58,431 nucleotides of DNA, taken from a virus. The notes under the pieces are model-generated. The model was given only the letters and a program-made list of their open reading frames with translations. It ran no database searches and had not been told where the DNA came from. The first letter of the stretch is position 1. Every line of letters begins with the position of its first letter. Both the position numbers and the translations under genes were made by a program. Of the stretch, positions 1 to 58,431 are shown in pieces. The stretch covers positions 1-58,431 of the IMG/VR virus record IMGVR_UViG_3300021425_000043, one strand, 5' to 3'.

Positions 1-395
1 TCAATAGCCATGCACTCAACAATAGTTGGGTCATCGCATGGCACGTCAAGTCTTAACTCATCGTAATAACATAAGAACTTAGGTACATCGGTTGGTGGAC
101 AAATAAGCTGATAAGATAACTTAGTAGCATATTGATTACCGTCAGGATCATTATCAGATTCTACAACTTCTGATCTAAGCCTGATGTAATCAATAGTTTG
201 AACAGGCATAGTCCTGTCCCAAATGTCTTTGAACATTTTTTTAGTCTTTTCAACTTTGTCAACAATGCCTAGCCTTTGCATAACAGAGTACCCATCGTCT
301 GGGTACTCTTTTTTAGGATTAGCATTGTCAAACTTTTTACGAGCAGCATCTTTGATGTCTTCTTGTAATTGTGCAGATAATCTAACTGTTTTCAT
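1..395 (-). CDS. hypothetical protein, 3' end cut by window edge
   Basis: An open frame starts at ATG 393-395, 5 nt behind a GGAGG ribosome site, and runs off the window edge after 131 codons. It begins MKTVRLSAQLQEDI. I do not recognise the family. The N-terminal third is Lys/Asp-rich and probably helical (residues 5-60); the rest is mixed, with YIRLRSEVVESD near residue 92. It follows the MoxR ATPase gene by 8 nt on the same strand, so the two are surely co-transcribed. If the genome is circular, the next gene would be the VWA/metallopeptidase at the other window edge. It could be an adaptor or substrate of that ATPase pair, but nothing in the sequence shows this. Confidence 0.75.
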   Translation of the reverse strand, partial: MKTVRLSAQLQEDIKDAARKKFDNANPKKEYPDDGYSVMQRLGIVDKVEKTKKMFKDIWDRTMPVQTIDYIRLRSEVVESDNDPDGNQYATKLSYQLICPPTDVPKFLCYYDELRLDVPCDDPTIVECMAI

Positions 396-403
396 ATAAC
401 CTC

Positions 404-1420
404 CTATAAAACAACGTTAGCGTTGTCAACGATCCACTTACGCACATCGTTGTGTGATTTGAGTTGTCTGTCTTTGGCCAAACAACCTTTAACTAAGACA
501 ACTTGAAACTCAACTGGTAACTTGTTGTTTAGCTTCATAATGTTTTCCATCATGTCATCCTGTGCTCTAGTAGCTACAGCAGTAGCAAGAGCGTACAACA
601 ACGCTGGGTTGTCGTCTTTCTTGTATGTTGATGGGTCTTTGAGCAACTGATCAATATCTGGTAGCTTGTTTGCAATTTCTTTGAATGCAATAAACTCACC
701 AGCTGGCCCATCACCGACTAGTGATGACACACCAAAGAACAAACGTTCTGGATCTGTGTTTGCCCTGGATAGCTTTTTGCTGACCATTGACCAAGCACGT
801 GGCGTTGGGAATGCATATTCGTCAGCGTCAAACTGTGATAACAGATTAGGTCTGTACTGTATGAACGAGATAACATCTGGGTCGATGTTGTGCTGATAAG
901 CCCACTGCACCCAATCGTCGAGTGTTGGCTCGAGCTCGTAATGTGCAAGTCTGTTACGTACAGGCGATGGCATCTGATAAACAGCTGCTGCATCGGTAAG
1001 TCTGTTGCCGGCACAGATGATTTGCCAACCGGCAGGCAATCTGTATTCACCAATTTGTTTTGTTAGTAACAGTTGTAAGAATGCGTTTTGCGTTGCTGGC
1101 GGTGCAGTTGGTAGCTCGTCGATGAAGAGCAAGCCACGTTCACCGTCGCGTTCAGCGATTGGGAAGACATCAGGCACAGCCCATGATGTAAACCGTTTAC
1201 CGGTTTCTTTGAGCTGTTTAATGTATGGAATACCACGTACATCGACAGGGTCGAACAAGTTAGCACGAAAATCGATGAGCGGAACGCCCATCTCATCGGC
1301 AACTTGTCTTGGTATTTCTGATTTACCAATGCCTGGCCCACCCCATATCATTGCAGGGTAGCCGGCATTGATGCAATCAGTTAGTTCTTGTTTAAGTTTT
1401 ACTGGATTAATTGTGTGCAT
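404..1420 (-). CDS. MoxR-type AAA+ ATPase
   Basis: This 338-residue protein has a clear AAA+ core. The Walker A motif GGPGIGKSE lies at residues 27-35 and Walker B LLFIDELP around 97-104 (D101, E102). The region after Walker B (TQNAFLQLLL, then AGNR) fits the MoxR/RavA group, which often works with a VWA-domain partner as a metal-insertion or remodelling chaperone. Here the probable partner is the metallopeptidase/VWA protein at the opposite window edge. The ATG follows a GGAGGTAAAT ribosome site. In phages such pairs occur as genes of unknown function; roles in virion maturation or host-protein remodelling are guesses. The family call is firm and the function is open. Confidence 0.9.
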   Translation of the reverse strand: MHTINPVKLKQELTDCINAGYPAMIWGGPGIGKSEIPRQVADEMGVPLIDFRANLFDPVDVRGIPYIKQLKETGKRFTSWAVPDVFPIAERDGERGLLFIDELPTAPPATQNAFLQLLLTKQIGEYRLPAGWQIICAGNRLTDAAAVYQMPSPVRNRLAHYELEPTLDDWVQWAYQHNIDPDVISFIQYRPNLLSQFDADEYAFPTPRAWSMVSKKLSRANTDPERLFFGVSSLVGDGPAGEFIAFKEIANKLPDIDQLLKDPSTYKKDDNPALLYALATAVATRAQDDMMENIMKLNNKLPVEFQVVLVKGCLAKDRQLKSHNDVRKWIVDNANVVL

Positions 1421-1435
1421 ATTTACCTCCTAAAA

Positions 1436-1873
1436 TTACCACGAACAGTCGTACCAGACCTTTTTGCCTTCATCAAGCCACTTGAGTGCTTGCTTACAGA
1501 ACTTAAGGTCGAGTTCTTTATACTCTTTCATTGATTCTTCTTGGAACTGTTGTCCCCAAAAGAATCCGTCTGGGCAGAAAGGCAAGTCATCATTTTCAAC
1601 AAGTTCTTGTAATCTAACGATGTCTTCACGTTCTAAAAACATAACTTCAGCATAGTCATGTTTGCCATCCATATGAAGTCCTTGCATGTATTTGCCTTCT
1701 TTACCAAATTTTCTTTCACGCCATAATCTTTGCATGTATTCTTGCAGTCTGGCATGTTTACGCCAATAAAATTCATCACCGCCTTGTAATGTTTCGTAAA
1801 AGGCATCGCTGTTAATTGGTTCTACATTCTCAGGTTGTGGCTCCTGAAAGCCTGCGTAAGCATCTAATCCCAT
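1436..1873 (-). CDS. conserved phage hypothetical protein
   Basis: The protein has 145 residues, begins MGLDAYAGF and ends WYDCSW. The MGLD(M/A)Y opening and aromatic-rich body (HARLQEYMQRLWRERKFG, then FCPDGFFWGQQ) are typical of a phage family often given misleading enzyme names in annotations. I see no catalytic motif, signal peptide or membrane segment. Many Trp, Tyr and charged residues suggest a compact cytosolic alpha/beta protein. The gene has a good GGAGG site and sits 15 nt upstream of the MoxR ATPase start, so it is probably in the same operon. A strong terminator just upstream separates it from the 259-residue gene, so it may be transcribed from its own start or by read-through. 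Confidence 0.7.
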   Translation of the reverse strand: MGLDAYAGFQEPQPENVEPINSDAFYETLQGGDEFYWRKHARLQEYMQRLWRERKFGKEGKYMQGLHMDGKHDYAEVMFLEREDIVRLQELVENDDLPFCPDGFFWGQQFQEESMKEYKELDLKFCKQALKWLDEGKKVWYDCSW

Positions 1874-1894
1874 AATTACCTCCTTGGAATAAAA

Positions 1895-1921
1895 TTAAAA
1901 AAGGGGAGCCGAAGCCCCCCG
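1895..1921 (-). terminator. intrinsic terminator with UUCG tetraloop
   Basis: On the minus strand, directly after the stop at 1927, a GC-rich stem (GGGG-GC / GC-CCCC) closes a TTCG tetraloop and is followed by TTTTTT. This is a textbook rho-independent terminator. It ends the short unit that starts at the hairpin element near 2.9 kb. Confidence 0.9.
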
Positions 1922-1926
1922 TTAGT

Positions 1927-2706
1927 TTAGGCTGAAGCAAACATGTTTGTAGTATGTTCTTTAGTAGCCTGGTTTAGCTCAGTTGCAACTTTGACAGAAG
2001 AATCAGCGTGATTCTTGAAGTTCCACTCAGCTAGTCGCTGTTGACGTCTTTCGATCTCATTTCTGACACGAACATCTTTTAGAGACAGATCGTGCAATCC
2101 GAATGATTCACCGATAAGACCAACAACAGCTGACAACATACGAGCTTTGCGACCGAGACCGAACATCTTCTCCTCACGCTCAACCAACCATACTGGTAAG
2201 TCATCGTTTGGATTAGCTGATTCAGTTTCTTCTTTGTACTCGTACGCAATAGACGCGAACTCTGCCCAAGTCCTGGTTGTCAACTGTAAGAAGTTGATAC
2301 CTGTTGATTGTGGGTCAGTCTCAAGCAATGGCATAAGACCGTCTGCAATCTGTTGAACTTGTTGAAGATAATAATCTTCTTCTTTTTTACGAAGTCCACT
2401 GTCTTCAGTGTTAAATACCATAGGTGTATTCTTTTTAGACTTGAATACTTCCATAATACCTTCTACTCTTGATGGCTGAGCAATTGGCTTGCCTTCGCCG
2501 TCAATAGAATATTTTCTGTAGTAAAAGTCAGGCAGATGCACAGGGTCCTGTGTTGCCCTGAGTTCACTACCAACTGGGTCACCGTTGGTGTCTGGTTTCC
2601 ATGCAGACTCTGGTGTTTTTTGGTCAGGCAGGAGCTCGCCTGTCTCACCGTTAGCCATGTCTACTATTTCTGGACCTAAGTCCGATGGGTCAAAATGATT
2701 TGCCAT
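1927..2706 (-). CDS. hypothetical protein, 259 aa
   Basis: I chose the ATG at 2704-2706 (MANHFDPSDLG) because AAGGAGGTAATT lies just before it; an upstream in-frame ATG lacks this. The first ~60 residues are acidic and low in hydrophobics (GETGELLPDQKTPESAW), suggesting a disordered tail. The rest is helical with many charged pairs, including KARMLSAVVGLIGESFGL near residues 185-205 and an amphipathic RNEIERRQQRLAEW segment. There is no enzyme signature. The start overlaps the preceding 53-residue gene by 17 nt, implying translational coupling, and the unit ends at the terminator 6 nt downstream. It looks like an abundant early or structural accessory protein, but the role is unknown. Confidence 0.75.
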   Translation of the reverse strand: MANHFDPSDLGPEIVDMANGETGELLPDQKTPESAWKPDTNGDPVGSELRATQDPVHLPDFYYRKYSIDGEGKPIAQPSRVEGIMEVFKSKKNTPMVFNTEDSGLRKKEEDYYLQQVQQIADGLMPLLETDPQSTGINFLQLTTRTWAEFASIAYEYKEETESANPNDDLPVWLVEREEKMFGLGRKARMLSAVVGLIGESFGLHDLSLKDVRVRNEIERRQQRLAEWNFKNHADSSVKVATELNQATKEHTTNMFASA

Positions 2707-2851
2707 AATTACCTCCTTGGTTGGCGTTGATATCAACTCTTCTGATGAACTGCTTAAGCACCTCACCAGAAGACATAAATTCAGCTTGCGATTGTATTTC
2801 GCTTGCTTCGGCTTTTTCTAGCACCTCGTTGGGTACATGTACTTCTTCCAT
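2690..2851 (-). CDS. small hypothetical protein, 53 aa
   Basis: This short open frame begins MEEVHVPNEVLEKAEA behind AAGGAGGTTTGT, an excellent ribosome site. It encodes a hydrophilic, helix-forming protein (EASEIQSQAEFMSSGEVL). Its last codons overlap the start of the 259-residue gene by 17 nt and include that gene's ribosome site, so translation is probably coupled. It is the first gene after hairpin element D. No family is recognised. Confidence 0.7.
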   Translation of the reverse strand: MEEVHVPNEVLEKAEASEIQSQAEFMSSGEVLKQFIRRVDINANQGGNYGKSF

Positions 2852-2885
2852 ACAAACCTCCTTGTAATAATAATGAAATACATTC

Positions 2886-2925
2886 TACTTACTAACTCGC
2901 ATGAGACATTTGTAATGGATCATGC
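2886..2925 (-). promoter_or_regulatory. conserved hairpin + TAGTRTGTA element, copy D
   Basis: On the minus strand the inverted repeat at 2899-2925 folds as an outer stem GCATGA/TCATGC, a two-base mismatch, an inner stem CATT/AATG and triloop ACA. TAGTAAGTA follows after GAGT. It sits about 35 nt upstream of the 53-residue gene. Three relatives lie near 3.4, 4.2 and 4.9 kb, with different stem sequences but the same fold. Confidence 0.6.
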
Positions 2926-2961
2926 ACATATAAAGAGCCAGCACATTGTGCTGACCTTTTT

Positions 2962-2995
2962 AAAAAAGAAAAAAAGCTCGGCTTTTCATCCGAGC
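2962..2995 (-). terminator. intrinsic terminator
   Basis: On the minus strand a GCTCGG/CCGAGC stem with an 8-nt loop is followed by TTTTTTTCTTTTTT. It ends the transcript carrying the 71-residue gene that starts at 3326. Confidence 0.9.
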
Positions 2996-3110
2996 ATGTG
3001 CTTTTCGTAACAACCGCCCCGAGCTTTAATACGTCCTCGGGGTGACGTTGTGAGTGCTGGGTAGTCTCAAAGGACGTTCTGTATATTCCCCCAGATTCAC
3101 TCGTTGCCAA
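2996..3110 (-). other. structured untranslated segment, possible small RNA
   Basis: About 115 nt separate the stop of the 71-residue gene from its terminator, long for this compact genome. On the minus strand the segment holds a perfect CCCCGAG/CTCGGGG stem (3017-3023 with 3036-3042) just before the terminator stem. An open frame of 72 codons crosses it, but it has no ribosome site and would run through both hairpins, so I treat the segment as non-coding. It could be a stable 3' UTR or a processed small RNA. Confidence 0.4.
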
Positions 3111-3326
3111 CTAAGCTACTGCTGTTGCTGGCTGTTCAACTGACTGAGCTTTTGGCTCAATCAGTCTTTTGAAGACTTTCACTTGGTTGCCGTCACTGTC
3201 CAATGGAACAGCTACGTCAAAGTGTAGAGTCTCGCTACCATCTTTGTTGGTAGTTGCAATTCCGATTTCTCTACTTCTAGATTTACCGTCTTTGCCTGCT
3301 TTTAAAATGTATAATGAATACAACAT
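3111..3326 (-). CDS. small hypothetical protein, 71 aa
   Basis: The protein begins MLYSLYILKAGKDGKS behind CTAGGAGGTAAATT. The first 45 residues look like a small beta-rich domain (ILKAGKDG, REIGIATTNKDGS, LHFDVAVPLD), and the last 20 are a polar tail ending QPATAVA. There is no known motif. It is alone in its transcription unit, preceded by hairpin element A and followed by a structured segment and terminator. That layout suggests strong, independent expression. A small inhibitor or DNA-binding protein is possible but unsupported. Confidence 0.7.
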   Translation of the reverse strand: MLYSLYILKAGKDGKSRSREIGIATTNKDGSETLHFDVAVPLDSDGNQVKVFKRLIEPKAQSVEQPATAVA

Positions 3327-3388
3327 AATTTACCTCCTAGGTAAGTAATAATTAATGAGTCGATACACCCGTACCAACTTCATATAAA

Positions 3389-3424
3389 TACACACTAGCG
3401 CAGGACATCTATGATGGCCCGCGC
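3389..3424 (-). promoter_or_regulatory. conserved hairpin + TAGTRTGTA element, copy A
   Basis: On the minus strand a 12+12-nt inverted repeat (3398-3424) folds as outer stem GCGC...GCGC, one mismatch, inner stem CATC/GATG and triloop ATA. TAGTGTGTA follows directly. It lies about 60 nt upstream of the 71-residue gene. Confidence 0.6.
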
Positions 3425-3439
3425 CAGAGCGCTGTGCTA

Positions 3440-3967
3440 CTACTTGGAGATTGTTCTCCAAGTAATGTTGTAGCGTGTTTTGTTTTCCAGCGGTGTTGAT
3501 ACGCCGTGCGCGAGTTGGTTAAAGAACTCGCGATTGCCAATGATTAGCTCTCCGTTGTGGAGAGTAATCTTGTCGGCGGTGTAATCAAACACTGCTGGGG
3601 CTCCGAGGCTTAAAGATGCGATAGAGCCTTTGAGCTCTTTTTCGTCGTCTTTGTGTTTGTTGAGCTTTTGTCCTGGTTTATATTGATTAATAAGAACGTG
3701 GTTAAAGCTTTCGCCTGTTGTTTTGTTGAGCCAAGTAGTCAAAAGCTTAACTTTTGGTGTGTAGCCGGTGGCTATATGTGAACGGCCAGAGTAAATGTAG
3801 TTTAATCCGCGTTCGCCAAGCCAAGCTGTGCCTCTGCCGAATTCTTGTGTGAAGCTGAGCTGTTGCAGTTCAACAAGCAGAGGAGAAGCAAACTCAGGCT
3901 TGAGGGTCTGAGTTGCTTTTCGTAGTTGTGCTCCTGTGTTGTTAGTGTAAAGTGTTTCAAAATTCAT
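3440..3967 (-). CDS. alkB: AlkB-like Fe(II)/2-oxoglutarate dioxygenase
   Basis: This 175-residue protein has the full AlkB active-site set. The iron ligands are H105 and D107 (in NKHKDDE) and H154 (QLAHGVS). The 2-oxoglutarate/substrate motif RYNITWR supplies R165 and R171, matching the family RxNxTxR. AlkB enzymes remove alkyl damage from DNA or RNA bases by oxidative demethylation. Here it would act in the cytoplasm to protect phage DNA, or possibly host RNA. Length is close to compact phage and bacterial AlkBs. It is translated from AAGGAGAAACAA-ATG, 10 nt after the 57-residue coiled-coil gene, in a two-gene unit under hairpin element B. Confidence 0.93.
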   Translation of the reverse strand: MNFETLYTNNTGAQLRKATQTLKPEFASPLLVELQQLSFTQEFGRGTAWLGERGLNYIYSGRSHIATGYTPKVKLLTTWLNKTTGESFNHVLINQYKPGQKLNKHKDDEKELKGSIASLSLGAPAVFDYTADKITLHNGELIIGNREFFNQLAHGVSTPLENKTRYNITWRTISK

Positions 3968-3977
3968 TTGTTTCTCC

Positions 3978-4151
3978 TTAATTAAATTTAACTCCCAATT
4001 TCAACTTAACAGTTAACTGTTCAATAAGCTGTGATTGTTCGTTTACTTGTTTTTCTAATTCTTGAATTTGTTTAGATGCTTCGTCTAGAATTGCAATTGC
4101 TTTGTCTTCCAATTCTTTTCGTATTCTTTGTTGTTCTAATAGTTTGTTCAT
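3978..4151 (-). CDS. small coiled-coil protein, 57 aa
   Basis: The frame begins MNKLLEQQRIRKELEDK behind TAGGAGATTGTT and ends KLGVKFN. Almost the whole length is a predicted coiled coil with heptad-like Leu/Ile spacing (LLEQQRI, AIAILDEA, IQELEKQV, SQLIEQLTVKL). It probably forms a dimer or binds another helical protein. Its stop is 10 nt before the AlkB start, and hairpin element B lies just upstream. No family is recognised. Confidence 0.7.
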   Translation of the reverse strand: MNKLLEQQRIRKELEDKAIAILDEASKQIQELEKQVNEQSQLIEQLTVKLKLGVKFN

Positions 4152-4185
4152 AACAATCTCCTAATATGAATTAATAATACTCCTG

Positions 4186-4222
4186 TACATACTAGCGATA
4201 GGGCATCTATGATGGCCATCGC
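4186..4222 (-). promoter_or_regulatory. conserved hairpin + TAGTRTGTA element, copy B
   Basis: On the minus strand the inverted repeat (4195-4222) forms outer stem GCGAT/ATCGC plus GG/CC-type pairs, a small internal loop, inner stem CATC/GATG and triloop ATA. TAGTATGTA follows at once, then TTATTAATTCAT near the ribosome site of the 57-residue gene. Copy C shares the TTATTAATTCAT tail. Confidence 0.6.
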
Positions 4223-4230
4223 TGATATTT

Positions 4231-4514
4231 GGTTCCACTGGTTCCACTTGGTTCCACGAGTCATGGAACACAAAAAAGGTGATAACGATGCGTAGTTAGA
4301 GGTTTGGTTCCACTGGTTCCACTTGTTTTAGGTTAAGTTAATCTTTATTCATTAACCGTTGTCCGTGGTCCGTTACAAAACTAGGTTTTGTTTTACGCGG
4401 AACCACGGAACCACAAGTGTTGCAGATGCACACAAACACGCATTGCTATGCATATTTTGTATGGTTCCACGACTTGGTTCCACATCGGCATATTCCCGTG
4501 GAACACAAGGAACC
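4231..4514. repeat. cluster of GGTTCCAC repeats in both orientations
   Basis: The octamer GGTTCCAC occurs in the plus orientation at 4231, 4240, 4250, 4306, 4315, 4463 and 4476. Several pairs are spaced 9-10 nt, about one helical turn. Inverted GGAACC or GGAACA units occur near 4265, 4399, 4407, 4501 and 4509. The ~460-nt gap between the genes ending at 4151 and 4612 has no credible gene. Such an array looks like protein-binding iterons, for replication initiation, transcription control or packaging recognition. Confidence 0.7.
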
Positions 4515-4573
4515 AAAAATATATAACAATAATGCAAGTCGCAACTCGACATTGCACATTGATGATAGTAGTT

Positions 4574-4604
4574 AAATAAAAAAAGAAGGGGGCTGGACAC
4601 CCCC
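4574..4604 (-). terminator. intrinsic terminator
   Basis: On the minus strand GGGGG-TGTCCAG-CCCCC is followed by TTCTTTTTTT. It lies 8 nt after the stop of the 69-residue gene. Confidence 0.9.
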
Positions 4605-4611
4605 ATTGATG

Positions 4612-4821
4612 CTAGGACTTAGCTTTGAGTTCAAGCTCTAATTGCTTAGGCTTTCTATTAGATATATAACCCTGTGCCATGGCTGAGCCATATTTGACAG
4701 TGGTTTGTTTTACAGAATCGATACCAGACTTAAGAGAAGAAGTGGATAAAGAATCGACACCGTTGTGAACTGACGCGGTCATTGAACCAAGGCCAGTGAA
4801 TAGTTTTGTCATGTAGTTCAT
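4612..4821 (-). CDS. small hypothetical protein, 69 aa
   Basis: The protein begins MNYMTKLFTGLGSMTA behind AAGGAGTAAATT. It is Ser/Thr/Gly-rich (NGVDSLSTSSLKSGIDSV), with a weakly amphipathic N-terminus and a basic, Leu-containing tail (NRKPKQLELELKAKS). It has no clear membrane segment and no known family. It is the first minus-strand gene leftward of the strand switch, alone between hairpin element C and a strong terminator, which suggests a highly expressed early product. Confidence 0.65.
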   Translation of the reverse strand: MNYMTKLFTGLGSMTASVHNGVDSLSTSSLKSGIDSVKQTTVKYGSAMAQGYISNRKPKQLELELKAKS

Positions 4822-4859
4822 AATTTACTCCTTATATAAATGAATTAATAACACCCTAA

Positions 4860-4896
4860 TACATACTAGCTTTGTACATCTTTGATGGACACAGCT
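4860..4896 (-). promoter_or_regulatory. conserved hairpin + TAGTRTGTA element, copy C
   Basis: On the minus strand the repeat (4868-4896) pairs AGCT...AGCT, then TGT/ACA, with the same two mismatches, inner stem CATC/GATG and triloop AAA. TAGTATGTA and TTATTAATTCAT follow. It is about 40 nt upstream of the 69-residue gene. Confidence 0.6.
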
Positions 4897-5065
4897 TTTT
4901 TCAATACAAGGTTCCAAGTAGTAAAATGACAGTTAGTTTCTGAGATTTGGAAAGGGGGGGAAGGGGGTCTGTGGTGATAGTAGTAACCGATGTCAGAGCG
5001 ATACTCACACATTTTTTCAAAAAAATTTTTCCACAAAAAATTTACAAGTTATCCACAAATAAGAT
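4897..5065. other. AT-rich intergenic region with DnaA-box-like sites (candidate origin)
   Basis: This gap separates the leftward and rightward gene blocks. It contains a G-run (4951-4967), then A/T-rich DNA with TTTTCCACA (5027-5035) and a perfect DnaA box TTATCCACA (5049-5057), spaced 22 nt apart on the same face of the helix. Together with the GGTTCCAC cluster it resembles a replication origin. A promoter for the small terminase gene must also lie here, but I cannot place it. Confidence 0.45.
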
Positions 5066-5599
5066 ATGCTTACGAGTATGAGCTTAGTTGCAGATCAATC
5101 GACCACGGTCACCGAACAAGATAGATTGGAACTCCAATCACATTTTCCGTACGCGGGTGTAAAGTTATCCGAGCTTTCGGTTCAAGAAGAAAGATTAATT
5201 TTGTATTTTTTACGTGGCATGAGCAAAGCGGCAGCGGGCCGTGCGGCGGGGTACAGGAACCAAGATTCCGTGTACGAAGCTTTTAAGCGACCAAAGATTA
5301 TGCAGGCCATCGAGTATCTAAGAGAAGAGATGCGCGAAGAGGTTAGGTTCGATAAAAATACCGCGACCCAATTATATTTAGAAGCACATCGTAAATCAGC
5401 AACCGCGACTGAAGAAAAAAATGTCGTAGATTCGTTGTGCAAGCTCCACGGTCTATTCGCTCCAGAGCAAGCAACCCAAGTTAATATTAATTTAGATAAA
5501 ATCCAGCAACTAGAAAGACTGTCCGATTCTGAGTTGTTAAAGTTAGCTGGAGTAGATACAAAGTACCTAGAACCCCAAGGAGAAAATAATGGCGAATGA
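5066..5599 (+). CDS. terS: terminase small subunit
   Basis: This 177-residue protein (MLTSMSLVADQS) fits a small terminase. It has an N-terminal helix-turn-helix region with Ala/Gly turns (RGMSKAAAGRAAGYRNQDSVYEAFKRPKI, residues ~50-80). A long charged helix follows (EYLREEMREEVRFDK), then a C-terminal region for large-subunit contact. TerS binds the packaging site on phage DNA and loads TerL. It is the first gene of the rightward block; TerL is only 1.4 kb downstream. The ribosome site is weak (AAATAAGAT), so M5 at 5078 is an alternative start. The gene's end overlaps the next start by 11 nt. Confidence 0.8.
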   Translation: MLTSMSLVADQSTTVTEQDRLELQSHFPYAGVKLSELSVQEERLILYFLRGMSKAAAGRAAGYRNQDSVYEAFKRPKIMQAIEYLREEMREEVRFDKNTATQLYLEAHRKSATATEEKNVVDSLCKLHGLFAPEQATQVNINLDKIQQLERLSDSELLKLAGVDTKYLEPQGENNGE

Positions 5600-5747
5600 A
5601 AAATATATGCAAGCTACTAAAGCTCGTAGGAAAAAAAGAAAAGTTTCAAAAATGAAAAAATTTCCAGATTATTCTGGAGATGGTAAGATCACAAGAAGAG
5701 ATATTCTTATGGGCATAGGAGTTCTTCCAAAAAAGAGAGGTAAATAA
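5589..5747 (+). CDS. small basic protein with EF-hand-like loop, 52 aa
   Basis: The frame begins MANEKYMQATKARRKKRKVSK and ends VLPKKRGK. The first half is very rich in Lys and Arg. The second half holds DYSGDGKITRRD (residues 28-39), which matches an EF-hand/dockerin-type calcium loop at positions 1, 3, 5, 7, 9 and 12. It overlaps the terS end by 11 nt and abuts the next tiny gene by ATG/TAA overlap. It may bind nucleic acid and a divalent ion; no function is known to me. Confidence 0.7.
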   Translation: MANEKYMQATKARRKKRKVSKMKKFPDYSGDGKITRRDILMGIGVLPKKRGK

Positions 5748-5845
5748 TGCATTGTATAAACGCACCGGTAAAAAAGATGTCTATGAAAAAAGGCAAGAAA
5801 AAGAAAGGCTACTCTAAGAAAAGTTATAAAGGCGGTAAGAAATAA
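5747..5845 (+). CDS. tiny basic protein, 32 aa
   Basis: The frame begins MHCINAPVKKMSMKKGK and is more than 40% Lys. Start and stop overlap both neighbours by one base (TAATG), which supports real translation within the operon. It is too short for family assignment. Like its neighbours it could neutralise DNA charge in the capsid. Confidence 0.55.
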   Translation: MHCINAPVKKMSMKKGKKKKGYSKKSYKGGKK

Positions 5846-6108
5846 TGGGCACACATAACAAAAAGAAAACTTTTAAACCTGCCGATGCTATAGGATACGA
5901 TGATAATAACGTAAGTAAGGTTAACACTACCTCGTTTGCAAATACTATTATCCCCGGAACAAAAAAAGGGGTTACTAAAGAGCAAAATTTTGATGCAGCC
6001 TTTAAAAAAGCTAGAAAAGAACTAGGCCCAAATAAAGAGTTTATGTATAAATTAAAAGATGATCCTAATTTTAAAAAATATACTACTAATTATAAAAAGG
6101 AAAAATAA
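5845..6108 (+). CDS. hypothetical basic protein, 87 aa
   Basis: The protein begins MGTHNKKKTFKPADAIGYDD and ends TTNYKKEK. The middle (GTKKGVTKEQNFDAAFKKAR, then ELGPNKEFMYK) looks like a small helical domain common in marine phage virion-associated small proteins, with 'AFKKARKELG' and 'F.Y' features. Overlaps of one base on both sides place it firmly in the terS-terL operon. No enzyme motif is present. Confidence 0.65.
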   Translation: MGTHNKKKTFKPADAIGYDDNNVSKVNTTSFANTIIPGTKKGVTKEQNFDAAFKKARKELGPNKEFMYKLKDDPNFKKYTTNYKKEK

Positions 6109-6290
6109 TGCCTAGGAAAAAAACTACCAGGAAAAAAACTAGTAAAAGAAAAGGCGCAACACCCACTAACCCAAGCTTATACGCTAGAGTAAAAGCAGAA
6201 GCTAAACGGAAGTTTAAGGTCTATCCTTCGGCATACGCCAACGGTTGGTTAGTAAGAACCTATAAAAAGCGTGGCGGTGGGTATAGGTAA
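6108..6290 (+). CDS. small Arg/Lys-rich protein, 60 aa
   Basis: It begins MPRKKTTRKKTSKRKGA and continues with NPSLYARVKAEAKRKF, then YPSAYANGWLVRTYKKRGG. The second half is a highly conserved marine-virus motif (PSLYxxVKxxAKxKFxVYPSAYAN), which I recall from phages and from large algal viruses. The first 20 residues are a poly-basic tail. It overlaps both neighbours by one base. A nucleic-acid-binding virion component is plausible. Confidence 0.7.
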   Translation: MPRKKTTRKKTSKRKGATPTNPSLYARVKAEAKRKFKVYPSAYANGWLVRTYKKRGGGYR

Positions 6291-6610
6291 TGGCTAAGCC
6301 TACCGGTGGCCTAACCGCATGGTTTGGCAAAGGACCAAAAGGTGATTGGGTCGATATCGGTGCCCCTAAGAAAAAAGGTAAATACCAATCTTGCGGTAGG
6401 AAATCTGCAAAAGGTAAAAGTAAACGTAAATATCCAAAGTGCGTTCCAAGATCAAAAGCTCGGACTATGACTGCAGCGCAAAAACGAAGCGCAGTTACAA
6501 GAAAAAGAGCAGCGGGTAATCCAGGCGGGAAGCCTCGTAACGTAAAAACTATAGTTAGGAAGAGAAAACCAACTACAAGAAGGAGGACTCGTGCCAAGAA
6601 AAAGAAGTAA
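6290..6610 (+). CDS. small basic protein, DUF5872-like, 106 aa
   Basis: It begins MAKPTGGLTAWFGKGP and has the conserved core KGDWVDIGAPKKKGKYQ followed by CGR and YPKCVP, then a Lys/Arg-rich tail to RAKKKK. GGLxxWF...WVDI...CGR...YPKC is a pattern I associate with DUF5872, shared by phages and giant viruses; that name is from memory. Two Cys (C55-region CGR and YPKC) could bind metal. It overlaps the next start by 20 nt. Confidence 0.7.
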   Translation: MAKPTGGLTAWFGKGPKGDWVDIGAPKKKGKYQSCGRKSAKGKSKRKYPKCVPRSKARTMTAAQKRSAVTRKRAAGNPGGKPRNVKTIVRKRKPTTRRRTRAKKKK

Positions 6611-6875
6611 AATGCCTGCGAGGAATAAAAAGAACTTTAGGGCAACTAAAAAGGGTGCTGGGATGACTAAAGCTGGGGTAAAAGCCTACAGAAGAATGAA
6701 CCCAGGGTCTAAATTAAAGACCGCAGTAACAGGAAAAGTTAAAAAAGGCTCAAAAGCAGCAAAAAGACGTAAATCTTTCTGCGCTAGAAGTGCGGGGCAG
6801 ATGAAAAAGTTCCCAAAAGCAGCAAAAAATCCAAATTCAAGGCTAAGACAAGCCCGTAGAAGATGGAAATGTTAA
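6591..6875 (+). CDS. small basic protein, DUF6321-like, 94 aa
   Basis: It begins MPRKRSKMPARNKKNF. The block GVKAYRRMNPGSKLKTAVTG, then KRRKSFCARSAGQM and RQARRRWKC, matches a family I remember as DUF6321, often found beside DUF5872 proteins in marine phages. About 40% of residues are Lys or Arg, and it ends in Cys. The start overlaps the previous gene by 20 nt; M8 (6612) is an alternative. A histone-like or internal head role is possible. Confidence 0.7.
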   Translation: MPRKRSKMPARNKKNFRATKKGAGMTKAGVKAYRRMNPGSKLKTAVTGKVKKGSKAAKRRKSFCARSAGQMKKFPKAAKNPNSRLRQARRRWKC

Positions 6876-6890
6876 TAAAAGGAGAAGAAA

Positions 6891-6980
6891 ATGGGATACG
6901 CAGGTATGTACAAAAAATCGTCACCAAAAAAAGCTAAAAAAGCTAAGAAAAAAACAGCAAAGAAAAGCAAGAAAAAGTAA
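6891..6980 (+). CDS. tiny Lys-rich protein, 29 aa
   Basis: ATG 6891 follows AAAGGAGAAGAAA, a strong ribosome site that would have no other purpose here. It encodes MGYAGMYKKSSPKKAKK and then nearly pure Lys/Ala, resembling histone H1 tails. Its stop is immediately followed by the terL GTG start. Confidence 0.6.
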   Translation: MGYAGMYKKSSPKKAKKAKKKTAKKSKKK

Positions 6981-8624
6981 GTGACGGACATTACCAAGAT
7001 AGAATGCTATAAGTGCAAAAAACTTTTAGCAGATAATTTAGTCCTACCCAAAGGGCTATGTGTTTACTGCGCGGCCGACGAAGCAGACAAACTACCACAG
7101 CCCCAAAAACAAGAAAAAGTTTCACAAAAAGAACAAAACGCTCAAATTAGAGCTGAACAAGAGTTGGCTAAACGTATTTTATCTAGAAAACGTATGCTGC
7201 CTTTTGTAGAAAAGTTTAACCCAGACTACCAAGCAGGCTGGGTACACAAAGATATATGTAATAGGTTAGAGAAATTTAGCCAAGACGTAGCAGATGAGAA
7301 ATCCCCAAGACTTATGCTGTTCATGCCCCCTCGTCATGGTAAATCTACTCTTGCAAGTATTGCCTTTCCTGCTTGGCACCTCGGACGTAACCCCGGACAT
7401 GAGTTTATAAGTTGTTCATATTCAGGCTCGTTAGCTATGAGTTTTTCTAGGAAAGTTAGACAAGTACTCAGAGAGCCAAATTATAAAAAAGTTTTTGAAT
7501 CTACTAAATTAGACAAAGATTCACAGTCTGTAGAGTCCTGGCAAACAACCCAAGGCGGCGGTTATGTAGCAGCTGGTGTCGGTGGTGGTATCACCGGTAA
7601 AGGTGCGCATATATTATTGATCGACGACCCGGTAAAAAACAGAGAAGATGCGGAATCAGAAAATAACAGAGAGGCAACCTGGGATTGGTATACTTCTACT
7701 GCCTATACTCGTTTGGCTCCAGGTGGCGGCATCTTAGTTATTTTGACAAGATGGCACGATGACGATTTAGCGGGCCGTTTACTAACGGCTAGTGAAAACG
7801 GTGCGGATGACTGGGAAGTAGTTAAGTATCCAGCAATTGCAGAAGAAGATGAAGAGTTTCGTGCAACAGGTGAGCCGCTGCACCCTGAACGGTACAGCGT
7901 AGAATCTTTAGAAAAAATACAAAAAGCCATAGGGCCTAGAGATTGGACTGCTTTGTATCAACAAAACCCAGTATCAGATGAGGGTGATTATTTTACTAGG
8001 GATATGGTTCAATATTATGACCCACCCGACCTAGATTATGATAGACTTCGATATTATTGCGCGTGGGATTTAGCAATTGGACAAAGAGATCGAAACGATT
8101 ACTCTGTTGGAGTAATGGTAGGGATCGACGAGTACGATAATATGTTTGTAGTTGATATTGTTCGAGGTAAATACGACGGTTTTGAGCTTGTAGAAAAAAT
8201 ATTAGATTTGTACGAGCAATGGCGACCAGGAATTGTCGGTATAGAGAAAGGGCACATAGAAATGGCTATTGGTCCTTTTCTACAGAAACGTGTAGCAGAA
8301 CGTAATTTACATTCTGCATATTTTAAAGATTTAAAAGTAGGTAGACGTGATAAAGAAGCAAGGGCTAGAGCTATCCAAGGTAGGATGCAACAGGGTAGAG
8401 TTTTTGTTCCAGAAAATGCAGTCTGGACTGGGCCTCTTGTGGCTGAACTTTTGCGTTTTCCTAACGGCGTGCATGATGACCAAGTTGATGCTTTGGCCTG
8501 GGTTGGTTTGATGATGACAGAGTACGCTAGTTTTTATGAAGCTCCAGAGCATGTACCTTCGTGGAGAGATAGGTTAAACTTAATTGCAAAAGGGCCGAAA
8601 AAGAAATCGGCAATGAGTGCGTAG
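6981..8624 (+). CDS. terL: terminase large subunit with N-terminal zinc ribbon
   Basis: This 547-residue packaging motor has the ATPase Walker A PPRHGKST (G120-K121-S122) and Walker B ILLIDDP around 211-217. Its RNase-H-like nuclease has acidic residues at D363 (CAWDLAIG), E near 420 (GIEKG) and D in HDDQVDA near 500. TerL cuts concatemers and drives DNA into the prohead through the portal. Unusually, the first 30 residues carry C9-x2-C12 and C27-x2-C30, a zinc-ribbon-like module. The start is GTG, directly after the preceding stop, with an A-rich upstream; a later start would remove the zinc motif. It is followed immediately by the portal. Confidence 0.95.
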   Translation: MTDITKIECYKCKKLLADNLVLPKGLCVYCAADEADKLPQPQKQEKVSQKEQNAQIRAEQELAKRILSRKRMLPFVEKFNPDYQAGWVHKDICNRLEKFSQDVADEKSPRLMLFMPPRHGKSTLASIAFPAWHLGRNPGHEFISCSYSGSLAMSFSRKVRQVLREPNYKKVFESTKLDKDSQSVESWQTTQGGGYVAAGVGGGITGKGAHILLIDDPVKNREDAESENNREATWDWYTSTAYTRLAPGGGILVILTRWHDDDLAGRLLTASENGADDWEVVKYPAIAEEDEEFRATGEPLHPERYSVESLEKIQKAIGPRDWTALYQQNPVSDEGDYFTRDMVQYYDPPDLDYDRLRYYCAWDLAIGQRDRNDYSVGVMVGIDEYDNMFVVDIVRGKYDGFELVEKILDLYEQWRPGIVGIEKGHIEMAIGPFLQKRVAERNLHSAYFKDLKVGRRDKEARARAIQGRMQQGRVFVPENAVWTGPLVAELLRFPNGVHDDQVDALAWVGLMMTEYASFYEAPEHVPSWRDRLNLIAKGPKKKSAMSA

Positions 8625-8625
8625 T

Positions 8626-10731
8626 ATGGCATATAGTAAAAAGAAAAAACAAACAGTAAAAGAAGCTCAAGAACTTGAACTAGCAAAGAGTCAATTTAAT
8701 GCGTATGTTAGAGCAAGAGACCATGGCCATGATGATTATATTGACATGGCTAAAAAATGCGATGCTTATTATAGAGGTGAGCAATGGGATGAGTTTGATA
8801 TGCAACAGCTCGATGACCAAGGTAGGCCTGCTTTAACCATTAATACTATTTTACCTACCATAAATGCAGTTTTAGCAGAACAAAGTTCAAAAAAAGCAGA
8901 TATACAATTTAAGCCTAGAGGCGGAGGCGATCAAGATATCGCAGACGTTCTTACACAGGTATATGGTTATATTTCAGACTACAACAAACTTGATTGGGTT
9001 GAATCGCAAGTATTTTCCGATGGTCTTATCCAAGACCGTGGTTGGTTTGATGTTCGTATTGATTTTACTGAACACGTGCAGGGCGAAATAACCATTGAAT
9101 CAAAAGACCCGTTGGATATTCTTATAGACCCTGATGCAAAACATTATGACCCAAAAACTTGGAATGAGATATTTGAAACTAAGTGGATGAGTTTAGATGA
9201 AATAGAAGAGACCTATGGGCAAGATAAAGCTGATAAGTTAAGAATGTTAGCAGAAACAGGTACCACTTTAGGCGCAGACTCTATGGAGTTTGAAGAAGAG
9301 AGATACGGAGATACTGACGAATATAACTACGGACAACAGTACCCCGGGGATCCTGAGAATGCACGAATGCTCAGGTCTATTAGAGTAATAGAAAGACAAT
9401 ATTACAGGTTAGATGATTGCATGTTTTATGTTGACCCTGTTACAGGCGATAAAAGAAAAGTTCCTAATCATTGGTCAAAAAAGAAAAGAGAAACGTTTGC
9501 TGATGAATATGCTCTAGAGATAATGGAGAAAAAAATGCGACGGGTCCGTTGGACAGTGACAGCAGATTCAGTTGTCTTGTTTGATGACTATTCTCCTTAT
9601 GACCATTTTACACTCGTGCCTTATTTTCCATACTTTCGAAGAGGAAAACCGTTTGGCATGGTCCGAAATTTATTATCTCCACAAGAACAATTAAATAAAA
9701 TTTCTTCACAAGAGCTGCACATTGTTAATACAACAGCTAACAGTGGTTGGATAGTGGAATCTGGTTCTCTTTCTGGTATGACAGCAGATGATCTGGAAGA
9801 ACACGGTGCAGAAACTGGCTTAGTTTTAGAGTATAATCGTGGCTCTACACCTCCTGGTAAGATACCACCTAATCAAATACCTACCGGTTTAGATAGAATC
9901 AGCCAAAAAGCAGCAGTTAATATTAAACAAATAAGCGGCATTGGAGATGCTATGTTAGGGCAAACAAGCCCGGAGCTTTCTGGTGTGGCAATTAAGTCCT
10001 TAGAAAATAGAGGCTCTTTGATGTTACAGGTGCCTTTAGATAACTTAGCAAAGACAAGGCAGTATCTTGCTGAAAAGATATTATCAATGATTCAGGCTTA
10101 CTACACAGAAGAACGTGTTATTCAAATAACAGACCAATCTGATCCTTACAAACCTAGAAAAAAATTAAGAGTAAATCAAATGACACCTGAAGGTGAAATT
10201 ATTAATGATTTAACCTTAGGAGACTATGATGTTATTGTAGGTACAGCTCCTGCTAGAGACAACTTTGATGAAATGCAGTTTGCTGAAGCTATTGAACTTA
10301 GAAGCGCGGGTGTCCCAATACCAGATGATATGATTGTTGAATACTCTCACCTATCACGTAAAGCAGATATTGCAGAAAGAATTAGACAAATGCAGGGCAC
10401 TGCTCCACCGTCTGACGAACAGATACAGTTACAACAGTTCCAAATGGAGTCGCAGATCAGAAGTACGCAGCTTGAGATTGCTAAATTAGAAGCAGAAGTT
10501 GCAAGATTACAAACAGAAGCGCAACTTAACCAGGCTAAGACGCAAGCAACTGCAGCAGATCCACAGTTGAAGGTTGCTGAATTACAGAGTAAAATCCAAA
10601 CTAAGCAAGAGGAGCTTCAGTTACGTGAAAGGCTATCAGCTTTAACGAATGACATGAGGAAAAACCAAAGCGATACTGCAGCTGCTGCCAAGATGGCGGC
10701 TGCGGCCATGAAACCAACAGGAGGTAATTAA
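8626..10731 (+). CDS. portal protein, P22-like
   Basis: The 701-residue protein begins MAYSKKKKQTVKEAQE. I prefer ATG 8626 over an in-frame GTG at 8617. Residues ~60-75 (GRPALTINTILPTI) are the hallmark of P22-type portals, followed by the clip/wing region (LFDDYSPYDHFTLVPYFPYF, RNLLSPQEQLNKI) and a C-terminal Gln-rich coiled coil (QLQQFQMESQIRSTQLEIAK). The dodecameric portal is the DNA entry pore and scaffold nucleator. The long C-terminal helix with a poly-Ala end could form a P22-like barrel. It lies between terL and the scaffold gene. Confidence 0.92.
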   Translation: MAYSKKKKQTVKEAQELELAKSQFNAYVRARDHGHDDYIDMAKKCDAYYRGEQWDEFDMQQLDDQGRPALTINTILPTINAVLAEQSSKKADIQFKPRGGGDQDIADVLTQVYGYISDYNKLDWVESQVFSDGLIQDRGWFDVRIDFTEHVQGEITIESKDPLDILIDPDAKHYDPKTWNEIFETKWMSLDEIEETYGQDKADKLRMLAETGTTLGADSMEFEEERYGDTDEYNYGQQYPGDPENARMLRSIRVIERQYYRLDDCMFYVDPVTGDKRKVPNHWSKKKRETFADEYALEIMEKKMRRVRWTVTADSVVLFDDYSPYDHFTLVPYFPYFRRGKPFGMVRNLLSPQEQLNKISSQELHIVNTTANSGWIVESGSLSGMTADDLEEHGAETGLVLEYNRGSTPPGKIPPNQIPTGLDRISQKAAVNIKQISGIGDAMLGQTSPELSGVAIKSLENRGSLMLQVPLDNLAKTRQYLAEKILSMIQAYYTEERVIQITDQSDPYKPRKKLRVNQMTPEGEIINDLTLGDYDVIVGTAPARDNFDEMQFAEAIELRSAGVPIPDDMIVEYSHLSRKADIAERIRQMQGTAPPSDEQIQLQQFQMESQIRSTQLEIAKLEAEVARLQTEAQLNQAKTQATAADPQLKVAELQSKIQTKQEELQLRERLSALTNDMRKNQSDTAAAAKMAAAAMKPTGGN

Positions 10732-10732
10732 T

Positions 10733-11770
10733 ATGGCAAAAGATAATAACACCCCGGATGATAAAATCGAACTAGAGGTAATGCCTGGAGCAGACCCTAT
10801 TTCTGAAGAAGATGCGAAAGGGTTTGAAGTTGATATGAACTTTGAATCACCTGAAGAAGATGAAATAGAATTTCCCAAGGAGGAAGAAATTGAAGAAGTC
10901 GAAGAGCTTAAGGCTGAAGAAGAACCATCTGAAGAGTCTGAAGAGGAAGCAGAAGAGGAAGATGTTGAACCTGCAGACGAAGACACAGAAGATTCAGGAG
11001 AAGAAACAGTACTGGCAGATGATGAGGGAGATGCACAACAACCTGTTGAACCAGTACAGGAAAAATCTGAGGAACCAAAAGAACCTATGATTCCAAAGTC
11101 TAGGTTTGATGAAGTTCTAGCAAAACAAAAAGCGTTACAAAAGAAAGTAGAGGAACTTTCTAATCCTGTTGAAAGAATAGAAAAAGCTCCAGAGTTTGAC
11201 TTTGATGCTAAAGAAGTTGAGTACCAAGAGTTGATTCTAAATGGACAAGCCGCAGAAGCCGCTAAGTTAAGAGCAGAAATTAGAGCAGCCGAGAAGCAAA
11301 CTATGATGTTTGAGGTACAAAACCAAATGGGCCAAACGGTGCAACAGAGCACTGAAACTATGAGACTACAGCAAAAAGCAGCTGAAGTTGCAGAGAAGCA
11401 TCCGATTCTAGATGAAAGTAGTTCAAAGTATGATGAGGTAAAAACTCAAGAAGTTTTAGGTTTAAGAGATGCATACATTATCCAAGGGTATGAAGGCGCA
11501 GATGCTTTGCAAAAAGCAGTAGACTTATTAATTCCTACTGTTGTGGAACCTGTACCTCTTAATGAACCTACTCCAGTGCAACAAAAAGTTATAGAGAAAA
11601 AACAAGTTGCTAATACTAAAAAGAAGATAGAAGCAGCTGAAAAACAGCCACCTGCTATGAAAGGTAAAAACAAAACAGAAAAAAAAGTTGATATTAATGC
11701 AATGTCAATCGAAGAATTTGATGCTTTACCTGCTGAAACTTTACGCAGAATGCGTGGTGATTTTGGATAA
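10733..11770 (+). CDS. scaffolding protein
   Basis: The 345-residue protein starts 1 nt after the portal stop with GGAGGTAATTAAT-ATG. Residues 10-115 are extremely acidic (EEEIEEVEELKAEEEP). The middle is a coiled coil (SRFDEVLAKQKALQKKVEEL; AAEAAKLRAEIRAAEKQ) and the C-terminus is basic (KNKTEKKVDINAM), ending RRMRGDFG. An acidic/helical body with a basic C-terminal capsid-binding tail, between portal and capsid genes, is the standard scaffold pattern. The protein would direct prohead assembly and then leave. There is no protease domain. Confidence 0.85.
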   Translation: MAKDNNTPDDKIELEVMPGADPISEEDAKGFEVDMNFESPEEDEIEFPKEEEIEEVEELKAEEEPSEESEEEAEEEDVEPADEDTEDSGEETVLADDEGDAQQPVEPVQEKSEEPKEPMIPKSRFDEVLAKQKALQKKVEELSNPVERIEKAPEFDFDAKEVEYQELILNGQAAEAAKLRAEIRAAEKQTMMFEVQNQMGQTVQQSTETMRLQQKAAEVAEKHPILDESSSKYDEVKTQEVLGLRDAYIIQGYEGADALQKAVDLLIPTVVEPVPLNEPTPVQQKVIEKKQVANTKKKIEAAEKQPPAMKGKNKTEKKVDINAMSIEEFDALPAETLRRMRGDFG

Positions 11771-11772
11771 AG

Positions 11773-11781
11773 TGTGGTATA
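11773..11781 (+). promoter_or_regulatory. TGTGGTATA motif, possible late promoter
   Basis: The nonamer TGTGGTATA followed by AAATAAATAAG lies just after the scaffold stop. The identical nonamer recurs at 13130 after the capsid stop, again at a transcript boundary. It could be an extended -10 element (TGTGGTATAAAAT). No -35 box is evident. Confidence 0.35.
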
Positions 11782-11792
11782 AAATAAATAAG

Positions 11793-11893
11793 TTCGCACG
11801 TAAGAGCGATATCTTACCGGGGTCGTGTCCGTAAAAAACGTTATTCGCCTGTTAGTGCGTAAAACTATCCGGGTTCGTAATCCGTAAACAACG
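11793..11893 (+). repeat. tandem ~48-nt imperfect repeat in capsid leader
   Basis: The 212-nt gap before the capsid gene contains two diverged copies: 11793-11840 and 11844-11893. Both run TTCGC..GT.AG.GCG..A...TA.C, then CGGG.TCGT, then TCCGTAAA.AACG. Each can form a small hairpin (TAAG/CTTA in copy 1, TAGT/ACTA in copy 2) and a second stem around CGGG...CCG. It has no open frame. It is probably a structured 5' UTR. Confidence 0.55.
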
Positions 11894-11982
11894 AGAGCGT
11901 CACCCCAACGACAAAGGGTACACGGATAAAAAGTCGCTCCAAAAGTCGACTGGTTAATTAATTTAATGATAGGAGAAATATC

Positions 11983-13128
11983 ATGGCAAATACTAACTTT
12001 GCTTCTTTGACCAGTGAACAGCTTACTATCTGGTCTAGAGATTTCTGGCGTGTAGCTAGAAATATGTCCTTCATTAACCAATTCGCGGGTAGCGGAAACA
12101 ACGCTATGGTTCAGAGAATATCTGAGCTTACCCAATCAGAAAAGGGAGCTAGAGCTGTATTAACACTTTTAGCTGACATGACTGGTGACGGTATTGTTGG
12201 AGACAACACTCTCGAAGGTAATGAAGAATCACTAAGAGCGTTCGACATAGTCGTAACAATCGACCAACTAAGATTTGCGAACAGACTGTCAGGTAGACTG
12301 GCTGATCAAAAATCAGTTGTGAACTTCAGGGAACATTCAAGAGATGCTCTTGCTTATGCAATGGCTGACAGAATGGACCAATTAGCATTCCTTACACTAA
12401 GTGGTATTGGATATAACTTGAAAAACAATGGTGGTCTAAGAGCCTCAATGAATTCAGGTCAAAACCTAAACGACTTAGAGTTCTCAAGCTCTGTAAGTGC
12501 GCCAACTTCTAATAGACATAGAAGAGTGGATGCAACTAACGGTCTTGTAGCTGGTGATGTTACTGCTTTAGAAGCAGCTGACAAAATAAGCTACAGCACT
12601 ATTGTAGATCTAAAAGCTTACGCTAAAGATCAATACATTAGAGGACTAAGAGGTGCGGGTAACGACGAGACATTCCATCTCTTCGTAACACCACAAGTAA
12701 TGGCTGACCTAAAACTTGATTCAGACTTCCTTGCTAACGTAAGAAATGCTGGAGTAAGAGGGCCAGGTTCAAGCTTGTTCTCAGGTTCATCATCTCTAAT
12801 GGTTGATGGCATCATGGTTCACGAGTTTAGACATGTGTTTAATACAAGTGGCGCTTTAACCGGTACTTCAGCAAATGCTGGTGCTGCTGGTTATAAAGGT
12901 GGTGCAGATGCAGACATAAACTACTCAAGATGTTTATTCTGTGGCGCTCAATCATTAGCTATGGCAGATATTGGTATACCAGAGATAGTAGAAGATACCT
13001 TCGACTATGGTAACCAAAACGGTATTTCAATTGGTAAAATCTTCGGACTCAAGAAGCCAGTCTACAATTCAGACCACACAGGTCAGGATGAAGACTTCGG
13101 CGTTATTGCGTTAGATGTAGCATACTAA
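11983..13128 (+). CDS. major capsid protein, N4-gp56/DUF4043-like
   Basis: The 381-residue protein begins MANTNFASLTSEQLTIW after ATAGGAGAAATATC. Conserved segments include GDGIVGDNTLEGNEE (residues ~65-80), IDQLRFANRLSGRLADQKS and ADRMDQLAFLTLSG. I recognise these from the N4 gp56/DUF4043 capsid family, HK97-fold shells seen in many podoviruses. Position after scaffold, its own structured leader and a following hairpin all fit the most abundant virion protein. The C-terminal part (HTGQDEDFGVIALDVAY) contains typical beta elements. No maturation protease is encoded nearby. Confidence 0.92.
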   Translation: MANTNFASLTSEQLTIWSRDFWRVARNMSFINQFAGSGNNAMVQRISELTQSEKGARAVLTLLADMTGDGIVGDNTLEGNEESLRAFDIVVTIDQLRFANRLSGRLADQKSVVNFREHSRDALAYAMADRMDQLAFLTLSGIGYNLKNNGGLRASMNSGQNLNDLEFSSSVSAPTSNRHRRVDATNGLVAGDVTALEAADKISYSTIVDLKAYAKDQYIRGLRGAGNDETFHLFVTPQVMADLKLDSDFLANVRNAGVRGPGSSLFSGSSSLMVDGIMVHEFRHVFNTSGALTGTSANAGAAGYKGGADADINYSRCLFCGAQSLAMADIGIPEIVEDTFDYGNQNGISIGKIFGLKKPVYNSDHTGQDEDFGVIALDVAY

Positions 13129-13129
13129 T

Positions 13130-13138
13130 TGTGGTATA
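13130..13138 (+). promoter_or_regulatory. second TGTGGTATA motif
   Basis: This is identical to the nonamer at 11773 and is followed by TTTTATGGG. It precedes the hairpin at 13143, so it may start the transcript of the adaptor genes or mark a processing site. Confidence 0.3.
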
Positions 13139-13142
13139 TTTT

Positions 13143-13168
13143 ATGGGTGGCTTTTGTTAGCCACCCAT
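13143..13168 (+). terminator. strong hairpin after capsid gene
   Basis: A perfect 10-bp stem ATGGGTGGCT/AGCCACCCAT with loop TTTGTT lies 14 nt after the capsid stop. Only ATTTAA follows, so it may be a weak terminator, an mRNA 3'-end stabiliser or a processing site that lifts capsid expression over the downstream genes. Confidence 0.6.
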
Positions 13169-13184
13169 ATTTAAGGAGAAAATT

Positions 13185-13547
13185 ATGTGGATAGTATCAA
13201 ACGAAGACAAATCAGTAGCATCTACTTGGGGTGCAGTTATACACTTAAAAGCTGGCGAACCTAGACAAGTTGGTGATGATTTAGGTTTACTTTGTTTACA
13301 AGCCGGATGCACGGAAGTAAAAGACATTAAACAAGCCCCAGTAGTAGAACCTGCTCCTATAGTAGAAGAAGTTTCAATAGAGGAAGAAGCTGTTATAGAG
13401 GAAGCTCCAGCAGTTGAAGACCCAAAACCAAACTTTGAAGGTATGACTAAAGTAGAGCTAGAAGAATACGGTAGAACTATTGGAATAGAATTAGACAGGC
13501 GCAAAAAGAAATCAGATTTAATAGCAGAGCTTGAACAAGCGGAGTAA
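13185..13547 (+). CDS. hypothetical virion-associated protein, 120 aa
   Basis: It begins MWIVSNEDKSVASTW behind AAGGAGAAAATT. Residues 1-45 look like a small beta domain (AVIHLKAGEPRQVGDDLG). Residues 48-80 are a Val/Glu/Pro-rich linker (PVVEPAPIVEEVSIEEEAV). The C-terminus (MTKVELEEYGRTIGIELDRR, then KKSDLIAELEQA) resembles the HeH/SAP-like helix-extended-loop-helix motif common in phage head genes. Its place between capsid and adaptor genes suggests a head decoration or head-completion role. Confidence 0.65.
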   Translation: MWIVSNEDKSVASTWGAVIHLKAGEPRQVGDDLGLLCLQAGCTEVKDIKQAPVVEPAPIVEEVSIEEEAVIEEAPAVEDPKPNFEGMTKVELEEYGRTIGIELDRRKKKSDLIAELEQAE

Positions 13548-13553
13548 TAAATT

Positions 13554-14267
13554 ATGGCAGGGACACTCACGGGCACTAATTTACTAGATCGAATTAGGGA
13601 CACTTTACAAGATACAACCAGTGTTAGATGGACTGAGGCTGAGCTTTTAAATTATATAAATGACGCTCAGAGAGAGATTGTTAATTTTAGACCAGAATCT
13701 AGCGCTACTACAACAAATGTTCAATTAGTTACAGGTACAAAACAAACTTTACCCTCAGGTGGGTTGAGGCTAATCAAAATAACTAGGAACATGTCTGATG
13801 CTTCTGGTGGTGCTACAGGTAAAAGAGCGATTAGAATAGTAAACGTAGATATTCTTAACACACAAGAGCCAGATTGGCACGATGGGAACGTATCTACACA
13901 TGGAACAACTGTTAAACATTATGTTTTTGACGACGATGATCCTCGCAATTACTATGTTTATCCTGGAGTATCCGGTAACGCTTATGTAGAAATTGTTTAC
14001 TCAGCTGCACCTACAGATTTATCAGCAGCTAGTGAGACCATTAGTGTTGATGATATTTATGCTAACCCTATTATTGATTTTGTTCTCTATAGAGCATATA
14101 TGAAAGATGCGGAGTACGCAGGAAACTCTCAAAGGGCAAGCACACATTATCAGTTGTTTACAGCAAGTATAGGCCAAGGCGGTCAAGCACAAATGTTGTT
14201 AGACCCAAACAATGATATGGTTTCTAATATAGGGTCTGTTCCAAAAATAATGCAGCAAGGAGGATAA
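13554..14267 (+). CDS. head-tail adaptor protein, DUF6682-like
   Basis: The 237-residue protein begins MAGTLTGTNLLDRIRDTLQD. The N-terminal helix followed by RWTEAELLNYINDAQREIVN is typical of the gp6/DUF6682 adaptor family, which docks under the portal. Later segments (NYYVYPGVSGNAYVEIVYSA, ISVDDIYANPIIDFVLYRAY) give the expected beta sandwich and C-terminal helices. It is one nucleotide away from the next gene and probably forms the connector together with it. Confidence 0.8.
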   Translation: MAGTLTGTNLLDRIRDTLQDTTSVRWTEAELLNYINDAQREIVNFRPESSATTTNVQLVTGTKQTLPSGGLRLIKITRNMSDASGGATGKRAIRIVNVDILNTQEPDWHDGNVSTHGTTVKHYVFDDDDPRNYYVYPGVSGNAYVEIVYSAAPTDLSAASETISVDDIYANPIIDFVLYRAYMKDAEYAGNSQRASTHYQLFTASIGQGGQAQMLLDPNNDMVSNIGSVPKIMQQGG

Positions 14268-14268
14268 G

Positions 14269-14943
14269 GTGGCAGCCTATTCTTCTTTAGTTAAAGAAAT
14301 TTTACCCTACGTACCTTTATGCCCAGACCCTTTAGTGGAACAAAATATACGTTCTGCGACTATTGAGTTTTGCGAAAGGTCAAAAGCTTATATATTAGAC
14401 ATGGATCCATTCAACACTATTGCAGGTGTTTACGAGTATGATTTTGATCTTCCAGTAGCTACAGAAGTTCATCAAGTTTTATACATGACCCACGACGGTA
14501 ACGATATGGATCCTATAAGCCCTAGGAGCTTAGAATTAAACTACCCAGACTGGAGAAATAGAACAGGTAACCCTCATGTATACTTGCAAAAGTCACCAAG
14601 TCTATTTTGGATTGTGCCTGTCCCAAGTGGGGCAAAAGAAGTTATAGCTAGTGTAGCTTTAAAACCAACCCGAACAAGTAATAATATTGATACTACAGTA
14701 GCTAATCAGTATAGAGATGCTTTAATTTATGGGACTTTGTACAGATTGCTAAGACTTCCCAACAGAGAGTGGACAGATGTAGCTGCTGCACAAGAGTATC
14801 TATACCAGTTTAACTTAGAAATAAAACAAGCAGAATTAAGAGCTCGAGGCGGAGATTTAGGAGTCAAAAGGACTGTTAAATATAAAGGCATAGGGCTACC
14901 TAGGAGACGGTATGGCAGATACGGAAAGGAAATCGACTATTGA
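14269..14943 (+). CDS. podoviral connector/tail-tubular-A-like protein
   Basis: GTG start behind AGGAGGATAAG; 224 residues beginning MAAYSSLVKEILPYVPLCP. The pattern of early helix (VEQNIRSATIEFCERSKAY), central beta region (YEYDFDLPVATEVHQVLYM) and C-terminal helix (ALIYGTLYRLLRLPNREW) fits the P22 gp4/T7 gp11-like nozzle adaptor group. It would join the portal-adaptor ring to the tail. The basic C-terminus (LPRRRYGRYGKEIDY) overlaps the next gene by 32 nt. Confidence 0.7.
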   Translation: MAAYSSLVKEILPYVPLCPDPLVEQNIRSATIEFCERSKAYILDMDPFNTIAGVYEYDFDLPVATEVHQVLYMTHDGNDMDPISPRSLELNYPDWRNRTGNPHVYLQKSPSLFWIVPVPSGAKEVIASVALKPTRTSNNIDTTVANQYRDALIYGTLYRLLRLPNREWTDVAAAQEYLYQFNLEIKQAELRARGGDLGVKRTVKYKGIGLPRRRYGRYGKEIDY

Positions 14944-15340
14944 AGATTTTGTCTGCGTTGATATACGCACTTGCTGGGAAGAAGTAAAGCCCGGTATTGT
15001 TGAAATTCTTAAAGATAGGACTTTAAGTTATAGAGCTGAAGACGTTTATGCAGCTTGTGTGAATAACAAAGCTTATCTGTATAAAGCTGATCATAGTTTT
15101 GTAATTCTTACTATTGAAGTAGATGAGTTTACCAATGAGCAGACTTTATTTATTTGGTTAGGCTACGCGTATGAGAAAGGCACAAATGTTTGGGCTCAAA
15201 AACGAGATTGGTTTGATCAACTTGCTAAAAGTATAGGTTGCAGATATATAGCAGCTCATACTAAAATTAAGGAATTAGAATCCTATTTTCTAAAAGAAGG
15301 ATGGGAATTGGATACAAGGGTATTTAGGAGAAAAGTTTAA
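14912..15340 (+). CDS. hypothetical protein, possible GNAT-like fold, 142 aa
   Basis: It begins MADTERKSTIEDFVCVDI and starts inside the previous gene. The order of elements (WEEVKPGIVEILKD, then AACVNNKAYLYKADHSFVIL, KRDWFDQLAKSIGC, ELESYFLKEGWELD) resembles the acetyltransferase-like fold of small internal proteins such as T7 gp13. The acetyl-CoA pyrophosphate loop is not obvious, so enzyme activity is doubtful. It probably takes part in core or ejection-protein assembly. Confidence 0.55.
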   Translation: MADTERKSTIEDFVCVDIRTCWEEVKPGIVEILKDRTLSYRAEDVYAACVNNKAYLYKADHSFVILTIEVDEFTNEQTLFIWLGYAYEKGTNVWAQKRDWFDQLAKSIGCRYIAAHTKIKELESYFLKEGWELDTRVFRRKV

Positions 15341-15945
15341 TGGGCGGATTTGTAAGAAAAATAACAGGTAAACCTAAAAAAGAAAGATATAAAGCTACTT
15401 CTATGGAGAAGTTCCAAACCCAGTTTAGTACTGAGTTGTTAAAAAGATTAGATCCTAATATTAGAAACGTTATAAGCGCTATTCGGGATTATGGTTCGCA
15501 AGATTTTGCGTCAGAGCAAGAAGGTATTGCTAATTTTGATGCAATGAAAGCTGCTTCTACAATTCCAGGTCCTATTGGTACCGGTGTTGCGCTCGGTATT
15601 GGGGTGGGTAATATTATGAAGAGAACTAGTAATGTTGATCAATCAGCAGATAGATTAATTGGAACTCTGTCTAATATGTCAACTGCTTCTACTAAAGGTA
15701 AGGTAAAAGCAACAGAAGCTAATATGCTCGCTGTAAAAGGTCAAGCTGGTGAGTTTGATACCCTTACAAAAGGCATAGGGGCAAACGTTAAATTATCTAC
15801 TTCAGACTTGTTAGGACAAGCTGCTTATAAAACTAAACGAGATTCAGCAGCTATGAATTTGTTTATGCCCGCTTTTACAGCCGCAGGTGCTGCAGCTGGT
15901 AACGCTTTAACAGACTCTTCAGCTACAGAGGACGGAGATAAATAA
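15340..15945 (+). CDS. internal virion / ejection protein, 201 aa
   Basis: It begins MGGFVRKITGKPKKERY and overlaps the previous stop. Residues 70-90 (TIPGPIGTGVALGIGVG) and 175-190 (MNLFMPAFTAAGAAAGN) are small-residue-rich hydrophobic stretches, typical of podoviral ejection proteins that form a channel through the host envelope. The middle is polar with coiled-coil character. Together with the next three genes it forms the probable inner-core/ejection set. Confidence 0.6.
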   Translation: MGGFVRKITGKPKKERYKATSMEKFQTQFSTELLKRLDPNIRNVISAIRDYGSQDFASEQEGIANFDAMKAASTIPGPIGTGVALGIGVGNIMKRTSNVDQSADRLIGTLSNMSTASTKGKVKATEANMLAVKGQAGEFDTLTKGIGANVKLSTSDLLGQAAYKTKRDSAAMNLFMPAFTAAGAAAGNALTDSSATEDGDK

Positions 15946-16487
15946 TGGCTTTAGATCCAGGATATGACCCAACAGGACAACTAGAAGGGTTTTTACGTTC
16001 AGATTATGATCGTTTTATGAAAGAAGATGCGCCTTTTCAAGAACGTCTTCTTAGACAAGCTATGTCAGACACTTCAATTATTGATAGAGCTCGAACTATT
16101 GCGCCTAGAGAGATAGAAAAACAAAATCAAATTATGCGTCGTAATTTAGAAAGATACGGTGGAGGGAATTTAACACCGGCACAAAGACGGGAAATGAATA
16201 GAGCTCAACAAAGAGGCGGACAACTTGCAACGGCTAATACGATTAATCTAGCGAGAAGGAACCAAAGAGAAGTTAATCAAGCTTTAAGAGCGCAGCTGTT
16301 GTCTGTTTTTAATAGACAAAAATCACAAGCAACCGGTATGTTGGCACAATCTGGTCTTGCTCAAGTTTCTAGAGAGAATGCGTATAGAAATGCAAAAGCT
16401 TCTTATAGAGGAAATTTGTTTAGACTTGGCGGAGCTTTAATTAGTGGCGCTATCAAAGGGGCTACAGGGGGTGCAAGCGGTGGCTAA
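15945..16487 (+). CDS. internal virion protein, T7 gp14-like, 180 aa
   Basis: It begins MALDPGYDPTGQLEGFL. It is rich in Arg, Gln and Ala, with long helices (REIEKQNQIMRRNLERYGGG; RREMNRAQQRGGQLATANTI) and a C-terminal small-residue segment (FRLGGALISGAIKGATGGA) that could insert into membranes. Such composition and gene position match gp14-like or P22 gp7-like ejection proteins. It overlaps both neighbours. Confidence 0.6.
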   Translation: MALDPGYDPTGQLEGFLRSDYDRFMKEDAPFQERLLRQAMSDTSIIDRARTIAPREIEKQNQIMRRNLERYGGGNLTPAQRREMNRAQQRGGQLATANTINLARRNQREVNQALRAQLLSVFNRQKSQATGMLAQSGLAQVSRENAYRNAKASYRGNLFRLGGALISGAIKGATGGASGG

Positions 16488-18975
16488 TAAATATATTCCA
16501 CAAGAAGAATACAAACCAAAAGGGCTCTTATATCAATTACCTATAATTGGAGATGCTCTTAAGGATGCCCTTATTCCACAGAGTGTGCAACAGTCTCAAC
16601 TTGCAAAACTTAATGAACAAAAACTTGTAAACAACGCTATTGATTACGGCTTTAATGATAATTTTTTAATAGACGCTAGGGCAGGCGGATTGCTTGGTAA
16701 TAACTATCAACCTATAGAAACAGAAGGAAAATCTTTTATTTCTAATTTACTTTCTGTGGAGTCATCTGAAGGTGGTAAACAATTTACTTTAAAAAATAAA
16801 GATTTTATAGAAGCCTTGGTAGCAGACTTTCCTCTTCTTACTAAAACTCAAACAGTTCAAGGGACTACAGAAGACTTTATTCCTAGTAGTGTAGTTTACA
16901 ACCCAAATAAAAACAGCGTTTTTATAGTAGGGAAGAACTATAAAGGAGATATGGCCCCTAAAACTTTAATGCAGTCTGATGCAACAGATGATGAGATAGC
17001 AGAATATTCTTTATCAGACGCTAACGAGTTGTTTAAATTAGCTCTTAATTATAAGTATGTTAACTCTAATCAAAAACCTGGCTACATAAGTGCTTCTCTT
17101 CAAGATGCGCAACCTTCAAATACATCTCTTGATATAGCTGAGGCTATCTCTGAAGCAAAGAAAAACGGGTTGTTAGAAGATGCAGAAGTAGTTGGGCAGT
17201 TTAATGAAAGTATTGCTGCTTTAATCGCAGAACAACAAGACCCAGAAGCAGCTGCAAAATTAGATGACGAGATACCACCTATTGCTTTGACTGAAGTTAG
17301 GCCTGAAATTGTCGAGTTATTACCGGACCAAGCAGGGCCACCAGAACCGGGTTCTAAACAAGCTCAAGCTATGGCTATGGTAGAGGGCTCACAACTCAGT
17401 GAAGAAGACACGAACGCAATGATACAGGCTTGGAATAACATGAACACTGCTGAAAAGGTATCTTTGTTAAGCACTGGGCTACTTGTTATACCAGGGGTTG
17501 GCGCTCTTACTTATGCAGGAGTTAGAGGTATTGCCCTTACTGCAGGAGTTTTATCAAGAGCAAATATAGGAACAAGACTGCTTAATTTTGCTAAGAGCAC
17601 TGTTACTAGGCCTAAAACACAGACTCAGGCTGTATCTAAAAGCGGCAAAAGATTTGATGTTGATTCTCCGCAAGGCAAACAAATTGTCAAAGCTGGTGAA
17701 GCTGATTTGAAAAAAAGATCAACTAGCGAAAAATTAATGGATTTTGGAAGAGGAAAAGGCTCACAGAACCCTAGAACAGTGACTGAAGTTGTAAAAGATT
17801 CTTCCGGTAACGTAGTAAGAGAATTTTCGCCGACAAGAGCTACCGGTTTGGGCTTAGCCGGCACTAGTATTGGCGGGAATATCGCTGGTGGCATGATCGA
17901 GGGAGAGCTTGATGAGATAGAAACAGCTAACGAGCAACAAGCTGGGACTGAGGCTGTCGCTTTTGATGTTCCAGAGTTTAAGAGCGCGCAAGAGGCCACT
18001 ACTTATTTTAGTGATGAAAACAATTACAACAACTTTGTCAAGGCCGCAAGCAGCACAGGCGCTCAAAACGTAGCAGAACGTTTAGAGTCTGCTCTTGACA
18101 GTTTAGGAGTTACAGATGGGCAATCTTTTACTGCTAATATAGACAAAATAGTAGCTAGCATTAACCCAACTAATGATGTTAACACTAATAGGATAGCTGC
18201 AGCTTTGATTGCTGAAAGATCAGGAGCTTCTAGACCGGATCAAGCTAAACTTTTTTATAATACCCTCAATGCTTTTACTAGTTCAGATCGCTTAAGTTTT
18301 GATGCTTCTGCTAGACAAAGAGACTTACTAACAGAAACTAAAGATAGCTTTACAAGTTACTATCTCCCAGATACTGGTTTTGATACTAGTGGAGAGATAC
18401 AAGAGATACAAGAGTTGTTTGCAGGAGGTAGTTTTGATGAACTTACTGAAAATAACTCAATTAAATTAAACAGAGATGCTTTAGCTGGTAAGTATCAGGC
18501 TCTTTTTCCTGAGTATATTATGACAGATAATGGCCCTTTAAATATCAAAAGAGCACAGTTACAAACAGCCGGCCAAAGAGTTGGTTTAAACAGAACTGAA
18601 CTTGTGCAATTAACCAATAACCAAAGAGCAGTAGAAAACTTAGAAAGAATACAAACAAGTCAAGCTGTAAAAAGTTTGATAGACAAGTACAGCAGAACAG
18701 GGCTTTTTGAAGCTATAAGAAACTTTTTTGCAGGTAGAGTAGATTTTAAAGATCCTGAAGACGAAATATATCCTTACGTTTCAGCAGAAGTTAGAAAAAC
18801 AGAAACTGGCTATGACTTAGTAAGGTTAAGATTGAGACAACCGGGTTCTGGTGCTAAATCTAGTATAGTCATTGAAGACCAAGAGTTTACTAATGAGTTT
18901 GGTAATTTAGAAAGCCAGTTGCAACTTGGTTTTTATGCTAATTTAGGTAAACAAAATATCAAAGTAATAAATTAA
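16480..18975 (+). CDS. internal virion / ejection protein, 831 aa
   Basis: I place the start at GTG 16480 (MANKYIPQEEYKPKG), with AGGGGG about 8 nt upstream. A longer frame from GTG 16444 gives 843 residues. The N-terminal ~280 residues are mixed alpha/beta. Residues ~325-370 are hydrophobic and Gly-rich (LLSTGLLVIPGVGALTYAG; GIALTAGVL) and could cross or line a membrane channel. The remainder is helical and polar. I recognise no catalytic motif. It is probably part of the ejected DNA-delivery apparatus. Confidence 0.65.
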   Translation: MANKYIPQEEYKPKGLLYQLPIIGDALKDALIPQSVQQSQLAKLNEQKLVNNAIDYGFNDNFLIDARAGGLLGNNYQPIETEGKSFISNLLSVESSEGGKQFTLKNKDFIEALVADFPLLTKTQTVQGTTEDFIPSSVVYNPNKNSVFIVGKNYKGDMAPKTLMQSDATDDEIAEYSLSDANELFKLALNYKYVNSNQKPGYISASLQDAQPSNTSLDIAEAISEAKKNGLLEDAEVVGQFNESIAALIAEQQDPEAAAKLDDEIPPIALTEVRPEIVELLPDQAGPPEPGSKQAQAMAMVEGSQLSEEDTNAMIQAWNNMNTAEKVSLLSTGLLVIPGVGALTYAGVRGIALTAGVLSRANIGTRLLNFAKSTVTRPKTQTQAVSKSGKRFDVDSPQGKQIVKAGEADLKKRSTSEKLMDFGRGKGSQNPRTVTEVVKDSSGNVVREFSPTRATGLGLAGTSIGGNIAGGMIEGELDEIETANEQQAGTEAVAFDVPEFKSAQEATTYFSDENNYNNFVKAASSTGAQNVAERLESALDSLGVTDGQSFTANIDKIVASINPTNDVNTNRIAAALIAERSGASRPDQAKLFYNTLNAFTSSDRLSFDASARQRDLLTETKDSFTSYYLPDTGFDTSGEIQEIQELFAGGSFDELTENNSIKLNRDALAGKYQALFPEYIMTDNGPLNIKRAQLQTAGQRVGLNRTELVQLTNNQRAVENLERIQTSQAVKSLIDKYSRTGLFEAIRNFFAGRVDFKDPEDEIYPYVSAEVRKTETGYDLVRLRLRQPGSGAKSSIVIEDQEFTNEFGNLESQLQLGFYANLGKQNIKVIN

Positions 18976-18978
18976 TGT

Positions 18979-21900
18979 ATGGCTATACCAAAAGAGTTTA
19001 TAGGGAGTCAGTCTGAAAGAGACATAAGGGCTAACAACCTTAAAGACTTAGAGCCTTTAATAGGTACTCAATCTAAAAGAATTCTTGGGCCAGAAGATCG
19101 TGTAGAAGTTGATGATTTAACTTCTGGCATAGAACGTTTCCGTGCCTCTTTTAAAGCTGGACAAGCTAACCTTGTAAGTTCCCTTGCTAACTTTGATGCT
19201 TCTGTAGCGGCTTTGACCGGCAACGAAGAGAGGATGAATGAATCCTTAAAACGAGCAAAAGATGAACAAGAGGTAGGAGCTTATTATCTTTTAGACAGCC
19301 AACCTTTCGAAGAATTTATCAAAGCGCCTACTTTTAGTGGCTTCGTAGATAGTGCTATAGAAGCAACCGGTCAATTTGCCCCCACCGCAATCACAAGTGT
19401 TATTGCAGCCCTAGCGGGTGCAGGAGTAGGAGCGAGCTTGAGCTACTTAACAGGCTCTAGTAGTTTGTTTGCTGCAGCTGGTAGTACTGGTTTGACCACT
19501 ATACCTGCTAGTTTAGCTTCAAGAAAGTTTATTCAAACTGAAGTAGAAGATATCTTAAAAAAGAAAGTAACTTTAGATGTTCTTAAAAAACAAGGTAAAA
19601 AGACTGCAATAACTATGACACCTGAAGAGGATAAAGTTGTTAATCTTTTATACCCGTATTTAAGATCCCAACTCAGGAATAAGTACGCAACTAGAGGTGC
19701 CGTAGCGGGCGCTTTTGCACAAGAACAACCTATTGGTGCAGGTATAGCCTTTGGCGATTACGCTGAACAAGATATGACAGACCCCATAACCGCATTTAGA
19801 GCTCAACAACAAGGCGCTACATTTGGCCTGATTGGTGTTGGTAGTGAAGCTTTGATCTATAAAGCTATTGTTGGAAACTTAAAAAGCAAAGCAGCAAAAA
19901 ATCTAATTAACGAGAGAGCTATATTAGATGCTCCTTCAGCTGGTAAATCTACACTTGATATTGTTTCTAGAGGTTTAGGTGCTGGAGTACTCACAGGCGT
20001 TTCTGAAGGGGTAGCAGAAGGCTTGCAAGAAGAACTCTCCGTGCAACAAAAACTTAGAATAGATGACGAATACACGAAGACTCAAGCTAACTTAGATAGG
20101 CTCCAAGCTCTGTATATGGGAGCTATAGGTGGCATGGGAATTGGTACCGGCACTGGTACAAGTACTGCTGTGCTAGGAAAAATGAGAGAACTTGTTGAAA
20201 TAGGGTATGAAAAACGTATGTTTGATTTATACCAAAAAACAAAACAAGGCGAGAATAATCCTATTTTAGAAACACAAACAGATTTAAGTGCACAGTTTAG
20301 AGACCTACAAGACCCTAATATTAATAGAGATTTTGTTTGGGTAGATCAACAAAACTATGAAGAGTTTGGTCCTATTGCAAATAGGATAGAAAAAATATCA
20401 AACCTAGAAAGGACTATGATACCAGGGGTAGGTACTTTCTTTACTCTTGATGGCGACCTTAACCAAAGGTTTGTAAACACTATGAGCGCTGCGCCTTTGA
20501 ATAGAAAAAGACTGTTAGAGTTTTTAGATATTTATGGTAAGAACCCTCCTACTGAAGGTAAGGGCATGAGAGTAGTAGTGTCTGTACGTGGCCAAAACAA
20601 CGAAGTGTTAAAGAGGTATGATGTAGAAGCAGGCGAAGAGGAACAAACTGCTATAACAGCTGCTCAAAATTACATAGGGGGCCCAGATGGTACTAACAAT
20701 AGAAATATTGTTGTGCAAACTTTAGAGGCTTTTAATGAAGAACGTGCAGGTAAACTTCCTGTCCGAGAAGAAGAGTCCGCAATGGAAGAAGACTTAGATG
20801 ACTACGAAGCTAATCAAACTCCTTTTGAAACTTTTACAACTGAACAAGAAAGACTGTTTGCACAAGACACACAAACAGAACCCCAAATAGTACCAGATTT
20901 AAAAGCTAGAAATATTAGAGAACAACAAGGATCTCTTGAAAACCCTATCGGCAGGGAAACTGATGGTAGGCCTTTTGGGGTCGTAAAAAATCAAAAGTTT
21001 GTAGTTAAAAAGGGAGATGAGTTATACAACAAGATATTGAACGGTGCAGAAGACACTACACCTTTAGCCCCAGAGTTTGTTACAGAGTTTGATAGACTAG
21101 TTACAGCAGGAAAAATTAGTGAAGGTGTAGCTAATAGATATTTAAAACTTAATCAAGCTTTAGCCCGTAGTGATTTGTTAGGAAACCAAGCTTACGGTTT
21201 TGGAGAACAATCAGAGGGCATAGTTATTTATAAATATAATATGCCTGGAGTCTCAGCAGCTGTTGGCACACAAAATGTTACTCCTGATTTAGCACAAAAA
21301 GTTGCAGCTATTGTAGGAAGAGGTAGAACTAACAAACCCCCTAAAGATAGGGATCCACGTAGTCAAAGAAGGTTTACAAGGTTTGAATTAGAGAAAGATG
21401 GAGAGAAAACCCCTGTAGACCCTAATAGGTTTACCAATATAGGTAGGAATATATCTAAAGCTTTTGGTAATAATATCGAAGGAGATTTTCAATCTGCTAT
21501 AGGAGGCTTTGGTTTCTTGTTAGCAGAAATGTCCGCAAACGGTTACACCCTTTTATTTGAAGGCAAACCTTTTACTGATGAACAAGCTGGTATTGCTCAA
21601 ATTTATAATAAAGATGGTAGGTCTTTAACTCTTGAGCAAATGCAAAGGCAGATAGGCAGAGAAACAAGCCTACAAAGAAATCGTAATGTGCCTTTGACCG
21701 AGACTTCTACTTTAGAAGGAATAGAAAGAGATGACCTAGAAGCTGCACAAAATTTAGTAGAAGAAGCAGAAAAACAAGTAAAACTAGCAAAAGAAGAACT
21801 TGAACAAGTTAAAGAAGATGTTGAGGTTGAAAAAGCTGCACTTAAGCAAGGCTTAACAGAAGAAGAAATAAGTAGTGGCATGTTTGTAAGCCAAACTGGT

Positions 21901-24873
21901 AAGAAAGTAAAACCTTTTAGACCAAAAGGTCAGCAAGAAGCAGTCAACCTTAGTTCTAGAGAAGCAGCTATAGATAGAAAAGTTGAAAGAGCGGAAAGAA
22001 AATTAACAGCAGCTACAAAAGGAGAGGATGTTGCAAATAATGTTTTCTTCCAAGCAGAGAAACAAGGAGAGCAAGAAATCCAAGAAGATCCAACTGATCA
22101 ATACGCTTTCGATAGCAATCCTTTGTTTAGAGAATGGGCTAAAAAACCTGCGCGGTCTGCAGAACAACGAGAACTAGATGCAACGCAAGCAAAGGCGGGA
22201 AAAGAATATGTGCAATATAGTTCTACTATAGAGAAGCATCTTGGTGTAGAAGTTTTAGATGCTTTAAAAAACATTGCTAAAAATACATTAGGGCTAAATA
22301 GAGAGATGTTATTCTTCAGTGCAGAAGATACTATTGTTCTAGAAGATAAAAATTTAGAAAAAAGAGCAAGAGCTGCACAGGCTAAATTTGGGCCTGAGTC
22401 TAATCAACGTGGTATAAATATACGAGGCCGTGGCAACACTGACGTTATTATTATACAGACTAGAGACGGTTTTAACGCAGAAGACCAAGGAGCTCGACTT
22501 TTTGCTGTAGCCCACGAAATAGGACATTCTTTTATTTATCAAGAATTAGATAGAAGTTTAGGTGTAAAAACCCTTAGAAATGCTTTACAAAAAGCTTTTG
22601 ATGAAGAACTAAAGACTAATACAACTGATCAATATTCTTTGCCGGACGGTAAAGGTTTCCAAGAATGGGTATCAGACCAAGTAGCCGTATTTTTAATTGA
22701 TGAGACTAAGAAAGCTAAAAACCAAACAGAGTCATTCTTTAAAAATATTGCAAATAAAGTAAAAGCTTTCTTCTCTAAGTATGAAGCTGTAGCAAAAAGA
22801 AGGTTCACACAAAACCCTGCTTTTAATGATTATATCCAAGAAGTTATGTCTTCTACTAAAAACAATAAATTTAAGTATGAACAAAAAGCTAGAGTAGAAG
22901 AAAAAATAGAAGAAGTTAAACAGGTATTAGACAAAGGGGCCGCACAAACTCTTAAACGTATAACCAACAAAATTGTAGAAGATGGAGAAATACCTAATTC
23001 TAGAGTAGATGCAGCAACACGTACTCTTAGAACTATCTTTCAAGATGCCGATGGGCTACTTAGGAGTTTTGGAGAACCAGGCAAAGCCTTAGCAAGGCTC
23101 TTTAAGCAAAGAGTGGGTACTAAAGAAAAGACTGCTTACCTAACTAAAGTATTTAGTCTTGCTCGTGCAAAGATGAATGAGATACAAACTATTTTGAACG
23201 TAGAGTCCCCAGGTGATATGAATGAAGCAGTTGAACAAGTATTACAAGAGTTAGAAAATCCAGATACTCCTTTTGAACAGTTATCACCGCAAGCTCAACA
23301 GATGCGCACCTTTTTAATTAAACACTACAACGATTTAAATTTAGGTGAGTTAGGAGTGGGTTTCTTAGAAAACTATTTCCCTAGGTTGTATAAGATAGAA
23401 GAACTATTGAATGACCCTGGTTTAAGAGAAACTTTAATTGAAACCTTAGTTCAATATAATCCTGGCTTGTCAAAAAGTGACGCAACAGATGCTGTTGTAG
23501 ATATGTTACGTGACCCAAGTGAAGATGCTAACTTTAATAGGGCTGCAGAAGATGAGTATGCAGTGGGTATGTTAGCGCAGAGAGCAGAGTTATTTAGAAA
23601 TATACCTACAGATGCTTTAAGAAATGCTGAGCTTTTAGAAGACGCTTCTTACGCTTTACAGAGATACATACAGAACTCTACTAAAAGAAGAGGTTTTGCT
23701 GATTTTGGCGGTACACAAGCCATAGAAGAACAGCTAAGCCTTATAAAAGACCCTAAAGAAAGAGAACTAGCTAAAGATGCAGTTAAAGCAATACTAGGTA
23801 GGGTTGACCCTATAGAGAGTAAAACTTTTAGAAACATTAACAATGCAGGTTTATTTTTTAATGTCACTACATTATTACCTTTATCTGTCTTTGCTTCTTT
23901 CCCAGATCTAGCAGGCCCTATCTTGCGTTACAGAGGCATACCTAACTTTTTAGAGACTATGCGTACTGTTACTGCAGCTATGTCGGAAGCAGAAGTAGAT
24001 CAATTTGCAAAAGATATAGGAGCTGTTGGTATTAATGCTATGAATGAGCAATATGTGGGTGCGGGAGAACTACAGTACACAAGTAAAAAGACTAAAAAAT
24101 GGACTAATAATTTCTTTAGGTTTATACAATTAGAACAGTTTACTAATTTTACTAGACGATTTGCTGCAGGCATGGCCCGTGTATTTTTAATAGATAATGC
24201 GAATAAAGCTTTAGCAGGAGATGAGACTGCACAACGTTACCTAGGAGAGCTTGATGTAACAGCTGACGAAGTTATAGCATGGGGTGGGGGAGATATCACT
24301 GCTCCGTCCCATCAAAGAGTTAGACTAGCGGCTGCTAGATTTGTAGATGAGGCTATTGTTAGACCTAATGCAGCCGAGAGGCCTGTTTGGGCTTCTGATC
24401 CTAGGTTTGCCTTAGTTTGGCAACTTAAGTCTTTCTTTTATTCTTACGGCAAAAACATCGTAATGGGCACAGGTAGAGAGATGCAATCTAGAATGGCAGA
24501 AGTTGGTATGAAAGGGGCTGCAATACCTTTATTTATGGGTGCAGTTACTCTGCTTCCTTTAACTATGTTAGGCCTTGATTTAAGAGAAAGATTTAAAATT
24601 GGTTTAGCTTGGGCGTTGCCGGGTGTTAGCCCTGAAGATAAGAATTATAGAAGGTCTTTAGATATGGACATGGGGGAATATAGCGTTGAGATTATAGATA
24701 GATCTGGAATATTAGGCCCATATACAATGGCGTTGCCTTTATTCATAGAGAGAAAACGTTATGGAGACCCTCTATGGGTAGGGCCATTAGGGCCTACTAT
24801 AGGTACAGGTTATGATTTGATATCGGGTGATATTAAACCAAAGAATTTAATTCCATTTTATTCACCATTATAG
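18979..24873 (+). CDS. giant internal virion protein with HExxH metalloprotease motif, 1964 aa
   Basis: The largest gene in the window. The N-terminal part contains Gly/Ala-rich hydrophobic segments (residues ~130-180: GQFAPTAITSVIAALAGAGV). A coiled coil lies around residues 915-965 (EAEKQVKLAKEELEQVKED). A zinc-protease motif VAHEIGHSF has H1179, E1180 and H1183, with a plausible third ligand E1229 in QEWVSDQ. The C-terminal ~350 residues are helical and partly hydrophobic (GAAIPLFMGAVTLLPLTMLG). Length and position fit the T7 gp16-like giant ejection protein, which carries an enzyme to breach or modify the envelope. Here the embedded activity looks proteolytic rather than peptidoglycan-cleaving. 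An AGTTTATAG-like start context gives no strong ribosome site. Confidence 0.8.
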   Translation: MAIPKEFIGSQSERDIRANNLKDLEPLIGTQSKRILGPEDRVEVDDLTSGIERFRASFKAGQANLVSSLANFDASVAALTGNEERMNESLKRAKDEQEVGAYYLLDSQPFEEFIKAPTFSGFVDSAIEATGQFAPTAITSVIAALAGAGVGASLSYLTGSSSLFAAAGSTGLTTIPASLASRKFIQTEVEDILKKKVTLDVLKKQGKKTAITMTPEEDKVVNLLYPYLRSQLRNKYATRGAVAGAFAQEQPIGAGIAFGDYAEQDMTDPITAFRAQQQGATFGLIGVGSEALIYKAIVGNLKSKAAKNLINERAILDAPSAGKSTLDIVSRGLGAGVLTGVSEGVAEGLQEELSVQQKLRIDDEYTKTQANLDRLQALYMGAIGGMGIGTGTGTSTAVLGKMRELVEIGYEKRMFDLYQKTKQGENNPILETQTDLSAQFRDLQDPNINRDFVWVDQQNYEEFGPIANRIEKISNLERTMIPGVGTFFTLDGDLNQRFVNTMSAAPLNRKRLLEFLDIYGKNPPTEGKGMRVVVSVRGQNNEVLKRYDVEAGEEEQTAITAAQNYIGGPDGTNNRNIVVQTLEAFNEERAGKLPVREEESAMEEDLDDYEANQTPFETFTTEQERLFAQDTQTEPQIVPDLKARNIREQQGSLENPIGRETDGRPFGVVKNQKFVVKKGDELYNKILNGAEDTTPLAPEFVTEFDRLVTAGKISEGVANRYLKLNQALARSDLLGNQAYGFGEQSEGIVIYKYNMPGVSAAVGTQNVTPDLAQKVAAIVGRGRTNKPPKDRDPRSQRRFTRFELEKDGEKTPVDPNRFTNIGRNISKAFGNNIEGDFQSAIGGFGFLLAEMSANGYTLLFEGKPFTDEQAGIAQIYNKDGRSLTLEQMQRQIGRETSLQRNRNVPLTETSTLEGIERDDLEAAQNLVEEAEKQVKLAKEELEQVKEDVEVEKAALKQGLTEEEISSGMFVSQTGKKVKPFRPKGQQEAVNLSSREAAIDRKVERAERKLTAATKGEDVANNVFFQAEKQGEQEIQEDPTDQYAFDSNPLFREWAKKPARSAEQRELDATQAKAGKEYVQYSSTIEKHLGVEVLDALKNIAKNTLGLNREMLFFSAEDTIVLEDKNLEKRARAAQAKFGPESNQRGINIRGRGNTDVIIIQTRDGFNAEDQGARLFAVAHEIGHSFIYQELDRSLGVKTLRNALQKAFDEELKTNTTDQYSLPDGKGFQEWVSDQVAVFLIDETKKAKNQTESFFKNIANKVKAFFSKYEAVAKRRFTQNPAFNDYIQEVMSSTKNNKFKYEQKARVEEKIEEVKQVLDKGAAQTLKRITNKIVEDGEIPNSRVDAATRTLRTIFQDADGLLRSFGEPGKALARLFKQRVGTKEKTAYLTKVFSLARAKMNEIQTILNVESPGDMNEAVEQVLQELENPDTPFEQLSPQAQQMRTFLIKHYNDLNLGELGVGFLENYFPRLYKIEELLNDPGLRETLIETLVQYNPGLSKSDATDAVVDMLRDPSEDANFNRAAEDEYAVGMLAQRAELFRNIPTDALRNAELLEDASYALQRYIQNSTKRRGFADFGGTQAIEEQLSLIKDPKERELAKDAVKAILGRVDPIESKTFRNINNAGLFFNVTTLLPLSVFASFPDLAGPILRYRGIPNFLETMRTVTAAMSEAEVDQFAKDIGAVGINAMNEQYVGAGELQYTSKKTKKWTNNFFRFIQLEQFTNFTRRFAAGMARVFLIDNANKALAGDETAQRYLGELDVTADEVIAWGGGDITAPSHQRVRLAAARFVDEAIVRPNAAERPVWASDPRFALVWQLKSFFYSYGKNIVMGTGREMQSRMAEVGMKGAAIPLFMGAVTLLPLTMLGLDLRERFKIGLAWALPGVSPEDKNYRRSLDMDMGEYSVEIIDRSGILGPYTMALPLFIERKRYGDPLWVGPLGPTIGTGYDLISGDIKPKNLIPFYSPL

Positions 24874-24885
24874 GTATAATTAATT

Positions 24886-25260
24886 ATGGCATACTCAGAT
24901 ACAATAAAGTTAGTAGTTGGAGATACACTACCAGAGCTTACTTTTAATTTAAAAGATAGTAACTCAGCAGCAAGTGGTCAGACTTTAGACATAGAAGATA
25001 GCACTACGTGGGCTCCTATTGATCTAACCAACGGCACTGTGAAGTTAAGAATAAGAGAAGTAGGTAAATCTACAGTTCTTTCTACTATTACTGCTACTAT
25101 TTCTGCCCCTAGTTCAGGGACTTGTACACTAATATTCCCGTCTGGAACTTGGACGGCAGCAGGTACATTTGAAGGAGAACTTGAGTTTACTAAATCTGAT
25201 GGCAACATTCAGACAGTACAAGACTTAATAAAGTTTAAAGTACGTGACGACTTTGATTAA
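24886..25260 (+). CDS. tail/baseplate-like protein, BppU N-terminal-like, 124 aa
   Basis: It begins MAYSDTIKLVVGDTLPELTF and contains DLTNGTVKLRIREVGKSTVL, FPSGTWTAAGTFEGELEFT and QTVQDLIKFKVRDD. This beta-sandwich pattern is seen in upper-baseplate (BppU) N-terminal and similar fibre-attachment domains. A candidate -10 (GGTATAAT at 24873) precedes the start. It likely anchors the adhesin genes that follow; the next ATG overlaps its stop. Confidence 0.6.
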   Translation: MAYSDTIKLVVGDTLPELTFNLKDSNSAASGQTLDIEDSTTWAPIDLTNGTVKLRIREVGKSTVLSTITATISAPSSGTCTLIFPSGTWTAAGTFEGELEFTKSDGNIQTVQDLIKFKVRDDFD

Positions 25261-26591
25261 TGGCATTCAAGTTTACCGTAGACTACAAACAGCTACGGCT
25301 GATAATTCAGACAGACTCTACTGAGTCTGTAAGCTTATTTGAACATCTAAAAAGCACGGTAGATTTTATAGATCTACAACAAATTGTTGCCTTTCAACAA
25401 CTTACAGCTGCAAATGTAAACATAGACGCTGATACCCTAAACAGATATTTTACTGAACAATACAATTCTCCTAACGCAGAGAGCTTTGGGTTTAGTGATG
25501 CTCAGGCATTAGCCCCCAGTTTAGTTAAAGCAGACTCATCTGTTATTAGTGAAATTTTAGCTAAAGACTTAGACAAAGCACTTGCAGATGCCCCTACACT
25601 TACCGAAGAGCTAAGCAGAGTCGTACAATACGTACGAGACTTTACTGATGCACCTGCTCTTTCTGAAGCAATAACTTCTTTAGATACGGCTTTAGGTAAA
25701 GAAGATACAACTTCTGTTACAGAAGAACTAGCAAAACTGTTTGAGACTTCTTTTTCTGATGCCCCTACAGTAACAGAAGAACTAGTACAAGATGTAGGCC
25801 TAGCTAAAGCAGACACTCCTACACTGACAGACTCTGAAGTTCTTGATACATCTTTAGCAAAAGACGACTCTACTAGCGTAACAGAAGATTTAGCTAGTTT
25901 ATTTTCTGCTGCAAAAGCTGATACTACAAGCCTCTCTGAGTCTGATGCAAAAGAAGTAGGTAAAGCTGCAGACAATGACACTGTTAGCGTAGCAGAATCT
26001 TTTGATAGAAATGTTACTTTCTTACGTACCTTTGCAGATGCAGCAGCTTTAGATGACGCAGCTAGTGCTACAGATGAGTTAGCAACACAATCTGATCTAG
26101 TAAAAAACAACGTATTTGGTTTTACCGACTCTGAAGCAAAAGATTTTAGTAAGCCTGGAATTACTGACAGCCCAAGTTTAAGTGAAGATTTAAGTTATCT
26201 AGCTGGTTTAGCACCCTCTGATACTTTAGGTGCTTCGGACGCGGCCCCTGTTTTTTCTACTTCACTAACACGTGCAGATACTACATCTTTGTCTGAAGAT
26301 TTAAGTATTGCTAGCACTAATGCATTAGCGGATGCCTTTAGTATAACTGAATCAAGTAGTTTTAGTTTAGCTTCTAGCGCTGCAGATACATTAGCTATAA
26401 CAGAAGTTTTGACACACGAATTTGGCCTTAGTTCGTCAGATGCTGTGTCTGTAGCAGAAAGTTTAGTGCAGAGTTTTGGCAAAACTGCAACAGATAGTGC
26501 TACAATAACTGAGTCGATTAGTATTTTGTTTATACCCGGTGGTGGCTCTATACTTAATACTGCGGCTTTAAATACATTTGTATTAAATTAA
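25260..26591 (+). CDS. repeat-rich fibre-like protein, 443 aa
   Basis: After ~80 ordinary residues the protein becomes a chain of degenerate repeats of about 17-25 residues with consensus (K)ADtpSlTEeL..v..lak, from about residue 85 to 425. Examples are DAPTLTEELSRVV, DTPTLTDSEVLDT, DTTSLSESDAKEV and DAVSVAESLVQSF. The repeats are acidic, Ser/Thr-rich and free of Cys. They end with FIPGGGSILNT. This looks like an elongated, possibly Ca2+-stabilised stalk or surface adhesin. It sits between the BppU-like protein and the fibres. I do not recognise a named family. Confidence 0.6.
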   Translation: MAFKFTVDYKQLRLIIQTDSTESVSLFEHLKSTVDFIDLQQIVAFQQLTAANVNIDADTLNRYFTEQYNSPNAESFGFSDAQALAPSLVKADSSVISEILAKDLDKALADAPTLTEELSRVVQYVRDFTDAPALSEAITSLDTALGKEDTTSVTEELAKLFETSFSDAPTVTEELVQDVGLAKADTPTLTDSEVLDTSLAKDDSTSVTEDLASLFSAAKADTTSLSESDAKEVGKAADNDTVSVAESFDRNVTFLRTFADAAALDDAASATDELATQSDLVKNNVFGFTDSEAKDFSKPGITDSPSLSEDLSYLAGLAPSDTLGASDAAPVFSTSLTRADTTSLSEDLSIASTNALADAFSITESSSFSLASSAADTLAITEVLTHEFGLSSSDAVSVAESLVQSFGKTATDSATITESISILFIPGGGSILNTAALNTFVLN

Positions 26592-26603
26592 TGGAGACTA
26601 TAG

Positions 26604-27029
26604 ATGATAAATGATGATCTAAAACTTAAAGGTAAACTTGCTATTGCTCTTAACGGAGAAGTAGTACAGGAGATAGACAACCTTGTAGTTACTGATGGTA
26701 AAGAGTACGTTGCTTCTAGAATGAAAGACGCTACTGCAACAGCTATGTCGCACATGGCTATTGGTAGTGGTTCTACAGCAGCTGCCGCTTCAAACTCCGC
26801 ACTAGGCAATCAACTTGGTAGAGTATCTCTAACAAGTACTACTGTTTCTGGTGCTGTTGTGACTTACGTTGCGACTTTTGGAGCTGGTACAGGTACTGGT
26901 GCCGTAACAGAAGCTGGCTTATTTAATGCTTCTTCTAGTGGTACTATGCTTTGCAGAACAGTTTTTTCAGTAGTAAACAAGGGTGCAGCCGACTCAATGA
27001 CAATTACCTGGACAGTAACAGTCAGCTAA
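26604..27029 (+). CDS. tail fibre-associated protein, 141 aa
   Basis: It begins MINDDLKLKGKLAIALNG and continues with QEIDNLVVTDGKEYVASRMK, MAIGSGSTAAAASNSALGNQ and TEAGLFNASSSGTMLCRTVF. The VxDGKEYVA ... MAIGxGTTA ... EAGLFN pattern is frequent in small tail-fibre or fibre-attachment proteins of marine and lambda-like phages. It is beta-rich with no enzyme motif. It precedes the first S74 fibre. Confidence 0.65.
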   Translation: MINDDLKLKGKLAIALNGEVVQEIDNLVVTDGKEYVASRMKDATATAMSHMAIGSGSTAAAASNSALGNQLGRVSLTSTTVSGAVVTYVATFGAGTGTGAVTEAGLFNASSSGTMLCRTVFSVVNKGAADSMTITWTVTVS

Positions 27030-27049
27030 TTTAACAGGAGGCTTTTACT

Positions 27050-29833
27050 GTGGGAATTGTTTTTAAGAACAATGCCAAGACTACACTTGCATCGAACTTG
27101 TCAAACTCTGCAACGAGTGCGACAGTTACAGATGGAAGCGTTTTTCCGTCCTTATCTGCCGGTGAATTTTTTCTACTTACCTTTGATGACGGAACGAATA
27201 ATGAAATATGTAAGTGTACAGCTAGATCTGGCAATACCTTAACTATTGTACGTGCTCAAGAGGGCACTACAGCAAGGGCTTTCTCTTCTGGAGATGCGGC
27301 CGAAGGTAGGGTAACGGCTGGAGTTCTTGAAACAATCCAAGAAAACATTGCAGCTAAGTCTGCAAACCAAACGGTTTACAATGCCACTACCGCATCAAGT
27401 GCTACAGATTATGATATAGGCATAGATCCTAGCGTAGAAGCAAACGCTATGGTCTTTTTAAATGGTGTTATGCAGCACCATGATACTTTTTCTTTTAGTG
27501 GTAGCACTTTAACATTTGATGCAGCTCCGCCAAACGGCATGGCATTAGAAGTTATAGTTGATAACTTAATTAACCTACAGTCTTCTAATCTTACCGTAGA
27601 TACCTTTACAGCTACTTCAGGGCAAACAGACTTTGTTCTATCTGATACCCCAGCCGCAGAAACTAATCTTATTGTGTTCGTGGATGGTGTATTTCAGGAT
27701 CAGGACTCTTACACGATTTCTAATAACACTTTAACTATTACAGACGGAGTTGTTTTAAATAGGGGCGTTACTGTATATGTAATAAACCCAGTAAACATAG
27801 GAACTCCAAGCGATGGTACTGTAACTAGTTCCAAGCTATCTGGTAATATTACTATGCCTGCTGATCTTACAGTAACAGGAGATGTTGCTTTTGATTCACC
27901 AACCTTCGTAGTTGACAACGCTAACTCAAGAGTAGGTATTGGTACAGCCTCACCTTCTACTCTTTTAGATATAGTCGGCGATGTAAAAATGTCCGCCAAC
28001 TTAACAGTCGACACAGATACCCTACATGTTGATGCTACAAATAATAGAGTTGGAATTGGGACTACGAGTCCAGCATATACCCTAGATGTTAATTCAGGGA
28101 CTACAAATGATACAGTTAGGTTTAAATCTTCAGACGATACAGTAAGTATAGTATTAGAAGATGACGACACACTTAATGAAATTGAATCTAGTGCTACAGG
28201 TATACGTTTTGATTTAAGCGGTTCTGAAAGACTCCGCATCAATGCTAGTGGCAGCGTCACCGTAAATAATAGTGGCACTATCCCTACAGGTGTTTTATTA
28301 GGAAGACAATTGGTAGTAGGAAGTTCAACAGGCTCAGAGGTTATTGCCTTTAGAGAAGACACGTCTGTTGCTGTTGGTGACAAGGTTGGTGCATTTTTAA
28401 TAGGTAACTCTGATACAGATGGGGCTGAAGACCACTTTGTTGGAATGTGGGGCAAGGTATCTTCTACCAATGGTTCGCAAGACCTTCACTTTGCCGCAGG
28501 TCGTTCAGGTTACGAAGGCGATGTGCCACAGATGACTCTTGATTCTTCAGGCAACGTTGGAATTGGTACCGATAGTCCTGCAAGAAAATTAGAAATCCAT
28601 AATTCTGCAACAAACGCAGAAGGTTTTAGGGTCTTACAAACAACGGCGGGAAGAACATCAGGCGGAGCATTGGGTTTATTTTATGATGATCAGGCTGGGA
28701 CAACACAAACCACTTTGCAGGTCATTCAAAACGGCACTGGTGACATTTTCCAATTATTTGATGGAGCGTCTCAGGTATTAACCGTCAAAGATGGCGGCAA
28801 CGTTGGAATTGGAACGAATAATCCTACAGCACCTTTACACGTTGATGCAGCAGGTATGGGAGATGTTTATTCAGGGTTAATTGAAAATACAACCACTGAT
28901 ACAGACCATTATAATGTTGTTAGATTTATGCAAGGAGCATCAGGGTCGGCAACAGGATTTGTAGGTACTGGTGGTTCTGCGACAAGTAATACTGCTTTTA
29001 GAAATACGTTTGTAGTTGGTACTCAAACTAGTAATGATTTTGTTGTAGCTACTAACGATACAGAAAGAATGCGTATTGATTCTTCAGGCAATGTTGGAAT
29101 TGGAACTGATAGTCCTGCTCAAAGCCTTGATACGACTGGTAAGATAAGAATAAGAGATGGTGGTAATACAACAATTCCATCAATACAAATGGGAGCATCA
29201 GGTGTAGATGGTTTATCTTTACCATCTACAAATACAGTTGCTTTCATCACTAATTCAGCAGAAAGAATGCGTATTGATGCTGGTGGTGCTATGCACATAG
29301 GCACGACAGCACAACCTGGTGGTGGCTGGGATACACATTTAAACGTAGCACATGATACTAATGCTGCTTATTTTAGAAGTACAGGTTCAGGTGGTTCTGC
29401 TGGTGTGGGAATACAAGTAGGTACTTATACAGCTACAACCTATGCTCTTGTATTTTATAATGGTCAACAAGGTAGTGCTGGTGGTGTTTCATTAGCTAAT
29501 GCAAATGCAAGTACATCAGTTACCTATAACACTTCTTCAGATTATAGAATGAAAGAAAATATCAAACCTTTAGAAAATGGTCTTGATAGATTAAAACAAT
29601 TAAAACCTGTTAAATTTGATTGGAAAACAAATGATGAAACCTCAGAAGGTTTTATAGCACACGAAGTCCAAGAAATATTCCCTGATGCTATAGCAGGTGA
29701 AAAAGATGGCGAAGAAATGCAAGGTATGGACTATGGAAGAATTACACCATTAATTGTAAAAGCCATCCAAGAACAACAAGAACTAATAGAAACACTCAAG
29801 CAGGAAATCCGGGAGATAAGAGAAGGTGGCTAA
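27050..29833 (+). CDS. tail fibre with C-terminal Peptidase_S74 chaperone
   Basis: GTG start behind ACAGGAGGC; 927 residues. The N-terminal ~250 residues contain two related beta modules (QTVYNATTASSATDYDIGID; DTFTATSGQTDFVLSD). The shaft follows, with repeated VGIGT(x)SPA units and ERMRIDSSGNVGIGT blocks. The last ~100 residues form the intramolecular chaperone of the S74 family (SSDYRMKENIKPLENGLDRL, then EGFIAHEVQE and DYGRITPLIVKAIQE). By family rule autocleavage occurs before S830 with Lys835 in the dyad, releasing the chaperone after trimerisation. It is probably a receptor-binding fibre. Confidence 0.88.
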   Translation: MGIVFKNNAKTTLASNLSNSATSATVTDGSVFPSLSAGEFFLLTFDDGTNNEICKCTARSGNTLTIVRAQEGTTARAFSSGDAAEGRVTAGVLETIQENIAAKSANQTVYNATTASSATDYDIGIDPSVEANAMVFLNGVMQHHDTFSFSGSTLTFDAAPPNGMALEVIVDNLINLQSSNLTVDTFTATSGQTDFVLSDTPAAETNLIVFVDGVFQDQDSYTISNNTLTITDGVVLNRGVTVYVINPVNIGTPSDGTVTSSKLSGNITMPADLTVTGDVAFDSPTFVVDNANSRVGIGTASPSTLLDIVGDVKMSANLTVDTDTLHVDATNNRVGIGTTSPAYTLDVNSGTTNDTVRFKSSDDTVSIVLEDDDTLNEIESSATGIRFDLSGSERLRINASGSVTVNNSGTIPTGVLLGRQLVVGSSTGSEVIAFREDTSVAVGDKVGAFLIGNSDTDGAEDHFVGMWGKVSSTNGSQDLHFAAGRSGYEGDVPQMTLDSSGNVGIGTDSPARKLEIHNSATNAEGFRVLQTTAGRTSGGALGLFYDDQAGTTQTTLQVIQNGTGDIFQLFDGASQVLTVKDGGNVGIGTNNPTAPLHVDAAGMGDVYSGLIENTTTDTDHYNVVRFMQGASGSATGFVGTGGSATSNTAFRNTFVVGTQTSNDFVVATNDTERMRIDSSGNVGIGTDSPAQSLDTTGKIRIRDGGNTTIPSIQMGASGVDGLSLPSTNTVAFITNSAERMRIDAGGAMHIGTTAQPGGGWDTHLNVAHDTNAAYFRSTGSGGSAGVGIQVGTYTATTYALVFYNGQQGSAGGVSLANANASTSVTYNTSSDYRMKENIKPLENGLDRLKQLKPVKFDWKTNDETSEGFIAHEVQEIFPDAIAGEKDGEEMQGMDYGRITPLIVKAIQEQQELIETLKQEIREIREGG

Positions 29834-32815
29834 TACTAAGATCACAGCAGCAAACATAGACAGTACCAGCACTGGGATTACTCTTGCGGATCTTACTGTA
29901 AATGGCGATATTAACCTCGGCGATAACGACAAAGCTATCTTTGGTGCTGGTTCAGATGCTTCCATCTTTAGTGATGGGTCAAATGGGTATATGAGAGGGT
30001 TTCTTGCCTTACAAAATAATGTAGGAGACCAAGATTTTATTTCATTCGCAGATGGTGGGGCTACATCTCTTTATTACGACAATGGAGCAAAACTAGCCAC
30101 AACCTCAACAGGCATAGACGTAACAGGTACAACTACAACAAACAATTTAACTATAGATGATGGTGTTATAGAGTTTGATAAGCCAAGTGTTTATGGTTTT
30201 AGATTTTTACATAATGATGCAGGTAATGATTTATCTATACAACAAGGCGATGCTAATAATGCAAACTATGTAACTAGGCTTAACATAAATTCTTCAGGTA
30301 ACTTACAATTAGGAACAACAAGCTCCTCGCAAACTATATTGCAATTTCTTTCAGCTACTAATGGTGCTAATACAATTCATTTTGGAGATGGTTCAAGTGC
30401 AGATGCTTATAGAGGATATATAAACTATAACCACACAGGCGATAGAATGGAATTTGCTACATCAGGCACAGAAAGAATGCGTATTGATTCTTCAGGTGCA
30501 GTTGGCATAGGACAAGTTCCTGAAACAGCAAGATTTTCAGGACATGATATTTTACAAGTCGGTGGAAGAGCAACACTTTTAGGAAACGATACTGTTTCAG
30601 CTACAGGTCAAACAGTACTATTAGATAATCTTTATTACGATGCAAGTGGAACTTTTCAACACAGAGGAGATTCTCGTGGTGTTGCAATGCAGTTTGTTGA
30701 AGGTCAAGTAATTTTTTCAAATTCAAACCAAACTACAGGTACTCCAACAGTATCAGAAAGAATGCGTATTAATAGTGTTGGCAACTTGTTGGTTGGCACT
30801 ACTGACTCTACACCTTATAATAATAGTTCAGGTTCTTCTGCTGATAATGGTTTTGCTTACCAAGCAAGTACAAGCATACTTTCTGTAGCAAGATACACAA
30901 CAACTACTGCTTCCTCACCATTTTTAGTCAATCGTACAGGTAGTGATGGTGTAGTTGCAGAGTTTAGAAAAGATGGCTCAACAGTTGGAACTATTGGTGC
31001 TAAAGATGGAGATATGGCTCTTGGAACAGGAGATACTGGTTTAAGATTTATAGATGGTTCTGATGCAATTACCCCTCATAACACTTCTACAAATGCAGGT
31101 AGAGATAATGCTATAGATTTAGGTTCATCAGGTGCAAGATTCAAAGACCTTTACCTTTCAAGCAAAGTTAATCTTGGTGATACAAACAGAAACTTAATGT
31201 ATAGGTCAGCTAATAATGACCTGCTTTTAGAAGCTGCTAGTGGTTTATTTTATAGACAGGATATAGGCAATACCAATCATTCTTGGTTTACTGGAAACAC
31301 AGAAAGAATGCGTATTCAGTCAAATGGTAGAACTGCATTATTTCAAACAACTGGTGGTGGTGCATTAACAATTAGAGGAGAGGGTGGTACTAGCTTCATA
31401 GCAATATCATTTACCCATAACAGTGATAATGGAGTTGGTTATATACAAACAGCATCTAGTTCTGTTACTTATTCAACATCTTCAGACTATAGATTAAAAG
31501 AAAATGTAGTTCCTATGGAAAATGGACTAGAAAGAATACAAAAATTAAAACCAGTTAAATTTAATTGGAAATTAGATGGAGAAGAATCAGAAGGTTTCTT
31601 AGCACATGAAGTACAAGAAGCAGGATGGAATGATGGGATTACTGGTAGTAAAGATGATAATTTAATTGAAGAAGGTCAACAAACTTATCAAGGTATGGAC
31701 TATGGAAGAATTACACCTTTACTTGTCAAAGCCATCCAAGAACAACAAACAATAATAGACGATTTAAAATCAAGAATAGAGGTATTGGAAGGATAAATGG
31801 CAAAGACTAAAGTACATGGTGAATATTTAGACCCCTCAGTTATTTCAGCACAGACTGAGGTTACGGCTGTTGGATCTGACCATATGCTTATCTTTGACGC
31901 TACGGACAATGCCCTGAAGAAAGCTCTACTGTCCGATCTAATAGAGACCGTAGGATCTACCCCAACTTTTACAAGTGCAGTTATATCTGGCGATCTAACA
32001 GTTGATACTTCAACCCTTAAAGTAGACTCATCAAATAATAGAGTTGGAATTGGTGTTACAAGTCCAACAGGTAAGCTAGGAATTTATGGTGGTAATATTG
32101 ATGACATTCCTTTAGTTATTACTCATGCTTGGGGTTCATCTAGTACAGCACTTATTTCAGCATCTAATGCATCATCTGAGGTTTTTAAAGTTGAACGTTC
32201 AGGCAACGTTGGAATTGGAGGTTCACCTGATACACAATTAAATATTAAAAATGGAGACGATGCAGTTGTTCGTATTGAATCTATAGGTTCAGAATCAGGT
32301 GATGATGCAAGGCTAGAATTAAAAACAACCAATGGCACATTTACCATACAAAATGACAGAAGTCTTGGTACAAGTGGTGCTTTAACTTTTGCAGGAAATA
32401 CATCTGATAATTTAGTTATTGACCATAATTTAGGACTAATTGGAATTGGAACAGCTTCCCCTGAAACTTATTTACATATAAAAACAACATCACCTACTAT
32501 ATCAATGACTGATACCAATAGTTTTTCAGATACTAATGATAGGTTTCAAATCAGAGCCAATGCTGACGTAGGCCAGTTCCAATGGTACGATGATTCAGCA
32601 TCATCAACTACTACTCTTATGACTTTAACTCCTTCAGGCTATGTTGAAATTGCTAGTGCTTCACAAGTTAGATTAACACTTGGTAATTCAGGAACAGCAG
32701 GAACAAATACTGCTAACTGGGTAAGGGGAACTGGTAATGAATTAGGTTTCAATTCTGCTGGTGGCGGTTTTCATTGGGAAATAGGCGGTACAGAACGCAT
32801 GAGGATTTTAGCTTC
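28540..32815 (+). repeat. dispersed DNA repeats shared by three fibre genes
   Basis: The unit AGAAAGAATGCGTATTGAT, often followed by TCTTCAGGCAATGTTGGAAT, recurs near 29060, 29263, 30470, 30757, 31301 and, diverged, 32795. A shorter TCAGGCAACGTTGGAATTGG part appears near 28548 and 32202. A ~75-nt stretch near the end of the first fibre (29723) recurs at 31692. Such near-identical patches can serve as recombination points for swapping fibre modules. Confidence 0.75.
29826..31796 (+). CDS. second tail fibre with Peptidase_S74 chaperone
   Basis: The GTG start overlaps the previous stop by 8 nt; 656 residues beginning MANTKITAANIDSTSTGITL. The shaft has several ERMRIDSSG/ERMRINSVG units. The C-terminus repeats the S74 domain (SSDYRLKENVVPMENGLERI, DYGRITPLLVKAIQEQQ), with the predicted cleavage Ser at S553 and Lys at 558. 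The last 100 residues and their DNA closely resemble those of the upstream fibre, so the two fibres arose by duplication or exchange chaperone ends by recombination. Confidence 0.85.
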   Translation: MANTKITAANIDSTSTGITLADLTVNGDINLGDNDKAIFGAGSDASIFSDGSNGYMRGFLALQNNVGDQDFISFADGGATSLYYDNGAKLATTSTGIDVTGTTTTNNLTIDDGVIEFDKPSVYGFRFLHNDAGNDLSIQQGDANNANYVTRLNINSSGNLQLGTTSSSQTILQFLSATNGANTIHFGDGSSADAYRGYINYNHTGDRMEFATSGTERMRIDSSGAVGIGQVPETARFSGHDILQVGGRATLLGNDTVSATGQTVLLDNLYYDASGTFQHRGDSRGVAMQFVEGQVIFSNSNQTTGTPTVSERMRINSVGNLLVGTTDSTPYNNSSGSSADNGFAYQASTSILSVARYTTTTASSPFLVNRTGSDGVVAEFRKDGSTVGTIGAKDGDMALGTGDTGLRFIDGSDAITPHNTSTNAGRDNAIDLGSSGARFKDLYLSSKVNLGDTNRNLMYRSANNDLLLEAASGLFYRQDIGNTNHSWFTGNTERMRIQSNGRTALFQTTGGGALTIRGEGGTSFIAISFTHNSDNGVGYIQTASSSVTYSTSSDYRLKENVVPMENGLERIQKLKPVKFNWKLDGEESEGFLAHEVQEAGWNDGITGSKDDNLIEEGQQTYQGMDYGRITPLLVKAIQEQQTIIDDLKSRIEVLEG

Positions 32816-33242
32816 AGGCGGTCTTACCTTCAACGGAGACACAGCAGCAGCTAACGCACTTGACGATTATGAAGAAGGTACTTGGACTCCTGGCTTTGGT
32901 GGAGCTACTTTAAGCACTGCTACAGGTCATTACACAAAAATTGGTAATCAAGTTACTGTTCATTATCATATAGTTTCTTCTGGTGGAATGCCTACAAGTT
33001 CAGCACAAGTTCAAATAAGCGGCTTACCTTTTACTATAGATAGTAATGGGGCAGGAGCAATATATGCCAGATACTATACTCCAAATGATTCTACATTAAC
33101 AACTATTTTAGTTGATGGTGATAGTTTTATTAGATTAATCAATATAAATGAACAAAATTTTGATTATACAGTTTATGGTGAATTAGAAGCATCACATAAT
33201 AACTCTGTTGATATAAGAGGAACAGCTACATACAAAGTTTAA
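31797..33242 (+). CDS. third tail fibre, no S74 domain, 481 aa
   Basis: It begins MAKTKVHGEYLDPSVISAQ right after the previous stop. The shaft uses the same SNNRVGIG, RSGNVGIGG and ERMRILASGG motifs as its neighbours. Instead of a chaperone it ends with YEEGTWTPGFGGATLSTATG followed by a beta-rich domain (HYTKIGNQVTVHYHIVSSGG), a C-terminal fibre-tip type found in many marine phages. It may be the actual receptor-binding tip, or an alternative fibre for another receptor. Confidence 0.8.
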   Translation: MAKTKVHGEYLDPSVISAQTEVTAVGSDHMLIFDATDNALKKALLSDLIETVGSTPTFTSAVISGDLTVDTSTLKVDSSNNRVGIGVTSPTGKLGIYGGNIDDIPLVITHAWGSSSTALISASNASSEVFKVERSGNVGIGGSPDTQLNIKNGDDAVVRIESIGSESGDDARLELKTTNGTFTIQNDRSLGTSGALTFAGNTSDNLVIDHNLGLIGIGTASPETYLHIKTTSPTISMTDTNSFSDTNDRFQIRANADVGQFQWYDDSASSTTTLMTLTPSGYVEIASASQVRLTLGNSGTAGTNTANWVRGTGNELGFNSAGGGFHWEIGGTERMRILASGGLTFNGDTAAANALDDYEEGTWTPGFGGATLSTATGHYTKIGNQVTVHYHIVSSGGMPTSSAQVQISGLPFTIDSNGAGAIYARYYTPNDSTLTTILVDGDSFIRLININEQNFDYTVYGELEASHNNSVDIRGTATYKV

Positions 33243-33288
33243 CAACTAATATACCTAGTGGATTCTAGGTACGGACATAGGAGAAAAA

Positions 33289-33597
33289 ATGGCGTTAAGA
33301 AAACGAATATTCGAAGATAAGATAGAAGTTGTAGGCGACTACAAAACTATACAAGTAAGAACAGCTACTGTTGTAGAAGAAGGCACAGATGCAAAAGGCT
33401 ACACTGAGCTTTCAAGGTCTTTTCACAGACACGCATTAGATTGTGTAAACTCTGTACAAGACGAAGATGGTAACTGGACACATACAGATACAGACGTATC
33501 AGGTGAAAGCGATGAGGTTCAGGGCATTGCAAACTCAGTTTGGACTGATACAATTAAAGCAGCAAAAAGAACCGCTAACGAGGAATCTAGCATCTAA
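33289..33597 (+). CDS. hypothetical protein, 102 aa
   Basis: It begins MALRKRIFEDKIEVVGDYKT behind ATAGGAGAAAAA. A beta-rich start (IQVRTATVVEEGTDAKGY) is followed by an acidic loop (DEDGNWTHTDTDVSGESD) and a C-terminal helix. It is a common small gene next to fibre genes in marine phages, possibly a fibre-assembly factor; no motif supports this. A 6-bp hairpin ACCTAG/CTAGGT lies upstream at about 33251-33269. Confidence 0.6.
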   Translation: MALRKRIFEDKIEVVGDYKTIQVRTATVVEEGTDAKGYTELSRSFHRHALDCVNSVQDEDGNWTHTDTDVSGESDEVQGIANSVWTDTIKAAKRTANEESSI

Positions 33598-33794
33598 TGA
33601 GCACGGTAAAAGAATCTATGGCAAAAATAGCAGCGCACGAACGTGAGTGTGCTATTCGCTATGAGAATATAGAAAAGCGTCTAGATAAAGGCGACGCTAA
33701 GTTCGATGCTATGGACACCAAATTTACTAGGTACATTATAGGTTTATACCTACTTATCATAGCCGCTAGTGGCCTTGATAGAATCTTTTCTTAA
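33597..33794 (+). CDS. small membrane protein with coiled coil, 65 aa
   Basis: The ATG overlaps the previous TAA. Residues 1-42 are a hydrophilic coiled coil (ECAIRYENIEKRLDKGDAK), and residues 44-62 (RYIIGLYLLIIAASGLD) form one membrane segment at the C-terminus. This topology resembles XhlA-type or other small holin-accessory proteins. It is close to the lysozyme gene (34089), so a lysis role is plausible. Confidence 0.6.
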   Translation: MSTVKESMAKIAAHERECAIRYENIEKRLDKGDAKFDAMDTKFTRYIIGLYLLIIAASGLDRIFS

Positions 33795-33838
33795 ATATAT
33801 ACTAAATAATTATTGTTGACTAAATAAGGAGTATTTAC

Positions 33839-34087
33839 ATGGAAGACAACAAAATAAAAGAAATAAACTTCAACGGCAACGTTTACGCTATTGAAGATCT
33901 AACACCTAGAGCAATCGAAGGTTTTAATGCTTTGTTTAAGGCACAACAGAAACTTAACGATCTTGCTGTAGAAGTAAAAATCGTGCAGGGAGGGCAAAGT
34001 CATTTAAGTGCGGAATTGGAAAAAGTCATTACAGAAGATAAAATCAAGCCTCAGCCACCAGTCGAAGAAGAAAAAGCCGAAAAGTAA
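33839..34087 (+). CDS. hypothetical protein, DUF6447-like, 82 aa
   Basis: It begins MEDNKIKEINFNGNVYAIED behind TAAGGAGTATTTAC. INFNGNVYxIEDLxPxA followed by an amphipathic helix (IEGFNALFKAQQKLNDLAVE) is a pattern I recall from small cyanophage and pelagiphage genes (DUF6447). The acidic tail (PPVEEEKAEK) overlaps nothing; the lysozyme ATG is 1 nt downstream. Function is unknown. Confidence 0.6.
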   Translation: MEDNKIKEINFNGNVYAIEDLTPRAIEGFNALFKAQQKLNDLAVEVKIVQGGQSHLSAELEKVITEDKIKPQPPVEEEKAEK

Positions 34088-34088
34088 A

Positions 34089-34541
34089 ATGGATATCGAA
34101 AAGTGCAAAGCTGATATCAAAAGGCACGAAGGCGAAGTTCTTGAGATATATGAAGATAGTTTAGGCTATAAAACACTAGGCGTTGGCCATCTGTGCCAAC
34201 CAGGCGACCCAGAGTACGATTGGGAAGTAGGTACACCGGTGAGTCAGGAAGTAGTTGATATGTACTACGAAGATGACTTTGATAAACACTACAAAGAAGC
34301 TATTCACGTCTTTGGTAGTGAAGAAGATTTTGATAAATTACCCGAAGATATACAACACGTATTGGTTAATATGTGTTTTAATCTAGGAGGTAGCAGGCTT
34401 TCTAAGTTTAGAAATATGTTAGATGCCTGTAGAAAACATGAATGGGAACGAATGGCTGCTGAAATGGAAGACAGTAGGTGGTTTAAACAAGTAGGAAGAA
34501 GGAGTCTAGAACTACAAGCATTAGTTCGTAATACTGTATAA
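34089..34541 (+). CDS. endolysin, T4-like lysozyme (GH24)
   Basis: The 150-residue form starts at MDIEKCKADIKRHEG. A longer frame from 34008 would lie inside the previous gene and add a non-homologous basic tail. The catalytic triad of T4 lysozyme (E11, D20, T26) corresponds to E14, D23 and T29 with identical spacing (HEG...YEDSLGYKTLGVGH). The C-terminal SRWFKQVGRRSLELQ matches the family's helix. It cleaves peptidoglycan at lysis. There is no signal sequence, so holin-dependent release is expected from the membrane proteins encoded at 33597, 39790 or 40266. Confidence 0.92.
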   Translation: MDIEKCKADIKRHEGEVLEIYEDSLGYKTLGVGHLCQPGDPEYDWEVGTPVSQEVVDMYYEDDFDKHYKEAIHVFGSEEDFDKLPEDIQHVLVNMCFNLGGSRLSKFRNMLDACRKHEWERMAAEMEDSRWFKQVGRRSLELQALVRNTV

Positions 34542-34548
34542 TGAATAA

Positions 34549-36540
34549 ATGGCATATTTTAAACTTATTACCTTCGGAGGCAAAGCACCTAGAGTATCTC
34601 CTAGGCTTCTAGCAGACACCCTTGCGCAAACTGCAACCGATGTAAACTTAGAAAGTGGACGTCTTGTACCTGTAAAAGAGAATTCCACAGTAGACCCTTC
34701 TAACGGAGTTTCTACTCTTGCCAACACTACCAAACAAAGCATATTTAAATACACTGATAGCCCAGAACGTTGGCTACAGTTTGATGAAGATGTAGACGTC
34801 GTACGTGGACCGTTGCCCGGGGACACCAACGACACGATCTATTGGTCAGGTCAATCTTTTCCTAGAATGGGTAGAAGTGATATTGTTTTAGGTGGTGCTC
34901 CTTATCCAAACGCTTTTTACAGATTAGGTATACCTGCACCAACTGCAGCTCCTACTGTAGCAATAACAGCACCAACACAGATAAATGCAACCATAACAAC
35001 TACTAATGGTTCGGGAACTATAACGGTAACAACAGCAAGCAATCACAACGCTTCTGTAGATCAATTTGTAACTTTAGTAGGATTTAGTGCAACTAATGGT
35101 TTAACAGCAGATGAAATAAATGGAGATTTTAAAATAAAAAGTGTGCCTTCTGCTACTACTTTAAGCGTAGATACTAATGGGTCTGCTACTAGTGCAGGTA
35201 CATCAAGCTCTATAACAAACGGTGCTAGTTTTGGTGGACCTTCGGACGCTAACCTGGATTTTGAAACTTCTTACGTGTACACCTTTGTTTCAGCATACGG
35301 CGAAGAAGGGCCACCTTCTCCAGCATCTACTGTTATAACAACAGATGACAATCAAGTTGTAGACGTTAGTGGTTTAGAAACTAGTAGTTCAAAATCAAAT
35401 ACTAACTTATTTAAAAAACGTATCTACAGATCAAATACGGGGTCAAATAGTTCTGCTTTTCAATTTGTAGCAGAAGTAACACTAGCAACAACAAGCTATT
35501 CTGATAGTTCAGACAACAGTGATTTAGGTGAAGTTATACCCTCTACTACATGGATTGCACCTCCGGATGATGACACTAGCCTATACCCAGACGGCCCAAT
35601 GAAAGGGTTATGTGCTCTACCTGGTGGTATTTTTGCTGGTTTTACTGGCAAACGTATATGTTTTAGTGAGCCTTTTTTACCTCATGCCTGGCCTGTTAAT
35701 TACAGAATAACGTTAGAAGAAGAGATAGTTGGAATAAAAGTGATATCAAATGGCGTGTTAGTTACAACCAAAGGCGTACCGTACTTAGTTACAGGGTCTG
35801 GGCCCGATACTATGACTGCAATACGTATCGAAAGTTCACAAGCTAACTTAAACAAAAGATCAATGGTAGACATGGGCCCATACGTTATCTATGCAAGTCC
35901 GGACGGATTGATCGCAGCAGAAGGTACAAGTGTACGAAATCTTACTGAAGGTATTATTACTTCTAGTCAATGGCAAGCTAGTTATTACCCTGCAACGATT
36001 ACCGGGTTCTTGTGGGAAGAAAGGTATGTTGGTTTCTACAACACAGGTAGTGGTTACGGCGGGTTTATCTTTGACCCAAGAGTGAACGACGGCACAAGTT
36101 TCGTAGATTTAGATGCTAGTGCGTTGATACGTGGTGGACATACAGATCCGGACGACAGCCAGTTATATTTAATTATAAGTAACACGATTAAAAAGTTCCA
36201 AGGCGGTGGTAGTAATTTGACATTTAATTGGAAGTCAAAAGAATATGTTATGCCAAAACCTACAAGTATGGGATTCGTAAAGATAGATGCAGAAAGTTAT
36301 CCAGTAAGAGTCAAAGTCTATGGTGATGGCTCTGTTATATATAATGCTCAGATATCAACAAGCGGTAGTACCTACAGCGTTACTGGCACTACACCTAGTT
36401 TTAGTGCTACTTCTATACCAGAACCAATACTAAGACTACCTGCAAGTGTACATAAGACTTTTGCAGTTGAAGTAGAAGGCGCTACTATTGTCAACGAAAT
36501 CTGTGTAGGAGAATCCATAGATGAATTAAGGAGCATCTGA
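34549..36540 (+). CDS. tail tubular protein B / stabilisation-tube-like protein
   Basis: This 663-residue protein begins MAYFKLITFGGKAPRVSPR. The opening, followed by LLADTLAQTATDVNLESGRL, is typical of the nozzle/stabilisation protein of marine podoviruses. Beta-rich domains follow (FVSAYGEEGPPSPASTVITT is fibronectin-like, residues ~240-330), then the propeller-like region (PHAWPVNYRITLEEEIVGIK, ASPDGLIAAEG) and a C-terminal beta domain. It would form the distal tail tube. The next ATG overlaps its stop. Confidence 0.8.
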   Translation: MAYFKLITFGGKAPRVSPRLLADTLAQTATDVNLESGRLVPVKENSTVDPSNGVSTLANTTKQSIFKYTDSPERWLQFDEDVDVVRGPLPGDTNDTIYWSGQSFPRMGRSDIVLGGAPYPNAFYRLGIPAPTAAPTVAITAPTQINATITTTNGSGTITVTTASNHNASVDQFVTLVGFSATNGLTADEINGDFKIKSVPSATTLSVDTNGSATSAGTSSSITNGASFGGPSDANLDFETSYVYTFVSAYGEEGPPSPASTVITTDDNQVVDVSGLETSSSKSNTNLFKKRIYRSNTGSNSSAFQFVAEVTLATTSYSDSSDNSDLGEVIPSTTWIAPPDDDTSLYPDGPMKGLCALPGGIFAGFTGKRICFSEPFLPHAWPVNYRITLEEEIVGIKVISNGVLVTTKGVPYLVTGSGPDTMTAIRIESSQANLNKRSMVDMGPYVIYASPDGLIAAEGTSVRNLTEGIITSSQWQASYYPATITGFLWEERYVGFYNTGSGYGGFIFDPRVNDGTSFVDLDASALIRGGHTDPDDSQLYLIISNTIKKFQGGGSNLTFNWKSKEYVMPKPTSMGFVKIDAESYPVRVKVYGDGSVIYNAQISTSGSTYSVTGTTPSFSATSIPEPILRLPASVHKTFAVEVEGATIVNEICVGESIDELRSI

Positions 36541-38828
36541 TGGCTGCAACCAAAGTTCCGGCTCTAAAAAATGTACCAGTTAAAATAGATAGAGAGTTAA
36601 GAGATACTCTCGAGTCTATGAGAGAAGCTCAAGAAATAAGATTAGGTAGACGTGGTGACCCCTTAGACAGAGCTATAACCTTAAGAGAGTTAATAGATTC
36701 TGGTTTAGCTAAGAAACTTACCAACAGGCCTTTTAACCCTAACGGCTTAATTGATTTTATACCAAATGATGATACCGTTGGCGATTTAGATATACCGCCT
36801 GCGCCTACATCTTTAGAAGCTTCTGGTGCTTTTACAGAAATTATAGTTAGTTGGAATGGTATGAGCGCATCCGCTCCTTATAGAAACCATGCCTATACAG
36901 AGGTATGGCGTTCTAGAGATGACGAACTAGGAACTGCTGTTCTTATAACAACAACTAGTTCTTTTATTATTACAGACCCTGTAGGTTACAACCAAACTTA
37001 CTACTACTGGGTTAGGTATGTAAGTACTTCTGATGTTAAAGGTCCTTTTAATCAGACCAACGGCACAAAGGCTGAAACAGTAGAAAACATAGCTGAGGTA
37101 ATGCAACAGCTTTCAGAAGAGCTGCAAGATTTGCCTGGCTACGCAGCTTTGAATACTTTGATAACTAATGCAGACGTAGCAGTAGCTGCAAAAGCTGCAA
37201 ACGTTATTAGAGCTACTTCAGCCCCGACTACAAGAACAGACGGTTCTTCTTTACAAGCAGTCGATATTTGGGTAGATACTAATGACAACAACCAGGTTTA
37301 TATAAGAAACTCTAGTAACAACGGTTGGGAAAAAGCTAGAGATTCATCATTAATCTCACTTTATAATACTTTGAGTTCTACTGTATCAACTAACTCAACA
37401 AACATAGCAACCGCTCAGTCTGACATTGTTACCTTAACAACAGCTAATTCTTCTAGGGTTAGCGAGATAACAGAACTAGAAGCTACTTTAACTGGCTTTA
37501 GCAGTTCATCAACGGTTACTGCTGCTATAACAGCAGAACAAACAGCTAGGGCAAATGCTGACTCTTCTTTGGCTACTGACATTACAAATTTGACAGCGAC
37601 TGTAAACTCAAACACTTCTGCTATCTCAACAGAACAAACAACTAGAGCAAACGCAGATAGCGCATTAGCGACAGACATTACTAATTTAACCTCAACAGTT
37701 AACTCTAATACCTCTGCAATATCTTCTGAAGCAACAACCAGAGCTAACGCAGATTCTGCTTTAGCAACTGATATAACAAATTTGACATCTACGGTTGGGG
37801 GAAATAGTTCCAGTATAACTACTTTGAACACCACTACCGCTAATATAAACGGCGATTTAAATGCTATGTACGTGCTCCAGGTATCGACCGAAAGCAACGG
37901 CAGTGTATCTGCAGCTGGTATGGTTATTGGTTCCAATGCTAATAATGGATCTGGAGCACAATCTTACGTGCAATTCCAGGCAGATAAGTTTGCAATATGG
38001 AACGGGTCTTCTGCTACAGCTCCATTTATTGTAAGCGGTGGCACGGTTTTTATAGACAGTGCACGTATCCAAGACGGAGCTATAACAAACGCTAAAATTT
38101 TAAACGGTACTATTCAAGAAGCTAAGATAGGCGATGCTCAAATCACAACAGCTAAAATAGCGGATGCTAATATAACCAACGCTAAAATAGTTGATGCTAC
38201 TATACAAGGTGCAAAAATTGCTAATGCTGCAATTACAAATGCAAAAATAAATGATTTAAATGCTGACAAGATAAATGCGGGCATAATATCTGCTGACAGA
38301 ATTGGTGCTAATACTATTACAGCAACAAAAATAAACACAACTGATTTATTCCTACCCTCAAACGGTGGAGAAAAAACAGGTTCCACGTTAGGCTACTGGC
38401 ACGAGAACGATCTTAACTATAGACACGTAGCTGAGATAGGTTCAGGTGCTGGGTTTTATACAGGGTATATACGAGTTTATAAAGGAATTTATGCTGGTCA
38501 AATAAAAAACATTAGTTTTCTAGTATCGGATGGGACATTTGGTGCAAGTAGTGCTAATGATGTTAATACCAGTGTAACCTTTAGTGATATAACTAAAATA
38601 ACTGAAAGTGCCTCTCACGCTATTTTAGTTACCCCAAATCTACAGTATTTATCGGGAGGTTGGATTTCTAATAGTAGATTAACTACAGGTAAAGATAGTT
38701 CAAATATACCTATATCTTTTAGATACACCGGCACCGGAACTCTTAACTTTTTTATATATGCAGAGGCAGACAGTAATTATCAGTTGATGGGAGGAGCAGA
38801 CGCTAGGTTTGTTAAATTTAGCTCTTAA
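36540..38828 (+). CDS. tail fibre, lambda gpJ-like C-terminal architecture, 762 aa
   Basis: It begins MAATKVPALKNVPVKIDREL. Residues ~1-70 are helical. Residues ~85-180 form a fibronectin-III-like domain (PPAPTSLEASGAFTEIIVSW ... YYYWVRYVST). A coiled-coil stalk contains three 32-residue repeats, then comes a DUF1983-like domain (QFQADKFAIWNGSSATAPF). Many short hexapeptide-like repeats follow (ITNAKI, IQEAKI, ITTAKI) that suggest a left-handed beta helix, and a beta tip closes the protein. This order resembles the end of lambda J and central tail fibres. It is probably the central receptor-contacting fibre, coupled to the tube protein by overlapping codons. Confidence 0.75.
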   Translation: MAATKVPALKNVPVKIDRELRDTLESMREAQEIRLGRRGDPLDRAITLRELIDSGLAKKLTNRPFNPNGLIDFIPNDDTVGDLDIPPAPTSLEASGAFTEIIVSWNGMSASAPYRNHAYTEVWRSRDDELGTAVLITTTSSFIITDPVGYNQTYYYWVRYVSTSDVKGPFNQTNGTKAETVENIAEVMQQLSEELQDLPGYAALNTLITNADVAVAAKAANVIRATSAPTTRTDGSSLQAVDIWVDTNDNNQVYIRNSSNNGWEKARDSSLISLYNTLSSTVSTNSTNIATAQSDIVTLTTANSSRVSEITELEATLTGFSSSSTVTAAITAEQTARANADSSLATDITNLTATVNSNTSAISTEQTTRANADSALATDITNLTSTVNSNTSAISSEATTRANADSALATDITNLTSTVGGNSSSITTLNTTTANINGDLNAMYVLQVSTESNGSVSAAGMVIGSNANNGSGAQSYVQFQADKFAIWNGSSATAPFIVSGGTVFIDSARIQDGAITNAKILNGTIQEAKIGDAQITTAKIADANITNAKIVDATIQGAKIANAAITNAKINDLNADKINAGIISADRIGANTITATKINTTDLFLPSNGGEKTGSTLGYWHENDLNYRHVAEIGSGAGFYTGYIRVYKGIYAGQIKNISFLVSDGTFGASSANDVNTSVTFSDITKITESASHAILVTPNLQYLSGGWISNSRLTTGKDSSNIPISFRYTGTGTLNFFIYAEADSNYQLMGGADARFVKFSS
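37534..37815 (+). repeat. three tandem 96-nt coding repeats in fibre stalk
   Basis: Period 96 nt (32 codons). Each unit encodes a variant of EQTTRANADSALATDITNL followed by TSTVNSNTSAIS. The DNA of the copies has drifted mainly at third positions, so the repeat is kept by protein selection. It is probably a trimeric coiled-coil stalk whose length can change by unit gain or loss. Confidence 0.75.
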
Positions 38829-38836
38829 ATATTTTT

Positions 38837-39190
38837 ATGGCTTGGAATAGTACAGTATCAGATATACACACTTTTACTACAGTGTTTACCGTTAAAAACA
38901 TTTACCACAGACAAAAAGAGATGGACGGTGAGCAAGTTGTTTACAACATACACTTCAAAGTAGTAGGAACAGACACAGATGGCAGTGGTAATACTTACAC
39001 ACTTGAGGATGAAATGTTAGCTTTTGATATGTCCTCTGTTGATACTGCAAGTTCAGATTTTATTAACATAGATGATGTTACAAACGAAATAGCTAAACAG
39101 TGGGTTGTAGACTTTTTTGCTGGTAACAACAATCTAGATGTAGCATTTACCAACTTGTTATATGGTGTTCCAGATACAGATGGAACGTGA
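38837..39190 (+). CDS. hypothetical protein, 117 aa
   Basis: It begins MAWNSTVSDIHTFTTVFTVK. A beta-strand-rich first half (VVYNIHFKVVGTDTDGSGNT) and an acidic second half (SSDFINIDDVTNEIAKQWVV) suggest a small single-domain protein. It has no signal or membrane segment. The start follows TTATTTTT with no clear ribosome site. It lies at the end of the tail module and may be a chaperone or minor virion protein. Confidence 0.5.
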   Translation: MAWNSTVSDIHTFTTVFTVKNIYHRQKEMDGEQVVYNIHFKVVGTDTDGSGNTYTLEDEMLAFDMSSVDTASSDFINIDDVTNEIAKQWVVDFFAGNNNLDVAFTNLLYGVPDTDGT

Positions 39191-39201
39191 TAATATAAAC
39201 T

Positions 39202-39396
39202 ATGGCGTATAAAAGAAAAACAACTAGAAAAGCACCAACAAAAAAGAAGTCTTTGACTAAAAGACAAGAAGCTAGTATGAAGCGGCATTCTAAACACCAT
39301 AGTGCAAGTCATATGAAATATATGAAAAGGCGTATGCTTATGGGTGATACATTTAGAACTGCTCATAAAAAAGCACAAGCAAAAGTAGGTAAGTAA
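39202..39396 (+). CDS. small basic protein, 64 aa
   Basis: It begins MAYKRKTTRKAPTKKKSL and carries SMKRHSKHHSASHMKYMKRR and LMGDTFRTAHKKAQAKVGK. It is very rich in Lys, Arg and His. The HHSxxHMKxMxxxMxxGxxFxxAHxxAxxxVG pattern recurs in small marine phage proteins. It resembles the basic cluster beside terS and may bind DNA. Its stop overlaps the next start. Confidence 0.65.
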   Translation: MAYKRKTTRKAPTKKKSLTKRQEASMKRHSKHHSASHMKYMKRRMLMGDTFRTAHKKAQAKVGK

Positions 39397-39818
39397 TGTA
39401 CGAATACAGTTGCGGTATAACTAGGATCGTGGACGGAGATACTGTCGACGCTGAGATAGACTTAGGCTTTGACATTGTATATAAGTCTCGTGTCAGACTA
39501 TACGGAATCGACACGCCAGAATCACGAACACGTGATTTAGATGAAAAAGCTAGAGGTAAACTAGCAGCAAAGTTTTTATCCGATGCTATCTTGCATGCAG
39601 ATACATTAGTCATACAAACAAAACTAGATAAGAAAGGGAAGTTCGGTAGAGTTCTAGGCGTTATCGTTGCAGATGGCGTAGATCTAAACCAAGCGCTTAT
39701 AGACAATCATCTTGCTGTTGCCTACACAGGCCAGAGTAAAGATGATATAGAGGCACAACATTTAGCAAACAAGGAGGAGCTGTTAAAGCTTGGAAAATAT
39801 GAAGAAATTATTAACTAA
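39396..39818 (+). CDS. thermonuclease-like protein (SNase family)
   Basis: The 140-residue protein matches the staphylococcal-nuclease fold. RIVDGDTV supplies calcium ligand D15, and VRLYGIDTPE supplies R34, D39, T40 and E42, equivalent to SNase R35, D40, T41 and E43. KKGKFGRVLG supplies the second catalytic Arg (~85), and DLNQALIDNHLAV closes the fold. It should cleave DNA or RNA with Ca2+. No signal peptide is present, so it acts in the cytoplasm, for example in host nucleic-acid turnover. The end overlaps the holin-like gene. Confidence 0.9.
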   Translation: MYEYSCGITRIVDGDTVDAEIDLGFDIVYKSRVRLYGIDTPESRTRDLDEKARGKLAAKFLSDAILHADTLVIQTKLDKKGKFGRVLGVIVADGVDLNQALIDNHLAVAYTGQSKDDIEAQHLANKEELLKLGKYEEIIN

Positions 39819-40269
39819 CATAGTAGGGAGCGTAGCTCCAACATTAGGTGCGGCACTCGGTGGCCCTTTAGGTGGCATGGCAGGTGACGTTATATCCAAA
39901 GTATTAGGTGTAGAAAACAATCCAGCATCATTAGAAAAAGCAATTGCACAAGCAACACCAGAACAATTGATGGAAATTAAAAAAGCAGAGATAGAGTTCG
40001 AAGCTAAGATGAAAGAGCTGGATGTAGACATATACAAAATAGAAGCTGAAGAGAAGAAAGACGCACGTAAACACTTTTCTAAAGACTGGACTGCTAGGAT
40101 TATAGGTATAGCCATGGTTGGTGGTTTTCTTGGTTATATCTTTCTTGTAACGCTACAACCACCAGAGCAAAATAGTGAGGCTCTGATTAATTTAGTGCTA
40201 GGTTACTTGGGTGGCCTAGCGTCTGCAGTAATATCATTTTATTTCGGAGCCTCCAATAAACAAGAATGA
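39790..40269 (+). CDS. holin-like membrane protein, 159 aa
   Basis: I use TTG 39790 because GGAGG lies 12 nt upstream; the ATG at 39799 (MKKLLTNIVG) is the alternative. Residues ~8-40 are a Gly/Ala-rich amphipathic segment (VAPTLGAALGGPLGGMAGDV). Next comes a charged helix (AEIEFEAKMKELDVDIYKIE), then two membrane segments (IIGIAMVGGFLGYIFLVTL; LVLGYLGGLASAVISFYFGA). This matches the three-segment holin-type proteins common in marine phages. It would permeabilise the inner membrane for the GH24 lysozyme. Confidence 0.75.
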   Translation: MENMKKLLTNIVGSVAPTLGAALGGPLGGMAGDVISKVLGVENNPASLEKAIAQATPEQLMEIKKAEIEFEAKMKELDVDIYKIEAEEKKDARKHFSKDWTARIIGIAMVGGFLGYIFLVTLQPPEQNSEALINLVLGYLGGLASAVISFYFGASNKQE

Positions 40270-40616
40270 CCGAAGCGATTACGGTAATCCAAGAAGTTGG
40301 TTTTCCTATAGCAGCTGCAGCTGGTTTAGGTTGGTTTATTTATAAACTAATCATGCGTATTGTGGACGGTATGGAGACAAAACTTGATACCGTAGATGAA
40401 AAAGTAGAATCTCAAATAGCAGCCATAGAAGAACGACTAGGCACAAAACTTGACTCACAGCATGGTATTTTAGTAGCCTTAATAGACAGGGTGCGTAGTT
40501 TAGATAACGAAATTATAAGACAAGACACTTTGATAAAGACTATTCTTGGCGTACCTCAACTAATAGATAGCAATAAAATTGCTAAGGCGGATAGAGATGA
40601 CCAAAGAAAAGATTAA
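40266..40616 (+). CDS. BhlA-like holin / membrane protein, 116 aa
   Basis: The ATGA overlap couples it to the previous gene. One N-terminal membrane segment (residues ~12-33, GFPIAAAAGLGWFIYKLIM) is followed by a long coiled coil (METKLDTVDEKVESQIAAIE ... LVALIDRVRSLDNEI). This topology fits BhlA/UviB-type bacteriocin-release holins. It could instead be a lysis regulator for the first holin. Its last 20 nt overlap csgF. Confidence 0.65.
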   Translation: MTEAITVIQEVGFPIAAAAGLGWFIYKLIMRIVDGMETKLDTVDEKVESQIAAIEERLGTKLDSQHGILVALIDRVRSLDNEIIRQDTLIKTILGVPQLIDSNKIAKADRDDQRKD

Positions 40617-41139
40617 AAGAAAAAGAGGCAGACCCTCTAACGCAGAACTAAAGCGTAGAAAAGAAGAAAGGGAAAAGGATCTTATCCTAAGGGTATTGCT
40701 TGCGATAGGGGTTTTTCTAATTGGTGCTATAGTTTCACAAAACTTATTAGCAGACCAAATGACCCATAAGTTTAAGTCTCCTTCTTTTAGTGGAGAAAAT
40801 ACTTCTAGTCACTACCTAACAATAGATAATGTTGAATACACTAGAAAAATGTCTATAAAAGCAGAATTAAAAGCTTTGCAAGACCAAATAAAAAGAGACA
40901 AAGAGAACACAACCCTTGCTAGATTTGTCCGTAATTTAGAGTCTAGGATTTATGCACAGTTGTCTAGACAACTTGTAGAAGCTTTGTTTGGAGAGACTCC
41001 AAGCGATAATGGTACAATTGAGTTAGAAGGTAATACAATTACCTATAGTGTAGTAGACGGTATAATAACTCTAACTGTGGTGGACTCGGACGGCAATGAA
41101 ACAATTATTCAAATTCCTATCGGTAGTTTTACTTTCTAG
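40597..41139 (+). CDS. csgF: CsgF-like curli assembly protein
   Basis: I start at ATG 40597 (MTKEKIKRKRGRPSN); an earlier in-frame start lies inside the previous gene. Residues 1-29 are strongly basic and include an AT-hook-like RGRP. Residues 30-51 are a hydrophobic membrane/signal segment (LILRVLLAIGVFLIGAIV). From residue 54 the chain aligns with mature CsgF: MTHKFKSPSFSGENTSSHYL, as in the E. coli segment that plugs CsgG. A helix (ARFVRNLESRIYAQLSRQLV) and the beta domain GTIELEGNTITYSVVDG, then LTVVDSDGNETIIQIP, follow. CsgF couples the pore to extracellular nucleation. The long basic leader is unusual. Confidence 0.85.
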   Translation: MTKEKIKRKRGRPSNAELKRRKEEREKDLILRVLLAIGVFLIGAIVSQNLLADQMTHKFKSPSFSGENTSSHYLTIDNVEYTRKMSIKAELKALQDQIKRDKENTTLARFVRNLESRIYAQLSRQLVEALFGETPSDNGTIELEGNTITYSVVDGIITLTVVDSDGNETIIQIPIGSFTF

Positions 41140-41956
41140 TTGTGCGTCCTTAATATTTGACCCGATAGAAAATAACATAGGCCCAATCCAAAAAATAGAA
41201 AGGGCAGAGGTAGAAACACTCGCAGTATCTAATCTTTCTTCTGTTGGAGTGCCAACACGTAAACCAGTCATTGCAGTTTATCCTACAAGTTTTACAGACC
41301 AAACAGGACAAAGGTTAAGCAATTCAAGCTACGCTTCTTTCTCTACTGCAATAACTCAACTACCAAGTGCCTATTTAATAAGAGCTTTGCATAAAGCAGG
41401 CTCGGATCACGGGGGGTTTTTTACTGTAGTTGAAAGGGTAGGTTTAGATAACTTAACTAAAGAACGCCAAATTATAAGAAGCACTAGAGAAAAAGAAGAT
41501 AATGCCAAGGAGCTAGGGGCCCTTTTGTTCGCAGGTTTAATTATAGAAGGGGGTGTGATAGGATATGAGAGTAACGTTACGTCTGGCGGTGCTGGAGCAC
41601 GCTATTTAGGCTTAGGTGCAACCAAAGCGTATAGAAGAGATTCAGTAACAGTACAACTTAGGTTGGTATCTGTTACAACGGGAAAAGTTTTGCTAGAGAC
41701 ACTGGTGACTAAAACAATACTAAGTGCCTCATTAAGTAACGATGTTTTTCGATTTATTTCTGATAATACAGAGTTAGTCGAAATAGAAAGTGGTGTTGTA
41801 AGAAACGAATCCGGAGGATTGGCTTTAAGGGCCGCCATAGAAACAGCAGTTCTGCAGATAATTAAGGAGGGTACAGAAGCAGGCTATTGGAGTATACATG
41901 AAAAATATAAAACTATTGATTGCGATGCTGATTGTGTCGCCTCTGTACGCGGCTGA
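41096..41956 (+). CDS. csgG: CsgG-like outer-membrane curli secretion channel lipoprotein
   Basis: 286 residues. The lipobox LLSSC makes C16 the mature lipidated residue. The body aligns throughout with E. coli CsgG: FTDQTGQ, ASFSTAITQLPSAYLIRAL, VVERVGLDNLTKERQIIRST, and the highly conserved EGGVIGYESNVTSGGAGARY, then LRLVSVTTGKVL, TKTILSASL and VFRFI. CsgG forms a nonameric 36-strand pore. The constriction Phe (F56) is kept in SFSTA, while the N55 position is Ser and the Y51 alignment shifts. The start lies 44 nt inside csgF, so translation is coupled. Bacterial csgE, csgB and csgD are absent. Confidence 0.95.
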   Translation: MKQLFKFLSVVLLSSCASLIFDPIENNIGPIQKIERAEVETLAVSNLSSVGVPTRKPVIAVYPTSFTDQTGQRLSNSSYASFSTAITQLPSAYLIRALHKAGSDHGGFFTVVERVGLDNLTKERQIIRSTREKEDNAKELGALLFAGLIIEGGVIGYESNVTSGGAGARYLGLGATKAYRRDSVTVQLRLVSVTTGKVLLETLVTKTILSASLSNDVFRFISDNTELVEIESGVVRNESGGLALRAAIETAVLQIIKEGTEAGYWSIHEKYKTIDCDADCVASVRG

Positions 41957-42608
41957 TAACGAAATATATGTAGATCAAGCCGGTGCTACTTTAAACCTAG
42001 ACTTAGAACAACTTGGTTCTGGTAATATTATAGGCGGGCTTAATGCTGCTGCTGGTAGTATGACTGCTCTTGACCTTGATGGCGCTACTATGACTTTAGA
42101 CATAAACCAAATAGGTGGTTCTAATACATTTTTAGGGGATATTTTAGCTGACAATTTTACAGGTTTTTTTGAGTTTGATGGAGACAGTAATGACTTTACA
42201 ATCCAAGTAGACCCTACTAATACCTATGGAGCTGACGGTAGTAATCTTAATGTAGACGTTACAGGAGACAGCAACGACTTTACGTTAAACGTAGGGACAA
42301 CAGCTTTAACTGGTAATTTAGACTTAGATTGGATTATAAATGGTTCTAGTAATACATTTGATTTTGATATTAACTACGATGGTGCTACATCTTATGTAGA
42401 CGTAGATGGTGATTCTAACAATGTTACATTTGATGGTTCAGGCTATGCAGGCGGATATTTTTACCTTGACCAAACAGGTAATAGTAGAACATTTAATATT
42501 CAACAACTGAGTACCCAAGATAATGACTGGCTTAAAATTATATCTAACGGTAATGGTGGTACTGTTTGCGTCATTCAAAACGACCAAGGCACAGGCACAA
42601 GCTGTTAA
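41898..42608 (+). CDS. secreted curlin-like repeat protein
   Basis: The 236-residue protein has a signal peptide (MKNIKLLIAMLIVSPLYA, cleavage before ADNE). It then has seven degenerate curlin-like strand-turn units: QAGATLNLDLEQLGSGN, INQIGGSNTF, DGDSNDFTIQV, TGDSNDFTLNV, NGSSNTFDFDI, DGDSNNVTFD and DQTGNSRTFNIQQ. The G-x-S-N turn and alternating hydrophobic strands mirror CsgA/CsgB QxGxxN repeats, though acidic Asp often replaces Gln. Two Cys sit near the C-terminus (C224, C236). It begins 59 nt inside csgG, so it is the likely cargo of the phage CsgG pore. It may form an amyloid-like fibre or coat. Confidence 0.75.
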   Translation: MKNIKLLIAMLIVSPLYAADNEIYVDQAGATLNLDLEQLGSGNIIGGLNAAAGSMTALDLDGATMTLDINQIGGSNTFLGDILADNFTGFFEFDGDSNDFTIQVDPTNTYGADGSNLNVDVTGDSNDFTLNVGTTALTGNLDLDWIINGSSNTFDFDINYDGATSYVDVDGDSNNVTFDGSGYAGGYFYLDQTGNSRTFNIQQLSTQDNDWLKIISNGNGGTVCVIQNDQGTGTSC

Positions 42609-43632
42609 TATTGGAGATATTTCTGAACTAAAAGGGACTGCTAGCGTCTTAAGAGACCAACCTTACGGCGCTGAATTAGATTTTGACATTCAACAAATGG
42701 ATGACGTTCGTACAACTAACGGACGTGTAGGCATAACATTCCTGGACAATTCTATTGTACGACTGACGGAACATTCTAAACTTGTCATAACTGAATACAT
42801 TTACGACCCTGACCCTTCAAAAGGTAAAATGGCCATGACGTTTGCTAGCGGTACGGCTAGGTTTATAAGCAGTAAACTAGGCAAGATTGATAAAAAAAAC
42901 ATAAAACTTTCTACACCTACAGCTGACATTGCAATTCGTGGGACTGATTTTACGTGTACCGTAGACGAACTTGGACGTTCGCTTATTATTTTACTACCTG
43001 ATGCTAACGGTTTATCTAGTGGCGAAATACTTGTTACAACCGCTGCAGGCACAGTTACTTTAAACAGACCTTATGAAGCTACGACTGTTAATGTATTTGA
43101 AAACGCACCTAGTAAACCTGTTATATTAGATTTAACTTTAGACATAATAGACAACATGTTGATTGTTAGTCCTCCGGACGAATCAAAGTTATCCACAGAA
43201 TCATCCACAACGTCCGGAAATACTGGGGCAATTTTAGATATAGACTATTTAGAGTTTGAGGATTTAGAGTTTGATTATCTAGCAGAAGACTCGCTTGAAT
43301 TTAGTGAGCTTGATATAAATTATTTAGATGTTAATTTTTTTGAAGATTTATTAGAAGTTATAGAAGAATTAGATACTTTGGGAGACCAGGCATTGACTAC
43401 AGGTTCAGTGCTGCAGGGCACAACCTTTGGGCAAGATTTAGTTACGCAAATTACAACTTTTAAACAAGATGAAAGCATTATTTTAGAAAGAGCAGTAACG
43501 CAAGCTACTAAGTTGACCCTAAACATATCGCAGGGCTATACTATAATATTACTGCAGGATGGTAAAACACAACAAGTGTTAATAAATGGTGGAGGTGACT
43601 CTACTATAAGGATTACACAGGGGTCAGGATGA
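42523..43632 (+). CDS. secreted FecR-domain protein
   Basis: 369 residues with a signal peptide (MTGLKLYLTVMVVLFASFKTTKAQA). A FecR domain spans ~30-180 with its markers: RTTNGRVGITFLDNSIVRL, TEHSKLVITEY, GTARFISSK and STPTADIAIRGTDF. The second half is acidic (DIDYLEFEDLEFDYLAEDSL) and ends with a small beta motif (LNISQGYTIILLQDG). FecR domains sense or transmit signals in the periplasm. In bacteria, single FecR-domain proteins are often encoded next to CHASE2 adenylate cyclases, exactly as here. It starts 86 nt inside the curlin-like gene; M11 (42553) is an alternative start. Confidence 0.85.
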   Translation: MTGLKLYLTVMVVLFASFKTTKAQAQAVNIGDISELKGTASVLRDQPYGAELDFDIQQMDDVRTTNGRVGITFLDNSIVRLTEHSKLVITEYIYDPDPSKGKMAMTFASGTARFISSKLGKIDKKNIKLSTPTADIAIRGTDFTCTVDELGRSLIILLPDANGLSSGEILVTTAAGTVTLNRPYEATTVNVFENAPSKPVILDLTLDIIDNMLIVSPPDESKLSTESSTTSGNTGAILDIDYLEFEDLEFDYLAEDSLEFSELDINYLDVNFFEDLLEVIEELDTLGDQALTTGSVLQGTTFGQDLVTQITTFKQDESIILERAVTQATKLTLNISQGYTIILLQDGKTQQVLINGGGDSTIRITQGSG

Positions 43633-45380
43633 AGAAATGGATTTCGTTATTAGCAATACCAATACTAGCTATACCACTGCTGTTTAACTGGCAGGCACTA
43701 GAGATACTTAAATTAAAAACATTTGATGCTTTCGTACAAAAACAAGATCCATCTGGCTGGTTTGTAACTTTAGATATAACAGAAGAAGATGTAGCAACTG
43801 CAGGTGGGTGGCCGTACCCGCGTCAGGACTTGGCACGCATTCATTTAGATTTATTAGAAGCAGGAGCTTTAGGTGTAGGTTGGGTTGTTGCTTTTCCACA
43901 AGCAGATAGGTTTGGTGGCGACCAAGCATTTGGAGATGCTTTGTTACAAGGTGCGAGTGTTATTGCTACTTTTGAAGGTGGGGCTTCGTATGCACCTACC
44001 ACAGGCACAGTCATACTAGGAGATGGTATACCTATAGAAGCTATAAAAGCTCAAGGTGTTATTGGAAATGTACCCGTGCTAGCAGAGTCAGCTTACCAGG
44101 GGCTGGCAGTTGCACGAACTGACGTAGATAATTTAGTTAGACGTTTACCCTTACTATTACAAACACCTGATGGTTGGACGCCGTCTTTTGGTATACAAGT
44201 AATGAAGATGATTGGTGGCGCAGATACGTACATTATTAAAGGGCAGCAAGGGCAGATAGAAGAACTGACTGTACCTAACTACGCACAAATACCTGTAGAT
44301 AGCATTGGGCGTCGTTGGGTGTCTTGGGTTGATACGCCAAGCACAAGCCTAGAAGAGATGGATGTACGAGATAAATTTGTGTTTATAGGCGTGAGTGCAA
44401 AAGGTGTTATGCCTCAAATAGCTACGCCAGTTGGATTGTTGTACCCACATGAGATACAAGCTGCACTAGCTGAGAGTATGACAATGGATGTACCAGCTAT
44501 ACCAGGCAATGCTCTATTATATGAATTACTTATATTAGTTACAGTACTAACCTTAGCCATAGTTATAATACGTACATTAGGGCTCGTCGGAACTTTAGTA
44601 GGGACCGTGGGCCTCGTATCGTTAACCGCGGTCGGAGGTTGGTACTTAATTGCATCGAATATACTTATAGATGTTACTTATAGTATATTATCAGCCATAC
44701 TTATATCTATTCAAGAATTTTATTTACGCTTTAACGAACAATTTAAACTTAGACAATTAATAAAGAAACAGTTTGAACACTACTTAGATCCGAAACAAGT
44801 TGCACGATTACAAAACAACCCTGGCTTATTACAATTAGGTGGAGAAAAACGTATATGTACATTCTTGTTCACAGACGTCAGAGGGTTCACGAATCTGTCC
44901 GAAAAATTATCTCCTGAAGAAGTAACAGAAATAATGAATAAAGTTCTTACTGTACAAGTTACATGTATTCAAGCACATGGTGGTATGGTAGATAAGTTTA
45001 TAGGCGACGCATGTATGGCCATCTTTAATGCCCCCCTATCTATAGATGAACATGAAAAACGTGCAGTCGCCTGTGCTCAGGATATGCGTACGGCTATTCG
45101 CATGCTGCAAAAAGAATTGTCCGAACCAATTGCAATAGGCATAGGTGTTAATACAGGCGAAGCAGTAATAGGTAACATGGGCTCAGATACTAGGTTTGAT
45201 TATTCAGCAATAGGAGATGCGGTAAATACGGCTGCACGATTAGAGAGTGCAACTAAAGAAGCTGGAGTAGATATTTTAATTGGAGAAACTACTGCTAAGA
45301 AGATGTTGTATGATCTGACACTATTAGCTCCTATAAAAGTAAAAGGTAAAGCAAAACCTTTAAAGGTGTATACTATATAA
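43629..45380 (+). CDS. CHASE2-domain class III adenylate/guanylate cyclase
   Basis: 583 residues. One N-terminal membrane helix (4-20) is followed by a CHASE2 extracytoplasmic sensor (~25-290: WFVTLDITEEDVATAGGWPY, RHLPLLL-like RRLPLLLQT). Three membrane helices (~298-362) and a catalytic domain (~405-583) follow. Catalytic residues are complete: metal-binding D416 (TDVRGFT) and D460 (FIGDA), purine-specifying K456 (VDKF) with S526 at the Thr/Asp position (DYSAIGD), and transition-state N533 and R537 (VNTAARLE). It should convert ATP to cAMP at the inner membrane; Ser instead of Thr leaves slight doubt on base specificity. ATGA overlap with the FecR gene implies a sensor pair. Such a cyclase is highly unusual for a phage. 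Confidence 0.92.
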   Translation: MKKWISLLAIPILAIPLLFNWQALEILKLKTFDAFVQKQDPSGWFVTLDITEEDVATAGGWPYPRQDLARIHLDLLEAGALGVGWVVAFPQADRFGGDQAFGDALLQGASVIATFEGGASYAPTTGTVILGDGIPIEAIKAQGVIGNVPVLAESAYQGLAVARTDVDNLVRRLPLLLQTPDGWTPSFGIQVMKMIGGADTYIIKGQQGQIEELTVPNYAQIPVDSIGRRWVSWVDTPSTSLEEMDVRDKFVFIGVSAKGVMPQIATPVGLLYPHEIQAALAESMTMDVPAIPGNALLYELLILVTVLTLAIVIIRTLGLVGTLVGTVGLVSLTAVGGWYLIASNILIDVTYSILSAILISIQEFYLRFNEQFKLRQLIKKQFEHYLDPKQVARLQNNPGLLQLGGEKRICTFLFTDVRGFTNLSEKLSPEEVTEIMNKVLTVQVTCIQAHGGMVDKFIGDACMAIFNAPLSIDEHEKRAVACAQDMRTAIRMLQKELSEPIAIGIGVNTGEAVIGNMGSDTRFDYSAIGDAVNTAARLESATKEAGVDILIGETTAKKMLYDLTLLAPIKVKGKAKPLKVYTI

Positions 45381-45626
45381 ATGCCAAGAAACTATAAATT
45401 AGAATACGAAAGATATCACAAGTCACCTGAGCAAAAGAAACGTCGTGCGGCACGAAATAAAATACGCAGAGAGCTATTAAGTAGTGGTAGAGTTAGAAAA
45501 GGAAGTCGTGTTGATGTACATCATAGAGATGGAAACCCAGAAAATAACTCTCCAGGCAACATTGTTTTGCAAGATAGGTCAAAAAACCGTTCTTTTGCCA
45601 GAAATAGCAAATCTGGGAAAAAATGA
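45381..45626 (+). CDS. HNH-like small protein, 81 aa
   Basis: It begins MPRNYKLEYERYHKSPEQKK immediately after the cyclase stop. The core VDVHHRDGNPENNSPGNIVL, then QDRSKNRSFARN, is the HNH/zinc-finger-like core (HHRDGNxxNNxxxNIVLQDRSxNR) seen in phage HNH nucleases and in a small phage protein family near packaging genes. The first His pair could bind metal; the final HNH His is missing after NIVL, so catalysis is uncertain. It is the last gene of the rightward block. Confidence 0.7.
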   Translation: MPRNYKLEYERYHKSPEQKKRRAARNKIRRELLSSGRVRKGSRVDVHHRDGNPENNSPGNIVLQDRSKNRSFARNSKSGKK

Positions 45627-45662
45627 CCTCACAGAAGGCCGCCTGTTGCATTTTGTTAAGGT

Positions 45663-45678
45663 ACCTAAGGCCTTAGGT
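45663..45678. other. 16-bp perfect palindrome between convergent genes
   Basis: ACCTAAGGCCTTAGGT lies in the 58-nt gap where rightward and leftward blocks converge. It can form an 8-bp stem in either transcript. No T-run follows on either strand, so it may be a weak bidirectional terminator or a dimer-binding site. Confidence 0.5.
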
Positions 45679-45684
45679 CCAAAA

Positions 45685-45948
45685 CTATCTAAAATCGTTT
45701 GGCGGGCTTGTACGTGCGTCCTCTGCGTTTTCTTCTTTTTCGAGTGTTTTAATTAATCTTTTTAGATACCATTCAGCTTTTAAGACATCTTGTAGCCCTT
45801 TTTTGGCTTCATAGCGCCACATATACTTTTGAATGTTACCTTTAAGATAACCTTTAAAGGCTTCAGGGGTCATACTTTCTTCTATTGCCACAATACATTC
45901 CACATTTCCTGTGTTGTAATGCGGAGGTGAGTTTACATAATCAGTCAT
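45685..45948 (-). CDS. DUF3310 (SaV-like) protein
   Basis: The 87-residue protein begins MTDYVNSPPHYNTGNVECIV. The family signature is complete: VxSPPHYxxGxxECI, then IEESMTPEAFKGYLKGNIQK, YMWRYEAKKGLQDVLKAEWY and LKRLI. DUF3310 proteins are widespread in phages and often annotated as nucleotide kinases without proof; the small helical fold resembles MazG-type nucleotide-binding bundles. It is the last leftward gene of the replication block and overlaps the previous gene by 8 nt. Confidence 0.9.
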   Translation of the reverse strand: MTDYVNSPPHYNTGNVECIVAIEESMTPEAFKGYLKGNIQKYMWRYEAKKGLQDVLKAEWYLKRLIKTLEKEENAEDARTSPPNDFR

Positions 45949-46366
45949 TTGTTTCTCCTAAACAAAAATTAGTTAATACTTTTATAAATATTTTAAACGG
46001 TATCGCTTCTTTTACAAATTGCGCTACTGTAATGTGTGTGGTTGTAAAATCTTCAGTGACGTACACTAGATCCCCAGATGCAAATACTGCGTACGTAAAG
46101 ACACCATGTTCTTTTTGGCGAGTAAGCCAAATGCGCTGTTGCTCAGATAAGTTAATTTTTATTTTTGAGTTAAGCTTTGCAGGCAAGTCTTCTTTGTATT
46201 TATATTCAATCCAACAATGATTTGCTGGTCCTGAGTAGTAAGTGTCCGATACACCTCCGTGGTAAGGATCATTGATCTTCCACCTATAAACTTCTTTAGG
46301 TAGTTTTCTGTGGACTTTATTTATGAACTCCTTTTCACGCACATCCTGAGTATAACATACGTACAA
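45941..46366 (-). CDS. PD-(D/E)XK-type endonuclease, VRR-NUC/resolvase-like
   Basis: 141 residues beginning MYVCYTQDVREKEFINKVHR. Active-site pattern: E near 13 (EKEFINKVH), D40 in PYHGGVSDTYY, WIEYKYK giving E-x-K, and a following Gln in LSEQQRIWL. This fits small phage PD-(D/E)XK nucleases used as Holliday-junction or debranching enzymes. No good ribosome site precedes ATG 46366; GTG 46342 (MREKEFINK) is possible, preceded by CTCAGGAT. It follows a hairpin and belongs to the replication block. Confidence 0.75.
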   Translation of the reverse strand: MYVCYTQDVREKEFINKVHRKLPKEVYRWKINDPYHGGVSDTYYSGPANHCWIEYKYKEDLPAKLNSKIKINLSEQQRIWLTRQKEHGVFTYAVFASGDLVYVTEDFTTTHITVAQFVKEAIPFKIFIKVLTNFCLGETND

Positions 46367-46405
46367 GGGTGCGAAGAAATAGTTCGTAGGGTGTACGTAC
46401 TTGGA

Positions 46406-46424
46406 TGCGACAATATATGTCGCA
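46406..46424 (-). terminator. hairpin in replication operon
   Basis: TGCGACA/TGTCGCA, a perfect 7-bp stem with loop TATAT on the minus strand, lies 18 nt after the stop of the 224-residue gene. No T-run follows, so it may attenuate or process the mRNA. The 75-nt gap also holds TGTTATACT (minus strand, ~46350-46360), a possible -10 for the nuclease gene. Confidence 0.45.
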
Positions 46425-46441
46425 CCCGTACGAATACTTAC

Positions 46442-47116
46442 CTAGGACTTAGCAAATGTTTTGTTGTAAAAACCTTTTGCAATTTCGTAAGTTTCTTCTT
46501 TCAACCAACCAACGTTAGAAACAGCAATGTTCATAAATCGTTGTCCAGCTTTGTTAGCTGTTTGTACTGAAGACATTTTCCATAAGGAAGAAAATCTATC
46601 GCCCCCTAACTTAGCAATTTGTGTATTCCATTCTCTAGAAACTTTTAATTTAGAGATTGAACAATCAAACAAGAAAGGTATATCTGATATATCTCCTGTC
46701 TTTTCATCTACTTTTAATAGTGTATGAGTTTGAGTTCTGTTTATATCATAGTCCTCTACTTTAAGACCTTCATCTTCTAGATGTTGTAATGCTTCTGCTT
46801 GAGAGTTAAAAGTCCCTGCAAGACCACCACCTTTTTCTAATTGTTTCCACACTACAAACTCTTCTTTGAAGTGTACGTTAACTAGATAAAGTTCTTTACC
46901 GTAGTTTTCTTTGGTTACAGTATTAATGAAGTCACCTACTTTAGCGCCTTCAATATACTCGCTATGGTTTTCATCTACTTCGTTTGATAACTGCTGCAGC
47001 TGTTTCAAACGTGGTGTAGACAAATGCTCTGAGTTAATGTTTTCATTACCCAGATTTGTGCCATTCTTTACATGAGCTGGCATGGTGCTCGTTACTATAC
47101 TTATATCATTAGACAT
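46442..47116 (-). CDS. conserved replication-block protein of unknown function, 224 aa
   Basis: It begins MSNDISIVTSTMPAHVKNGT behind AAAAAGGAGAACGTTCA. The first 60 residues are polar; the rest is alpha/beta with KVGDFINTVTKENYGKELYL, VHFKEEFVVWKQLEKGGGLA and SSLWKMSSVQTANKAGQRFM. I recall this family from marine podoviruses but know no function. A single-stranded-DNA-binding or recombination accessory role would fit its place beside helicase and nuclease genes, with no motif to prove it. Confidence 0.7.
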   Translation of the reverse strand: MSNDISIVTSTMPAHVKNGTNLGNENINSEHLSTPRLKQLQQLSNEVDENHSEYIEGAKVGDFINTVTKENYGKELYLVNVHFKEEFVVWKQLEKGGGLAGTFNSQAEALQHLEDEGLKVEDYDINRTQTHTLLKVDEKTGDISDIPFLFDCSISKLKVSREWNTQIAKLGGDRFSSLWKMSSVQTANKAGQRFMNIAVSNVGWLKEETYEIAKGFYNKTFAKS

Positions 47117-47146
47117 TGAACGTTCTCCTTTTTATCTAAATTAATA

Positions 47147-47515
47147 TTATGCTGACCTGAAATTAATTCTGGTCAACTCCGTACTTTTAACACCAGGTAC
47201 ATCAGTACCAGTTGCTATAAGTTCTCTGTAAGCTGTTGCAGACACACGTTTTTGCAAAAGCTCAAACTGACCTGTGTTTGTTACGTGCTGGTGCAATGCA
47301 TCCCAATCTTCTACAGTTGGCACAATCTCATTTTTAAGTGAAATTGTACAAATATCATTAGAGATCTTGTCGAGCCCTTGCTCTTGCATCCTAATAGATA
47401 TTTGACTTTCTAGTTCGCGTTGTTGTGATTTCAAAAGCTTTTCTTCTGACTGCACAACTTTAATTTGATTACGAACTTTAGCTGTTTCTGCTAATAAATC
47501 ATTTAGTTTTTTCAT
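47147..47515 (-). CDS. coiled-coil replication-block protein, 122 aa
   Basis: It begins MKKLNDLLAETAKVRNQIKV. Residues 1-45 form a coiled coil (RNQIKVVQSEEKLLKSQQRE). The remainder is a small domain (NDICTISLKNEIVPTVEDWD; YRELIATGTDVPGVKSTELT). This N-terminal coil with a 'VPTVEDWDxLHxHV' module is common in phage replication blocks, with no assigned activity. ATGA overlap with the helicase upstream indicates translational coupling, so it may be a helicase partner. Confidence 0.7.
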   Translation of the reverse strand: MKKLNDLLAETAKVRNQIKVVQSEEKLLKSQQRELESQISIRMQEQGLDKISNDICTISLKNEIVPTVEDWDALHQHVTNTGQFELLQKRVSATAYRELIATGTDVPGVKSTELTRINFRSA

Positions 47516-48861
47516 GATACCTCCTTTAAGATATGTAATAAGTTTTCCATACGACCTAACTTAGTATTAAGTTTTTTGTACACCTCAGGTTCCCAAGTAT
47601 TTCTAGCTTGGATGAGTATTGTTTCAGTCTTTTGTGTTTGACCTGCACGATAAATACGCTGGTTAAATTGTTGGTAGTGCTCAGCATTGTATGTAGGTGA
47701 ACACCAGATTACTGTACTAGCTTTAGTCAATGTAAGACCGTGGCCCGCTGATTGCGGGTGACAGAACAAGACTTTAATTTGGCCTGCTTGATATCTTGCT
47801 ACAATATCACTACGTTTTTCAGCTTTTATTGAACCGTCAATAACTTCGTAACTAATACCCTCTTTCTGTGCTATTTCTACCAGCGCGTCACGTTCGTGCT
47901 TCCAGTTGAATGCAACCAGGCTATGCGCACGTTGTGCTACAAGTGTCATAACTATGTCGTATCTTTCTTGATGTACAAACTGAACAACTCCATCTTCGTC
48001 GTACACAGCACCTGTTACAAGTTGTAGTAGTTTCTTGACACGAGCTGCTGCATGAACAGCGTTGACTGTACCTGACTTGGTATACAAGACAGATTCATCT
48101 GCTAACGTTTTGTATTGTTTTTGTACGTTAGGAGTTAGTTTAGTGTTGACTGTACGTACAATGTTATCTGGTAAATCCATACAATCAGACAAAGCAAACC
48201 GTATGGATATGTCAGATAGCTTGTTAGCTACAGCTTCTTCTATACCAGGCTTATCAATCCATTCATTAGCAAAGCCATTAAACTTTGGTGTACAAGCTTG
48301 GTGTCTGAATGCATAGAATCTAGAGCCCAGACGTTCCCCGCCATCGACGAGGAAGACTGGATGCCAGATATCTAGAATAGTATTACTATTAGGAGTACCA
48401 GACATGGCAATCCTATTAGTAAAATATGAGATAATTTTGTTGAGATTTTTACTGCGTTTGGCTTCCCTATTTTTAAAAGCGGTAAACTCGTCAATAACGA
48501 TTGTATTGAACTGCTTACAATATTGTGGATTTTTTTGTAAGAAGTTGACAGCTTCAAAATTAGTGATGACCATTTCGTTTGTATCATCTTCAAATATTTT
48601 TGCACGATTTTTTGCATAAGCTACTCCATATTTTATTTGAGGTTGGAACTTACTTATGTCCTCCCCCCACGCTGCTTCCAATATTGAAAGTGGCGCCAAG
48701 ACTAATGTCTTGCCCCCAAGTATAGCATGCGCGTCTAGCACTGCACGTGTTTTACCAGTGCCTGGATCTGACGTAATCAGACAACACTTGGTATCTACTA
48801 TAAAATCTGTTGTTGTTTTTTGATGCGCGTAAGGCGCAGGGATATTATTATTATTTATCAT
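47512..48861 (-). CDS. SNF2-family SF2 DNA helicase/translocase
   Basis: The 449-residue protein has the SF2 motifs in order: Walker A SDPGTGKT (31-38), motif Ia VLAPLSIL, motif II IDEFT (D124-E125), motif III MSGTP, and motifs V/VI AGHGLTLTKAS and QRIYRAGQTQKT. The RxxRxGQ-type motif VI is typical of SNF2/Rad54-like translocases. Compact phage versions work in replication or recombination, for example remodelling forks or clearing proteins. A TGGTGGAG ribosome site precedes the ATG. Confidence 0.93.
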   Translation of the reverse strand: MINNNNIPAPYAHQKTTTDFIVDTKCCLITSDPGTGKTRAVLDAHAILGGKTLVLAPLSILEAAWGEDISKFQPQIKYGVAYAKNRAKIFEDDTNEMVITNFEAVNFLQKNPQYCKQFNTIVIDEFTAFKNREAKRSKNLNKIISYFTNRIAMSGTPNSNTILDIWHPVFLVDGGERLGSRFYAFRHQACTPKFNGFANEWIDKPGIEEAVANKLSDISIRFALSDCMDLPDNIVRTVNTKLTPNVQKQYKTLADESVLYTKSGTVNAVHAAARVKKLLQLVTGAVYDEDGVVQFVHQERYDIVMTLVAQRAHSLVAFNWKHERDALVEIAQKEGISYEVIDGSIKAEKRSDIVARYQAGQIKVLFCHPQSAGHGLTLTKASTVIWCSPTYNAEHYQQFNQRIYRAGQTQKTETILIQARNTWEPEVYKKLNTKLGRMENLLHILKEVS

Positions 48862-48876
48862 CTATACTCCACCATT

Positions 48877-48902
48877 GCGTTCGGTGTTATTTGGGTGAAC
48901 GC
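48877..48902. other. hairpin between nuclease and helicase genes
   Basis: GCGTTC/GAACGC inverted repeat with a 14-nt spacer lies in the 61-nt gap. A TATAAT on the minus strand (~48913-48918) sits beside it, so an internal promoter is possible. Confidence 0.35.
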
Positions 48903-48922
48903 TTATGTAATGTTAATTATAC

Positions 48923-49678
48923 TTAACTTATGCCCCATTCACAATGGGGTTCTTGACCTTTGCCAAAAGAACACCACCTACAGTTATATGTACTTGGGTT
49001 AGGTGGAAATTTAGTAGCAGTAGTCATAGCTACAGCTCGCTCATGTAGCTTTGGCATAAACACCATAGCTTCATCTCGCGTGTACGTTTGCTCCATCGTA
49101 GTACCATGATCTAGATACCACATTTCTGTGTTAAGTATTTCTAAATCAGGATACATGAAGAAGGTGCCGATAGCATAGATGAGCGCTTGTTGGCTGTGCG
49201 CGATTTCATTGCCCATCTGTTTACCAGTTTTATAATCTATGACACGAGCTGATGTCTCGGACTCATGTACTAAAGCATCTAGTTTGATACGTGCCCAAGT
49301 GTCAGGAGAAATCCAACCTGTCGGTTCCCATTTTTGAGTAAACCCCCATTCTCCTTCAGTTTCGACTTTTCCATCTGCAAAAAGTTGTTTTAGCTCTTCA
49401 AAATTTTGAGAAAATTTTCTGAGTGTTTCTGGTAATTCGCTTAGTTCAGAACGTACGAATTGTTCTGCCTGATCATGTATGCGTGTACCGCGTTCTGCTG
49501 CAGGGCCAAAGTCTTCTTGTACACGTTTTACTTTAGATATGTAGGTTCTGTATGCGCAAGACTCGAAGGTTTTTAAGGCCGAGTAAGACCATGCTGGCAC
49601 CAGACCTAGTTCTAAATCCTCCGTGACCTCAACCGTTGAGATTAGGTCTGGACGTTTGGGTGATGTTAGATTCTCCAT
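48923..49678 (-). CDS. RecB/Cas4-like PD-(D/E)XK exonuclease with Fe-S cysteines
   Basis: 251 residues. Nuclease motifs: RGTRIHDQAE (His of motif I), RIKLDALV (motif II Asp) and VIDYKTGK (motif III D-x-K), then QALIYAI. Four cysteines, C41 and the C-terminal C233, C236 and C246, match the iron-sulfur cluster of AddB/Cas4-type nucleases. This enzyme should resect or trim DNA ends in recombination or host DNA degradation. Its start lies 50 nt inside the primase-helicase gene, an unusually long coding overlap. Confidence 0.92.
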   Translation of the reverse strand: MENLTSPKRPDLISTVEVTEDLELGLVPAWSYSALKTFESCAYRTYISKVKRVQEDFGPAAERGTRIHDQAEQFVRSELSELPETLRKFSQNFEELKQLFADGKVETEGEWGFTQKWEPTGWISPDTWARIKLDALVHESETSARVIDYKTGKQMGNEIAHSQQALIYAIGTFFMYPDLEILNTEMWYLDHGTTMEQTYTRDEAMVFMPKLHERAVAMTTATKFPPNPSTYNCRWCSFGKGQEPHCEWGIS

Positions 49679-52118
49679 TATCTAATAAGTTTAAATCCCT
49701 TTCGTCGAAATGTTCTTTTATTAACTCTTCTCGAACATTATTATCTATTTTCCATGTCAATACAACCCCGCGTGGTATACCAGCTGTACGATCTTTACTA
49801 ATACGCTTACGTGCAGTTTTAATATTTAATCGTGACATAGCTTTAGAAAAGTCTCTTTGTGACATGGTGTTGCGACTATCTGTTAATGTATCGTACACAA
49901 CTTTAAAGTGAGCTAGTGGTATTATTGTTTCAGTACCAAGACTAGCTATCCATTCTTTTACGTATCTTTGTGATGTGCTTACGCCACCAGCATCAAAGGT
50001 GTTTGTAAGTGGTATATCCAACACATCTGTAAAATACTCAAGGTTGCGTGTACGAATTGCGTTTGCAAATTCTTCAAGAACAGACATAGATACTTCTTTC
50101 ATTTCTTTCTTCGCGTCATTCTCCAGCGCTGTATGAGCCATACGTACGTCAACTTTAAATTTGTTTAATACTCCTGCAAGAATATATAACTCGGGTTCTA
50201 GTGCATCTAAGTTTTGTAATAGTTCTGGAAAAGCTTGTTCTATTTTTTCTTCTTGTCGTGGTGCTACGTTATATCTTCTGTCGCTGTCTTCGATCTTGAC
50301 TGCGTCTGCTCTGTTTGTAAGAAAGATAAAGTTCGTGAAAGACGGCAGCTCGATTTGGTTTGTACGCATAGCTCTAATAGTTAAATTAGGTTCTGTAATT
50401 TGATGTTTTAATTTATCGGCCATTTTACCGACAGATCCTGAGTCAGCCATACGAAACTCATCAACTACTAAAAACAATGCAGTACGCATATATAAGTTGA
50501 ACTGTTCTTCTATATTTTCTAAAGCTCTCATTGGTGTTTGCATTTCACCAAACAGTGGTTTTAATATTTTGTGTACAAACAAACCTTTACCAGTGCCCGG
50601 TATGCCCGTAAATATCCATGCAGTCATTGTTTTCTTTCTGTATTGGTATATGTAAGCTAACCAATTCATAAAGTGTTCAAACTCAGGTTTGCCATTACCA
50701 AGTGCGTGCATCATAAGTTTGTAAAAGTTAGGTGCAATTTTTTGAATCTGAATGGCTTCACCGTACGATAGTTCTTTTACGTTCTCTTCGCTACGCAGCA
50801 TATATGGCGTACGTCTAAATAAATTTACTGAGTATGGAACGGTCTCCAAGTCAATACCTTTGTCACTGCTAGGATCGAATACGACACGAGCATCAGGAAC
50901 AAAGTCCATGGCAGGGCGACCATGAGACTTAAGAAAATCATTAATAGAGCTTTTGCCCGTTGGTGTAAGGGGATACTCGTCGTCAAATTGTTGTTTTGTT
51001 TCATCATACACTCCGTTGTAATAGGTATCTGTGAAAAAATCACGTAATACAATTGGTTTCTTTTTAGTTTCGTTATCTATTTTATCTGCAAATATTTCAA
51101 AGATACTACGATAGAAATCTGGGTCTGCTTTTTCTATTTCCCATACAGGTTCACCTTTAAAGTTGTACATGTAATGAGGGTTAGTTAGTAAAAAGTAATA
51201 ACCTCCGCTGTCACCATTGTTTACATTACAGTTAACAAAAGGTTCGGACACGCGTGTGATCTGGATGGTCATTTTGTCTGGGTTTTGTAGTACTTCGTGT
51301 GCTTCTCCAGCAACGTTGACCGTAGTTACTTTACCAACTCTTTTTGGAAGATTGTTTTTCTTCCTTAAATTATCTTTAATTTGCAAACCAAGGGTATGTA
51401 CCTTTTCAGGATTAACACCGATTAAAGATGAGGAGATTTCAAGAACTGGGGAACCACGGTCAACCTTGATAAATCTACCATTAGGGTAAGGGTCTTCTAC
51501 ATTAACAAATTTAGGAGTTGCAATATAAATTAATTTGCTGTTGTCAGCTACAGATGGATCTAGTATGTACGAAAGACTTTGACCGTTAGCTGATAACTTA
51601 ATTTGTTCTGCAAGAAACTCTGTTTTGTAGTTAATCATACGAATAAAATCTTTTAAAGTTTTTGGATGGACGGGCATATCTAATAGAAAGAAAAGGTGTA
51701 ATGACACGGTATCTTTCTTAAAGCCTAAAGACGCACTAGCTTGAGCAATATAACTTACATTATGAAAAACCTCTGGAAGTTGTAAGACTATTTTGTCGGC
51801 CAGTGCTTGAAGATCTCCTGGATTAGATGTATGTAAACCATCTACATCCAGCACTAATAGCTGCGTAGTTTTTGCACGTTCGGACATAAAAGCCCGGGGT
51901 TCGTTGTCCAGTGTTCGTTTAAGCGAACCTTTGTGTAAACATGCGCCTTTATCAGCTTGTTCTGTTAATAGTTTGTATAGTTTATTTAGTCCTTTTTTAT
52001 CTACAGATATATCAAAATGTTCTGAACTAAAGTCTTTGACTAATGGATATGGCTTGATGCCATCTTCTGATATTTCTTTGGACAGGGGTTTTTTAGCGTT
52101 TAAAAACACAACTTCCAT
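49629..52118 (-). CDS. primase-helicase: AEP-like primase fused to SF3 helicase
   Basis: 829 residues. The N-terminal primase-polymerase domain shows LLVLDVDG (D91, D93) and the S-x-H motif SLHLFF (S139, H141). A central linker follows, then an SF3-type helicase with Walker A FTGIPGTGKG (~503-512), Walker B FLVVDEFR, and TNFIFLTNRADAV with EDSDRRYNV. Such fusions (P4-alpha/DUF5906 type) make primers and unwind DNA at the fork. AAGGAGATTTAATT precedes the ATG. It lies between csrA and the nuclease and would work directly with the family-A polymerase upstream. Confidence 0.9.
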   Translation of the reverse strand: MEVVFLNAKKPLSKEISEDGIKPYPLVKDFSSEHFDISVDKKGLNKLYKLLTEQADKGACLHKGSLKRTLDNEPRAFMSERAKTTQLLVLDVDGLHTSNPGDLQALADKIVLQLPEVFHNVSYIAQASASLGFKKDTVSLHLFFLLDMPVHPKTLKDFIRMINYKTEFLAEQIKLSANGQSLSYILDPSVADNSKLIYIATPKFVNVEDPYPNGRFIKVDRGSPVLEISSSLIGVNPEKVHTLGLQIKDNLRKKNNLPKRVGKVTTVNVAGEAHEVLQNPDKMTIQITRVSEPFVNCNVNNGDSGGYYFLLTNPHYMYNFKGEPVWEIEKADPDFYRSIFEIFADKIDNETKKKPIVLRDFFTDTYYNGVYDETKQQFDDEYPLTPTGKSSINDFLKSHGRPAMDFVPDARVVFDPSSDKGIDLETVPYSVNLFRRTPYMLRSEENVKELSYGEAIQIQKIAPNFYKLMMHALGNGKPEFEHFMNWLAYIYQYRKKTMTAWIFTGIPGTGKGLFVHKILKPLFGEMQTPMRALENIEEQFNLYMRTALFLVVDEFRMADSGSVGKMADKLKHQITEPNLTIRAMRTNQIELPSFTNFIFLTNRADAVKIEDSDRRYNVAPRQEEKIEQAFPELLQNLDALEPELYILAGVLNKFKVDVRMAHTALENDAKKEMKEVSMSVLEEFANAIRTRNLEYFTDVLDIPLTNTFDAGGVSTSQRYVKEWIASLGTETIIPLAHFKVVYDTLTDSRNTMSQRDFSKAMSRLNIKTARKRISKDRTAGIPRGVVLTWKIDNNVREELIKEHFDERDLNLLDNGESNITQTSRPNLNG

Positions 52119-52120
52119 AA

Positions 52121-52306
52121 TTAAATCTCCTTATCTAAGTATACTTCCTCTCTATCTATCCGTACAGATTTGTCTGCCTGGAACCCTAGTTTGCATTGGG
52201 TAGGTGATATATTAGTTACGGTTACAGTACAAATTACTTTACCGTCTTGTTGTATAACAACTTTATCGCCTTTCTTTCGAGTTAGTATTAAATTTTTATT
52301 TGTCAT
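52121..52306 (-). CDS. csrA: CsrA/RsmA-family RNA-binding regulator
   Basis: 61 residues, the usual CsrA length. The N-terminal strand NLILTRKKGDKVVI matches MLILTRKxGE of CsrA, and the C-terminal IDREEVY matches HREEIY, with R52 at the place of the RNA-binding R44. TVTVTNISPTQCKLGFQADK fills the central strands (usually VxGNQVRIGVxAP). CsrA dimers bind GGA in mRNA leaders and control translation of carbon, motility and biofilm genes. The gene starts inside the polymerase 3' end (11-nt overlap) and sits 2 nt before the primase-helicase, so it is made early with replication proteins. Confidence 0.92.
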   Translation of the reverse strand: MTNKNLILTRKKGDKVVIQQDGKVICTVTVTNISPTQCKLGFQADKSVRIDREEVYLDKEI

Positions 52307-54092
52307 ATACCTGACTTACGCCTCCCTCAGCATCGAGTGGTAAATCTTGACACCACTCTGGGGCTGTACGCATGATTTCTATAATTTTATCCATTGTAGC
52401 ATCAGCATTGTATTCTGAGCCAATAGCAATTATTTCGTCATGTACCTGTAAAACAATATCTACTTCAGGTAGTGCTTGTATCTCTAGCATTTGATCGGTA
52501 ATGACCAGCCTAGCTAGTGCTTGTACGACGTTTTCTGTAATACGAGGGCCATGTGTACGGATCATCTCACGTTCAGTTTTGTATATAAACTGACCAGCTT
52601 GATAATGTAAACCTGGATAACTTAGTCGCATGCCATTTGGTAGTTCGAGTGCGTGTCGTTGGATCGTAAGAGGCCCGTACTTTAATCCGATACCACGTGG
52701 GTTAATCATTTGAAAGAGTGAATCTTTCATCCCGGACCAAAGTCTGGGAATGTTGGAATACATTGCACGGTATTGCATAACAATAGCTTGAGCTGTAGCA
52801 TCTCCTACGTCTACGGATGGGGAGCCAGTTTTCAGCGTTGCTTGGAACTTGTCGGCTCCCATACCGTACCCGAGACCAAGAATAGCTGTTTTACCTACGT
52901 ATCTTTCTAGTTTGTCAGCTTTGGTAATTGTACGCCCATATATCTGTGAAGCAAATTCACAGTATACATCGCGACCTGTAGCAAAAGCCTGAACTAGTTC
53001 ATGTTCTTTAGCTAACCATGCGAGCATACGTGCTTCGATATTAGACAAGTCAGCTATATAGAGCTTTTGTCCTTCAGGCGCCATCAGTGCCGTACGTAAC
53101 TTTGAACCCCGGGGGAGGTTTTGTAGATTAATCTTATCAGAGCCACCAAATCTACCTGTGTGTGCGGCATAATAACGCAGCGGAATACTGAACGTACCGT
53201 CAGGGTTGCACGAATCAATAAAACGCTGTGCTCTAGTTTCTTCAATACGAGACTTTACCATCTCTCTAGCTTCCCAAATATGATTGTATTCTGGGTACAT
53301 GTTACACATCTGTATGTAAGCGCTGTCGTTTTTACCGAATGCAGGTATTTGTTGGCCAGTAGTTGGGCTTTTCTTTGTAGGGACAGTTATACCTAATGAT
53401 TCTAAATGTTCTTTGAACTTTACTTGTGAAGCCAGTACTTCTCGTGTAACGCCTGAGTCCTGGATCGCTTGTTCTGTACGCTTTGTTATGTCGTCTTTGT
53501 AGGCTATTAGTGATCCGCGGTCCAGCATAAGTTTTGGCTCTACAAACATACGTACAGTTAGATCTATAATCTGAAGCTCTTTGTCTGGATAACCAGCGCT
53601 GTAGCTTTTAAATAGTTCGTACGTTAAATCGACATCCTGGATACAATAACCGCCGATCTGTGCATCAAGCTCTGGGTCCAGGTCACGCACGCCTTTAGCA
53701 TTTACAAGTTCTTCACCTTTACGTTTTGTTTCGTCGTTTGGAAACTCTCGTTTGCACGCATTAGCAAGGCTTGCGGACATGTTTGGATAGAGGCCACGGG
53801 ACATAGCCGCAGTATCATAATAAAATGCAGGCTTGTAACCATAATATTGTGTTAGTATGTAGGCATCAAATAAAGTATTGTGGCACACAACGGCAGTAGC
53901 TGCCCAATTAATTTGTCCGAGTATTTCTGGTGTTTCTTCTTCGTTGTACCATTCGGTTGGTCCGTCTTCTACTTTGATACCAACCCCCCATACTTTGAAG
54001 TCTGGATGGTTGACATACTGTACGGTGCTCATTTTGGTGAGAGACAGTTGTACGTCATAGTAAGTTTCAAAGTCTAAGTAAATTTTTTGCAT
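52296..54092 (-). CDS. polA: family-A DNA polymerase with 3'-5' exonuclease domain
   Basis: I choose MQKIYLDFETYY (ATG 54092) with GGGAGTGGAT before it; MGVDMQK at 54104 is the longer form. The exonuclease begins at YLDFETYY (D-x-E). Polymerase motif A is YIADLSNIEAR (D348), motif B RYVGKTAILGLGYG (R397, K401) and motif C VLQVHDEI. The residue equal to E. coli F762 is leucine (L405), a variant known to mark certain viral polymerases with slower but more accurate synthesis. There is no 5'-3' exonuclease domain. It is the main phage replicase. Confidence 0.95.
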   Translation of the reverse strand: MQKIYLDFETYYDVQLSLTKMSTVQYVNHPDFKVWGVGIKVEDGPTEWYNEEETPEILGQINWAATAVVCHNTLFDAYILTQYYGYKPAFYYDTAAMSRGLYPNMSASLANACKREFPNDETKRKGEELVNAKGVRDLDPELDAQIGGYCIQDVDLTYELFKSYSAGYPDKELQIIDLTVRMFVEPKLMLDRGSLIAYKDDITKRTEQAIQDSGVTREVLASQVKFKEHLESLGITVPTKKSPTTGQQIPAFGKNDSAYIQMCNMYPEYNHIWEAREMVKSRIEETRAQRFIDSCNPDGTFSIPLRYYAAHTGRFGGSDKINLQNLPRGSKLRTALMAPEGQKLYIADLSNIEARMLAWLAKEHELVQAFATGRDVYCEFASQIYGRTITKADKLERYVGKTAILGLGYGMGADKFQATLKTGSPSVDVGDATAQAIVMQYRAMYSNIPRLWSGMKDSLFQMINPRGIGLKYGPLTIQRHALELPNGMRLSYPGLHYQAGQFIYKTEREMIRTHGPRITENVVQALARLVITDQMLEIQALPEVDIVLQVHDEIIAIGSEYNADATMDKIIEIMRTAPEWCQDLPLDAEGGVSQVYDK

Positions 54093-54169
54093 ATCCACTC
54101 CCATGCTTTTTTAAGGTCAGCGTTTAAGTTTTCTAACATTTGTAATAAGTTATTAAATTCATTTTTCAT
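54074..54169 (-). CDS. possible tiny protein, 31 aa
   Basis: The frame begins MKNEFNNLLQMLENLNADLK and ends ICKKFT, a helical amphipathic peptide. It starts at the ATG overlapping the previous gene's stop (CATGAAAAATGA) and ends just inside polA, so it would bridge the two by translational coupling. The ribosome site is weak and length is minimal, so it may be chance. Confidence 0.35.
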   Translation of the reverse strand: MKNEFNNLLQMLENLNADLKKAWEWICKKFT

Positions 54170-54413
54170 GGCTGTATTGATTTTTTGCTCTTTCTATAGT
54201 TTTATCTATTATTAGTTCTGCATTTTCTGCATCTGGTGCAAGATTGTAAGTAATACCAACAAAGTAATCTAAACATACGTGTAAGATATGCGGTATGTCT
54301 AAATCTTTTGCTGCCTTAGATATAATTTCATCTAAATCTTCAAACAACTGGTCGTGGGCTAATTCTTGTGGTGATTTTATAGGTTGACCATCCTTATTTA
54401 TTATTTTACTCAT
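54159..54413 (-). CDS. small hypothetical protein, 84 aa
   Basis: It begins MSKIINKDGQPIKSPQELAH after GGAGGAACT. It is helical and acidic (FEDLDEIISKAAKDLDIPHI; NAELIIDKTIERAKNQY), with HVCLDYFVGITYNLAPDAEN in the middle. No motif is recognised. ATGA overlap with the upstream gene makes a three-gene chain leading into polA, so it is probably an early host-takeover or replication accessory protein. Confidence 0.7.
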   Translation of the reverse strand: MSKIINKDGQPIKSPQELAHDQLFEDLDEIISKAAKDLDIPHILHVCLDYFVGITYNLAPDAENAELIIDKTIERAKNQYSHEK

Positions 54414-54643
54414 AGTTCCTCCTGAACTTGTAGTTGTATTGGATCCATGTCTCCGTACCAGTCGACATAGTCATCTTCAGTTACATCTTTACCTAATTCT
54501 TCTTGCAAGTGTTGATGCCACTCTTGTTCTTTTTTTTCTCTATAATCTTCTTCTAAATCTTTATTATTAAAAAAAGCATCGGCTCTAACTACTTCGTAGT
54601 CATGACCATATTTACTATTTTTAATTAATATTTGTACTTTCAT
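54410..54643 (-). CDS. small acidic hypothetical protein, 77 aa
   Basis: It begins MKVQILIKNSKYGHDYEVVR behind AAGGAGGAACT. After a short beta start it is strongly acidic and helical (KDLEEDYREKKEQEWHQHLQ, then DVTEDDYVDWYGDMD). High acidity and early position are typical of DNA-mimic or host-inhibitor proteins, but nothing specific is shown. ATGA overlaps join it to both neighbours. Confidence 0.65.
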   Translation of the reverse strand: MKVQILIKNSKYGHDYEVVRADAFFNNKDLEEDYREKKEQEWHQHLQEELGKDVTEDDYVDWYGDMDPIQLQVQEEL

Positions 54644-54852
54644 AGTTCCTCCTTGAACTTATTCATTTTCGTACACCAGTCCTCATACTCGCTGCGCTTT
54701 GCACGCTCCCAGCCTATTTGTTTACTAGTATACATATTATATGCAACAGAAATCTTTACATATTTCCATTGTATAAACGGCAAGTCTGCTGGATCGTTGT
54801 AAGTGTACGGATGTATAGGGTTACGTTTAACGTAAACGTGGGTTGGGGGCAT
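54640..54852 (-). CDS. small hypothetical protein, 70 aa
   Basis: It begins MPPTHVYVKRNPIHPYTYND and ends KMNKFKEEL. It is rich in Tyr, Pro and Trp (ADLPFIQWKYVKISVAYNMY), followed by a basic helix (GWERAKRSEYEDWCTKMNK). It has no family match. It is the first leftward gene of the replication operon, facing the plus-strand gene at 54951, so an operon promoter should lie within the 98-nt divergent gap. Confidence 0.6.
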   Translation of the reverse strand: MPPTHVYVKRNPIHPYTYNDPADLPFIQWKYVKISVAYNMYTSKQIGWERAKRSEYEDWCTKMNKFKEEL

Positions 54853-54874
54853 CTAATTACTCCGTTAATTAAAC

Positions 54875-54903
54875 TTGACAAAACCCATTTCTGTCTTTAT
54901 GAC
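54875..54903 (+). promoter_or_regulatory. sigma70-like promoter for the 54951 gene
   Basis: A perfect -35 TTGACA (54875-54880) is followed after 17 nt by TATGAC (54898-54903), with TATAGAT just downstream. The ATG is 48 nt further on, behind AATGGAGAATTGAT. ACCCATT/AATGGGT inverted segments flank the start region. This is the clearest host-type promoter in the window. Confidence 0.5.
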
Positions 54904-54950
54904 TATAGATATTACCTAATAATGGGTAATAACACAAATGGAGAATTGAT

Positions 54951-55358
54951 ATGGCAACATATAAATCAGACATGGTTAATGGTAATCAGTCATTCAAACC
55001 GTTCCCAAGTGGAGCTGTTGGCGTAAGATACGCTAGTTTTGAAGCTAGTACTGCATTAGCATTAAATGATGTTATTCAAATAGTTGACGTATTCTCTGGT
55101 GAAACTGTGCATGATATAATCATCAAAACTGACGACTTAGATACAGGTACAGCATTAGTTCTCGACGTAGGAGATGGTTCAGACACTGACTACTACATTG
55201 ATGGTTCTACTGTTGGCCAAGCTGGTGGTACTGATGAGAAAGATGCTAACGTAGCACCAAAAGAATATTCAGCTGATGATACGATCGACATTCTTGTACA
55301 AGTCGCACCTGGTGGTGGCGGTACTGGTACTATTGAGTGTTGGGTATACGTATCCTAA
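54951..55358 (+). CDS. structural-like protein encoded alone in the early region, 135 aa
   Basis: It begins MATYKSDMVNGNQSFKPFPS behind TGGAGAATTGAT. The chain is beta-rich and acidic (GVRYASFEASTALALNDVIQ; TALVLDVGDGSDTDYYIDGS; DTIDILVQVAPGGGGTGTIE). It resembles small capsid decoration proteins of marine phages, with repeated D-x-G-D turns. It is the only plus-strand gene between 45.6 and 58.4 kb, with its own promoter and downstream hairpins. That independent, monocistronic layout suits an abundant product. No motif proves virion location. Confidence 0.65.
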   Translation: MATYKSDMVNGNQSFKPFPSGAVGVRYASFEASTALALNDVIQIVDVFSGETVHDIIIKTDDLDTGTALVLDVGDGSDTDYYIDGSTVGQAGGTDEKDANVAPKEYSADDTIDILVQVAPGGGGTGTIECWVYVS

Positions 55359-55630
55359 AAAACGCATAGCCCAAGCCGGGACACCGAATCTTGGGCTATA
55401 CTAATGCCACTCCTTGGCATGTTCAAAGGCGGGTAAGGTTTCATCGCACCGCAAGAGCCTTACTTAATACCGTTCTCATCTATGTTTACATAGGGTGCAC
55501 TGTACCGGGTAATCCTAAACTTAAATGACTCTCTATCTCCACCTGCGTTGTCGGTGCCTAATCCTATTGTTTAAACCGATTATGCGATCGCTTAGGCCAT
55601 TGGGTGGCTCTTCCTCAAGAGAGTCTAAAC
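55359..55630 (+). ncRNA. structured non-coding region; first hairpin is a likely terminator
   Basis: No credible gene lies in this 272-nt stretch. It starts with a 10-bp stem ATAGCCCAAG/CTTGGGCTAT (55366-55399, 14-nt loop). Next come ATGCCA/TGGCAT (55404-55420), GTAAGG/CCTTAC (55433-55463) and CTATG/CATAG (55480-55493). The density of stems and locally higher GC suggest a folded RNA, or a terminator followed by a regulatory RNA. A 74-codon frame at 55525 has no ribosome site. Confidence 0.4.
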
Positions 55631-55822
55631 TTAGTGCAATACTGGACCTTGCAAATGGCCTTCTTCAACGAATTGTTCCCATTCGCCTTGGAAGCCACAA
55701 GCAAGTAATATGCAAAGTTTTACATCATCTTCTGTTAGATGATGTTTAATGGCTGTAGCTTCGATGCCGATTTGCATGGCTTCTTCGCCTACGTCCATCA
55801 TGGCTGATTTAAGTCTGCCCAT
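55631..55822 (-). CDS. small hypothetical protein, 63 aa
   Basis: I start at MGRLKSAMMDVGEEA (ATG 55822), where AAGGA lies 6 nt upstream; longer starts at 55846 or 55828 lack this. It is helical, with AMQIGIEATAIKHHLTEDDV and LCILLACGFQGEWEQFVEEG. It has no known motif. Its start overlaps the previous gene's end by 14 nt. It is the last gene of the leftward operon that begins beyond the window edge. Confidence 0.6.
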   Translation of the reverse strand: MGRLKSAMMDVGEEAMQIGIEATAIKHHLTEDDVKLCILLACGFQGEWEQFVEEGHLQGPVLH

Positions 55823-56000
55823 ATTCATTCCTTGGATAATATTCATTGAACTTCATTTCTGCTTGTTCAAGGGTAAGTTGTGGTTCATTGTACTGTTTAC
55901 GTTCAAAGTTAACAGCATCTACCCAGCTACTCATATTAGCTTCGTATGAGTATTCTGAATTATATTTCCACGGTTTTTCTTGTACAGTTGAATCCCCCAT
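55809..56000 (-). CDS. small hypothetical protein, 63 aa
   Basis: It begins MGDSTVQEKPWKYNSEYSYE behind TAGGAGATGACTA. It is aromatic-rich and hydrophilic, with a C-terminal helix (PQLTLEQAEMKFNEYYPRNE). The one-base overlap with the 277-residue gene's stop supports translation. Function is unknown. Confidence 0.6.
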   Translation of the reverse strand: MGDSTVQEKPWKYNSEYSYEANMSSWVDAVNFERKQYNEPQLTLEQAEMKFNEYYPRNEYGQT

Positions 56001-56833
56001 TAGTCATCTCCTAATAATTTATTAGTTAATATTACCTCATTCATCTGTTCTTTCAACTCGTCAGGTATAATTTGATCTGGAGTCATACGATTAGCTTGAC
56101 TAGGTTTTTTCTTAGCAAGCATACGTTGTAGGTATTCATCAGGTACTAAACTCTTGCCACCAGGCCATTCGTCAATAAATCTTTTAAGCGTTGTAATTTT
56201 GTCAATATACTCTACAAAAGTATCTAGATCTTTATTAACTTTAATTTCTATTTCGCCAATTGGTGATAACTGCTCACATAGTTTAGGGTCAGTAACAATA
56301 ATAGCCATGTTACCTACATGTGGTGCATACTGCTTTTCGCCCCAACCTCTTTGATAACTAACACCAAGATGAGTTGGTGAATAAAAAGGTTCTAAGTCTT
56401 TAAGTTTTACAGGTATGTCACCTTCTACATAATTATCAGAAGCTGGTTTTATTGAACCTTCAGTGCTGTACATATCTTTGTATTCTGTATGCCAGTCTGT
56501 AATATAAGTACCATCCTCTGAAGCGGGTCTGTTTGGATTACAAATAAGACCAAGCTCTGTTGATGTATCTACAATATTTTCACATATGCGTTTGTTACTA
56601 TTATAGTAACCACCAGTTGAATACCTGTTTTTAACAGATTCGATAGTTTTCTTGTGTGCTTCTTGCAATTGGCACAGTACCGAGAACTCAGGATCGTTGT
56701 CCGTGATTCGGTGTATGATTGTATCAATTGCACCTTGTACGTTGTGCGATTTACGATACGCACTATACAATTGTTGTTTATAATTTTCTGTTATTTGGTC
56801 ACGTAATGTTTGTGACATTTGTACACTAGCCAT
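56000..56833 (-). CDS. hypothetical protein, 277 aa
   Basis: I start at MASVQMSQTLRDQITENYKQ (ATG 56833, GGAGGAAATAAT upstream). A longer frame would add a hydrophobic segment encoded inside the upstream membrane gene. The N-terminal helices (YSAYRKSHNVQGAIDTIIHR) precede a mixed region (YSPTHLGVSYQRGWGEKQYA; MAIIVTDPKLCEQLSPIGEI) and a helical, basic end. N-terminal length and layout recall phage proteins annotated as nucleotide-modification-associated (Nmad5), but I cannot confirm that. It is cytosolic. Confidence 0.65.
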   Translation of the reverse strand: MASVQMSQTLRDQITENYKQQLYSAYRKSHNVQGAIDTIIHRITDNDPEFSVLCQLQEAHKKTIESVKNRYSTGGYYNSNKRICENIVDTSTELGLICNPNRPASEDGTYITDWHTEYKDMYSTEGSIKPASDNYVEGDIPVKLKDLEPFYSPTHLGVSYQRGWGEKQYAPHVGNMAIIVTDPKLCEQLSPIGEIEIKVNKDLDTFVEYIDKITTLKRFIDEWPGGKSLVPDEYLQRMLAKKKPSQANRMTPDQIIPDELKEQMNEVILTNKLLGDD

Positions 56834-56834
56834 A

Positions 56835-57167
56835 TTATTTCCTCCATTGTGGCTGTTTAGTTTGCCATTCAGCACGAACAGTTGGAATACTGACGTTGAA
56901 TGGTTTAGTAAACAAAGTTTTAGTATCTTTACGAAACTCAAGGGTTTCGTGAACAACAGTTTTTTTGAGAACAAAAAGAACCAAAGAAGCTGTCAAACCG
57001 CCAACCATAGCAGCAGTCATACCGCTGAATGTACCGTAAAAACACACCATTAGTGTGACTGTAATGAGTACGTCAACAAATATATCGTGGCCGATTGTTT
57101 TACGACCGCCAGCTTTAAGCGCCAGCAAAAGCAGCCCTAGCGCGCTGACTATGCCTACTAGTAACAT
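56835..57167 (-). CDS. small membrane protein, 110 aa
   Basis: Two ATG codons in a row follow AAAGGAGGA; the second (57167) has the better spacing. The protein has three hydrophobic segments: LLVGIVSALGLLLLALKAG, IFVDVLITVTLMVCFYGTF and MTAAMVGGLTASLVLFVLKK. A ~40-residue soluble tail follows (ETLEFRKDTKTLFTKPFNVS). This could be a holin-like, superinfection-exclusion or envelope protein. It overlaps the next membrane gene by 53 nt and is 1 nt from the 277-residue gene. Confidence 0.6.
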   Translation of the reverse strand: MLLVGIVSALGLLLLALKAGGRKTIGHDIFVDVLITVTLMVCFYGTFSGMTAAMVGGLTASLVLFVLKKTVVHETLEFRKDTKTLFTKPFNVSIPTVRAEWQTKQPQWRK

Positions 57168-57267
57168 CATTCCTCCTTTGCCATGCAAGAAACGCCATAT
57201 ACGCAAATTGTATAAGCTCGATTAGAATCCACAATGCTGTGGTAATAGTACCGACTATATTAGTCAT
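57115..57267 (-). CDS. single-pass membrane peptide, 50 aa
   Basis: MTNIVGTITTALWILIELIQ starts at ATG 57267 behind GGAGGTTAACTTA. One membrane helix (residues ~4-28) is followed by a basic tail (WQRRNDVTSRHSQRARAAF). It overlaps the following gene by 53 nt. It resembles small inner-membrane phage effectors; function is unknown. Confidence 0.55.
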   Translation of the reverse strand: MTNIVGTITTALWILIELIQFAYMAFLAWQRRNDVTSRHSQRARAAFAGA

Positions 57268-57446
57268 TAAGTTAACCTCCATAATAAATAAATAATACAC
57301 CCGAGGCCGATTCCGACACCGAGCAGAAGCAACGAGTATTGAATACTAGTTGCAAGACCGAATAATAAAAACAACACAGCTGTGCCGGTCAACACAGAAA
57401 TACCAAAGTCTTTGGCATATTGTTTACATTTTGATAACTTCTCCAT
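57267..57446 (-). CDS. two-pass membrane protein, 59 aa
   Basis: MEKLSKCKQYAKDFGISVLT starts at ATG 57446 behind GGAGGCTCCCT; the longer frame upstream is the metallopeptidase gene in another phase. Two membrane segments (ISVLTGTAVLFLLFGLATSI; LLLLGVGIGLGCIIYLLWRL) form a hairpin. It overlaps the metallopeptidase end by 23 nt and the next start by one base. With the next two genes it forms a small membrane-protein cluster. Confidence 0.6.
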   Translation of the reverse strand: MEKLSKCKQYAKDFGISVLTGTAVLFLLFGLATSIQYSLLLLGVGIGLGCIIYLLWRLT

Positions 57447-58431
57447 AGGGAGCCTCCTCTGCATTAGTTGATATAAATAACACTGGATATTGTGGTTTGT
57501 CTCCAAAATCTGATTCATGCACCTCAAGATCAGTAAGATAGACAAGAGCAGCAACATTTGGATAATTAGCATTAACAACATCAATTACTGGGCTAATACT
57601 TGTACCACCTCTGCCTTTGTATGTAATTTCAAGAGGCAATGATTCACGCGTGTACTCGCATATATCTTGTACTTCATAGTCACATTGAATAAACTGCACA
57701 CGCTCAGGGTTGAGCTCATGCAATATGTACGAAGTTTCAGAAGTAAACTGTGCTAACTCGTCATCTGAAATAGAACCAGATGTATCTACCGCAATCGCAA
57801 TCTCTTCGAGACATGGATTATGGAGACTAGGCAGATACATGCCTTGGCCAATGAATCGTCTGTTAGGACGAGCCCATGTAAAATCAGATTTGTTGTTCGC
57901 ACGTAAGAAACGAGCCAACACAGCTTTCCAATCAACTTTTGGATCTGTAATTTCTGACACTAGTTTTTGCATATTGCCAGATAGTTTGCCTTGTGCTTTA
58001 GCAGCTTCAGCTGCTTGGTTAACTGCTACTTGCAGTTCCGATTCAATAGCACTAGCAGTACCGCTTGTACCATCAGAATCGGGATGATCCAGCACGCCAC
58101 CACAACCACCGCTATCTTTGTATGCAGCGTCCCATCCCTGAGGAGGTTCAGGTAGCATATTGTAGATAGCTTCGGTGGTCATGTTTTCGTACTGGTCATC
58201 CACCAGACCGCCTTTAGGCAAAATAAAACCTTCAGCTATGAGATGGTTGTTGATAGCGTAGTCAGCTGCAACATTCCATTTGTGACCGTTGCGTTCTTGT
58301 CTACGCGTGTGATGCATAAGAACCAGGTGCATAACTTCGTGCGCCAGGAAACCCACACGCTCCATCTCTGTAAGCTTTTCAAACCACTTGGGATTGTAGA
58401 ACAAATGTTTACCGTCTACTGCACCAGTTGG
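57424..58431 (-). CDS. metallopeptidase/VWA-like protein (DUF2201-type), 5' end cut by window edge
   Basis: The open frame continues to the last base, so the start lies outside; 335 residues are visible. The N-terminal part has a zinc-peptidase motif FLAHEVMHLVLMHHTRR (HExxH plus a following His). The C-terminal part is a VWA-like domain with MIDAS IAVDTSGSISDDE, a Thr/Ser loop GRGGTSISP and Asp in LVYLTDLEV. This two-domain form matches DUF2201 proteins, which pair with MoxR ATPases. The probable partner is the ATPase at 404-1420. The pair may chelate or insert metals, or remodel a target protein. Confidence 0.9.
   Translation of the reverse strand, partial: PTGAVDGKHLFYNPKWFEKLTEMERVGFLAHEVMHLVLMHHTRRQERNGHKWNVAADYAINNHLIAEGFILPKGGLVDDQYENMTTEAIYNMLPEPPQGWDAAYKDSGGCGGVLDHPDSDGTSGTASAIESELQVAVNQAAEAAKAQGKLSGNMQKLVSEITDPKVDWKAVLARFLRANNKSDFTWARPNRRFIGQGMYLPSLHNPCLEEIAIAVDTSGSISDDELAQFTSETSYILHELNPERVQFIQCDYEVQDICEYTRESLPLEITYKGRGGTSISPVIDVVNANYPNVAALVYLTDLEVHESDFGDKPQYPVLFISTNAEEAPYGEVIKM

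Follow-up and report, generated by a model that had tools for sequence, protein, structure and literature searches.

On the minus strand of the 58,431-nt contig analysed here (IMG/VR record IMGVR_UViG_3300021425_000043; hereafter the window), an open reading frame that begins with ATG encodes a CsrA-like protein of 61 residues, which carries LILTRK close to its N-terminus and DREEVY close to its C-terminus. It lies between the genes for a family-A DNA polymerase and a DUF5906 primase/helicase-like protein (Table 1), as the original prediction had placed it. With start codons assigned by rule, the csrA start overlaps the polymerase 3' end by 11 nt, within its last codons, and 2 nt separate the csrA end from the primase start. 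The minus strand continues after the primase with genes for an exonuclease, an SNF2 helicase, a Pam3_Gp34-family protein and DUF3310; the label primase-helicase is acceptable for the DUF5906 protein, with this separate SNF2 helicase further downstream. Gene order and co-orientation suggest that the csrA region forms one operon, before which no consensus match to a sigma-70 promoter was found. A conserved hairpin, GUUGACC...GGUCAGC, precedes the Pam3_Gp34-family gene (47116-47190) in the window and its relatives.

At the contig ends, a minus-strand VWA/DUF2201 gene runs off both sides (3-395 and 57424-58404); it lies behind a gene for a MoxR-like ATPase (404-1420). This split of one gene across the two ends points to a circularly permuted and nearly complete genome of ~58 kb.

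Table 1. Genes and candidate regulatory hairpins of the csrA region and capsid gene start in the window.
Feature	Position	Strand	Basis
csrA, RNA-binding protein of the CsrA family; 4-residue insertion compared with cellular CsrA	52121..52306	-	Pfam, PHROG, fold, alignment
Family-A DNA polymerase, upstream neighbour of csrA	52296..54104	-	Pfam DNA_pol_A 6.2e-32
DUF5906 primase/helicase-like protein, downstream neighbour of csrA	49629..52118	-	Pfam DUF5906 5.6e-18, PHROG 24712 9.5e-163
Small gene of 70 aa that opens the replication operon (gene 54852)	54640..54852	-	ORF, conserved in relatives
Leader hairpin 1, GACAGAA-AUGGG-UUUUGUC, upstream of the 54852 Shine-Dalgarno hairpin	54877..54895	-	Stem covaries
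Leader hairpin 2, candidate site, 9-bp hairpin GUUUAAUUA-ACGGAG-UAAUUAGAU, first operon gene (54852)	54851..54874	-	Inferred binding
Candidate site AGUUC-AAGGAG-GAACU, start of gene 54643	54644..54659	-	Compensatory stems in relatives
Candidate site AGUUC-AGGAG-GAACU, start of gene 54413 just before polymerase	54414..54428	-	Hairpin
Candidate site UUAGAU-AAGGAG-AUUUAA, primase start within csrA 3' end	52121..52138	-	Weaker hairpin
Candidate site UUUGUUU-AGGAG-AAACAAA, DUF3310 gene start	45948..45966	-	Hairpin
Candidate site AUGAUA-GGAGAAA-UAUCAU, major capsid gene start	11966..11984	+	Hairpin

Family and predicted fold of the phage CsrA

The protein matched the Pfam CsrA family PF02599, the profile named as a check in the original prediction, with an E-value of 4.7e-13 and 49.3 bits (gathering cut-off 27) over profile positions 2-50 of 53. 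Its best PHROG match was PHROG 9500, 'CsrA-like regulator' (1.8e-10, residues 6-59). The NCBIfam CsrA equivalog cut-offs were missed, at 41.1 versus 73 bits and 36.8 versus 70.1 bits. Judged by profile comparison, the phage protein is thus a member of the CsrA/RsmA family and not an equivalog of bacterial CsrA. An alignment with solved CsrA chains placed four additional residues after its second strand.

The CsrA fold has five strands plus a helix at the C-terminus; strands 1 and 5 are exchanged with the partner chain, and a single chain of the interlocked dimer shows extended, unpaired first and last strands. An AlphaFold2 monomer predicted from an alignment of 49 family members (pLDDT 89) formed three strands and the C-terminal helix, while the first strand (~residues 6-11) and the last (~47-52) were extended and unpaired. 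The shape of this monomer model, on which the dimer interface was checked, is compatible with a CsrA homodimer. In a Foldseek search of the PDB, the best matches, of high probability, were all CsrA, RsmA or RsmE; the best of them had an E-value of 2.2e-3 with a probability of 1.00, and none of the top matches passed 0.001; a search of a viral library matched phage CsrAs. The model thus predicts that the phage protein carries the CsrA fold. Reading frame, Pfam and PHROG matches and predicted fold together bear out the initial description of a 61-residue CsrA with both conserved ends.

We then compared the positions of known RNA contacts across 118 distinct phage CsrA proteins. The residues that correspond to L2, R6 and R44 of E. 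coli CsrA never vary, those for L4, A36 and E46 are kept in at least 96% (L4 in 96%), V42 is I or V, and H43 is changed to D in 96%. R44 of E. coli CsrA corresponds to R52 of the phage protein; in RsmA, an R44A substitution virtually eliminated RNA binding (PMC4066749). By alignment, the RNA-contact residues L4, R6, V42 and R44 are thus retained in the phage CsrA.

Distribution of csrA and of the curli/cyclase cassette

Related loci were gathered by searches with CsrA, with the primase and with a distant primase, and those that include the end of the polymerase together with the start of the primase were kept (192 loci). CsrA lies between polymerase and primase in 191 of them, at primase identities to the window down to 44%; the sole locus without csrA is that of Aeromonas phage phiA008 (29% identity). 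Since some contigs were viewed repeatedly among the 192 loci, the 118 distinct CsrA proteins are the safer count. In the near clade, dN/dS was ~0.15 for csrA versus 0.07 for the primase on identical pairs, which places csrA under purifying selection. That csrA is not a chance reading frame is indicated by this ratio together with the 191 related loci and 118 distinct sequences with the same two flanking genes. Because 191 of 192 loci carry CsrA at a fixed site, comparative genomics marks csrA as an old, vertically inherited core gene of a large marine podovirus-like phage group.

This group consists of uncultured phages, with the nearest isolates at ~30% primase identity. The nearest isolates by primase, polymerase or portal are Kochitakasuvirus KPP25/phiR18, Aeromonas phage phiA008 and Rhizobium phage RHph_TM; the polymerase links KPP25 and RHph_TM to the group. 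Unlike the window phage, KPP25, phiA008 and RHph_TM lack csrA, as rechecked with Pfam and PHROG, and we rejected the idea of a csrA in the nearest isolated phages; in KPP25, polymerase and primase are also not adjacent, unlike in the window. A primase scan of GTDB genomes returned three MAG contigs only (L126-L128), whose MAGs bear the labels Neomarinimicrobiota, Planctomycetaceae and Rhodospirillaceae. The phages in the Planctomycetaceae and Rhodospirillaceae MAGs are near-identical although these MAGs belong to different phyla, so two of the three contigs are probably mis-binned, and we discarded these labels as uninformative about the host.

The window also carries, on the plus strand at 40579-45380, csgF, csgG, a curlin-like ORF, FecR and a CHASE2 adenylate/guanylate cyclase. 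The original prediction had paired csrA with these late cyclase and curli genes as two regulators of one host biofilm and carbon programme at two infection stages, and csrA and the cassette do co-occur in the window and some close relatives. Their distributions differ, however: among 13 csrA-positive virus records of 54-64 kb, csgG was found in 5 and the cyclase in 6, and deeper csrA-positive clades have neither. The cassette is also found in phages without csrA. It has been published from pelagiphages (PMC9599517) and in part from Melnitz (PMC9004378); the window cyclase matches those of HTVC008M and Melnitz over its length at ~31% identity, and both phages lack csrA by Pfam and PHROG. Nor was a GGA hairpin found at the csgF start, one of the leaders singled out in the original prediction for a search for CsrA sites. 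Since csrA and cassette are inherited independently, the two-stage model is not supported; we rejected the coupling on distribution among the csrA-positive records and now hold that model to be scarcely credible. Judged by gene content, csrA is not a partner of curli. The cassette itself lies here in a podovirus-like group unrelated to the pelagiphages, and in part of that group only, which in terms of gene content makes it a further apparent case of transfer across phage groups.

GGA-loop hairpins at gene starts

The raw GGA count in leaders showed no overall excess (0.86 of expected) and was dropped as a signal. We instead scored genes whose Shine-Dalgarno GGA lies in the loop of a short hairpin with a stem score of at least 5, and compared them with shuffles of the flanks. 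In this test, which was designed after the leaders had been looked at and in which related leaders are not independent, 8 of the window's 55 genes with a GGA Shine-Dalgarno qualified against 2.0 in shuffles, and 0 of 1000 shuffles reached 8. The replication operon accounted for 5 of 9 genes (shuffles 0.4), versus 3 of 46 elsewhere (shuffles 1.6; Fisher 0.0016). When the loop anchor was shifted by 6-18 nt, most or all of the excess was gone. Phages without csrA showed no excess, with 13 GGA-loop hairpins among 392 starts against 13.6 expected in ten stretches from nine phages (T4, ICP1, HMO-2011, KPP25, RHph_TM, Melnitz and three pelagiphages). Our in-house CsrA profile was rejected for calling phages csrA-less; it is blind to the CsrAs of LASTA and Parlo, and the controls were therefore rechecked with Pfam and PHROG.

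Across relatives, redundancy-reduced operon leaders in three divergence strata gave 17 hairpins versus 3.7, 10 versus 3.7 and 12 versus 5.6 expected, the excess being modest in the deepest stratum. A genome-wide excess was absent from three deep csrA-positive genomes (G008, G009 and G011). Of 87 leaders of genes that directly precede the polymerase, 24 carry such a hairpin, where 2.2 would be expected, and the stems compensate (AGUUC/GAACU, AAUUC/GAAUU, AAUCC/GGAUU, AACUAC/GUAGUU, ACUUC/GAAGU) while the loops are unchanged. The loops AGGAG, AAGGAG and ACGGAG have the geometry of CsrA sites: AAGGA, ACGGA and AGGA are primary CsrA sites (PMC4066749), and the plasmid-encoded RsmQ binds GGA or ANGGA in loops (PMC9928087).

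When orthologous leaders were ranked, gene 54852, which opens the csrA operon, came first and the capsid gene second. The leader of gene 54852 contains two hairpins, which together are 94.8% paired with 5 pairs changed on both sides. Hairpin 1 shows clear covariation of its stem, with 4 pairs changed on both sides; its loop contains GGA in many relatives, and in the window reads AUGGG, without GGA. Hairpin 2 covers the Shine-Dalgarno sequence and has the AU of the start codon within its stem; its loop is ACGGAG in the window and AGGAG in others, and since it is mostly invariant, covariation lends it slight support. The stem at the primase start is kept in close relatives only. Relatives do not conserve the second GGA of that leader, which in the window is an ACGGA lying 31 nt upstream, and on this ground a two-site CsrA target was rejected there. 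The csrA start itself has no GGA-loop hairpin. At the capsid start, stems compensate in near relatives and the hairpin is absent in more distant ones; the original prediction had named capsid mRNA as a possible target, and the hairpin and its second rank favour this for the near clade only.

Several further structures were seen on the way. Between csrA and primase, ~100 nt before the primase start, members of several deep clades (L135, L141, L166 and L139) have a strong hairpin, which in L135 and L141 reads CUCUUGUUUAUCA-loop-UGAUAAACAAGAG; the loop of these deep-clade hairpins is usually without GGA. The stretch between the capsid gene and the gene that follows it (13135-13185) holds another strong and conserved hairpin, GGGUGGCU...AGCCACCC, which varies in sequence among relatives and is probably a terminator or processing site. 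A phage-encoded sponge RNA of the CsrB/RsmY type was considered and rejected, Rfam giving no match at E <=1.

The hairpins might not be CsrA sites at all: they could tune ribosome access or translational coupling, or serve the host's CsrA, with the phage CsrA doing something else. Several of them do coincide with ATGA stop-start overlaps, at which one would expect coupling structures, the pre-primase loop is devoid of GGA in several deep clades, and some csrA-positive genomes show no genome-wide excess. However, csrA-less phages with similar starts have hairpins at the expected frequency, and in the csrA-positive group the excess is centred on GGA, with stems that co-vary around a constant AGGAG or AAGGAG loop. 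We consider this explanation improbable.

A candidate autogenous regulator and its counterparts

We somewhat favour the reading that the phage CsrA acts mainly on the phage's own mRNAs, as an autogenous translational regulator of the replication operon similar to RegA of T4; binding, dimerisation, repression and timing are what we infer. The protein would dimerise, and the dimer would bind the GGA loops of short hairpins over Shine-Dalgarno sequences in its own operon, namely those of the first gene (54852), genes 54643 and 54413, the primase and DUF3310. Bound CsrA would block ribosome entry and so lower translation of the replication proteins, such that these early proteins may be turned down once CsrA has accumulated enough. 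In the near clade, capsid mRNA is perhaps a further target.

Phage csrA genes have so far mostly been read in terms of host hijacking. Applied here, this would mean that CsrA mimics or competes with host CsrA, binding the host's mRNAs or sponge RNAs and redirecting its metabolism, its surface structures or the expression of CRISPR-Cas, with targets in the phage being secondary. Its RNA-contact residues match those of cellular CsrA, so the protein ought to be able to bind host sites. CRISPR-Cas is repressed by RsmA, and RsmA homologues of phages have been proposed as anti-defence factors (PMC8450108); host targets such as the cas mRNAs proposed there may exist. The plasmid protein RsmQ rewires its host (PMC9928087). 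A purely host-directed protein, however, needs no GGA hairpins clustered at the starts of its own operon and missing from csrA-less phages, and the link to curli and cyclase fails on distribution. We therefore regard a mainly host-directed role as rather unlikely.

For autogenous regulation of the replication operon, one protein and a few short RNAs make the purpose of the phage CsrA testable, as candidate targets can be named. Whether a CsrA-type protein has been domesticated in this group as a core RegA-like regulator, with its own GGA-hairpin regulon kept while the stems turn over, we judge to be evenly balanced. What is new is that csrA is a core gene within the replication operon in a group of uncultured marine phages, along with its four-residue insertion and a concrete candidate regulon of GGA hairpins at replication-gene starts.

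With bacterial CsrA, RsmA and RsmE (PF02599), the phage protein shares the predicted fold, the RNA-contact residues and a Pfam match above cut-off; it differs from bacterial CsrA in its four extra residues, the change of H43 to D in 96%, its place in a phage operon and its sub-equivalog score. Phage-encoded CsrAs are known, including from marine metagenome phages and IMG/VR contigs (PMC7366521, Sobrero and Valverde 2020; PMC8450108, Campa 2021), and some of the contigs analysed here have quite possibly been counted already in published screens of IMG/VR (PMC8450108). In the available parts of these two reports, core status, replication-operon synteny and phage target sites of the csrA phages are not described. 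A CsrA-like gene is likewise fixed within the lineages of Lessievirus (Bcep22, DC1, JC1), Lastavirus LASTA and Parlovirus Parlo, the CsrAs of LASTA and Parlo being far diverged and below the Pfam cut-off. There the gene belongs to the virion module and immediately precedes the major capsid gene; here it is in the replication operon. The lineage-fixed gene beside the capsid gene was already known (PMC9144972). One may speculate that this capsid-adjacent position is connected with the GGA hairpin at the capsid start in the near clade. RsmQ of plasmid pQBR103 is, like the phage CsrA, a CsrA/Rsm homologue on a mobile element, but it resides on a conjugative plasmid rather than a phage, and its demonstrated targets are mRNAs and Rsm RNAs of the host (PMC9928087).

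A parallel in role and position is T4 RegA, a small translational regulator encoded beside the DNA polymerase and annotated as regulating replication-protein mRNAs. The phage csrA is likewise part of the replication cluster, and the gene starts of its own operon carry candidate sites. RegA and the phage CsrA belong to unrelated families without homology and are alike in role and position only. The candidate targets named here suggest that, in abundant marine phages, a protein family unrelated to RegA has given rise to translational feedback of the RegA type.
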